Shown here: one piece after another, positions 1-64,000 of the stretch
Layout: the number at the start of each line of letters is the position of its first letter
How positions within the stretch are numbered: position 1 is the stretch's first letter
Assembly: GCF_035083965.1 (NCBI RefSeq)
Contig: NC_089723.1
Location: forward strand, 930,001 to 994,000
DNA: 64,000 nt
Reading direction: 5' to 3'
From: Branchiostoma lanceolatum
Lineage: Eukaryota; Chordata; Leptocardii; Amphioxiformes; Branchiostomatidae
Position numbers and translations under genes: made by a program
Notes under the pieces: generated by a model
Seen by the model: only the letters and a program-made list of their open reading frames with translations
The model's database searches: none
Told to the model about the DNA's origin: nothing

Positions 1-13559: not shown

Positions 13560-13724
13560 TTTACTTCAATGGAGCTGAAATGTAACACGAAATGTGATTG
13601 GCCAAGTCTTCCACAGCACCAATGACAAGCGGCGACACGGAAGCCTTTCCCCTAACCAAGATGGCGGAACTACTTTGTACACATGTGAGTGTATCCTGCA
13701 AAGTTTTTCATTTCTGCTCTTGAA
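13560..13724 (+). promoter_or_regulatory. GTPBP3 promoter and 5' UTR with upstream ORF
   Basis: An inverted CCAAT box (ATTGG, 13597-13601) and a direct CCAAT (13619-13623) lie just upstream of AAGATGGCGG at 13658-13667, a YY1-type motif typical of animal transcription or translation starts. The ATG in it (13661) opens a 20-codon uORF ending at TGA 13721-13723, one base before an in-frame GTPBP3 ATG at 13725. A donor-like gtgagt follows codon 8 of this uORF (13685), so a short spliced leader is an alternative reading. Confidence 0.6.
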
Positions 13725-13826
13725 ATGAGAATATTTAGACATCTTTTTAGATCAAATGTGCTTCCAGACAGCTCACTGTTTGTTGGAGGGAAGTTTGCGG
13801 CTTGCACACGGAGAGAAATTTGCAAT

Positions 13827-16800
13827 ATGGCGCTTGTAAGAAAATGTCGTCTGCTAGGTCTGTATAGCAGAAGACTAGCGCACATGGCGAGGACAGCACA
13901 CCCGACTTGTTCCTCGCACAATATCAGCCTGTTTACCTCAGAATTTGCGAAACAGAACCATCCTAGAGGTGTTTTTGCACGTTTCTCAAGCTCTATCCAC
14001 GGGTGTGGGTTCGACAGCACGATCTTCGCGCTGTCCTCGGGGCACGGGAAGTGCGGGGTGGCGGTGGTGCGGGTCTCGGGGCCACACGCGTCCTCCGCCG
14101 TACGCCGGCTCACCAGGCGCCCGGTGCTGCCCGCGGAGAGACGAGCGGCGCTGAGGAGACTGTACGATCCCGCCGGAGAGCCGCTGGACAAGGGCCTGGT
14201 CATCTGGTTCCCAGGTAGGTCAGCGCGTTTGGAGGGTTACATCTGATATGAAAGTATGAAGACATTTTTTTTAAATTTTCATTCCTTTGATGAACGTGAG
14301 CCTTCATTCCATTATATAACATTATGGTGATTTCTGTCGTCAGAAAAACAAACAAAAGAAAGGACATTATCTGGCGATGACTTAAAGTTGCCAAACTCGC
14401 CATTAAATGAGATAACAGCTAGAACTTGAAAAAGGACTAAAACTGCACAGAACTTTGCAAGTACAACATAACATTTAGTAGCTTTGGCGACTCTAGGAAG
14501 ACATATTTGCTGTCCTACTATGTATACAAGCAAATTCGTCCCAGAAGTGCCACGGCTAAACATGAAGGAAAAGAAAGTAAAAGGTGTTTGTTTGTTTGTT
14601 TTGTTTGTTTGTTTTGTTTATTTTTATTTTACCAGGGGAGTCATATCGCCAGCTGGCGTTTTTCAATGAGCCCTGGGGGGGAAATCCCCAAACAAAGTTG
14701 TTTACATAAAATAACAAGTAACAAAACATAATGTGAAGTAAAATTGGTATGAAACCAAAGTAACTTAGATAACATATCAAACAAAACATAATATTACCAA
14801 ATATATACATTAACATCATATACTAGTGACAAAATATAATGGAATGAAATGTACAGTTTGTGTTGTTTCCTTTTCGTCCATGCAGGTCCGCACAGTTTTA
14901 CAGGAGAGGACAGCTGTGAGTTCCATGTCCACGGGGGCCCGTCTGTCGTCACCTCCCTCCTGATGGTGCTGGGGGGCATGGAGGGGCTACGGCCTGCAGA
15001 AGCTGGGGAGTTCACCAAGAGGTTTGTTTGTTTGTTTGTTTGTCTTTGTGTTCCTTCTGTGGTCCCATCCCTCCTGATGGCACGGAGAACATGGAGGGGC
15101 TTCGGCCTACCGAGGCCCTAGAGTGAAGAGGCTTGTTTGTCTGTTTGTGCACGGGGGCCCTTCTACTGTACTTTCTTTCTGCTTGTTCTGTAGGACAATG
15201 TATTACAATGGCTATAGGGAGAAGAGAACCAGACATATTCAGAAAATCATTTTTGGAAAGGTGTGTGTTGGGGAGGATATTTTTGTATTTTCTGGCAAAT
15301 GTCCATACTTTAATTTGACCTGTGTCCTCCAGGGCGTTCCAGAACGGGAAGCTTGACCTGACGGAGGTCGAGGGTCTGGCAGACCTGATCCACGCCGAGA
15401 CGGAGGCACAGCGGAAACAGGCGCTGCGCCAGATGGAGGGCGACCTCAGCAGGCTGTACTCTGATTGGTCCAGGAGATTACTGAAGGTAGGCTGTACTCT
15501 GATTGGTCCAGGAGATTACTGAAGGTAGGGCCACCTCACCAGGCTGTACTCTGATTGGTCCATCAGTAGACTGTACTCTGATTGGTCCAGAAGATTACTG
15601 AAGGTAGGGCCACCTCAGCAGGCTGTACTCTGATTGGTCCAGGAGATTATTGAAGGTAGGGCTACCTCAGCAGGCTGTTCTCTGATTGGTCCAGGAGATT
15701 ATTGATGATAGGCTGACCACAGCAGGCTGTAGTCTGATTGGTCCATTAGCAGTACTCCAATTGGTCCAGGAGATTGTTGAAGGTAGGGCAATGTTAGTTG
15801 GCTGTACTTTTAGTGGGTCTTTCAGCAGGTTGTACTGATTGGTCCATGTACTGGTATTTAAAGTGTAGCAGTTCACAGTTGCATGTGTTGGGAATATAAG
15901 GTGGTAGCACATGCTAGTTACTCATGACGACTTATGCTAACAGACAGTTACTCAAGCACCTGGATATTATCTTGAAACAGTCGGACCTTTCAGACAGCAT
16001 CTGCTGTGTTTTGTCAGTGACTAAGGATAGGTCTGAAGAATCAGGTTTTATACCAAAACTCTGAATTGATATGTTGATGAAATTAAGACAATTTAGGATG
16101 GGTCAATTTAGGACGGTTGCTGATGACGTGTGATTTTACCGTTGCAGTGTGTTGCCAACGTGGAAGCTTACATCGACTTCAGTGAGGATGAGAACATTGA
16201 GGCCGGTGTGCTGGATGATGGTAAGAAAAAATCATCCTAGACTCTTACAAAAACTTTCCTCAACTTTGCCAGAAATTGCTAATCTCCAAGCAGATCTATC
16301 TGTGGCAAGGCAGTATCAAAAGGGCCAACCAGTATCAAAAGCCACCGGAGGCTTTGAATTCTCGTCGGCCCTTTTGATACTGCCTTGCCACGGATAGATT
16401 TGCTTGGAGATTAGGATATTGTAGCCTGACTCGATTCTGGATTTGTAGCACCTTTATGTAAAGATTCTTCATCTTTGCTCACAATGATATGATGTCCACA
16501 TTAGGCCCTTAGACAAAAAGGAAGAAACATGAAAGAAGAATGTGTCTGAGTGTACTTCCATTATGGTGAGAGTGGCCAGGTTTTCCAGCTTTTGTTTTTA
16601 AAAATATCACACAGAAACCAAGACTTGGACAAGATGACATCATATATTCGTATGAAGGTTCATCTGTTACAGTGATCAACATAACAAGAGTTTTACTCAT
16701 TTTTTCCATATACAAAGGACTGGCCAAAATCTTGTTGGGAGTGCTTTATATTGTGTACAGAAATAACATGTAAAACTCTCATTAGATGACATCATGTTCC

Positions 16801-19800
16801 CCCTGTTACAGTGGAGAGGGAGGTGTGCCGACTGACGGAAGAGCTGGAGCGTCACCTTAGCGACGGTCGCCGTGGCGAGAGGCTGAGGAGCGGGGTGCAG
16901 GTAGCCATTCTGGGACAGCCCAATGTGGGGAAGAGCAGTCTGCTCAACGCTGTCTGTAAGTTGGAGATGTAAAAAGTTAAAGTGACCCAGGTGTCTAGAT
17001 ACTAGTTAGACGCATAAAGGGGTGGTACCCATCTCCATTTCTGTAGCCCTTGGGCCACACATTTGTGGAAGTCACTACAGTAGGGGGCTGGTCCACTGGT
17101 AGTGATGTGTGTTTAACTGCCATACTCTTTCCCAAGTGCTGAGTGCTAAGCAGAGAAAGCAGTATGTACCATTTTTAGAGTCTATGGTATGATCCGGCCG
17201 GGGATCAAACTCAAGACCTTACCCTGTGCAAGGCGAACTCTCTACCAAGTTGAACTAGGCCATCGTAGATGTGCTAAACCCATATCTGTTGCAGATATCT
17301 TAGATATACTGTATAGAAATCTTTCAAGTGAGCTCAATGCAGCAGCGTGAGCATAAGAAATAGATAGTGGGTAAATGTCAATATGTATTCTATACTTGAC
17401 TGTAGATATTCCAAAGAGGTTATATGGATATGCTGAGTCAGTGAAAGCAAGGAGGTTTTATATAAAAGCTCCTTAGTGAAAGGCTGTCTGCTGAATTGGT
17501 TTGTCAAAAACTTACACCAAAGGAGACCGATCTGTTTTCTGAACGTGAATATATAGACATGCAGAAGTTCTTGTATTAATATATTAGAGTCACTGTCAAA
17601 GTTGAACATTGGATTCACCACATAATTTGAGGATGTGCCATTTTGCAATAGGGTACATGCATATGTGCTGTTTTCAGGCAGGATCATACCAGTTTTTGAT
17701 GGCGGTATATCGTTTTGAAACAGGATTTTACCATTTTGTGCTGGGGTTGTATAATTTTGAAACAGGATTGTGCCATTTTGTGATGGGGATGTTTGTGACC
17801 TCTCCCTCCAGGCCAGAGACCTGCCGCCATCGTGACCCCCATCGCCGGCACCACGCGGGACGTGGTAGAGTCCGCCGTGAACCTGGGCGGGTACCCGGTG
17901 TTGCTAAGCGACACGGCAGGACTGCGGGAGACGGAGGACATCGTAGAGCGGGAGGGGGTGAGGAGAGCCAAGCAGAGGTAGGGTATGGGTGAAAGGTAGT
18001 CCCATAGCCTTTAGAGGCCATATGGGGGCAGTGTCTAGGGCAGGCGGAGCCCAACCCTCTCCTTCCACTATCTTTTATCACCCCAACCTAAGTCTTTTAC
18101 TAACATTTATTCAGTCAGGTACACAATGCAAAAGTTAAGTTATGAGAAGCAACTAAAAAAGATTTGTAAGTGGTCAGAAATTTCAGATAGCATTCCTTAT
18201 CTTTTGTCAGTCAGTAACTTTTGTACTGTGTCTCTTATTACCTCTATGTCTAGCCTTGATCAACGTTATTCAATCAGACATTCCTTTTTTGTGTTATTTG
18301 TTAAAATCGTTATTGTCTCCTTCCCAGAGCGCAGCAGGCGGACATCTCAGTCCTGGTTTTGGACGCTGCAGATGTCATGGCCGCCGTATCCCGGCAACCA
18401 GGTCACTACCTGACCTTACAGCAGTACGTCCAGGACCACATCCCCGACCTCGGCCTGCAGGGCACGACCTTTGACACGAATGACCGGGCCGCGAACCCCG
18501 CAGACTCCTACCTCATCGTGGTGAACAAGTCTGACTTGGTGGACGCAGGAGGAAGTAAGAAACATTTTTTTGTCTCTCTGGCTACCTGATTGAGACCCTG
18601 GTAAAAACTACCCTTGCCTTTTTTTGTTGTTGGCTGCTGGCAAGGAACATAAGAATTTGGATCTGCATGACATCTGAGTGATGAAATTTAAAACAGATTT
18701 CCCACTCTGATAGCTAATGAAGGCTTTGAACAGTAAGATTTAAGAATGTGGTAGTAAGCATTGTAATTCTTTATGCCCAAAATAGTGACTCAAGCAACTG
18801 GATAAAATTGTAATTCTTTGTTCAGTTTGTCATACTTTTGCAATGTATGTCTGTATGAAAAAGATTAAAATAGTTACAATATGATGTTGAAAACACCAGA
18901 CTGCCTGATGCTTTTAGTTTTACATTGCTTATAATATTTGTTGGATCACTTTGGCCGAAATTGCAAAAAAATGAAAACACTACATAGTGACACTAAGGTT
19001 TTCAGGACCATAACCGGAAACACACCATTGTTTCCCTAGGCCTGACGAGCCTCCTGGCCAGTTCGGAGCTGGCTACAGAGGGAGACGGAGGGAAAAGCGG
19101 AGACGTGTGTGTGATGTCGTGTCTGACAGGGGAGGGCATGGATGGGTTCTTACATCTCCTGCAGCTCAAGGTCAAACTCATGTGGGTCAACTTCATTTAT
19201 TTCATCTTAAAGACAGCTGGGTTGCTCCTTCAACTAATGAAAGTTGATGTCTATGACATGTTACATTCACATCATCTCTTTGTGAAATTCCCCTGAAACT
19301 GGATTGTTGAAGTCCAATCTTTTACTTTTCAACATAGAAAGCAGCCTTCATCCTAAGTTTGGTACTTAGTAATAGGTACTTGCCAATGAGTTTTCTCCCA
19401 ATCTGACCGTCTGCCAGCATATGTCTCAATTTTCTCTTCTCTCCCCACAATGTTTACTTCGAACTTCACCCCAAAACGTGTTCTGCCTGTGTGTCTGTCC
19501 GTATGTGTGATTCTGCAATTCCCAAAGTACACAATGCAGTATTGCTTTGCATTCAATGTTGGTAGGCGGTGTAGTCTGCAATCTCTGAGTTGTTTGGGTA
19601 TACGTATGAAGCAACTTATCAAAAAGCCTTTTCTTATCATACAGGTGTGGGAACCCGCTGGCAGGTAACCCCAGTTTCACACAGGCTCGCCACCGCGCCC
19701 ACCTGACCGCCTGTGTCCAGGCACTGCGTTCGTACACAGACACAAGCGGCCGTTCGTATGCGGACACGAGTGACCGTTCAAACGCGAACACAAGTGACCG

Positions 19801-19924
19801 GGACCTGGTCCTGGCGGCAGAGGAGCTGAGGACGGGACTGAGACACCTGGGGAAGATCACCGGGAGGATGGGAGCTGAGGATATACTGGACGTCATCTTC
19901 AGGGACTTCTGCATCGGGAAGTGA
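13827..19924 (+). CDS. GTPBP3: Mitochondrial tRNA modification GTPase GTPBP3 (MnmE/MSS1 family)
   Basis: The exons are 13827-14214, 14886-15021, 15333-15486, 16148-16220, 16812-16955, 17812-17977, 18328-18554, 19040-19181 and 19645-19924. All have GT-AG borders and consistent phases, giving 569 codons. With MTO1 the family makes the 5-taurinomethyl (bacterial cmnm5) group on U34 of mitochondrial tRNAs. The N-terminus is Arg-rich without acids for about 38 residues, as for mitochondrial import. The TrmE N-domain follows ([47 protein letters not shown]). The G domain has G1 GQPNVGKS 285-292, G2 GTTRD 311-315, G3 DTAG 332-335 and G4 NKSD 420-423, and the invariant C-terminal CIGK is 566-569. ATG 13827 has the best start context (A at -3, G at +4). 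ATG 13725 is in frame and would add 34 residues. It is longer than human GTPBP3 (about 490 residues), partly through N- and C-domain insertions. Confidence 0.93.
15055..15172 (+). pseudogene. Decayed copy of GTPBP3 exon 2 3' end with donor
   Basis: Sequence after exon 2 repeats its 3' half: 'ccctcctgatgg...catggaggggct.cggcct' followed by 'gaagag' and a gtttgtttg-like run, where exon 2 has 'aagag|gtttgtttg'. A third partial start, 'cacgggggccc', matches exon 2 near 14931. The copy has lost the frame (cctagagtgaag) and its donor is mutated (gcttg), so it is not a usable exon. Confidence 0.7.
15487..15800 (+). repeat. Minisatellite copying the exon 3/intron 3 junction of GTPBP3
   Basis: The last 36 bases of exon 3 ('aggctgtactctgattggtc...ctgaag') plus the donor gtagg recur in the intron. 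'ggctgtactctgattggtcc' or close variants occur near 15451 (exon), 15489, 15541, 15569, 15620, 15672 and 15724. Junction copies tgaag|gtagg occur near 15523, 15600, 15652 and 15780. Units are of uneven length (about 28-52 bp). Confidence 0.88.
16279..16414. mobile_element. Palindromic MITE-like element, 136 bp
   Basis: The ends are inverted repeats of about 48 bp (left starts ctaatctccaagcagatcta, right ends with its complement at 16414) around a short unique centre. A single end of the same family lies near 409-440. No clear target-site duplication was identified. It lies in GTPBP3 intron 4. Confidence 0.85.
17025..17262 (-). mobile_element. tRNA-derived SINE in GTPBP3 intron 5
   Basis: The minus strand begins near 17262 with a tRNA-like head: box A-like tcaacttggtagaga at 17253-17239, box B gagtttgatc at 17212-17203. 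The body ends in 'tgtggcccaagggctacaga'. The same body occurs around 21060-21120 ('cagcccttgggccgcacag') and in part near 18000-18060. Confidence 0.7.
19727..19798 (+). repeat. In-frame 24-bp coding repeat in GTPBP3 exon 9
   Basis: Three adjacent 24-bp units start at 19727, 19751 and 19775. They encode [16 protein letters not shown] and RSNANTSD (residues 505-528). They lie in the C-terminal helical domain, between the ARHRAHL helix and the [10 protein letters not shown] helix, and lengthen an inter-helix loop. The frame is preserved, so this is a translated repeat. Confidence 0.88.
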
Positions 19925-19969
19925 TAGTGGTGTGCCATTGAAAATGTAGAATTGAGAAGTGACAGTATC

Positions 19970-20165
19970 GTGTGATAGAAGATCACAGGCAGGATACTGG
20001 ACATCATCCTCAGGGACTTCTGCATCGGGAAGTGATCGCAGTGTGCCATTGAAAATTTGGTTATATTATATTGGGAAGTGACAGTATCATGCATGTGATG
20101 GAAGATCAAAGGGAGGAGGGGAGCTGAGGCGATACTGGACATCATCTTCAGGGACTTCTAGTAGT
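19970..20165 (+). repeat. Tandem partial copies of the GTPBP3 terminal exon end
   Basis: After the stop codon (19922-19924) two more copies of the exon segment 'agatcac.ggga..atggga..tgaggatatactgga..tcatcttcagggacttctgcat' appear, at about 19979-20049 and 20101-20160. Each is preceded by 'gggaagtgacagtat'. A third, more decayed copy is at 20654-20746. They are in the 3' UTR or beyond and not in an open frame with the gene. Confidence 0.85.
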
Positions 20166-20419
20166 ATCCAGTATTTGAGTATACTGTTGGGGGTCCTTCT
20201 GACACAGGGGTGGGCAGCGGTCGGCTAGTCTTCACACAACATTTCCAAGCGACTCTGTCTTTCCTGACGCACTCAATCCAAGATTTCTTTGGTCTACTTC
20301 AACCACTGTTGCCAGATAACTGCAGTAAGGAATTGATTGTGTGCTGTTTGAAAACAGTTGTCTTCAGACTGGAATATCAGAAGATTTTCATACACTACAA
20401 AATGTATATCCATACACAA

Positions 20420-20425
20420 AATAAA
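20420..20425 (+). promoter_or_regulatory. Candidate GTPBP3 polyadenylation signal
   Basis: A canonical AATAAA lies 496 bases after the stop codon, in AT-rich sequence. It is the first full hexamer seen on the plus strand after the gene. The predicted cleavage site is about 20440. Confidence 0.55.
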
Positions 20426-20439
20426 GCTATTAGTAATAT

Positions 20440-21310
20440 CAACAGGCTTTTGAACCGTTCTCTATTCCCTCTCAAGTTAATGACCTAAATTCTATATCAT
20501 GTGACCTGCCATAACTTGTTGTATAGCAGAAGCTTGTTGGTAAGTGCTTTACTTTGTGTATGGATATAGCGTTTAGATCCTGATATAATATCAAATACAT
20601 GTGATTGTCACGGATGAAGTTTTATTCAAATACATTGTATTCTATATTTGTATTGGGAAGTAACAGTATTGTGTGGTGGAAGATCACAGGGAAGATGGGG
20701 TCAGAAGAGACACTCGATGTCATCTTCAGGGACTTGTGTGATGGGACTATATATCCGCTCTGAACTCACACATTTGGACTTTAATGGTTAACCCGAGGGC
20801 TAGTTACATGTACCCATCCCTGTATACCTGCCAAAAAGCCTGCCACAGAAACAGCATAGAAACTAGCTGTCCTATAATATGCCAACAACAACTTTGTGGT
20901 ACCCTTCCAACATTTAAGTTAAAGTCCTTTCCACACCATACCAGTTTGGTACATAGGGCTAGCCTGATATCCAAACCTATAATCATAGCTCCAGAGTCTC
21001 CTCTCCCCAAATAGCAGAGAGGAGACTCAGGACCTATACTCCAGATGAGAGTAATGGGTTTGCAGAGGGCGGAGCCCATATCCATTTCCTCAGCCCTTGG
21101 GCCGCACAGCTGCACAAGCAGAGATAAGGCCACACCAATTTAATTTCTTGGCTAACAGCTTTTTATTTTCCCCAAAAAAAAAATCTGTTTTCATGATTTA
21201 AAAAAAATTTTTTTTTTTTGGAAAATAAAAATCTGTTAACCAAGAAATTAAATTGGTGTGGCCTAATGTGACAAACATGAGACATCAGACAGTGTAGAAA
21301 TGATGCAATA
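20440..21310. other. Intergenic region between convergent GTPBP3 and GOLM
   Basis: No gene is seen. It contains the third copy of the GTPBP3 exon end (20654-20746) and a perfect hairpin GAGTCTCCTCTC/GAGAGGAGACTC spanning about 20994-21028. A SINE body (about 21040-21120) and a palindromic element at 21125-21265 follow. Confidence 0.6.
21125..21265. mobile_element. Palindromic MITE-like element, 141 bp
   Basis: Inverted ends of about 33 bp start taaggccacaccaatttaat on the left and mirror it on the right, around an A/T-rich centre. Single ends of the same family occur at about 33538-33575 and 27449-27465. It lies just downstream of the predicted GOLM 3' end. Confidence 0.85.
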
Positions 21311-23686
21311 TTTATTCCACAAGCAGCCCAAGTGAAACCTTGTCCCCAATGGGCCATGCTGCTAACAATAGTATGTACAACTTTGCATAGAAAATATATA
21401 CCTTAAACCCCGCTATACACATCTATATATAAAGCCGGCAGTGTGCATAATTATGTATATGCAGCGAAACAACAAAAGTCCACAAAACATTACTACCTCT
21501 TTTTCAGGTTTACTTATAATTTCTACATTTCACTTGATGGAAGCAAAGCTAGAATGGCTTAAATGAAGACTACTTTTTCACAGGAGTAACCTTAATGCTC
21601 TGCTCAGGGGACAAAATAACACCCATAATTCATTGTACCCATGTATATTCTACAGCTATACATTTTGTATATCAGAGATTTTGTTGGTAACTTTGACTTT
21701 GACTCTCTTAGGAAATGTGTTTTAGTGTGCATTAATTTACTGGACAGTAGTGTTGACTGCTGAATGTAAATTAAAACTTGTGACATAATGAAATCACGGC
21801 ATAAGGAGAATAAATCAAAGACATTTGCACTGAAATGACATTTGCACTGTGTCAGAAAGGAGTCTTGTTTCTTGCATCTCTGGTAAACATAACATTCACA
21901 CAAGCGGTCCATCTTTAAACCGCACAATTTCGCTTTCCACAATTTGGGACGTCCAATAATAGATAGTTTAACAGCTAATATTCAGCGCAAATGTTAAATC
22001 GTCACATATATGGTAGATTAGAACTCATATACACGAAAATGACTACCAATAGCAGAAATTATGTCCTTAGCCTTTGACATCTGTAGTAAGTGATAATACA
22101 TGTACATGTCGGTTACAGTGTGCTCATACCAGTGCTTATCATAATCATATTGCAACTGCATGACATATAAAGGTTCACAGCACCAACCTTAAGCCCACCA
22201 CCAGTATTTATTAACATTACACTATATACAGGTCTAACCTCGGGCTTACAGCCCCACATGTACAACCTTACATCGGGCCAAACCAACCCGTTTGTTGTTT
22301 CCCGTCCTGACAAATCAAGGCTTTAAGAGTCAGTGAAAAGCTTTGTACAAGTTCAGGGATGCAAAAACACACTGATAATTCTGTGTACATGTGATATAAA
22401 CAGCCACGAGGTCAGGAAACAACAAACTATGCTGGTCTGGCCTGCATACTGTCTAGTATTTTTCTTTTCTTTTTTTTCTTGTCATTTTCTTTTATGAATA
22501 GAAACAAGCTATCACTGAAGATAAACTGGGGTACCATACAGAAAATACTGCAGAAGCATGAAAAAGAATTCACAACAAAATGTACCGACAAACACTAGCC
22601 CTTCAAGCTCTGTAGTAAAAACAAAAAACAAAGCCTGACGACTTCCACCATACTGTAAATGCAGAAAAGGCAAGCTAAAGTTGGCCATATCAAGCAATAG
22701 TGGGAAAATTTCAAGTAGTACTGGTTTGGTAGTACTGTTGCCACTGTCCTTATTCATTCCATTGAGTGTTTCTCCATCATACATAAATTTCTCAGCTCCT
22801 GCATGTGGAATGGCAGAGGAACAGCAAAACTTTCCCTATATATAGCTCTCTACTGTAGGATCCCATAGACTGTTAAAGGTTACAAAACTTCACCACATAC
22901 AAAAAAGGACTTTATCGTTCAGGATAGTCATGAACAACATCATCTCCAAAGACTGCACAGAAAGTACCCACCACAATTTCACAGGCATGATTTGCAGAAT
23001 TCAGAGTGGCACACTTAAAACACAACTTTGTGATGACCCAACAGTTACAAAGTACGAACTGTAACTGTTTGAGGTTGTTTATTCCTTATCACTCCGCGAG
23101 TGTGCCAGTGCACCAAACCAGAAACCAGTCAAATTTAAGGCAGCTTGGAACGAGAATGGCCAAAACGAAACACCCACACCTCGGCACCTGTCTACTCCAC
23201 AACAAAAACAAAATTCACCAAAACTGATGAGAATGACGGCTGTAGCAGCACTGTGTGCAACAAACTTGGAAAAAATGGAAATCCAATATGAGATAGGCCT
23301 TTAGATACTGAATTAAAATGCTGCTTTAATACACAAACTGCTGAAGAATTTAGCTTGAAATAAAGGACCCAAGCATGCCCAAATGACTTGGCCCAATCTG
23401 CAGCTACGTTCACCCTTAAAGCGCCGGGTAAGATTGCATGTGCATTGGAAGTCAGGTGAGGCCTAATGTACAAGTAAGGTTGATCTAATTAGTTCTGACA
23501 TACAAGTATTTCACCTCCATTGATATAAAATAATGGTCATCTATTAAGTTCACGCTGACAGGAAAAATAAGACTCTGCTTTCTACGACTCCACAATCTGA
23601 ACCGTGTTGTAACCGTGAATACTATTGCCGTGGGTCGGTTTCCACGACGACAGGTTTCCATGACGATAGGATTCCACGACGGCAGA
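21311..23686 (-). other. Probable GOLM 3' UTR
   Basis: The stretch from the GOLM stop (23687) down to AATAAA on the minus strand (TTTATT on plus, 21311-21316) has no conserved ORF on either strand. A 2.4-kb 3' UTR is inferred from the position of that hexamer. Earlier cleavage sites are possible. Confidence 0.4.
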
Positions 23687-26600
23687 TCACATGGGCGCAG
23701 CCACCTGAACTCCTTCCTCCACCCCAGGCATGCCTGCATCTGCTAACAGGGAAGACAAAGTTAGATACCCAAAAATTCCTTCTGTTTTTCCGAAGTATTG
23801 TCTGGGCTAACAAGCAAATCACGATTTCAGATTCAAGAAAGAAAAGTCGGATGAGATATCACGTAAAACAATGGCGTACCATGCATCTGTACATCTCCCT
23901 TCTCCTGGTCCTCTGGCTCCTCATCATCTTCTTCCTCCTCTTCATCATTGTCATTGTCATCGTCATCTTCGTCCTCACCCCCATCTATGTCATCACCATC
24001 CTCCTCACCTTCATCACCCTCATCACCATCACCTGTCAATGCACCATCACCACGGTTACCACCACCACCATCCTCCTCATCACTGTAATCCTCCTCATCT
24101 ATCCCAGCATTCACCGCCCTATCTACATCACCTTTAGCACCGAGCACATGTTCGTCAAGCCTGTCATAGTCAGCATCATCACCCACCAGTCGTGCATCAC
24201 CCTGCTCATCCTTGTAATCATCATCATCATCCAAATTATCGTCATCATCATCCAAATTATCATCATCATCATCCAAATTATCATCATCATCATCCAAATT
24301 ATCATCATCCATATCATCATCATCATCATCCTTATAGTCATCACCAGCATCCCCATCACTCTGTTCCTCGTCCTTTGCTACCCGGTAACCCTGATCATCC
24401 CCCTCCTTTACTTTCACCACTTTCCCGCCATTGTCATAGAATATCCCATCTGCCTCTCCCTCCTGCTCCTTGTCCCCCTCCCCCCCGTGGTTCGAGTACC
24501 CCCCCTCCCCCTCGGACAGGTTAGTGCCGCCACCCTGCTCACCATCACCCCCCTGCATGTCCAGGTCTCTGTCGGCGTCAGCGACCTGCGGAACGATCTG
24601 GTTGTCATGGTAATACTCCTGCGCCCCCTCGTTCTCCTCCTTGATGATCTGCTGGTTCTGCTCATCCGCAGCCTGCTCGTCGTCGGGGATCTCGTTGTTG
24701 CCGATGTGGTCTTCGTCCGCACCTTCATCATCCTCATTGTACTCAACATTGTCTCCGTCTCCACGACCTCCTGTAAGAAAAATGCTGTCATTGCCTGGCA
24801 AAGATAGCTACTATTAATACAGGGTGGAACACACCAGTACGGAGATGGTAACAACGAATGCTAGGTTTCACAGCTGTATCAGAGATGCCACAAACACCAT
24901 GTATCTGCTGACTGGGTGTACAACTCTTCACTTGTTACATCGTTACCTGGCATAGATGGTGATTAAACTATTACAAGGTAACACACGTCACCAGTTCAAA
25001 GGTAGTGAAGTGGTCTTGTGACTAGGGTTTTTATATATGGTTCTGGGTTCAAATCCCTTGCAGGCCCCTATGTTATGCCCTTGGGAAAGGCACTTTACAC
25101 CAATTTCCTCACTGGGCTCGGTACTGAAAATGAGTACCTTAGGCCTCGATTAGGGACGTCCTTTTGGATGGGACGTAAAGTCAGAGGTCCTGTGTTTGAG
25201 TAGAGACACCCCTCGAGCATGTTACAGAACCCAACACACTTATCAAAAAGAGTTGGGGTCCATCCCGGTGTGAGTGGTTGAAACCTTAATCTCACACAGC
25301 TTGTATTTACTGTACAAAATTGGTTTTTTTTAAAAAGTAAAGTGGATTCATTCCTCAAGCTAACCCACATCTTTCACACCGCAGTGTTCCCCTCAGTAAG
25401 ACATCTGGAGCCGTGTAGTTCCCGTTTCCCGGCTTTAGATGTCTTACTGAGGGACTGCGGTGTGAAAGATGTTTGTTAGCTTGAGGAATGAATCCACTCT
25501 ACTTACTATAAAAAACTGGTTTGTTTACCTTGCTGCAGCTCCTCTCTTATTAAAAAGAGTTGGGATCCATCCCGGTGTGAGTGGTTGAAACCTTAGCCTT
25601 ACGCAGCTTGTTCTTACTATACAGAACTGGTTTGTTTGTTTGTTTGTTTCATTGGGATCTACATTAGTGTAAAATTTTTTAATAATCTTACGCTATTCTT
25701 CCTGAAGTCCATACATTAAATACATTGAAATCAAAATACAAGGAAGAAAACATATACAAATGTTATGACCAAATTCAAATGTGATACACGATATCTTCAA
25801 TTGACATGTACAGACTGTAATGAAAGTTTGTTTACCATGGTGCAGCTCCTCCCCGTTGTCCTCCCCAGCGTGCCCCCCCTCCAGATGCTCCTCCTGAACC
25901 AGCTCATCTCCGACATGTTCTCCTAGAACCCCCTCCTCCGCAGCATGACCCCCCTCAAGGTGCTCCCCCTGCTCCTCGGCTGGACCCCCCTCCTCTGCCC
26001 TCTCCCCTGCATCACCCCCCTCCTGGAACATGGTGTCCTTAGCCTCATCCTGTGGGGCAGGTGTGGACAGGTGAGTACAGGTACATACAGGTGAGTTATA
26101 GAATAGACAAGTTTTAACAGGCTAGCTTTTCAGCCCTCCTAACTTACAGTCCAAAGAGTCTGAGTTACAGAATTTTTTTAGAATAAGAATCTATCCTAAA
26201 CACTGTCAACTACGCTGTTAAAAGCATAGCCTAAAGAACTAGCTATTCCATTAACTATCCATTCCATTCTAAAGAAATAGCAATTCCATTCTAAAGAACT
26301 AGAAATTCTGTTCTAAAGAACAAGCCATTCCATTCTAAAGAACTAGCCATTCCATTCTAAAGAACTAGACATTCCATTCTAAAGAACTATCCATTCCATT
26401 CTAAAGAACTAGCCATTCCATTCTAAAGTACTAGCCATTCCATTCTAAAGAACTAGACATTCCATTCTAAAGAACTATCCATTCCATTCTAAAGAACTAG
26501 CCATTCCATTCTAAAGAACTAGCCATTCCATTCTAAAGAACTAGCCATTCCATCTAGAGAACTAGCCATTCCATTCTAAAGAACTAGCCATTCTATTCTA

Positions 26601-29600
26601 AAGAACTAGCCATTCCATTCTAAAGAACTAGCCATTCCATTCTAAAGAACTAGCAATTCCGTTCTAAAGAACCATTCCATTCTAAAGAACTAGCCATTCC
26701 ATTCTAGAAGTAGCATTTAGTAGGGTACACAGCTGCAACTCTTCAAACAAGCAAAACAGGAGATGTGTTTCACAAACAGTGGTGTGTGTCCAGAGCCTAG
26801 GACAGCTCGAAAAATTTCTACAAGTTTCTCCCTACAATCTCAAATGGAACAGCCCTAAGCTACAAGTACGAATACGGTAGGAGGGAGGAAAGGTCCACAC
26901 AGTGCAGTTGGAGGGGGTTCTCACAGGCAATGCAACTACAGTGTAAAATAAGTGTCCGGGAAGTAAAGGGCATGTTCAGTACCACCAAAGGCAACTCAGG
27001 GGAGTGTTATCAAAGAAGATTTTTCTCTGGCTTGGTGTTATTGTTATGCCAGCACAACAGAGGCAAAACAGGAAAGGAAGAGGGAAGAACAGGCAGAAAG
27101 ATTTAAGAGAAAAGTTGCATGGCAGGGTTCATACGTTTGTCCCCACAAAATTTTGCAATCTGTATAACCCTTACAGGGGTTTTTAGTGCTTCTAGGGAGT
27201 GATACATTTCCAGTAAAAAGGCATTTTTTTCAGAGCCTAAGAGAGATTTTGTCACAGCCATCTCATCTGACTTGTTAAGGTCTTAAACAGCAGTCTACAG
27301 AAGAGCCATTTACTGGTGTGGTCTTTCTGAAGCAGACGGCTGTTAGTGAGTATGAGAAGTGTAATTTTGGTAAAATGCAATTTTCTCTCTCAGCTCATTA
27401 ATCTATCTTGACCTCTTGCTGATTTTTCCCTTGAAAATTTTTGAGGACCAAGAAGTAAATTGGTGTGGCCTTCCTGCAGACAGCAGATTGGGAGCCTAAG
27501 AAGTAAGAAGAGATCGAGTATGAACCCAAGGCAGTGAGGTGTTAGCGTGTATGACCCCAAGGCAGTGAGAGGTTAGCGTGTATGAACCCCTGTGTGAGGC
27601 AGTGAGAGGTTAGCGAAAGCCACGACACGCCTGCACACGGCTGGACCTGTGGTTGGTCCCCTTCCTCCTCCCCATCACCGTAAACGTAATCCTCAGCACG
27701 ATCTACATCTCCATCCTCATCCTCATCTTCTTCATCTACAGCGTAATCATCATCATCATCATCCACCTGCTCATCTCCTCCCTCCTGCTGCCCCTCCTCC
27801 CCAGCTTCAGCAGCATCACCTGTGGAGGAAACATGTTTATATTTATAAACAGTCTGGACATATTTTTGACATGTTCATTACAGTATCTATCAAACAGCAA
27901 GAAAATTGATTGGCCGATGAGTCTGCAAGTAGTCTAAATGACATTTTCAGTAGTTACACAGCCAATGTAATCTCGATTATCACAATTTGTGGGGACTGGC
28001 CAATATCTACAGGTTATCCAGCCGTGTTGAATATGGTAGGGTAGATTTTCAGGCTAAAAATTTGCGCAACGGAAAGTATTTCTGTTGGCAGACAGAAGGT
28101 TATGTGAGGTCATCTCACATGACCCCTACTGATGCACTTTGACCTGTGCCCTACCCCGTTCCCAGAACCCCCTGCCCACCTTCCTGACCCTGTTCCGTCT
28201 CCCCAGCCCCAGGCGGCTGGACGTTCACCACCCCCTCCTGCCCCTCTGCTGGTGCAGCGGCTCCCCCTTGCAGTTCCTGTTGGTCCGCCAGCTGCTGCTG
28301 CACCCCGTGGACTGCCTGATGCCTGGATAACAACACAAGCAACACAGCTACTGAGTAAGCTCTGTTTTTCAAAATCTCTCTTTCCTGATACGCAAGGTAA
28401 CAGTTACTCAAGTAAAATTTGGAAACAGTCAGACATTTAAGACAGCATCTGCTGTCTTTCTTCAGTGATTCGGAAGAGACGTAAAATGGGGGTCCCGTGT
28501 TAAAGGAGGTGCCTCGAGCGCGTTATAACAGCCTCATTTCTCAGAAATGGGTACCTACTGGCTGTAATAATACAACTTGGTGAATTAAAGGACAAACTAG
28601 AGTTTCAAGGTTTAAACAAAAACTCTGGAACTATTACCTTGCGTATAATATTACCTGAATGTCTAACCTATCTCTTTCTTGATAATTCTGTCTAATTCCA
28701 GCTGTACAACCTAGGATTTATCAACAGATCTCTCCTCAAGTGCCTACTGGTATACATGTAGATGAACTCTAGCACACAACTGTAGGGGACTACACGGTAC
28801 AGGAAGACAGTTCCAGTTGGGACATACTTCTCAGTCTCTCCTGTAACATTTTGTACATTGTACAATTCACTCTGGTTCCTAGCATCTGTGGACCATGTCA
28901 GGCCAGCGATGATCGGCTGTTCCTGTGCGGCTGACGTGTTTCCCCGCCATTCCATCTGCGTTGTGTCCAGGGTAGCATTTCTGTGCTCAGAGAGGAGTAG
29001 TGGTGCCGACATGTTCTCCTGTGGATATTCCCACTGGTCCCTGTGTGTGGCAGGTGGTACCAGACTTGTGATGCAGGTCGGGAGACAGTGATGCCATCTC
29101 CTTGCCAAATTTCAGTTCATTTGGTTTAAATACCAAGGCAAAGGAACCAAAAATATACATTTTTGGTCCAAAATAGCAAAAATCCCAAATTGAATGATTT
29201 TGAAGTGATGTACCCCATGAGGTTTGTCTGTTTGTTTGTTTGCAGAGATGATGTGCGGTTGATACAGGAGTGTTGTGATGGTTGACACAGCATCCTTTAC
29301 AGACTCTGACTTTGAATCCTTGAAAAGGCCTCTGCTACTACCATAAATCTAGAACTTTTGCGGTGGTTTTTTTATCACAGTGACCCCTCCAATGGCAATT
29401 CAATGACTGCAAATATACATCTCCAATGTATTACTTCTGTACTACAGAATTGTTTCAATCACAAACTAAAAACACAGCAAAAACCTCCTCCCCCGTCCTA
29501 CTGTGAAATAAAGCCACTGCAAAAATAAATGAATTTGCAGTAATATGACTGTTTACAATTAGCCATCACTATACAGGTCGACCATAGGATATTGGACCTC

Positions 29601-32600
29601 AATTGCAAGGTCAGAGGTCATGTGGCCTTGAAAGCTGGACCCACCTGATATTCGCTGCCAGGTTCTGCTGGTTGACCTGGTTCATCTGGACAACCCTATT
29701 GTGCAGCTGCGCCTCCTGTTGGTCCTGGTTGGGAACTGCACCTCCTGCAGCTGCAAGACAATATTATAGTTCAAACATGTCAGATGTTTGCTTCCAACAT
29801 CCATGACAAACAAGAACTAGCACATTTCATATCACACCAAATTTGAACATAATTCAAGATTTTCCTCTGAAATATAACAAATTAACAGAACATATGATAC
29901 AGAGTTAGATATGAATGGTTTACGTCTGACAAGTTATTTGGTTTGATCTTGTTGCCGCCATGTGCATGTGAAGCTAGTGTGTTATGTCAAAGGGTGATTA
30001 TGGCGGCCAACCAATTCAAATTCAGATGTTATAACTGTTACTCCTCTGGCGCCGTGTTTCCAGTGACTAACGCCGACGCAGGATCGACAAGGAACCCAAA
30101 GTGCGGGACCGGACGATTTTATTGACAAGTTCTTATTCCGATGTTGTACAACTGCCCAGCACGCATGCGCACGTGCTGGGACCGTACCATTCTTTTTTTT
30201 AAATCAATTTGTAAGAGCCTGATCTTGCCATCGATTTACGAAGAAAGGCGTCTTAATTGTTACTGTAGCAGCATTTCTTCACCCTAGGTCAGAAACATCA
30301 ATGCTCGAGACAAGTATTGACTTCACTGACCCATTAGGAGAAGCAGGGGTTACGAAGGCTGCTCAGGAAATTCCCCACCCCATTTAGACAGGAATGTTTT
30401 GGGTCCACTCACACCGGGGCATGCCCCTGCTCTTTTTCGAAAGATGTGGTGGGTTCTTTTACGTGCTCAAGGTGTGACTCTCCTCAAACACGGGACCTCC
30501 ATACAACGTCCTATTCTTACACAGGGGTGTTTCTACATCGCTACAATAAAACATCTAGATTCCTGCCCTGAAACCTTTTCATCACGTCCAGTGGACAGCA
30601 GTGACTCGTGCCTTACCTAGCTGCCCTGCAGGGGTGTTTCTACATCGCTACAATAAAACATCTAGATTCCTGCCCTGAAACCTTTTCATCACGTCCAGTG
30701 TACAGCAGTGACTCGTGCCTTACCTAGCTGCCCTGCAGGGGTGTTTCTACATCGCTACAATAAAACATCTAGATTCCTGCCCTGAAACCTTTTCATCACG
30801 TCCAGTGGACAGCAGTGACTCGTGCCTTACCTAGCTGCCCTGCAGGGGTGTTTCTACATCGCTACAATAAAACATCTAGATTCCTGCCCTGAAACCTTTT
30901 CATCACGTCCAGTGTACAGCAGTGACTCGTGCCTTACCTAGCTGCCCTGCAGGGGTGTTTCTACATCGCTACAATAAAACATCTAGATTCCTGCCCTGAA
31001 ACCTTTTCATCACGTCCAGTGGACAGCAGTGACTTGTGCCTTACCTAGCTGCCCTGCAGGGGTGTTTCTACATCGCTACAATAAAACATCTAGATTCCTG
31101 CCCTGAAACCTTTTCATCACGTCCAGTGGACAGCAGTGACTCGTGCCTTACCTAGCTGCCCTGCAGGGGTGTTTCTACATCGCTACAATAAAACATCTAG
31201 ATTCCTGCCCTGAAACCTTTTCATCACGTCCAGCGGACAGCAGTGAATGATGCCTTACCTAGCTGCCCTGCAGACTGCGGAGCCTGCTTCTGTGCTGCGT
31301 TGTACATGGCCTGCAGCTGAGCGTACCTGCCCGCGACATCGCGTAACTTCCCGTCACACTCCTCATTGGCTGCCTCCAGCTGCTGCTTGCACTGCATGCT
31401 GGGAATGAATGGCAGACCGTCGGGTGAGCAACAGTTACCACAACTGCTGGCACAGAACACTCGCCAACAAGCGAAAAGCCAACTTTATAACTTTATTGGC
31501 CAAAATTTATAATAATTCTACAACTGCAGAGAAGCTAGAAAAGTAAATTTCAATCCTTTATCAAATGTGTTTCAAAAGTTTGCTTGAAAGTTGAAAAAGC
31601 CTCTACGCTACCAGGAGAGGGAAGATGGAGAGGAAAACAGGGATATGTTATCTTTTGTCTGACTCTTGCTTTATTTCATGGTCATGTTTGACTTGCATCT
31701 TGTTTTATTAAGTTTCCAATTCAGATGGTTAACTTTATGTTACTTGAAGTATGAAGCAAACAAACGTCTCCATCCTGACCTGGTGTACTCCAATTTCTCC
31801 TGAACTTTCCTGTCGTTGTCCTGCTGCTGTTGTTGCATCTCTTCTGCCAGCGCATTGTGTTGTCCTTGTAACTCTTGGAAACGAGCTGAACAAACAAACA
31901 AACAAGTAAATAAACATGTTGCCAAAGTAGCATGAGATTCTAAACACTGAAACATCAGTCCAGGATAAAACGACATGGGACTCAGTTTGATGGAGGCAAA
32001 AGTTACAAATGTAAGGTGATGGATCATGCTAGCTAAACCGAAACAAAACCTAAAACCTAAACCAAGAATCTACTGTGTTTGCTTTCATTATAACCTTCAG
32101 TCTGCCTATTTCGCATCAAATTTGTATTTGTTAAGGTGTTAGGCTGCAGGGAGAAGGTTGTCTTGTTTCTTTCACTGTTTTCAGGGTCACCTCTGTACCA
32201 TGAACTTATCATCACCATATGAAAACCATGTAGTAATTATTTATGATCCCTTCACACATCCGTTCTGTAAATCACTTGCGGCCACCGTGAAGTTAAAGTT
32301 CAGTGAAAATGTCCATTTTCCTACACCGTGAAAGGTTTGCTACCGTGAAGATGAAGTGAATTTCAGTAGCCATCTGAAGGGGATGTAGAACAAGGGACTG
32401 CATTTTTAGATACATCAAGAAGCCTTTTTTTCAAACAGACGTTGAGTTTTCCCCTGATCTCACCTTGTAAACTGTCCAGCTCTTTTCTGGCTCCAGAAGC
32501 CTCCGCCTCGACGGTTCCCTGAAACAACAAAGTCAGACTTTCATACAGACAAGGACAAACCATAGCGTATCATAGGAAAGTTGTCAACATCTGTATCTTT

Positions 32601-35600
32601 ATAGCCAGTATAACAACCATTCGGCGTAACACACCAGCCTAGCAGGCACGCGGCCAGCAGCAGCTGGTTATGTTACCCTGAACGGCCTGTCACACCTAGT
32701 CTTTGCACATCTGACTGCAACCGTTCTTTAAAGCTATCTAGTGAGGATGCTCCTATTGTACTTGATGACAGTTCCATTCTACTATCAATGGTCGGAAAAT
32801 ACGAATTTTTGAACAGAACAACATCAACTATAAATATAATATAGTTAAACACAAAATCGTCAAAGATAACCAGTGGCAAAAATCTGACAACTTTTTTTGG
32901 TAGTTTTAAAGAAAATTTGGAGTTAACAATACAGGGCTTACGGGAACAGGTCCTTCACTGTAATACTCTAAGTCTTAAAACTTTTGTCGTTGTTTTACTT
33001 TTGCGGTTTTCATGGTGACCTCTCAGCTACAAATTCATGACAACATAAATATGCATTATCAAATATTAATAATTAAGTCATAAATTCAAAACATGGCTAA
33101 AACCTCCTTTTCTGACCTACCTCGAAATCGAAATAAAACAACGCGAAAGTAAATGGATCTGGCCTGGGTGCCATCCCTTTTTCTACCGGGGGCTCCTACA
33201 CTTGCTACTTAGTGTTACATGGCGAGTGTAGGGGCCCCCGATCGAAATAGGATGGCACCCAGGCTAAAACGAATTGACAAGTTGCACATGTACTTGCATG
33301 ACCAGTGTGTGTCTGTGACGCTGATATGTAAGGCCAAAGTGCAGCTTATGTGGCCAGTACAGATGAATGCTATATGTTATTGGCCATGACTTCGCCTGAC
33401 ACCACAGCCCAGGTTCAACATGTGTTACTGATGACACATCTGCACCTGATAAGTCTTGGTTACAGGTATCTACAACTTACAAGTCTCCAGTCTGGGAACC
33501 ATTCTTGTTAGTGCTGTGTACCTAAACTCTGGACCTAAGGCCACACCAATTTGATTTCTTGGTTAACAGAATTTTTAAAAAAAATGCTAGATTGCAAAAT
33601 CAACAGAATCTCAAAGGAAATTTTGTACTTTGGTGCACACAGTTTCAGGGAGTGAACAGGGTCAGGTGCAAGTTTTCACACCAGCCTTCTGTTTTCATGA
33701 TTTTTTTTTTATACAAAGTTTAAATTTTAAAATTTAGATCGTGAAATTTGCACTGTAAAAAGATGAAAACATTGCTATTTTTGTGTTTAATACTGATTTT
33801 TTTGTTAACTACTGACTGTATATAATTTTGTATGTACGTCATGAATGTTTTTAAAATTGTATGTCAACTTTATGTCAACATGGAATTTAACATGTGCCAT
33901 GGGTTCAGGTCAGGACTTGAATCCACACATGAACCTGAGCATGAGTTTATGCATGCAGCACTCATCATCGTATGCTTACAATCATTCCAGTTCTCACTCA
34001 CTCACCACAGACAGACACAGCTACATAATCAAACCACTTGAAGGAGTAGACAAACATGTTTCTTTCCTGTGTCAACACATTTGTCTTCAGATCTAGATGT
34101 TTTCTAAAACTTGTATCAATGACAGTTCTACTTCTAGAGAGTATCTAAAGGGTTCTCACTTCTCATGGAATGATTCCTATAACTTAGCATAAGTTATAAC
34201 TAACCAAATACATTGTATGGGTTACACTATAGAACAATGAATGAACTTTTGTGCTTCAAATCTGAGGCTAATTTACTAGTAGTTGCCAGTGAATTTCCAC
34301 CCTGATTTGAAAACTGGTTGTGTCTGTATGTACAGATTTTAGTTTTTACCACCAAACCAGGGCAGAATTACTCTTGTCATGTAGGCCTGTTTGTCTTTCA
34401 AAGGAGTTAGCCTGTTACTTTTTAGTCAAGGAAAACTGACCGCTCTACGCCACTGGATTTGAGTTGAGTTCTGTGTGTCTGTAACACGACCACCCATTAC
34501 TGGGTAAACATTACAACAGGAACCACTGTGAATCGTGGCACCATTAATTACAATAAATCTGTCCTATTCTCCTTTCAGTAGCCATAATGCTTCCTGTTCC
34601 ATTTCAGTTTTTCTAGGAAGAACAAGTGTAATTCTTTTAAGTCTTGACTGATCGATGAATAGTGGGACCAGAAAACATTTCTACTGGGCTATGATTATTG
34701 AATTAAATTGAATTATTTGACTAACGGCAAGGTTTTTAAGGATTGTTGAACGAAAGAAGTTTCAAATTGTAAGTTGTTGTGGGACACGATGAACTGTGAG
34801 ATGGTTTACAATTCAGTATGCTGAAAATTTACACAAAAACATAATTTATGACTTGTCTGATACATATTTAGGAATTTAATATCTTGCTTTCTTCTTCATT
34901 TCAAAACATTTTACATATCTGTATGTTACATGTACCTTTACATACAACAAAATAAAAGGTTTGTTAGTAATGTAACTGACATTTATAATGAAAATTCACT
35001 TCCTAGAAAAGGTGCCCTGTTCAGTGACCTGACCAGTTTTCGTTAACAAGAAGCAGACTTGGTTTAAAAAAACGAACAAAAAACAACAGCTAATTGATTT
35101 GAAACCATACAAAGAGAAAACAACTAACACATTTTAGACAAAAAATCGAAGTGAAAATTATGTCATCCTCGCCAAGTCTGCCAAACGTAACGTCTGCGGG
35201 TTTAATTGCCCCAGGCGATATTTCTGTTTATCACACGATCCATGTCCGGCCAGGTGACGTGTCAGTCGGTACGCATTGAAAATAAAACACACCTTTCCGC
35301 CTTACGTTTCACCAGGTTACCCACAAATTAACAATATGAACTATGCTGATTTAATAAAGTAACCAGTGGCAGATAGGAGTAATTTTCTCAGGCCGGTTGG
35401 GCAAGTTTGACGTCAGCTCCAGGCCGCCCCCCTCCCCACTCCTCTCTCTCCGCTAACATGTCTAACATCACCAAGCTCACCTTTTCTTGTCTCAGACTCT
35501 CCAACTGTTCCTGCGTATCCACAAGTTGCTGCTTGATGGTCCCCAGCTCAGAGTCTTTATTAGTAAACTTCGCCTTGCTGTCCTCCAGTTGTCTGTCCGT

Positions 35601-35837
35601 CTCCCGAACCCTCTGGATCAGCGCGTCGTTCCGGTTCTCCAGGCTGGTCTTCTTCAGGTTGTACAGCCGCAGTCTGTCCTCCAGGTCGCTAACGGAGTTC
35701 CTGAGCTCGCTGTTGGCGCTGGCCGAGTTCCAGTAGTTGTAGGCGAGGATGCTGATGACCACGAGCAGGGAGACGACCAGGAACGGAGGGGACCGGCCCG
35801 ACCGCAGGTAGCCTCGGCCATTGTGGGTGGACGCCAT
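23687..35837 (-). CDS. GOLM1/GOLM2-like: GOLM1/GOLM2-like Golgi membrane protein
   Basis: The exons, in transcript order on the minus strand, are 35837-35481, 32518-32464, 31885-31780, 31398-31259, 29750-29645, 28322-28180, 27819-27647, 26049-25836, 24770-23880 and 23739-23687. The phases agree throughout, giving 745 codons. The N-terminus NGRGYLRSGRSPP, a membrane segment at about 19-36 ending AYNYW, and the following coiled coil (about 40-215) match the GOLM (GP73/CASC4) family: type II Golgi proteins with a lumenal stem. I see no furin-type RxxR close after the membrane segment. Exons 6-9 form a Gln/Glu/Asp-rich tail with DNVEYNEDDEGADED and IPDDEQAAD, as in GOLM C-termini, but much longer than the 400-430 residues of the human proteins. 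A donor at 28155 would put exon 7 out of frame, so 28180 is used. A probable extra exon is listed separately. Confidence 0.85.
24219..24356 (-). repeat. Coding repeat: poly-Asp tract in GOLM exon 9
   Basis: The reading frame contains repeated NLDDDDD units (four in a row) flanked by YKDDDD-type sequence, residues about 575-620. The DNA is a (GAT)n-rich repeat, seen on plus as catcatcatccaaattat units. The open frame on the opposite strand across this region is a by-product of the repeat. Confidence 0.85.
25001..25290 (+). mobile_element. tRNA-derived SINE
   Basis: Box B gggttcaaatccc lies at 25045-25057, followed by a body with 'ttgggaaaggcactttacac' and 'atgagtacctta'. The tail is 'gttggggtccatcccggtgtgagtgg'. 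Its tail is repeated at 25545-25600, on the far side of the palindromic element at 25338-25505. A related minus-strand copy is at 30380-30525. It lies in GOLM intron 8. Confidence 0.75.
25338..25505. mobile_element. Palindromic MITE-like element (family shared with 38964-39122)
   Basis: Inverted ends of about 60 bp begin (gtaga)gtggattcattcctcaagctaac and include 'acatctttcacaccgcagt'. The copy at 38964-39122 in the creatine kinase gene has the same termini and the same internal 'cagatgtctta' block. These define a dispersed family. Confidence 0.9.
25517..25547 (-). repeat. Decayed copy of the GOLM exon 8 donor junction
   Basis: 'gtttgtttacc..g.tgcagctcctc' at about 25519 matches the true exon 8 end and donor at 25827-25850. 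On the minus strand it reads exon-like sequence followed by gtaaac. It is short, so a chance match cannot be excluded. Confidence 0.45.
26226..26708. repeat. Minisatellite, 22-bp unit, about 20 copies
   Basis: The unit is 'ccattccattctaaagaactag' in a head-to-tail array, with a few shortened or substituted units at the borders. It lies in the GOLM intron between exons 7 and 8 and is not coding. Confidence 0.95.
28485..28575 (+). mobile_element. 5'-truncated SINE (family of 9572-9806)
   Basis: It retains 'ggaggtgcctcgagcgcgtt', 'aacagcctcatt' and 'gggtacctactggctgtaat', which match the 3' part of the SINE at 9572-9806. The tRNA head is missing. Confidence 0.6.
28828..29040 (-). CDS. Probable additional (cassette) exon of GOLM, 71 codons
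   Basis: Between GOLM exons 5 and 6 the minus strand has an acceptor (ccacacacag) above 29040 and a donor GAGAA|GTATGT below 28828. The enclosed 213 nt are open in the frame demanded by exon 5 (phase 2) and leave phase 2, matching exon 6, so the exon can be included or skipped without a frameshift. The peptide (DQWEYPQENMSAPLLL...NVTGETE) has four N-glycosylation sequons (NAT, NTS, NQS, NVT), sensible for a lumenal stem. The open frame continues past the donor to 28692. No homologue is known to me; splice evidence is inferred. Confidence 0.5.
30380..30525 (-). mobile_element. SINE fragment (family of 25001-25290)
   Basis: On the minus strand it reads 'gaggtcccgtgtttgagga', '...gagcacgtaaaagaaccca' and 'catgccccggtgtgagtgg', the 3' part of the SINE at 25001-25290. 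It abuts the 107-bp array. Confidence 0.6.
30532..31258 (-). repeat. 107-bp minisatellite carrying copies of the GOLM exon 4 splice donor
   Basis: The array is nearly perfect, with exact 107-bp period. 'ccttacctagctgccctgca' occurs at 30611, 30718, 30825, 30932, 31039, 31146 and 31253. The last occurrence is the genuine 3' end and donor of GOLM exon 4 (exon boundary 31259). On the minus strand each unit reads TGCAGGGCAGCTAG|GTAAGG, so six intact donor copies follow the real one in the intron. Confidence 0.95.
32519..35480 (-). other. GOLM intron 1
   Basis: No exon is recognised. At about 32673-32860 the minus strand has a peptide, NSYFPTIDSRMELSSS then SSLDSFKERL, resembling the degraded C-terminal end of non-LTR reverse-transcriptase ORFs (low confidence). 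A palindromic element (33161-33265) and one end of the 21125-type element (33538-33575) are also here. Confidence 0.45.
33161..33265. mobile_element. Palindromic MITE-like element, about 105 bp
   Basis: Inverted ends of about 47 bp: left 'gcctgggtgccatcc', right 'ggatggcacccaggc', with 'gggggctcctacact'/'agtgtaggggccccc' inside. The termini resemble those of the element at 53139-53240 ('agcctgagtgtcatcctgtt'), so both belong to one broad family. Confidence 0.9.
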
Positions 35838-35867
35838 CTTGGAAATGTTACAGGGCACTGCTCATGC

Positions 35868-36400
35868 GCGAACACCTGTACACGTACCGGTCACTGGAAA
35901 CTATTGGGGGAGGGGGTGGGCACATTTCACACACACCTGTCACTGGAAACTATCAGGGGGAGGGGGTTGGGCACACCTGTACACACACACCAGTACACGC
36001 ACCAGTCACTGGAAACTATCAGGGGAGGTAGCTCCTGTACACATACCTGTCATGGTGAACTACCAGGGGAGGGGGGATGGGCACACTTACACACACACCT
36101 GTACACGCACCAGTCACTGGAAAATACTAGTATCAAGGGGAGGGGCACCTGTCATTGTGAACTATCAGGGGAGGGGGACACCTGTCACTGTGAACTATCT
36201 TAGTCTGTATATAACGCAAACTCCAGCTGTCCGGGGGTTTCTCTCCCCTCCCCGTGGCGGCGAGCCGTTACAGGCGGCGAGCGGTCACAGGGCTTGATTG
36301 AAATCAGGCTAGGGTGACCTGTACACATGCCAGTCATTGTGAACTGTCACTAGTATCAGGGGACACATGTACACACACTTGTCATGGTGAAGTTGAACTA
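35868..36400. repeat. Irregular minisatellite immediately upstream of GOLM
   Basis: 'gtcactggaaactatc' or 'gtcatggtgaactac' variants recur at 35890, 35939, 36005, 36048, 36112, 36151, 36186, 36332 and 36382, separated by purine-rich (ggggagggg) and (ac)n-rich spacers. It starts about 30 bases upstream of the GOLM ATG (35837), so the GOLM promoter must lie in or across it. The GOLM ATG sits in AAGATGGCG, a YY1-type start context. Plus-strand open frames here are repeat by-products. Confidence 0.75.
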
Positions 36401-36548
36401 AACTAAAGGGAGGGGCGTTATGCTTTTTTGTAAATTGATAGATTCTAAATACTATACAGATGGGGTAATATAAAAGACCAATATAAAAGACCAGTCCCAT
36501 TACTCTACCCACCTCTATTAAAATACACAATTCAGAAGTAAGGAGACA

Positions 36549-37659
36549 TTTATTTGTCACACACGAAACACAAACATTGCAGTCGTAAAGATCAGTTGTC
36601 AAAACTGTACCCAAACATCCGACACATCAACATGGCTTTTTATTGCTCTCAGTACCTCAGGCTACACAATAAAACACACAGGTGCAAAAATTATCATATG
36701 GGTAAATATCATCAGCCCATAGATATATACATACTTTAAACTCTCAGCGGGCATTGATGGCACACAAAATTCAAAACATACATTAAAAAGGAATCTCCTG
36801 TATTCGCATAGAATCTTCTAGGATAAACTCTATCAATTCATAAAGCAATGCCTTGGCACTAAGTAATACAGATGGAGAGGAATGGTCATAGGTTCTCCAT
36901 CGGAATAAATCTTCACTTAAACAACAAAACAGCAGGTCACAACAACAGAGCCAAGCAGCAGATTGTGTTCGCTGGTACATTCTGGTCTTTCCTGAGATCC
37001 AGAGTTGGTAATGTTAGAATTCCTTCACTCTTTAAGATAACAAAGTCTTGCCATGTCCAATCTCACTAAAAATCTCTCAGTTACCTTCATTTTCAGACCT
37101 TAACACCATATAAGATATGGCCAAAGGAGCACCTTTTGAAATCCTTCCTTGTGTGTTTTGACAATACACATGTAACAGAATTACGATGAAGTCCTTTACC
37201 ATTTAGTTTAAAGCTGGGTTAAGTTGAAAATCTTACCATGTCCAATCCCACTAAAAATCTCTCAGTTACCTTCATTTCCACACCGTATGAGGTATGGCCA
37301 AAGGAGCACCTTTTGAAACCCTTTCCTGTCTGTTTCGACAGTACACATGTAACAGAATTATGATGAAGTCTTTTACCATCAAGTTTAAAGGTGGTTGAGT
37401 TGAAAGTTACATGGTCGGTCGCTTTTTGTAATTTTTCTACTTTCTGCTACAGGAGACATTCATGAATGTATGAGCGTGTTGAAAGCACAGACAGTTATTA
37501 TGATTTCATAAAATGTGTTTTTTCATCCTTATCGACGTTCAAACATATGCACTACGATACATTTTTACTTTCTGGAAAAACGTTACAAATTCTGAGTGTG
37601 CCTGGAGTTATTTAGACGATGGCTGAGTTGGTTTGGCAGCGCGGCGGAGAGAGCGGCGC
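36549..37659 (-). other. Probable creatine kinase 3' UTR with 185-bp tandem duplication
   Basis: AATAAA on the minus strand (TTTATT on plus) occurs at 36639-36644 and 36549-36554, about 1.0-1.1 kb after the stop codon. A diverged tandem duplication of about 185 bp occupies 37041-37410; 'ccatgtccaatc' starts near 37051 and 37236. No ORF is supported. Confidence 0.5.
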
Positions 37660-40600
37660 TTACAGGCCGCGGCCGTCGCCCTTGGGGATGAGCTTGTCGA
37701 TGCTGCGGCCCCGCTCCAGCTCCTTCTCCATGCGCACCAACAGGTCCACGCCGTCGATCACGGCCTGCACCAGCTGGACCTCCGAGGCGCCCAGACGGTC
37801 CGCGTTCGAGATGTCGAAGGTGCCGCCCACGGCAGCGGTGTCCACGCCGCCGGTACCGCGCTTCTGTAGACGCAGGGCCTTCAGGATGTTGTCAAAGCGA
37901 GGGTCCTGGACAGAACGAAACACAAACATCACCGTAACGGTCATTCTTTTCTTGTTACATTCGCAGATAAATGTGCATAAACAGGCTTATGTCATTCAGT
38001 TACAATTTAAAGAAAAACTACTCTCAAACCATGGGTACTGGACAGACAAAACACGCACACCATCAGAACTGTTATTCTTTCATCATTTTGTTTGCAGATA
38101 AAAATGTGCATACATGTCAACTTGATTTATGTGATTCAGTTACAATTGTACATTGGTAATAACAACATAGCAATGACTGCACAGTCTGGATAGGTTAAGG
38201 GCTAGACTCTGTACCTTGGACACCCTGGGGATCTTGACGTGAACTCCAGCCCTCAGGCCGGTGCCCAGGTTGGACGGACAGGTGAGGATGTAGCCCAGGT
38301 GCTCGTTCCACATGAACTCCCAGCCCTTCTCGTTAATCTGCTTCTCCACCTGTGGGACAACAGCACACCATAAATCTGAAACATCAGGACTCAGAAACAG
38401 CAGGATGGCACTTTTCAGGGAAACCAACTTGCAATTATATCTCATTCACACTTGACCTATATTGACATGTTGACGACTACATGCTCTGGCAAACGAAGAA
38501 AGGTGTGACTGTAATTGGAAACTTTTGGAGGGATCGGGAAATGATTTTAGTGGTGCAAACCCAATTTGGATTGGAACTCTTGTTGCTGCTAGAGCACGCA
38601 CAGGTTGTGAGTTTATTGTACACTTAACTTTACAACCACAGCTAAACAAGCAAAACTTAAATGAACACTTTGCTAAAACAACTGCTACCCTCTTATCAAA
38701 ATCATAGCTACTGTCAGTGGAGGGCCCTTAGGATTGCAAAAAGTAAACAAAATGTGGGGAAGATACCATCATCTTGAAATACCTTCAAAGAGCAAGGGTG
38801 TGGTATTGGAAAGGGAGCAAAACAATGTGAAAAACATCTCTACCAACACTTGTTGAAAAAAGGTGTTCAGATTTTCATAAATGACAGTTCAGCTGGTGGA
38901 AATTTGGAATTGAATAAAACTGATTTTTTAATATTGTGTGTAAATAGTCATAAAGGCATAAAATAGAGTGGATTCATTCCTCAGCTAACCAACATCTTTT
39001 GCACTACACAGGCTGTACAGGTCTAAACAGGAACTACAAACTGTATGCAGCTCCAGATGTCTTACAGAGGGATGACTGCAGTGAAAAAGATGTCGGTTAG
39101 CTTGAGGAATGAATCCACTCTACTTCATAATAGTCCTACACTTACAGTCACTTTTCAGGTCACACAATAGAAAACACAAATTTCACAAGTCAGCTATGCA
39201 CAGCACATGACGTATGTATTAGTGATACACAGAACATGTAATACATGTAAGTGATGCACAGAACATGTATGTGTGTAAGTGAAGGCAGTCGAACACCACA
39301 CACAGCACTCTTCTCACAGCAACAGTTTGGAGTTGGGGATGGAACATGAAGTAAAGAGAGAGGACTTACCTGCACACAAGTCTGGATCATGTAGGACTAA
39401 TAATGTGATATAAACTGTGTGGAGCAATTTGGAAGGTACAAACTTACCAGCTCTGGAAATTTTACGGAACTTCTCCACAGACCACTAACCAAGCAGCCTT
39501 GCATCCTTACCTTTCAAGATATGGAAAACTAATCTCCTTAATAACAGCAGAGACTCAGTCATACTCAAGGGCTCACATACAAACCACCAGCTACCTTTGG
39601 CTGGAGTGTACTTGATGCTGTAAAAACAATGCCTAAGTACGATACCTCAAGTCGGCGACAATTGTCACCTAACTTCCTAAGAACGATACCTAGAGTCAGC
39701 GTTAACTGCGACCTAAGTACAATACCTAGAGTCAGCGTTAACTGCGACCTAAGTACAATACCTAGAGTCAGCGTTAACTGCGATCTAAGTACGATACCTC
39801 ACTGAGTCCCTCCGAGAATCTACGGAAGACGCGCCTCATGTTTCCGCCCTTCTCCATGGAGATGACCCGGGTGTGGTCCTCCTCGTTCAGCCACACCAGG
39901 AAGGTCTTGTTCATGTTATGCCTGGGGGAAGGGGGACAGACCGTGCCGGGGAGGGGGGTACAGGTGTCAGTGGGGGGTGGGGGTGGAGGTAGACAGGGAT
40001 GGTATGGCATGCAAAGGAGGTAAAGGACTAGCTACATACATGTAGGAAAGAAATTGTATCTAGATACAGAAATGTAGTAAATAGGAAAAGATTCAGGCAT
40101 CTACTAGTAATGGTACATAGGAAAGAAACAGAAGAAAAGAAACAGCACAAGAATCACTCTGGTTCTTGAAGATGTACAGTAGCATGCAGGGAGGATGGAG
40201 AAGCTGGAAAAAAGATGCTAATGAAATGCAAAGGATGTTATTGAAGTGATAGAAAGAAAGTTGAAAAAGTATTTTTCATTTATAATGATGGTAGATCTAA
40301 CCTGCAAAAATAGATTTGAAATGAGAAAGGTGATAATTATGACTCATTATGAGAATGGGGAGAAAGCGTGGTTTGTAGCTTAGAACAGCCTGCTGAGGGG
40401 ATAGACAAGTAGACGTGAGGGGGTGGGGTGGAAAGTGGGAAGGAACGCTGAGGGGGGAGGGGGGCACAGATGGCACCAGTCATGTCTCACCCTACCTTAC
40501 CAGCTACCTAATGTTCTAACACTGTAAACTACAGGCACAGCAAACCTCCATACTTATCCTGTGGCAGCAAGTGTGCAAGCCTCTGCACAAAGTGGCAAAC

Positions 40601-43600
40601 ACTCCAGTGGACACACCACACAACTCGGGGGGAGGGGGTTGGAGAAGGGGTGGGGGTTACCTGTGAGAGGCCTGTGCAGAACCTCTGGAATACCCGTTGC
40701 ATGTTCCCACCCTTTTCCATGGAAATGACCCTTGTGTGGTCCTCTTCGTTCACCCAGACTAGGAAAGTCTTGTTCATGTTATGCCTGAGGGCAGGTGCAA
40801 AGGGGAGGTTCATTCATGGTGAGGGGGGATATAGGGTGCAGAGGGGGGGTTCATTCATCCTGCTGAGTGGGTGGGATGAGCTGCAGTGCTACATGCTGGT
40901 GGGAGGAAGTCAGAGATCATGTGGGAGAAAACAACTGAGACAGACGTACACAAAGGTGTGTTTGTTTGTGTGTTGGTATGTTTGTGCATTTGTATGTGTG
41001 TCTGTGTGTTTCTTTGCTTATACAATTTATCTGTGTGTTGTGATGCAGGCAAGGAGTTGTTGGATGAAAGTTTGTGAGTAACACTGTTCTGTGAGGTGAC
41101 CTGTGTGTTGTTGAGTGTGTCTGCAAGTACAAAAGTGAACCCAGTAGAAAGATGCATGCTGGGACAGGGTGGCGGACAGTCGGACAGTCGGACAGGCGGA
41201 CAGTCAGACAGCGACAGTCTCCTGTGAAGACAACGTGTGGGTTTAAACGGCGCGGAAACAAAGCGGGGAAGCGTGACTCTACCTCCTTGAGGCCGGTGCA
41301 GAAGCGACGGAACACCCCCGCCATGTTGCCGCCCTTCTCCATGGAGATGACCCGGGTGTGGTCCTCCTCGTTGACCCACACCAGGAAGTTCTTCTGCGCG
41401 TTGTGCCTGCGTGGGGAGGGGGGCAGGAGTCCTTCATGTGAGATCAGGGTATTTTATATACAGGACTACAGTTGTATGTTTGCAGTCTGATTTTTGGGAC
41501 AATTGTATCCTACTCTGGGAGAAACAAAACTAAGTGATCAGTAGAAAGAAATCAACTCAAGAAAGATGATCTGCTGGGGGAGAGGGAGGATCACTTTGAA
41601 AAAAAAAAGTTTGATACATTATTTAAAAATGATTAAGGACTAGGGGTGGATACCGGTTTGCTGGACCTGATTCAGACCTTTATAACATCCAAGAACCGAG
41701 TCCAAAAAACCTGAACAAAGTACAAATATATTTTTCTGTTTTGTTTGACAAAAAGTGTTTTGAGTTTGCCCTCTGACAAAAAAGGCATTTAAAATAAGTG
41801 TAACATTCAAATATCAAACACTGGTTTATCTTGAAAGTTTTCTCACCAAGAAACTTTTATAATTATAGTCGTGCGTGTCAGTGTTGATTCTCTATGCTTT
41901 ATATTGGCCTAATAAAACAAAACATCAACTGGACAGGATTAGGTCCAGGTTCAGGTTAGGACCTGAACCTAAATCTCTGGACCTAAACTTGGACTTGGAC
42001 CTTATTAAGCCAAACCGGTATCCACCCCTTTTAAGGATTAAACAAATCATTATCGTTCTAAAGTATAATAATAATATTACTATGGCTAAGAAATCACAGT
42101 AAAACTTGCTGGAGGTAACAAGAGAAGGAATCATGCTAAGTACAGACTTAAGTTGTTCAATTGACACAGTCATTCTAAACACTATCATAACACATTTTAG
42201 CATGAAAGCTCAGTCTTTTTAAGTTAAAACATAGTCGAATCCTTTTACATAACATTTAACAATCGCATGCCTTTAAACATCACAACAATTATTTTCTTTC
42301 TATCTGAAATGTTTCTGTTCATTCCCTCCCATTCTTCATACAGGCATTCAAATCAGGGACGGGTCCTGGAGACAGATTCAAATGTAAGGCTACGACCCAA
42401 GGCGCAGACCGATCACCACCTGCAAATATATCATCAACTCTGTACAAATTAGGTCTATGCTCAAAGTGCTAAGCTGCACCATCGCACGCACCAGATGCCG
42501 CGGCCGTCGGGCCAGTCGCGGGCCATCCCGGCGCAGGTCAGCAGCGGCGAGACCGGCTTGTCGAACAGGAAGTGGTCGTCGATCAGCTGCTGCTGCTCGT
42601 CGTCTGTCATGTTGTTGAGCGGGTAGTACTTCCCCTCAAACTCTCCCGCCAGGTTGGCCAGGCCGTCAGACACCACACGCTCCACCTATGGGGGGAAGGG
42701 GGTAGGTATGACAGTTTATCTCTCATTTCATTGATCTGATTATATTATCAAAAATTCATTTTTCTACCACTTTCAAGAATCTTTGAATACAATTCGAGTT
42801 TCTTGACTTTCTGTCCAGCAGTCAGTATACATATATATATAAAGAAGGAGAACTTTATTGCGCAACTATTGTAACTGGTACAATGTATGGCAACTTACGT
42901 ACATGACAGGAAATATTGCTAATTGTTAGTTGTAACGTCTAATGACTTTTTTGTCAATCAACCATCCACAAGTGTCAGTTGCTAATGTCAATGGCGACTG
43001 TAGATATCTCTCTCCAGAATGTTCTATTTTGGGCACAGGACCTCCAGTTGGCTCTGGTGACCCCTAGCTCTCTAAGTGTATTGAATACTGTACTTTTATC
43101 AATGCCTGCATTATGTAATTATCCTGATAGTTTCAGCAGGACAATGCCATGAAACCATCTGTAACCCCGTACCTCGCGCCTCTCTGCCCTGGTGCAGGCT
43201 GGCGGCAGGCTCAGGCCGCGGATGCTCCGTCCGGTACGCACGCGGCTGGACAGCACATACTTGTCGTCAAAGTTCCCCCCACGGATCTTGGTGAAGTCCA
43301 GGTCGGTGGGATGCTTGTCGTTTGGCCCGTACCCGCCGTGCCGCTCGTCAATAACGGCATCAAACAGCTCAGCGAATACCTGAGATGGGACAAAATACAA
43401 AGTCATTTACACACTGTACACTTACAGAACATCCCTTAGGTTTGTTACAGAGGACAAGTCTTTCCTGGATTGAAATTACACTGATGTATCCACTACCTGT
43501 ATGTTTACAAATTTGTTTCTCCAAGTCCAAAGACTTGGCTTGACTTGAAACTTTTTATCCTTTGATAGTACATGTACAATGTACGTCCTTTTGAGATGCT

Positions 43601-45465
43601 AAAAGCTAGCGGTAAACATATGTTAAATGGTTTTGGCTATTGCTCGCAAAGATACTATTAGCATCTTATGCCAAATGGCAGTTACTTTTAGGTCCTGCTG
43701 ATTGATGCAGATGACAAAATATACCAGCAAGGTTGTTGACAATGATTAGTGAATTTGACAATCTTTGATAATATTGTGAGAGAGGCAAAAAGCCTGCCCA
43801 CTTACAATAATTTCTAGCTATTTCCTAGATCAAGTAAATTTTGGACCCCCTAGCAGCTTCCTTTGGTAGTGCAGTGAAGCCTGAGAAGTTTGGGACTGAC
43901 CTCGTATGACTCCTCGTCTCCCGCGACCATGCCGACGGTCTTGATGAAGGGGTGCCCGGGGTTGTCCACCCCCGTCTGGATGCACTGGTCCAGCGTGTAG
44001 CCGGCCGGCGTCGCCTTGTCCCGCAGCTTGGCGTAGATCTTTGGTGTCAGGTTACTCGCCATGATGTTGTTGTGCTTCTTCAAGTCAGGGAAGTCAGCAC
44101 TGTGGGGGGAGGGGGGCAGAAGCACGTTCAGGGGTTATTTTTGCTATTTTTGTTTATGATGGAAGCCCTCTACACCTGCTTGAGCTTTTCATGACTTCAG
44201 AACATGCAAAGAACGTTTCATCTTCCCTCATCCTGATATGTTACGCTTATTCTTAATTCCCTTGCAGCTGTCAATACTATTTTAAGTCTACTTTGTAATC
44301 GCAGTATGGTACAACTTATACCCAGCATCTTCCTGTCAACCCTTAACCTATGGCCCTTATCCTTGTCCTTTAACCCAAGCTGGTACGTATACCCGATGAC
44401 TACGTAGCCGCCATAAAATGCATAAAGCTCCTGTCCTAGCGTCAGGTGGGCCTGTTCTAGCTGCCCGCTTGTCTTCAGTGGTAGCAAGCTTGTAGTACTT
44501 GAGAAGCGACGTAAAACATTGGTGAAGCTGCCAAATGGATGTTATCATTGCTTTGTTAGTGTGTCTGGGGCTGAAAATCAACCAATCAATTAATCAATCA
44601 ATCATCAATTGCTGATGCCTGTGAATCTCTCTCCTGGATGTTCTATGAACATTTTAACCAGCTCCAACACTGGAAGTGTTCAACATATTTACATTTCTAT
44701 TCTAGCATGCAGACTAGTACAGTCTGATACAATATTCAACATCAAGGCATGCATGCACAGCACAGCATGACATGGGGTTTGAGATGTTATCAAATGAGTA
44801 ACAGTTACTACATTATGATGACCTACCTCTTGCTAAGGCTACCTGACCAGCTCAGTCCTTTCTGACCTTTGTCTTCCATCATTCATGTTTTTCTTTTGTT
44901 ATTAAATTGCTTCACAGTCAACATGCTTTTAAAGTCGACTTGCATTTTTATAACATGTTTCCAATAGAGACATCATTCTGTTGTCCATGTGTAGTTGCTT
45001 GTTTATTACTTGTCTAGGACACATTCTGCTACATTCAACTTGTTAAAGTTTTGTGAGGATGATTCTTGCCACAAAGACACAGTTTGCTACAGTTAATGTT
45101 TTGTGAGGATGATGTTTGCCACAGAGACTGTCACACTTGCCACAGTTTTGTGTACGTTGGTCGGTCTTACCTAGGAGGGTATCTTTTTCTGGCCGGTTTG
45201 ATGGGCGCAATCTCGGTGGCACGAAGCGTGCACGAGTAGCGCTGGCTGACAGAGCTGGTCAGGAAGCCCAGCATAAAGGCTACGACCAGCGGCACCGAGG
45301 TCCACAGGCACCGCGTGCACGTTCTGTGAACCACAAACCCACCACGCTTACCATAGAACTCTCGCCAATGCATACCGTGTGTGTGTGTGTGTGTACATAT
45401 ATAGGGTACACGTTCTGTGAACCACAAACCCACCACGCTTACCATAGAACTCTCGCCAATGCATA

Positions 45466-45499
<34 letters not shown>

Positions 45500-46526
45500 A
45501 TAGGGTGCACGTTCTGTGAACCACAAACCCACCACGCTTACCATAGAACTCTCGCCAATGCATGCCATGTGTGTGTGTGTGTACGTATGCATGTGTGTGT
45601 GTGTGAGTCACAGTGCATAGGGTGCACGTTCTGTGATCGCACAAACCCACCATGCTTACCATATAACTCTCGCCAGTGCATACCATGTGTGTGTGTGTAC
45701 ATATGCATAAGTTTGTGTGTGAGTGTGCATAGGGTGCACGTTCTGTGATCGCACAAACCCACCAAGCTTACCATAGAACTCTCGCCAATGCACACTGGTG
45801 TGTTTGTGATTGTACATGACCAACACAAATAGACTGGGCATGGTAAGTTTACATGGAATGGACACAAGGGTTGGTGAGGTTCATGGGAATATCTTACTGA
45901 GTTATGATTTATTGGTAGAAAAAAAATTCAGCGATGCATGATCTTTCATTTTCATTTGTCTTATCGTGTTAATCAGGCATGCGGCCGTGTGACCAGCTTC
46001 ACCTGAAATGGAGGGAGGTTGTACAAATGCACCAGTAATTTCAATTTTTAGTTCCTTGCCTAATACATATTACAGGTTTTCCCCACATTTCACTGTAGCT
46101 CAACACAGTCACGCACTGTCAATTAATGCAAGTGGTGGAATTACTGGCTGTTTTGACTATTTCTTCTACAATGACATGGTGGATCCATTACTGACACTTC
46201 ATTCTAAACTCAAGGAAACTGAGTGCGACTGATTATGAAATGTAGATGGATGGACATGGGAGTTAGCTATAGAGGGGAGGGAAAGGGTTGCGGGACTTAT
46301 GGAGGGAGATGGAAATGTGATTGGAAGAGTAATTGAGAAAGAAACAAACGTTATCATTTCTTAAACACACTGGATCATCTCCTTACCTTGGGGGATACAT
46401 TTTTCTGGCCCCGCCCACACGGGCGTCGACGGTCTGGTTGCCATAGTACCAGGCGGAGGCGGCTGCCACGCCCACTCCCCCGGCGGCGGCCAGCGTGCGA
46501 GCATTGCGAACGAAGAACGCTGACAT
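37660..46526 (-). CDS. CKMT: Mitochondrial creatine kinase
   Basis: Exons on the minus strand are 46526-46387, 44099-43901, 43379-43173, 42685-42492, exon 5 (one of 41406-41283, 40784-40661 or 39921-39798), 38349-38215 and 37905-37660. Each choice gives 414 codons, like vertebrate mitochondrial creatine kinases (about 417). The enzyme transfers phosphate between ATP and creatine in the intermembrane space. Visible marks are a Ala-rich presequence ([17 protein letters not shown]), [77 protein letters not shown], active-site Cys312 in [11 protein letters not shown], and [16 protein letters not shown]. The C-terminus is [12 protein letters not shown]. The exon 1 acceptor (46575/46576) shows a further untranslated exon upstream. 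Vertebrates have two such genes; one is seen here. Confidence 0.95.
38964..39122. mobile_element. Palindromic MITE-like element (family of 25338-25505)
   Basis: The left end is 'tagagtggattcattcctcagctaac' and the right end is its complement, '...gttagcttgaggaatgaatccactcta'. It contains the internal 'ccagatgtctta' block seen in the other copy. It lies in the intron between exon 5c and exon 6. Confidence 0.9.
39640..39797 (-). repeat. 36-bp minisatellite continuing from the exon 5c donor
   Basis: The unit on plus is 'acctaagtacaatacctagagtcagcgttaactgcg'. It is present about three to four times, the copy farthest from the exon being degraded. On the minus strand each unit begins with a donor-like gtattgtac (or gtatcgtac) preceded by 'gactctag', which resembles the exon end 'gactcagtgag|gtatcgtac'. 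Confidence 0.85.
39798..39921 (-). CDS. CKMT: Creatine kinase exon 5, copy c (alternative)
   Basis: The exon is 124 nt, with acceptor ccccag above 39921, donor gtatcg below 39798, and the same phases. It encodes (W)[16 protein letters not shown]... and ends [15 protein letters not shown]. It carries V to L next to the catalytic segment, and Ser replaces the Cys of RFC. The intron side of its donor is repeated as a 36-bp array (39640-39797). Confidence 0.82.
40661..40784 (-). CDS. CKMT: Creatine kinase exon 5, copy b (alternative)
   Basis: The exon is 124 nt, with acceptor cctcag above 40784, donor gtaacc below 40661, and the same phases as copy a. It encodes (W)[16 protein letters not shown]... 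and ends [15 protein letters not shown]. Over 21 codons from LVWV to GGNM it differs from copy a at 10 synonymous positions and at no amino acid, so its protein is under constraint. Codon choice is less GC-rich than in its neighbours. Confidence 0.82.
41283..41406 (-). CDS. CKMT: Creatine kinase exon 5, copy a
   Basis: The exon is 124 nt, with acceptor gcag above 41406 and donor gtagag below 41283, phase 2 in and 0 out. It encodes (W)[16 protein letters not shown]... and ends [15 protein letters not shown]. The [17 protein letters not shown] core, with the catalytic acidic residues of the family, is intact. Its ending LKE is closest to vertebrate enzymes, and it is the copy nearest exon 4. 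Confidence 0.85.
41642..42029. mobile_element. 388-bp non-autonomous element with terminal inverted repeats
   Basis: The ends are 'aggggtggataccggttt' and its complement. The inside has 'ggacctgattc.gacct', 'tataacatccaagaaccgag' and 'ggacctgaacctaaatctct' blocks. A second copy with the same ends and order is at 62561-62972. No coding capacity. It lies in creatine kinase intron 4. Confidence 0.92.
44220..44612 (+). repeat. Possible retroelement 3' end with short tail repeat
   Basis: The plus strand ends with '...gtgtctggggctgaaaatc' followed by (aatcaatc)-type repeats at about 44577-44612, a tail style common in LINE and SINE 3' ends. No reverse-transcriptase motif could be read, so the identity is open. 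It lies in creatine kinase intron 1. Confidence 0.25.
45171..45274 (-). CDS. CKMT: Alternative first coding exon of creatine kinase
   Basis: The minus strand encodes [13 protein letters not shown]...KPARKRYPP followed by AG|GTAAGA at 45171, leaving phase 2. Exon 1 (46526-46387) likewise ends in ARKMYPP plus AG and phase 2. Both therefore splice in frame to exon 2 and give [12 protein letters not shown]. The peptide is basic and hydroxyl-rich with one acidic residue, like a mitochondrial presequence. Upstream residues in frame are hydrophobic (SVPLVVAF), so an earlier start within the repeat array is possible. This is an alternative N-terminus inferred from sequence only. Confidence 0.6.
45312..45805. 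repeat. Minisatellite with embedded (GT)n, 5 copies of 91-117 bp
   Basis: 'cacgttctgtga' begins each unit at 45318, 45409, 45508, 45625 and 45737. Units contain 'cttaccatagaactctcgcc' and a variable GT microsatellite; unit length varies with the GT tract. On the minus strand each unit carries TTCTATG|GTAAGC (donor-like) and ggttcacag (acceptor-like). The array lies directly upstream of the alternative first exon. Long open frames on both strands are repeat by-products. Confidence 0.9.
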
Positions 46527-46575
46527 CTTGCGTGATCTTAAGGAACTTAGGAATACAGAACCACTGAAAACTTAT

Positions 46576-49500
46576 CTGGAAGGAAACAGATATTCAATGT
46601 TAGAAAACACCTAGTGTCTCATAATCTGTCATTCATACAGTTTTACACAGGTAAGGGTGATATGAATTCTGATGTGGAACTGAAAGTCTTTAATATCTCC
46701 AGAAAGAGAGTCAAAAGATAAATGTTGTTCAGAACAAGATGGTTAATGTCATAACTGTGCCAAAAATTTAGGAAAATTTACAGATAATTCAATCTGAGGG
46801 TTGGAATACCTTTTCTAGGACATATGAATGATATAGATGAAATCTCTCATCTTAGAAGAAAAGTGGGCCAAACCTGCCCTTAGGCTATCTTAATTGAAAA
46901 TGAATTGTAGCATGATGGACCACTTAATGTTTTTCAACACAGACTGTAGTAGGCCTGTTTATGTGAATGTTTGAAATAAATGATAAACAGTACAATATAG
47001 TTAAATCAGCAGACTGTTGGTTAGTAAGATCAATACATGTACATTTTAGTCTAACCCAAAAATAAAACCCAAAACAAGTTTGAGACTCTAAAAATACAAT
47101 GTAGAAAAAATATCCAATTGCGAAATTGCCTTTAGTCAGATTTGAAAACCCTGCAAAAGATTTTGAACAATGTATGGTCAAGCCACCATAAATATCAGAT
47201 TAAAATCATCATATTCTATTGATTACTATCCACTCTGGACTCTCACCATGGCTGCATACCCATAGAGTATATTGCTTCAGCCAGGAGGACTATTTACTGA
47301 TTTATCCCAGCACTGCTAAGTGCTAACTTCACTGCCCTGCTTATTATGACTATGAGGCAGTTATAGATTAATACCAATGTCAGTGATATGGACAGTGATC
47401 AATATTTCTGCACAGCAGATGTCATGTACAGTAACATACATCTATAAAAAGAAGTATGATTCTGGGAATACTTCCTTCTAATCTACATGTAAAATGTAAA
47501 CTACACACCTACAGTGTGAAATGTTGCCACAAATGCATGACTGAAATACAGAGTGTTTTTAGACACTTCGAATTCGGCATGCCTGTTTACTGCATGGTCC
47601 ACAGACTCCACACTCAAACTGAGAGTGAGACCTATTCAAGACAGACCGGGCTTAAGTAGTCTGCCTGAGGCCCAGGAGGCACTGAAGTGTAGACACATAA
47701 TTATACACCAGCAGAAGGACCTGTTTACCTTAAGGACAGGTGTCTAAGCCCCCCCCCCCCAGGGCAGATTTCTACTCTAGATTACTTTCTTTGTCTGTAA
47801 CCTTACATTAAAGATACAACATCAGACTGATAAATGACGTCTGCAATATTAATATTTTCCATATACAGAGCCGGTGCTAGTTATGCTGCAGAAGATCATG
47901 TTTCATTGTGACTGTTCCAAGCTGCTACAGAACATAACCCAATATAGTTAAAGTCCCAACCATGCAGTGTGCCCCATCCTAGCTAATCAGACAAAGTGCC
48001 GTTCATGTCTCTCTCTAAAACCCAGCAGATGGAAATTACCGGGAGGAGCCAGATCAATAATGCCTGTGTTACATGTAGCTCCCAGTGACAAGATGGAGGT
48101 ACTGTTGACTGGGCTGGAACTGCGGGGAGTGAACTGCAAATGGGAACTGGGGGAACTAGGTGTAGCAAGCACACAATGGCATCTTAGCTTGTATAATCTA
48201 CATTCCACTTTAAGGATTAAGAAACTGTAACATAACCCAACCTTAATACTACAGGCTCAAGTCTTAACAAAGGAGTACAGATTAAAACCTCATCCTGATA
48301 ATTAAACATTGGTTTCAGTTTTGCAAATTTGTTTCACAAGACCAGCCGTAAAAATTTGTGATCTTTTGAAGTCAGGTGTGGGACAAAATCTTACCATTCA
48401 CTTGGACTGGAACCTTATGGCTTACAGAGTGTTGCTTATTTCTATACTTGCAACTGATACAATTTCTTCTTTCCAATTAGAAACAAAGAAATTCAGGATA
48501 GCCATGCATAAATTGCTATTCTATTTGATTCGTATGTATAGATCCTTTTGTTTCCACCTCAGAGGCATCCCCCTAGCTATCAGCTGATAAGCTGAAACAT
48601 GACCCCTCAATGGAACAGTTCCCTAGCAACCAGGGTTCCACTGTATACACAGATTCTCTGCAGCACAGAAACAGAAAGAAAGAACTAGAACGAAACATTT
48701 CTCATGGTTACCATGCAAAGTCCCTTGGTTTGATGCCCCCCAGCCCCCAAAAAAATCAATATGACCAAGGCAAGTTCTTTCTTAGTCTTTATGTCATGCC
48801 TGGGCCTGATACGGGTGTTCCGGACCGTGTGATAACTATCCGGATCACATAGGGTTCGGAAGTGTTATCACACAGGCTTCCATAGAATACTTCGAACGCA
48901 TTTCGAGCGCGCCGGTTGCGCGGCTGTCGGAAATTCGAATACCGGATTCGGAGATTGGAATCAATGTTGCTACAGTTTCTTGTTCTAGGACACAAAACTC
49001 CCTCAACTTCTGGCCCATTCCGCATTGAAATGTATGTTTTCTCGGGTGGGTATGACCAAGGTATGACATAAATAAAATACAACACGTTGTATTCCGCATC
49101 ACCCTAGGTCCCAGCCCTCCCGCGGGTCGGATCACCCTCCGGCCTACGGCCGTCGGGCGATCCGACCCGCGGTCGGGCTGGTACCTCGGGTGATACGGAA
49201 TACCCTGTGTTGTATTCTATATTTATTAATTTTTTTTCCCTGTTGACCAGACCTGAGTAAAAGAATATGAAGCTGTCCAGTAAATTTGAAATAATATGCA
49301 GATGCAGAATTAACGACCAGTACAGACATTTTGTTAGTGGGTGGGGGTGGCTGGCCCTGCTAGTGGGATGCCAAGGTCAAAGGTAAAGCCTACCACAGTA
49401 GAGGCATTCGAAGCAAGCCAGGGGGGCTCCCCTCACCATGCCCAAATAAGGCTTAAGGGGGTAAGTAAGTCAAGGGGGTATAGCATCGAAATTCAGATTG

Positions 49501-50612
49501 AAGAGGAAATCTTGCAACTGCAACAGACTGGCATGTTTAAATGTAGGAGTTCAAAATGCACTTTCCCCTATAAATCATTAATGTCAGAGGCCATTCTTCT
49601 CCATTGGTAAACTTTTAACAGTCACGTACTCACACGTCAGGACTTTCCAGACGGTACTGTTTCAACAGGCCGACACGTTGCATTCACGTGCATATACCTG
49701 GCCAGTATTTGAAATCTGAATAATTCTAATCATTTTTATTAGTTTTCCAGTTCCAATCACAAACAAGTCTTTGAATACTGGACAACTAATTTTGTAGTAT
49801 AGGCAGTGGCCATAATTTATTCAATAAAAGACATTCCTTTATCAAAGTTTATGAGACACTGAATGGGGAACTTTCACACATTGACATTTTTTTTAAAACA
49901 TTTTGTGTGACATGTGAAGAAAGTCTACAGAGATTGAGAGCCATTGAGTTGTAAAATTATATTACTCTTGTTCACATTTTAAAAAGGGACAAGGAGCGCG
50001 AATAGCTTACTACTAAATAGCAACTTTTTTTGCTCGTAAAGGTGGATTGAATTCCATTGACAGCCAACAGGGACCCTAGAGGTATAAAAGCACTTGAAAC
50101 TCAAACCCAAATAGCGTCCTACTTGTCTTTGTTTATCTCTTTCGATAAGATATAGGATGACTTTAGATAAACATTTCTCCATTCATGATTCCCGTCCCCT
50201 GCCCCAGCCCCTCCCACTAGTGCACCGTGCACCGTCTGCTAAAATTAGGATATATACGATGTACATATCCTCCTTGCATTATACACATACCTATAAAAGC
50301 CGTTGAAATGCGGAGAAAACACAATATACGGTATAAGAATGGCGATAGAGTCTCATTCTATCGATCAAAACCTTCCCAAATCCTCCGGTAAGGTCAAAGC
50401 CAAAAAATGGTACCGGCGCGAACCGGTGTGTTCGATTCCTCGTAAAACTACACATTTGAAAACACGGTTTTAAAGCGGATAACGAGATATTTGGGGTCAT
50501 AAAAAATACCAACATGTTCTATATTATCTCTTCTACCTAACGATCAAAAGATCTATGTCTAACTCCTTATGAAAAACAAGAAATTGCCATCAATGTCAAG
50601 AGTACCACGTAC
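46576..50612 (-). other. Creatine kinase 5' intron, non-coding
   Basis: It separates the coding exon 1 acceptor (ccttccag above 46575) from the predicted untranslated exon donor at 50613. No conserved coding segment is seen. It holds a C-run at about 47750-47760 and a palindromic element at 49090-49202. Confidence 0.5.
49090..49202. mobile_element. GC-rich palindromic element, 113 bp
   Basis: Inverted ends of about 50 bp: left 'tattccgcatcaccctaggt', right complementary, with 'ccgcgggtcggat' repeated in inverse. The transcript of either strand would fold into a long hairpin. Confidence 0.85.
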
Positions 50613-50760
50613 CTAGGCCGGTAGCTGGGATCCGCGAACTCGACTGAGGACACGGAGACTGGCAGGTGGGCTGTGATTGGTTGAGGGATAATAAACGATG
50701 ACTCTGATTGGTTAGATAACAAAGGCGGGTCCCTCAGGACTGGTGCTGATTGGCTGATGG
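50613..50760 (-). promoter_or_regulatory. Creatine kinase promoter and untranslated first exon
   Basis: The minus strand has a strong donor, CCTAG|GTACGT, at 50613/50612. Upstream are three CCAAT boxes on the minus strand (ATTGG on plus at 50676-50680, 50707-50711 and 50749-50753), spaced 31 and 42 bases, an NF-Y type cluster. The exon would be about 50613-50650. The UBAP2-type promoter lies about 500 bp away on the other strand, so the block may act as a divergent promoter. Confidence 0.6.
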
Positions 50761-51199
50761 ATCACCGCTAACATTACCCCCCAGGAAACGTTCGATCGAT
50801 TGTCGTCTGTTACAGACGAGAACGAGGCTAGCGTGTCATTTGAGAACTTAGAAATCAGGACAACAATGATGTACTAATGTACTAAAATAATATAACGTAA
50901 ACTCCAATTATTGCGTTGAATAGAATGATATATCCATCTTCAATACTTTTATGAAAAATGTATATTTAGGCCTAATTGTCCCATGAAGCATAGGGCTTCC
51001 GGTGTCAGCTCTTCAGACGAAGATTCCCGAAGACTTGCGAAGGTGACGTAATATCTTAGGCGGACTTCCCCCGTGCTTGCCAGCTTGCCGTGCCGGCTGT
51101 GTGACGGTTTATCCAGGCGGAGAAAAGTCTTACTAACCAAGGTTCGGGTTTTCACTCTGCAGTTTTTCATAGTTTTTATATTTCCGTCTGGTGATTTTT

Positions 51200-51295
51200 A
51201 CTGAGGGCTACACATGACGTCATCTTCGTGAGAAATGGCGGCAGAAATTTTATGCATGTCACGTGACCTTTCTGCTTTGTGAGCCCATTTTCCAG
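51200..51295 (+). promoter_or_regulatory. Predicted UBAP2/UBAP2L-like promoter and untranslated first exon
   Basis: A perfect CRE palindrome TGACGTCA lies at 51215-51222, followed by AAATGGCGGC (YY1-type) and GTCACGTGAC at 51259-51268 (E-box/CLEAR-type palindrome). A donor CCAG|GTACAG follows at about 51295. The coding exon has an acceptor at 51840-51841 (ccccgcag), so a 5' UTR exon is required upstream, and this is the best candidate. Confidence 0.5.
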
Positions 51296-51882
51296 GTACA
51301 GGCGTTAGCTCCTTAGATTGTCGCTATTTTCTCTACTAAGGTTGGTCATGATTGGAATAATCTTGATGTCGCTGGGAGGATGATGTAGTGGGGAACATTT
51401 TGGGCGATTTTTAGGAGAACTGGTCCTTTTTTGAAGCCATAGGGTCGGGGGAAATGTGGCCCGACGGGCGAGAGAGAGCATGGCGTCGCGACAGCACGCC
51501 GCGAAAAACTGTTTTGTTCCCTTTCCACAAATGGTTCTGCGGCTGTAAATACACATTCTTAGTCCGCGGAATGTCAGGAATGTTTCCCGAAAAGTCTGCT
51601 TTTCTTCGGAAAAGCCTTATGCGTTCGGTAAAGGGCTCGATAATTAGGTTTTGTGTGTTTGCGAATGTGTTCTCTTTCGCTTTGCCAAACGACGTTTTGT
51701 CAGTCCATTCACTTCTCAGTCATCAATGATGTTTGTGTTCAATAACTTCAATAAATGTCGAACCTTCGCTCACTGATTATCATTTCAGACTAATATCAGT
51801 CTCTTTTATAACGTATTTTCCTTGTCTCTGTTTCCCCGCAGATTTTGTATTTTGTACATACGTTGTTTTGTATATACTGTAT

Positions 51883-54800
51883 ATGATGAGTGCGGTGGGG
51901 ACACGTGGTTCCCGAGGAGGCCATCGGGACCGAGCTTCCTCGGCCAAGACACAGACACAGCCCGGCGGCAAGGGAGCGCAAGGCCCGCAGCCTGAGCGCC
52001 TTCCCAAACAGGTTAGAACCTTACAAACCTTTCCTCACGTTTCTGTCGGCCAGGGTCGACATCAAGGCGTCTGTAGACGTCATTTTTTAAAGGTCAGACT
52101 TTGGGAAGAAAAATGGCGGTCATGACGACACAGGGAAGTATGGTGGAAGATTCCTCCGTCAAATAATTTTTCTAACGATGTTATACATTACTTGAACAAA
52201 ATGGTAAAATTGTAGGAACTATTGGGCTTCTAGTAAGACTATTGAAAGATTCATACAATAATTTGGAAGTATAAGATCAGAATAATTTTTGAGTCATGTA
52301 GAGTTGGAAAGTCCCCCTTTCCACTCATGTTGAGACCTCCCTCTGCTATGCAGGGGTAGCAAGTGTGTACATGTTCGCAAGCTGATACTGAACTGTCTAG
52401 ACATGTTTTGGGAGTTAGGTCTGCTGATGTAGTTTACCTTCATTACCTTAGCCAAGCAAAACGGTTATGTTTTGTTTGTGTGTGTGTGTGTGTCTGTCAA
52501 GAAGTCTGTCTGTCTTTATCTATCTGTATAACCGGCGTAGTATACACTGATATTCCTATAGCATTTCTGTATAAGGACTCGTATCCATATCAGTACAAGT
52601 TAGACAAGGTTCATTCCCCAGAAATGATAATGAGCCAGTTTTGCAAAAGTTACTTGAGGCCCTGTCAATGTTGCCAGGTTATCAACTATCATAATTGACT
52701 GTGAGATGCCAGGAACATATGCTGATGTTCAGATGTCAAGAAATACATAGAAAGTAAGTAAAATGTGTGAACCTGACTGCCCAGTGATGTGAACTTTGCC
52801 TGGAGGCTGGTCTCACCGGCGGGCGACCAACGGGCCCCCCTCCCCTCCACCCCTCCTTCTCCTTAGTTCCCATGGTAACGCCCTGCCCTTCCACGTCCGT
52901 CCCCTGCCCTGAGGTTCCCCCGGTACAGACAGTTGGCCGATGACCCTCAGATTATGAGAGCTGAGGGCAGTCAGAATCTTACATCAAACTCACAATATGG
53001 TGATGGCTGGTACAACACCTTAGGTGAGCAGGTCTAAGGTACTAAATGAAGATGTATTTTCTAAAAGAATGCAAATGTTCCTAAGATGGCACAGTGAAAA
53101 AATTGGAGGAAATTTACCCGACATTTCCCCAGCTCCCTAGCCTGAGTGTCATCCTGTTAAGTTCCAGGCTCTGCCTTCCCAGAACGCAGAAAGTTTCTGT
53201 GAAGGCAGAGCCTGGCACTAAACAGGATGACACTCAGGCTTCCAGCTCCTCACACATGACAAATGTGGACTAGTCATTCTACTAACTATCGCCAGCACCT
53301 CAAGGTCTATAGTTGATGATGTTGAGTAGCCCTGGCATCTCTAGATGGCGTAATTTGTTATCAGAATTCCCAGCCTGCCATGTCTGTCCCAAGACATGTA
53401 CAGGATTATGTGTGACAGTCTGCAGTAATGGATTACTGTGGCGTGTCACTTAACAGCAGATTATTGTTCTCTAGGGAGGGGTGGTTTGTACAAGCCAGGT
53501 CTGTACTGTGGGGTCTATATTATATAATATCAAGTCATACTAATGGATAAAAGTTTAACTGTAATTTTGTATGCAGAAAAATTGAACTTATTCAAATCCA
53601 GAACGAGTTCTACCTGCACAGATGTACAGTACTTTCAGTTCAAATCAGGAAATATAGATAGCATGGATATTAAATAAAGCAATTCATCTTGAAAATTGTA
53701 ATCTTTGAAATCTTTCATCACAGTTTAAGAAGCAGGACTATAAGTACATTTTGGGAAACAGGTGTACTGGTGCACCTAACCTACAAATTTAGTTGCACAG
53801 AAAAAAAGAATTGGCTGCACAACATAAATTAAAGTGGGACGTCAGCAAGACTGAAATACAAGATTACTGCCTCTTTTTTCTTTGACTTGAAACTCAAGCT
53901 GTTCTGTAGCTAACTTCAAAAATTAGCAAAGAATACAACAGATGTATAATTGTTTTTTCTAAATGGTCTGTATACTACCTATTACTAGTGTACAATAGCA
54001 CATTTTCATATGCAACCATACACAACTTTCTAGGTGCACAGGTGCACCCAGTTATTCTCCAAGCAAAGGTTTTGGTCGGGGGGTTACGGGAGGCAATGTT
54101 AAAAAAAAACGGCCACTACTACCCCCCCACCAAAACCTCTGCTTGGAGAATAGCACCCAGTCACAAATTAGATGAACAACTCCAAATTTGGGTGCACAAA
54201 AGTGCATATATGTTGAGCCTTGTGAAAGTGAAAGTGATAATGGTTGTGCTACAGTCGCAGATGACAGAGGTCCTCTGTAACATACATTCTTTTTGACCTC
54301 CAGTGCATTTCAGTTCCATGAGAGACCATGACTAACCCATTGTTATTGGTGGTATGCTATTTGATGTTTTGCACCAAAGCATCCATACTTATAGTCCATA
54401 CCAGTAATGTTATGGTAAAAGAAAGACGTGTAACAATGCCCTATTCACTTTTGATAATCCCGAAAAGACGTTTGCATCGAATCCAGTTTTCCTGTCTTAT
54501 TTTGAAAATTGGGTTAAAACTGAATACTTTATTTGGCGGGGACATTCTTACAACCATATACAAGACGGCTGCGATATAAGAGCCACCACAAAGCTGTTAC
54601 GCTTCTATTAAGTCTCTTGTTTCCGGAGATGATGATAAACTGATTTAGGGTCTGGGCGCTCATCGCATCTCCATCTGCTGTGCAGACTGTGTGATAAAAC
54701 AAGTCATTATCATAATGGAACGGGTCATTAATCATGCATGAGGTGTTTATTAGCAGCCTTGCCTTTTGACCTTGGAAATAAATCTATTTATAACCAAGAA

Positions 54801-57800
54801 ATGATGATGCTATTAGGATCCGTTAGTGTTATGTTGCCATTTCATACATGAACACAGTACACAAAATACAGAACGTTTTTAAAAAATGGTAAAGACATGC
54901 AAAAGTTTGCAGATTTAAACATCAGAATTTCAAGATGAGATTAGATCATTGTAAAGAAAAATGAATTAAGTCATGTTTGTGATAAAAAGGTTGAGTTTTC
55001 AGAGAAAGCCTGGGTTAAAAGTGCTTCTCTACCAGACACTGATCATATAATCAATGGTAATCAAATGAGTATGCTACAGGAAAGATCTTGTCATCTTCCC
55101 TTTTTGACACGAGATTTGATTTTATCTTTCCATGAGGGTTTTATGTTTGATGATGTAATGTGGTTTCAATGGAAAACTGATATCTATAGGTACCAAAAAC
55201 ATGTAGAATCTAGGCCTGCCAAAACTGCATATCAAAGCGCGAACAGCTGGTGATGTTTGCTAACATGTACGTGTAAACATTAGCCAAACGAGCTACATCT
55301 ACAAAGGCAACATTTTTGCATAATTTTTGTCATTAAAAAACCACAAGTGGGAAATCCTCTTTTTCTTCTCGAGAAGTAAGAGAAATTGTTACATACCCAT
55401 CGTTTTAAATCAGAAGTCTCCAGTCTGATGACTGTTAGAAGTTTAGTCTACCATGTGACCCGGTTCTCAGGACAGGTCACCTGACAGGTCATATTATCCC
55501 AGCCTGGGTCAGCTGGGGGTTGAAGGTCGTATGTCCCATTGACTGGGTCAGGTTCAGGCCAGGCCTGGGACAATCACAAGATCACCTACAGGCTACAGGT
55601 CAACGCTATCTGAACCTGGATAGTCTTGTCTCTGAACCGTATACTGTAGTCTGTGCCGAGTGATTTTCTCTGCCAGGATGGTTCATTTTCATCTGAACAG
55701 AACCCAGTTTTCCGTACGAGTATGGGACGCCAAGGTACAGTCAGGATGTGTACAGTATTTTGTGGAAAGCTGTACATAGGGTGTTGTGAGAAGTTGATAT
55801 TGTTGCTTTGTTCTTTAAAATGAATTAACATCAGTTTGGAGCTTGATTGTGCATGTGTGGTTGGCTTGCCTAATAGTATATTTGATTGAACAACAGTGCA
55901 TAGCCTTACCAAAGCTATGAAAAATAATGAGAAAATGCTTTTAAAGTTTATAAATCAGGCAAGAAGGAATGGTTCAGAACTTCTGACTGCCCCTTACATT
56001 TTTGTGAATCTCTGTTACTAATTGTTCCAGTTTGGTGATGTTTGTAGCTGATGTTTGCTCCTGATGAAAAGATGCATAAAGATGTTGCCTGTCCTTGTGA
56101 AGTCTATTTTGGGCGCATGCATATTCAGATTTAGTCATGATTCATCCATGCGTTGATGTAATATTTTGTCTGACAATCACTCTGTACCACTTTTGTTGTA
56201 TGAGTCTATATTAGACATTTTAGAAATTATTTTTTTTGGACGTTTAATTTCATGAATGAAATCATGAAACTTTACTTTGGAAAGCAACTTTCATCTTTGT
56301 TAAGAAATTTGTAGCAGGCAGTAACATGTGTGTGTGTCTGTGTGTATTGTTTGTGTGTGTGTGTGTGTCCCTGTTTATGTGTCCCTGTGTATGTGTAAAT
56401 GTTATGATTATATTAGAACAGTGTTGTAACAGGTTCTTGTAGTCTATATCAGTCCCAGGCTATAACAGAGCAGATCATGCAGATTCCCAGATAATGTGTG
56501 TATGTATGTGTAAATGTTACAATAAGTTAAACAGTGTTGTAACAGGTTCATGTTGTGTGTGTGTATGATGCAGGCCTCAAAATTAACTTTTTTCCCTACT
56601 GTCCCAGCATTGTCCCAAAAATAAATTTCAACTGTCCCGAAGTGAGGATGGACTGTCCCAACCCTATTTTCAGAAATCATGTATTACAACAACTGTAAAG
56701 CTCAGTAAGAGTACAGTATTGCTGTGTAAGCTTATTGTCCATTGAAATAATCAACTCAGATTCAAACTTATCTTGTTTTTTTTTATTAGACAACAACAGA
56801 TTTATTACATTATATCTTATGGATAGTAGTGCAACGTCCACTGCACATTTACAGGTAGACCACTTGCTGCAGTGTCTTATCATGTAACAAGTGGCAAGTG
56901 GGAACTGGGAACTTCAAAAAGTCATTTTAAGAACATAATCTTTTTCTGAAAATAAACAGTACATAGTGAGTCACTGAGTGACACTAGTCTAGTACATTTA
57001 CAGGGACCACTTGTACTTTATCAGTGGCAGGTGGGAAGAAAAGAATGAACAGTGTTCTCGCCAGGTTTTTTTCACAGCATCGGGGCAGGGGTTCGGGGGC
57101 TGCCTTAAGCATACAATACTTCTGGTGAAAGACAACTTGAAACTCAGAAACAACAATATCAATAGTTTATTTAGCTACTCAACAATATCAATAGTCGATA
57201 CCAGTTTTCCTTTTTTTGGCTGTGTCCGGCTGTCCTAAGTCGAAGCGCAACAATCGTCGCTCACGTGGTCAGAAGTTTTCTTCGGTGCGAAATTGGAAGC
57301 GATATTCCTGGTATAGTACGCTTCGACGCCGGCATGTTTCCAGAAAAATCGCCGCCGAGGTGATCTTCCCTCGGCGGTCGGCGGGGAAAATCCTAATACG
57401 AAAGTCCCTTGCCGCGGCCCTTGGCCCGTCTAAGAAATCGCGTCACCCCTCTCCCCCAAGTACATACGCCGCCGGCCCGTTCCAGGAAGCCGAAACCGCT
57501 GTTCTGCGTCTTACAGATAACGTGGAACTTCCGTCTAATAAAAACTTTGTACAAGCATCGCTGTGGGAAAGTTAAGGGAACGTAAAATCGTCAGAGGTTC
57601 GCTGTTGACTGGCACACGGAGATCCAACTCGCGCGTTTTCCCACAAAGTTGCCGCTGATTGACAGTCGGCAGCCTTTGATGACAGTCGCGACCATGGCGA
57701 CGTCGGCGGCAGAAAGTCTGCTAAAAGGAAAGTCGGCGGTTTGTGGGCGGTACCACAAATTTGCAGTAGCCGAATCGTCCAATCATGGCGAAGCTTCTAA

Positions 57801-60800
57801 TTAAGTTGAAACTTTATCTTCCTCTCTTTGTAAAAATTAATTTTCTGTGCATTAATTCGCTGTTATGGATGGGAAAATGACGTAACCTTGCTCTAGAAAT
57901 TTGTCAGAAATACCGTTAAGAATTAATTCTATCCCCGCGCTGACAGAGAAAGGAATCTTTTACAAAGAACAACTTCTGTGTTGGTCAACCGCGGACTGTT
58001 AACTTCCAAATAAGGAGATTCCCCGGGAATCTGATACATTTACGGCTGTTCTGATAGTCGGGAACCGCCCCGCAGATTGTGCACATGGAGACCTACTCGG
58101 CTATTGTTTACGTTTTCGCGCGATGCTGCCAGCGGCACACGAGCCGATTTACTGTGATTTCCCGCAACTTACCATTAAAAACTGACGTCGCCACACATTT
58201 GAAAATGACGTGGTCGTCTTAGATTACGTTTTGGTCGCTTGCGGTCCGGATCAGGTCTACCGCGGGGAGATCGGACATTCTGATGTTGATTATTTTCCTA
58301 TTGTCCCTAAAGTGTCCCAAATAGATTTTTCAGTTGTCCCGGCCTAAATTTTAGTGGCCCCGGGACATCGGGACATAGTTAAGATCGAGCCCTGATGATG
58401 GCATATACAGTACTATGTATTAATCGTTAGTTTTGTGTTCCCAGCCCCAGGCTACATCCGAGCAGATGCGGATTGCCCAGATGATCTCAGACACAAGCAC
58501 AGAGGACCCTCAGTGGCAGGAGAAAATCCAGCAGGTCAGGCATCTCGCTTTCTTACAGAGCTACTGTGGACTTCATTTAGTTAGCTGTACCTACACTGCT
58601 GTGAAAATCACGACTTTGGTATCTTTGAGTTTGCTGTTGAAACAACAGTAGCAACACCCTAGAAATGCATTGTGGTGGTAGAAGTTAAGAATACCATTAA
58701 TATTTTAAAGATTTGTAGTAAATGAGAAGTTGCTACATTTGGCAAGTTTTGGGTTGTCCTTGCAAGTTAGTTTTACCTGCAACAACTGTCAGTGCTTACA
58801 TGAAAAGCAACAAACAAACATAGTTGTTGTTGTTGTTGTTTACCTCAGGTCCGTGATGTGACAGGCAGAGGGTTGGACGAGGCGACAGTTGCGCTCCACG
58901 ATTGCGATGGGGACTCGAACCGAGCCATCAACATGCTGCTGGAGGGAGAGCAGGACCAAGTAAGAACTGATCCAGCGTGTCTTATCAACTTCATGTTTGT
59001 TTGTATTTTGTGTATTGCATACCTGGTGAACCGCCTTATGATGTAACGCACCAGGTTCGTACTGAAGAATACAAGCTGCGTATCCGGACAGATTTATATG
59101 ATCCACCCACACCGGGAATGACCCCTACCCTTTTTTACAGTGTTGTGACTGAAGTTGACCCGGTACCTATTGTAACTATCCCATATATGTGATTGCCTGG
59201 AGTATTAGTGCAGTGTGGATGTTAAACGTATGACCCTGTATCTGTTCTGACTGTGCTGTATATTTTTGTGTCCTGGAATACACGGATTGTTGATGTTTGA
59301 GTGTTGAACCTTACCCTGTGCCTGTTCTGTCTCGCTTGTCAAATTTCCTGGAGTACATGTACTAGTATGCCGAGAGCAGTGTTTAACCTGGGGTTGACCC
59401 TGTACCTGTTGGAACTGTCGCGCATGTTTAATTTTCTTGAGTATTCTGAGCAGTGTTGATGTTGAACCTTAAGACAAATTGAGTTATTATCTTTTCTGAC
59501 TCCCCAGGGAGAGTGGGAGACGGCGGGTAAAAAGAAAAGCCGCAGCGCTCCGTCCACACAGCGGGGGAACGACTCGGGGCCGCCCGGGAAGGAGAACAGA
59601 GAGGAGTATCGGCGAGGGCGTAACCGCGACGACCGCGACAGAGACGGGAGTTCCAGCCGAGGGCGGGGGCCGCCACGCATGTCACGCGGCGGCGGACGCG
59701 GAGGATGTAAGAGATGTTGTTATTCGCACGTGCACACAAAACATGCACACACACACACATACACGCACGTGCACACACACTCGCATGTCATGGCTGTGTC
59801 TAGGGAGAATGTAAGGGTTGCTTGCCTATATTGAAACATGCACACATACCACACACATGCATATACACTTGCATATGCACATTCTCATAGACACACACAC
59901 ACAAGCACGCACGCACAGAAATCACACTGTGGCAGGCAGGAATGATTTTGCTTCGGCAATATTGACACATGGACCCAGTATTTCGAGCCCTGGTATAGAT
60001 AACATTCAAAATTACCTGCAACAGACAGGTGCTGTTACGAGCTGTGACATTGTAATAATTAGGTGTTTGAAGGATACAACATATTCAAGACTAGCTTCTT
60101 ACCACTATTAAAATTGACACCAGCATCTTGCAATAACCTCTGCCAGCCTGTACTGGGTGGAAAAGCCATTGTTAGTAAAAACACTTGTTTGTCTTGCAAT
60201 TTAGTAGCATGTCTACTTGTATTGTAACACACAAGGTTTCCTTTTCACATTTTAATATGATAGATGTTCTTAACTTTGTTCTTTTGTCTCACAAGAGTGA
60301 TAAAATTGTTACACTGCCTCCTGTCTGCCTGTGCGCCTTGTAAAAGCCATTCTTTGTAAAACAACATGCAAGGTTTTCTTTTACCATTCTAACATGACAA
60401 AAACGATCTTTGTAATTGTTGTTTTGTATCACAAGTGATGAATATTGTTACTATACCTTCTGTCTGTCTTCCTGTTCGCAGTGTAAAAGCCAGTCTTATT
60501 TGTAAAAAGCACAACACACAATTACACACGTTTGCATAACTACTGTCTGCCTGTACGCTGTGTAAAATCCATCCTTAGTAAAAAAACGCACACTTGTTCG
60601 TCTTGCAGCACGTCCCAGAGAGAACGGCATGGCGGACGACAAGGAGGGCAGCAGAGACAGAGGCGGGCGAGGGCGTGGCGACAGGCGTAACCGTGGTGAC
60701 AGGGATGGAGACAGGCGACCGGGCAGGTTTGGTGCGTATCAAGTTTCTGTTTCTGCAAGTTCAAGTTCACTTCTCCTTCTAAAGTGTTGTGGTCCACCTA

Positions 60801-63800
60801 CAAACTAAATTACAATCAGAACCAACTTAAGTGCTTTCAATATCCATACAAACTCCTAAAATCCCTGTCAGATATTTGACAAAATTCTCCAAATTCAAAG
60901 ACTTCAGTTGATTAGCACAGTTTTGTTTGTTGAATGAAAGAGCTACAATTGTTATAAGATGGACCATTTCTCTGTGCAGATGTCCTGCATGAATCCAGAA
61001 GATGCACAGCTTTACAGCTACAGTAGATTTGGCCATTTGAGATATTTGTTCACTCTTGTCTTGAAAGTACAATCTATATTGTGGTGCGTGACAGTCATAT
61101 AACTGGTCTTACTAAGTTTTTCTCTAACAGCAAACCAATCTGATTACTTATATTTCTACCAGGAAATGTTTTTTTTACACAAAGGTAAAAAAGGTATAGA
61201 AGTCCATACTGGGGTTACACAAACCCACTATCTTTGAAGAAGAATTCTGATAAACAATGACTTAAACGGGCTCGACTCTATTATCCCCATGCTCCTTACA
61301 AGAGTCCGTCTTGTTGTTTTACTACAGTGCTTGACATAAAACCATATAACCAGCTTGACTTGTGTCCATCTCGTGTTAGTGTTTGACATATGCCCATCTT
61401 GTTTTGACTGACACATATCCATCTAACGTTAGTGAATGCAGTGCTTGACACATATCCATCTAGTGTTAGTGAGTGCGGTGAGTGACATGTGTCCATCTAG
61501 TGTTAGTGCTTGTAGTGAGTGACATGTGTCCATCTAGTGTTAGTGCTTGTAGTGAGTGACATGTGTCCATCTAGTGTTAGTGAGTGCAGTGAGTGACATG
61601 TGTCCATCTAGTGTTAGTAAGACTTGCCCAGTGATGACAGAAAGACGCGTTATGCTGAGGAAAGGCCCGGTGCCGTGGACAGATCCCCCAGTTTCCGTTC
61701 CACATTTCGCTCCAGTTTGCGTTGTTACAACTTTTCGTACAAACCTCCTTTCTCTTGATTTTGCTTCCTGGCCTTGGTTCTGTTTTCCCTGGTCCTAGTC
61801 TGCCCTACTGTTTTTGTGTTGGGGTCTGTTCCAGTGCTGAGGCAGTGGTCCAGTGAGCACACAACAAAATCAACTGAGGGCAAGGACACCGTCCATCTGT
61901 TGTTGTTGTGTTATTGTTGTTCTGTTTGTGTGCTGTTGTTGTCCCATTTCTTCGTGTGTTGTAGTGTTTTGTCGAGTTTTCAGATCTCACCCTATTCATG
62001 TACACTTGTTACTGACTCCCATTCTGTATGGTCCTATGTTTGCATGTTGTTTTTGTGTGCTATATTTTCCTGAACATGAAAGGCAACTATTTTAGGAGAG
62101 AAGTAACACGGCCTTAGCTGGTGCAGCACTTCCTTAACAACAACTGTTGGGTGAGGTGGAAATGGATAGCGTTTCTATCAGTTAGGAACTGACGATTACA
62201 GTTGGTATGTCAACGTATGAAGGAGGGGACTTACAGAAGGGATGTTAGGGGGTCCACCACCGCTACACAGATGCCATGGTGTTGGAAACAGCCGTGTCAG
62301 GGACAAAACTGCAGTGTAGGGCTTCATGTCGGATCCTGGTACTAACCCCCCTTCACGGGGCTCCCCATTGGTCCCCACAGGTCACATGAACGGCCCGTCA
62401 CGACCAGGCAGAGGAGGGTTCGGGAGACCCAGACACGACGGACCAAAGATCGGGTTAGTTGCACACTTGTCACAACATGCAAACACAGTGGAAAGCAATA
62501 TAGCTCGACAGTGAAGCACGTCTAGAGCAGTTGTAGGTAAACAAATGTTAGGTACAGGTTAGGGGTGGATACCGGTTTGTTGGACCTGATTCGGACCTAT
62601 ATAACATCCAAGAACCGAGTCCAAAAAACCTGAAAGCCAAAAACCTGAGTCCAAAAAAAACCTGAACAAAGTACAAATGTATTTTTCTATTTTGTTTGAT
62701 GAAAAGTGTTTTGAGTCTCCCTATGAGAAGAAAAGGCATATACAATGTAAAATAAGTGCAACATTCAAATATTGAATACTGGTTTGCCTTTAAAGTCTTC
62801 TCACCAAGAAAACTTTTACAGTCATGCATGTCAGTCTTAATTCGCTATGCTTACTATTGGTTCAATAAAACAAAACATGTCAACTAGACAGGTTCAGGTC
62901 TGGACCTGAACCTAAATCTCTGGACCTAAACCTGGACTTGGACCTTATTAAGCTGAACCGGTATCCACCCCTAGTACAGGTACACGGGTTTAGGTACAGG
63001 TCCTAAAGTACTTGTTCAGCAGATGGTAGATTTTCAATAAGGACAATAGCATGTTTTAACTGGCACAATATTTAATTGTGCTATGTCTTATATTTATGAA
63101 AACACAGTTGAAAATTTGACTCCAGCCTTGCAAATGTGTTTTATGTGCTGGAGTAGGTAGCTTTAAGCATGTCTAATCTAGGAAGAGAGTGCAAACTGCG
63201 AAGTTGAGAGAACTAGAGGCCTGCTCCTTATAACATTCTTTATTGAGAATCGCTTCTAAAACACTATAAAGCATCTGCATATGTATGACAATCAGCGCCC
63301 AGTCTGGTCAAGATTAGGTCCAGAAGTTTTACATGCTTTTTATTTGTTATTGTGAGATAGAGGAAGGTTTGTTTTTGCTCCTTGTTGTGAGTACTTAAAG
63401 GACATTTTTGTTCCCCCCCCCCCCCCTTCTGCAGTACGTTTAACCCAGATGAGATCAAGACAGAGAAAACATCCGACATCTGGCCCAACACTGAGTCAGG
63501 TGAGAGACTTTCCTGGTGTCTTAAAGATGTGTTCCGTTTAAGAAATCTTGCAAATTTCATGTTCATGTGTGCCCCAAAACATTTTTAGATTCTTGAGCAA
63601 GTTCACAGTTTGTCATTGCTTCTTTGGTGCTGGAAACACCCGCCTACAATTTGCACAAAAATCTCTCAAGATTTCAAGTTTAAGTATAGACAACTTGTAA
63701 TCTTGCATGGTAAAAAATGTCAGGCCTGAATCACAATCAAGCTAACCAACAATGTGCTAAAGCTTATGTTGCAGTAAAACTGGAACATTGCCTTGGCCAT

Positions 63801-64000
63801 TTGCGGAAAAAACGTTAGGTCAAAAATTGATAACTTTTTGGCAACTTGCAAAATTGTAGGTAGCCAAAAAAAAGGTGTTTCGAGTCCTGTTTTTGTCTTA
63901 AGGTGGTACGTTCCGTGTCTGACCGAGCACCCCTGCTCATTAGAGTGGTTTGTTCCAGGTACGTGGAACCCAGACCAGATTGAGACGCAGGAGGACTGGG
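51883..64000 (+). CDS. UBAP2L-like: UBAP2/UBAP2L-like (Lingerer family), 5' part
   Basis: The coding exons are 51883-52011, 58445-58534, 58849-58959, 59508-59706, 60609-60731, 62381-62453, 63435-63499 and 63959-64000 (cut by the window edge). Splice sites and phases agree. The protein starts MMSAVGTRGSRGG. PQATSEQMRIAQMISD, then ITG-type VRDVTGRGLDEATVALHDCDGD and NRAINMLLEGEQDQ, form the UBA domain (about 48-108). GEWETAGKKK and GKENREEYRRGRNRD follow, then an Arg-Gly-rich region through exons 4-6, GTFNPDEIK and a TWNPDQIE acidic-Trp segment. This order matches vertebrate UBAP2L. The family binds RNA and ubiquitin pathways and nucleates stress granules. Introns are large (6.4 kb for the first). 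The rest of the gene lies right of the window. Confidence 0.9.
53139..53240. mobile_element. Palindromic MITE-like element, about 102 bp
   Basis: Inverted ends: left 'agcctgagtgtcatcctgtt', right 'aacaggatgacactcaggct', with 'ccaggctctgccttc'/'gaaggcagagcctgg' inside. Termini resemble 33161-33265. It is in intron 1 of the UBAP2-type gene. Confidence 0.92.
54053..54152. mobile_element. 100-bp MITE with 9-bp target-site duplication
   Basis: The ends are 'tattctccaagcaaaggttt' and a near complement ending 'gcttggagaata'. The element is flanked by a perfect 9-bp direct repeat GCACCCAGT (54044-54052 and 54153-54161). A 9-bp duplication fits Mutator-like insertion. The CTCCAAGCA motif also ends the element at 16279-16414. 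Confidence 0.88.
56571..58394. mobile_element. 1.8-kb non-autonomous DNA transposon, probably hAT-like
   Basis: The left end 'caggcctcaaaattaac' and the complement of the right end, 'cagggctcgatcttaac', are imperfect inverted repeats. Both ends carry several GTCCC(A/G) subterminal repeats. ATGATG flanks both sides (56565-56570 and 58395-58400), possibly part of an 8-bp duplication. The inside includes a CpG-rich block (about 57230-57780), with a 119-codon plus-strand frame that has no recognised domain. No transposase motif is seen. The hAT assignment rests on the CAGGGCTCG-type terminus. Confidence 0.6.
61430..61622. repeat. 37-bp minisatellite, 5 good copies
   Basis: 'ccatctagtgttagtg' starts at 61456, 61493, 61530, 61567 and 61604, an exact 37-bp period. 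More diverged copies extend left to about 61330. It lies in the intron between UBAP2-type exons 5 and 6. Confidence 0.93.
62561..62972. mobile_element. 412-bp element, second copy of the 41642-42029 family
   Basis: It starts 'aggggtggataccggttt' and ends with the complement. Block order is the same as in the copy at 41642-42029, with small indels. It lies in the intron between UBAP2-type exons 6 and 7. Confidence 0.92.

What the first reader, a model, noticed from the sequence alone, without database searches (positions are those of the whole stretch)
39798..41406. Three mutually exclusive copies of the active-site exon in mitochondrial creatine kinase
Exon 5 occurs three times in tandem (41283-41406, 40661-40784, 39798-39921). 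Every copy is exactly 124 nt, enters in phase 2, leaves in phase 0, and has good splice sites. Because 124 is not a multiple of 3, using two copies or none breaks the frame, so only one can be used per mRNA. The [17 protein letters not shown] core is unchanged in all three, while copies a and b differ at 10 synonymous sites over 21 codons without an amino-acid change. Variation is concentrated at the two ends (HNAQKN/HNMNKT; LKE/LSQ/LSE; RFC/RFS). One gene could thus make three enzyme variants where vertebrates use separate CKMT1 and CKMT2 genes.
Basis: partly seen in the sequence, partly recalled or inferred. Interest (0 to 1): 0.9.

Follow-up and report, generated by a model that had tools for sequence, protein, structure and literature searches.

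The report
Triplicated swap exon in creatine kinase
A lancelet gene for the mitochondrial energy enzyme creatine kinase carries three interchangeable copies of an exon holding key catalytic residues, of which the reading frame allows only one per message, so one gene can probably make three enzyme versions; this is a known kind of splicing in a gene where we saw no report of it.

Summary
The minus-strand gene is a lancelet-type mitochondrial creatine kinase (MtCK) with three 124-nt copies of exon 5 at 41406-41283, 40784-40661 and 39921-39798, all with GT-AG sites and the same phase. Only single-copy splices give an open 414-aa or 465-aa protein. The copies are old and constrained: dS is 2.0 (a-b) and 3.2 (b-c), and neutral simulation gives far more amino-acid changes. 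A Branchiostoma protein labelled isoform X1 carries a 5c-type exon.

New points. Copies a and c share a 44-nt identical tract, from gene conversion or a younger duplication. Copy c and the Branchiostoma relative have Ser where 117 of 117 other segments, and 114 of 117 in a second set, have Cys. The variable residues of the exon-5 helix lie on one face. Frame plus NMD explains exclusivity best; no docking/selector RNA pairing was convincing.

The CKMT1/CKMT2 analogy is weak: their consensuses differ at 2 of 42 positions here, and the copies mirror neither.

Verdict: a real mutually exclusive exon cluster by sequence, a new member of a known kind. Use of all three exons is unproven without RNA.

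The parts
46387..46526 (-). exon 1 (from ATG): presequence-like start [17 protein letters not shown]..., ends ...KMYPP
   Evidence: identical in P0008 over 46 aa. 5' extent not determined
45171..45323 (-). exon 1b, 153 nt, in-frame exon that can be left out without breaking frame (51 aa)
   Evidence: included in P0008 isoform X1 with 10 of 51 aa differences
43901..44099 (-). exon 2, 199 nt
   Evidence: one search placed its first base one too early
43173..43379 (-). exon 3, 207 nt
42492..42685 (-). exon 4, 194 nt; ends ...GRGI + TG, joins each exon-5 copy
41283..41406 (-). exon 5a, 124 nt: [41 protein letters not shown]
40661..40784 (-). exon 5b, 124 nt: [41 protein letters not shown]
39798..39921 (-). 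exon 5c, 124 nt: [41 protein letters not shown]; Cys to Ser in the helix
   Evidence: P0008 carries a similar type
39632..39799 (-). minisatellite (36-nt unit, 39676-39799, with a diverged unit to 39632) running from the last bases of exon 5c into the intron, repeating its donor motif
38215..38349 (-). exon 6, 135 nt, with TCPSNLG
37660..37905 (-). exon 7, 246 nt, last coding exon with stop

Best explanation
A mitochondrial creatine kinase gene of a lancelet carries a three-member cluster of mutually exclusive exons. Tandem duplication of a 124-nt internal exon produced copies a, b and c (inferred from their similarity). Because 124 is not a multiple of three, any mRNA with two or three copies shifts frame into a premature stop 256 or 380 nt before the last junction, a classic NMD target, so only single-copy mRNAs make enzyme (frame shown; NMD inferred). 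Which copy is used is probably set by splice-site competition and tissue-specific splicing factors (inferred). All three enzymes keep the catalytic core. They differ in the turn before the NEED strand and on one face of the following helix, so the switch most likely tunes stability, oligomer or partner contacts and cysteine redox chemistry rather than the reaction itself (inferred).
For: Exact 124-nt copies with GT-AG sites, and 17, 18 and 17 of 22 pyrimidines before the three acceptors. Only the single-copy forms stay open, with either N-terminal version tested. dS 2.03 (a-b), 3.23 (b-c), 0.41 (a-c), with dN/dS 0.075, 0.037, 0.456. In neutral simulation, 5000 runs for each of 6 directions at the observed number of base differences, amino-acid differences as few as observed occurred at P 0.0002 or less, and a stop appeared in 50-63% of runs. 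P0008 (B. floridae x B. japonicum, 'isoform X1', cluster of 27 member sequences, 96% identity to the query) has a 5c-type exon with FSEGLSE: 3 differences from 5c, 6 from 5b, 8 from 5a. The exon-5 helix positions that vary (7 of 14) fit a 140-degree arc, P 0.0012 among all 3432 choices.
Against: No RNA evidence could be reached, so use of each copy is unproven. The a-c pair alone has dN/dS 0.456; its low synonymous divergence goes with a 44-nt identical tract. Ten of the 11 variable positions are also variable across the family (entropy of variable against constant positions, P 1e-5), as expected if much of the difference is neutral. The skip form's stop is only 41 nt before the last junction, so frame plus NMD may not clear skipped mRNAs. 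The source names P0008 'M-type-like'. I saw no lancelet protein with a 5a- or 5b-type exon (lists capped at 120).
Confidence: 0.78

Rival explanations
1. The three copies are all spliced in but are functionally near-equivalent; the differences are drift at tolerant surface sites, and the cluster is kept for regulation or by chance.
For: Variable positions coincide with family-variable positions; the catalytic core is untouched; vertebrate CKMT1 and CKMT2 hardly differ here.
Against: The Cys to Ser change hits a position that is Cys in 117 of 117 other segments of one set and 114 of 117 of another, and is shared with P0008. The residues A and M at position 4 and L at position 12 occur in 0 of 117 segments. 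The helix changes cluster on one face, though plain surface exposure would do this too.
Confidence: 0.35
2. Only one or two copies are used to any extent; the rest are rarely spliced or on the way to becoming relics.
For: Copy 5c is the least family-like (L at 12 and S at 37 are each seen in 0 of 117 segments). Its donor sits in a minisatellite that repeats GGTATYG donor-like motifs, and all 4 decoy donors tested add in-frame stops. Copy 5b has GC3 0.714, against 0.837 for the upstream and 0.898 for the downstream exons.
Against: All three are open with intact sites and protein-level constraint; a 5c-type exon is the one used in P0008.
Confidence: 0.17
3. A docking-site/selector RNA structure, as in Dscam, enforces the choice.
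For: Such systems occur in Drosophila clusters (PMC6071210, abstract and results section read). The strongest intron pair here, i5bc with i5c6, reached -44.4 kcal/mol against a shuffle mean of -38.0.
Against: For the six intron pairs, 1 to 9 of 20 shuffles did as well, so nothing survives six tests. The best i5bc-i5c6 pairing lies mostly in the middle of a foldback element that also occurs elsewhere in the window. I saw no docking site common to the copies.
Confidence: 0.1
4. Assembly artefact: allelic or repeated copies stacked by the assembler.
For: Lancelet genomes are highly polymorphic (recalled).
Against: Flanks are near shuffled identity (ungapped 100-nt flanks, 6 tests, two with P below 0.05: 0.0225 and 0.0445) and a-b and b-c are near saturation at synonymous sites, unlike alleles; P0008 from another record carries a 5c-type exon.
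Confidence: 0.02

Closest known systems
Mutually exclusive exons of energy-metabolism genes: PKM, SLC25A3 (human), Pfk (Drosophila, three exons)
   Same: Tandem exons of an energy-metabolism gene of which one is used per mRNA (PKM and SLC25A3 named as mutually exclusive splicing cases in PMC5740500 passages; Pfk listed in PMC6071210).
   Different: Here the exon holds catalytic residues of a phosphagen kinase and the core is unchanged. How the PKM, SLC25A3 and Pfk exons act was not looked up.
Insect muscle myosin heavy chain (Mhc)
   Same: One gene with exon clusters does what most other animals do with a gene family (PMC2257972, abstract read).
   Different: Mhc has more than one cluster and known isoforms. 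Here there is one cluster with no RNA proof, and the copies do not mirror CKMT1/CKMT2.
Mitochondrial creatine kinase (CKMT1/CKMT2 family)
   Same: The six best solved-structure matches by sequence are mitochondrial creatine kinases by their titles; both ATP:guanido phosphotransferase Pfam domains are found in the relative P0008.
   Different: Three alternative exon-5 copies, and a 51-aa exon 1b between presequence and kinase domain that can be left out in frame.

Membership tests
Mutually exclusive exon cluster (criteria as in PMC5740500, passages read) | neighbouring exons of similar length, sequence similarity, same reading frame, usable splice sites | tested here: met
   three exons of exactly 124 nt, 93, 95 and 100 of 124 nt identical, same phase, GT-AG
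Mutually exclusive exon cluster (criteria as in PMC5740500, passages read) | joint inclusion gives a non-functional transcript by frame shift | tested here: met
   all double and triple forms truncated, stop 256 or 380 nt before the last junction
Mutually exclusive exon cluster (criteria as in PMC5740500, passages read) | splice-junction reads for each exon bridging the others | not testable with these tools
   no RNA-seq available; P0008 is one annotated isoform with a 5c-type exon
Steric or U2/U12 incompatibility type | donor to branch point under 50 nt, or mixed U2/U12 sites | tested here: not met
   introns between copies are 498 and 739 nt, branch points not mapped; no U12 donor or branch motif in 9 introns
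Docking-site/selector type (Dscam-like) | competing intron pairings to a common docking site | tested here: inconclusive
   no pair clearly beat 20 shuffles; one species only, so covariation could not be tested
Mitochondrial creatine kinase | creatine kinase domains and closest similarity to MtCK | tested here: met
   Pfam domains tested on the relative P0008
Mitochondrial creatine kinase | mitochondrial import and octamer formation | not testable with these tools
   presequence-like exon 1 only

The most novel reading that the evidence does not exclude
Splicing chooses between oxidisable and non-oxidisable mitochondrial creatine kinase: 5a and 5b keep, and 5c loses, a nearly invariant helix cysteine (equivalent to Cys254 of the muscle enzyme by its spacing of 29 from the reactive cysteine). 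The same exon re-sculpts one helix face, giving a three-state, tissue-set energy-buffer enzyme from one gene.
Probability: 0.15. Interest if true: 0.7.

Novelty: new member of a known kind. Interest (0 to 1): 0.48.

Why it matters
If all three exons are used, a lancelet gains creatine kinase diversity by splicing within one gene, on residues where vertebrate CKMT1 and CKMT2 barely differ. Three enzymes identical outside 41 residues would be a clean natural experiment on what the turn and helix next to the NEED catalytic motif do, and on the role of a cysteine that nearly all relatives keep.

Tried and rejected
Search of the window's own genome for the phosphagen kinase family: no genome is held.

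Short-fragment protein search with the three exon-5 versions and flanks, to catch lancelet fragments with 5a or 5b: 290 of 312 candidates passed, 120 were listed, highest listed identity 85%, and none of the few named ones is a lancelet. The protein database is clustered at 90% identity, so other lancelet isoforms may be hidden inside the 27-member cluster of P0008; only its representative was seen. In one search, 7992 candidates were scored, 4196 passed and 120 were listed; P0008 was eighth by E-value but highest by identity (96%), and the only one named Branchiostoma.

Splicing-factor motifs (10 recalled patterns in 9 introns, 200 shuffles each): nominal excesses in the 5b-5c intron (TGCATG 2, P 0.035; GCACG 1, P 0.045; MBNL-like 4, P 0.045; YCAY clusters 3, P 0.020), in the exon 1b-2 intron (TGCATG 4, P 0.005) and of GGTGGK in the exon 1-1b intron (5, none of 200 shuffles; that intron holds the tandem repeat). 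With 90 tests I make nothing of them, but four in the 5b-5c intron is worth a look.

RNA pairing between introns: not convincing. Steric hindrance and U2/U12 incompatibility: not met.

Seven bear on creatine or phosphagen kinase with lancelets or splicing (4, 5, 12, 19, 20, 40, 45), one on exon clusters in general (13), one on Cys254 (22), one on the octamer (55). Lists were complete for 4, 12, 19 (none) and 40; capped for 5 (25 of 1,005), 13 (20 of 149), 20 (15 of 21), 22 (20 of 25), 45 (8 of 445) and 55 (8 of 56). In what was listed I saw no paper on mutually exclusive exons in a creatine kinase. Subscription papers are not held, so this is weak evidence of novelty. PMC4167887 (passages) compares creatine kinase cDNA including Branchiostoma belcheri tsingtauense, so a lancelet creatine kinase sequence is in print; whether it is this gene was not checked.

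Cys254: PMC4851218 (passages) lists Cys254 of mouse creatine kinase B among cysteines more oxidised in old nerve; PMC8448711 (passages) lists Cys74, 146, 254 and 283 of the rabbit enzyme and found only negligible alkylation of Cys254 by sulfur mustard. A redox role is a lead only.

The structure model is of P0008, not of the window's own spliced proteins; mean pLDDT 68, residues 1-89 below 50, so nothing is claimed for exon 1 or 1b from it.

One search used a wrong first base for exon 2, so its translations are out of frame; one search replaces them. A first CKMT1/CKMT2 comparison (11 U-type, 9 S-type; 1 of 42 positions different; all copies 34 and 33 of 42) was widened to 26 and 11, which is the one quoted.
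Full report
Observation. I read the minus strand from 52 to 36 kb and rebuilt the gene: exon 1 46526-46387, exon 1b 45323-45171, exons 2-4, then exon 5 three times (41406-41283, 40784-40661, 39921-39798), exon 6 38349-38215 and exon 7 37905-37660. Each exon-5 copy is exactly 124 nt, starts after two bases of the W codon and ends on a codon boundary. Acceptors end in CAG with 17, 18 and 17 of 22 pyrimidines before it, and donors are GAG|GTAGAG, CAG|GTAACC and GAG|GTATCG. A translated search of the whole window with copies a and c found these three places at E below 1e-18; the next match was E 0.67. The finding is real.

Frame. With exon 1 alone the single-copy forms are 414 aa, with exon 1 + 1b 465 aa, all open to the natural stop. 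Every double or triple form stops early, 256 or 380 nt before the last junction. The skip form also stops early, but only 41 nt before the last junction, so by the usual 50-nt rule (recalled) it may escape NMD. [quoted passage not shown]

Age and constraint. Nei-Gojobori values: a-b dS 2.03, dN 0.15; b-c dS 3.23, dN 0.12; a-c dS 0.41, dN 0.19; the first two dS are near saturation. Ungapped 100-nt flanks are close to shuffled identity; two of six tests fall below P 0.05 (0.0225 and 0.0445). Neutral simulation (5000 runs for each of 6 directions) gave 17-21 amino-acid changes on average against 6-9 observed, P 0.0002 or less; the unchanged 17-residue core had P 0.0000 as printed. So the copies have been kept as protein. 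The a-c pair by dN/dS alone (0.456) is the weakest case. Copies a and c share a 44-nt identical run (shuffle P 0.00035) and 24 of 29 shared-residue degenerate codons against 18.3 expected from the gene's own codon usage (P 0.010), whereas a-b (16 of 30) and b-c (16 of 31) look independent. Either a and c are the younger pair or the core was converted between them. Yet b and c share the HNMNKT start (an 18-nt identical run) and GLS near the end, so the copies look like mosaics.

Another record. Of 120 listed proteins (of 4196 passing), the one with the highest identity, 96%, is P0008, 'creatine kinase M-type-like isoform X1' of a B. floridae x B. japonicum hybrid, a cluster of 27 members, eighth by E-value. 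It contains exon 1b and a 5c-type exon, [41 protein letters not shown]: 3 differences from the window's 5c, 6 from 5b and 8 from 5a. Outside exon 5, exon 1 is identical over 46 aa, exon 1b differs at 10 of 51, exons 2-4 at 3 of 201 and exons 6-7 at 5 of 126. With 10 of 51 differences in one exon the window is probably another Branchiostoma species (inference); if so, the 5c type predates the split. Whether the relative also has 5a and 5b was not seen.

The vertebrate parallel. Consensus of 26 U-type and 11 S-type sequences (picked by hand from the source names) differs at 2 of 42 positions here, both V/I; copies a, b, c match them 35, 35, 34 and 33, 33, 33 of 42. The three exons are not a splicing version of CKMT1/CKMT2.

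Mechanism of choice. Introns of 498 and 739 nt between copies speak against simple steric exclusion, and no U12 motifs occur. Sixty-nt tile duplexes between four introns against 20 dinucleotide shuffles gave 6, 6, 6, 2, 9 and 1 of 20 shuffles at least as stable. I favour frame plus NMD with regulated splice-site competition. Docking/selector pairing remains open until several species are compared.

Standing. It works like, and by the sequence criteria is, a mutually exclusive exon cluster, a known kind also seen in other energy-metabolism genes (PKM, SLC25A3, Drosophila Pfk). I saw no report of it for a creatine kinase in what ten searches of open-licence papers listed, several of them capped lists. 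The bold reading, a splice switch between cysteine-containing and cysteine-less MtCK, is not excluded and is directly testable.

Noticed in passing
45171-45323 and 45315-45817: Exon 1b (51 aa, hydrophobic [10 protein letters not shown] stretch) between presequence and kinase domain, present in P0008; exon 1 and exon 1b both end in a YPP codon run and both join exon 2 in frame. Its acceptor TTCACAG|AACGTGCAC lies at the end of a tandem repeat (period about 99-112 nt) with four more copies of the motif upstream, at most one mismatch in each.
   Followed up: partly
39632-39799: 36-nt minisatellite begins at the last bases of exon 5c, so the GGTATYG donor motif recurs four more times downstream; each of the 4 decoy donors tested adds in-frame stops.
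   Followed up: partly
38958-39128 and 25338-25501: Long foldback in the 5c-6 intron (38940-39140 folds at -95.3 kcal/mol, z -12.4); its end sequence recurs as an inverted pair elsewhere in the window, so probably a mobile foldback element.
   Followed up: partly
41642-42029 and 62561-62972: 388-nt stretch with 19-nt inverted ends AGGGGTGGATACCGGTTTG in intron 4, and a 412-nt stretch with nearly the same ends near the window end: likely small non-autonomous DNA transposons.
   Followed up: partly
40660-39922 (intron 5b-5c): Four of ten recalled splicing-factor motif patterns are nominally in excess in this one intron (P 0.020-0.045 each, uncorrected).
   Followed up: no
13689-14246 (+): Open frame matching the N-terminal domain of the tRNA-modifying GTPase TrmE, Pfam E 8.8e-13.
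   Followed up: no
3773-4282 (-): Open frame with a PDZ domain match, Pfam E 3.2e-06.
   Followed up: no
35388-35861 (-), perhaps on to 23833: Short N-terminal tail, hydrophobic span and coiled-coil-like stretch, resembling GOLM-type Golgi proteins (recalled, not tested; only a sub-threshold Pfam rod-domain match); very acidic open frames further on the same strand may belong to it.
   Followed up: no
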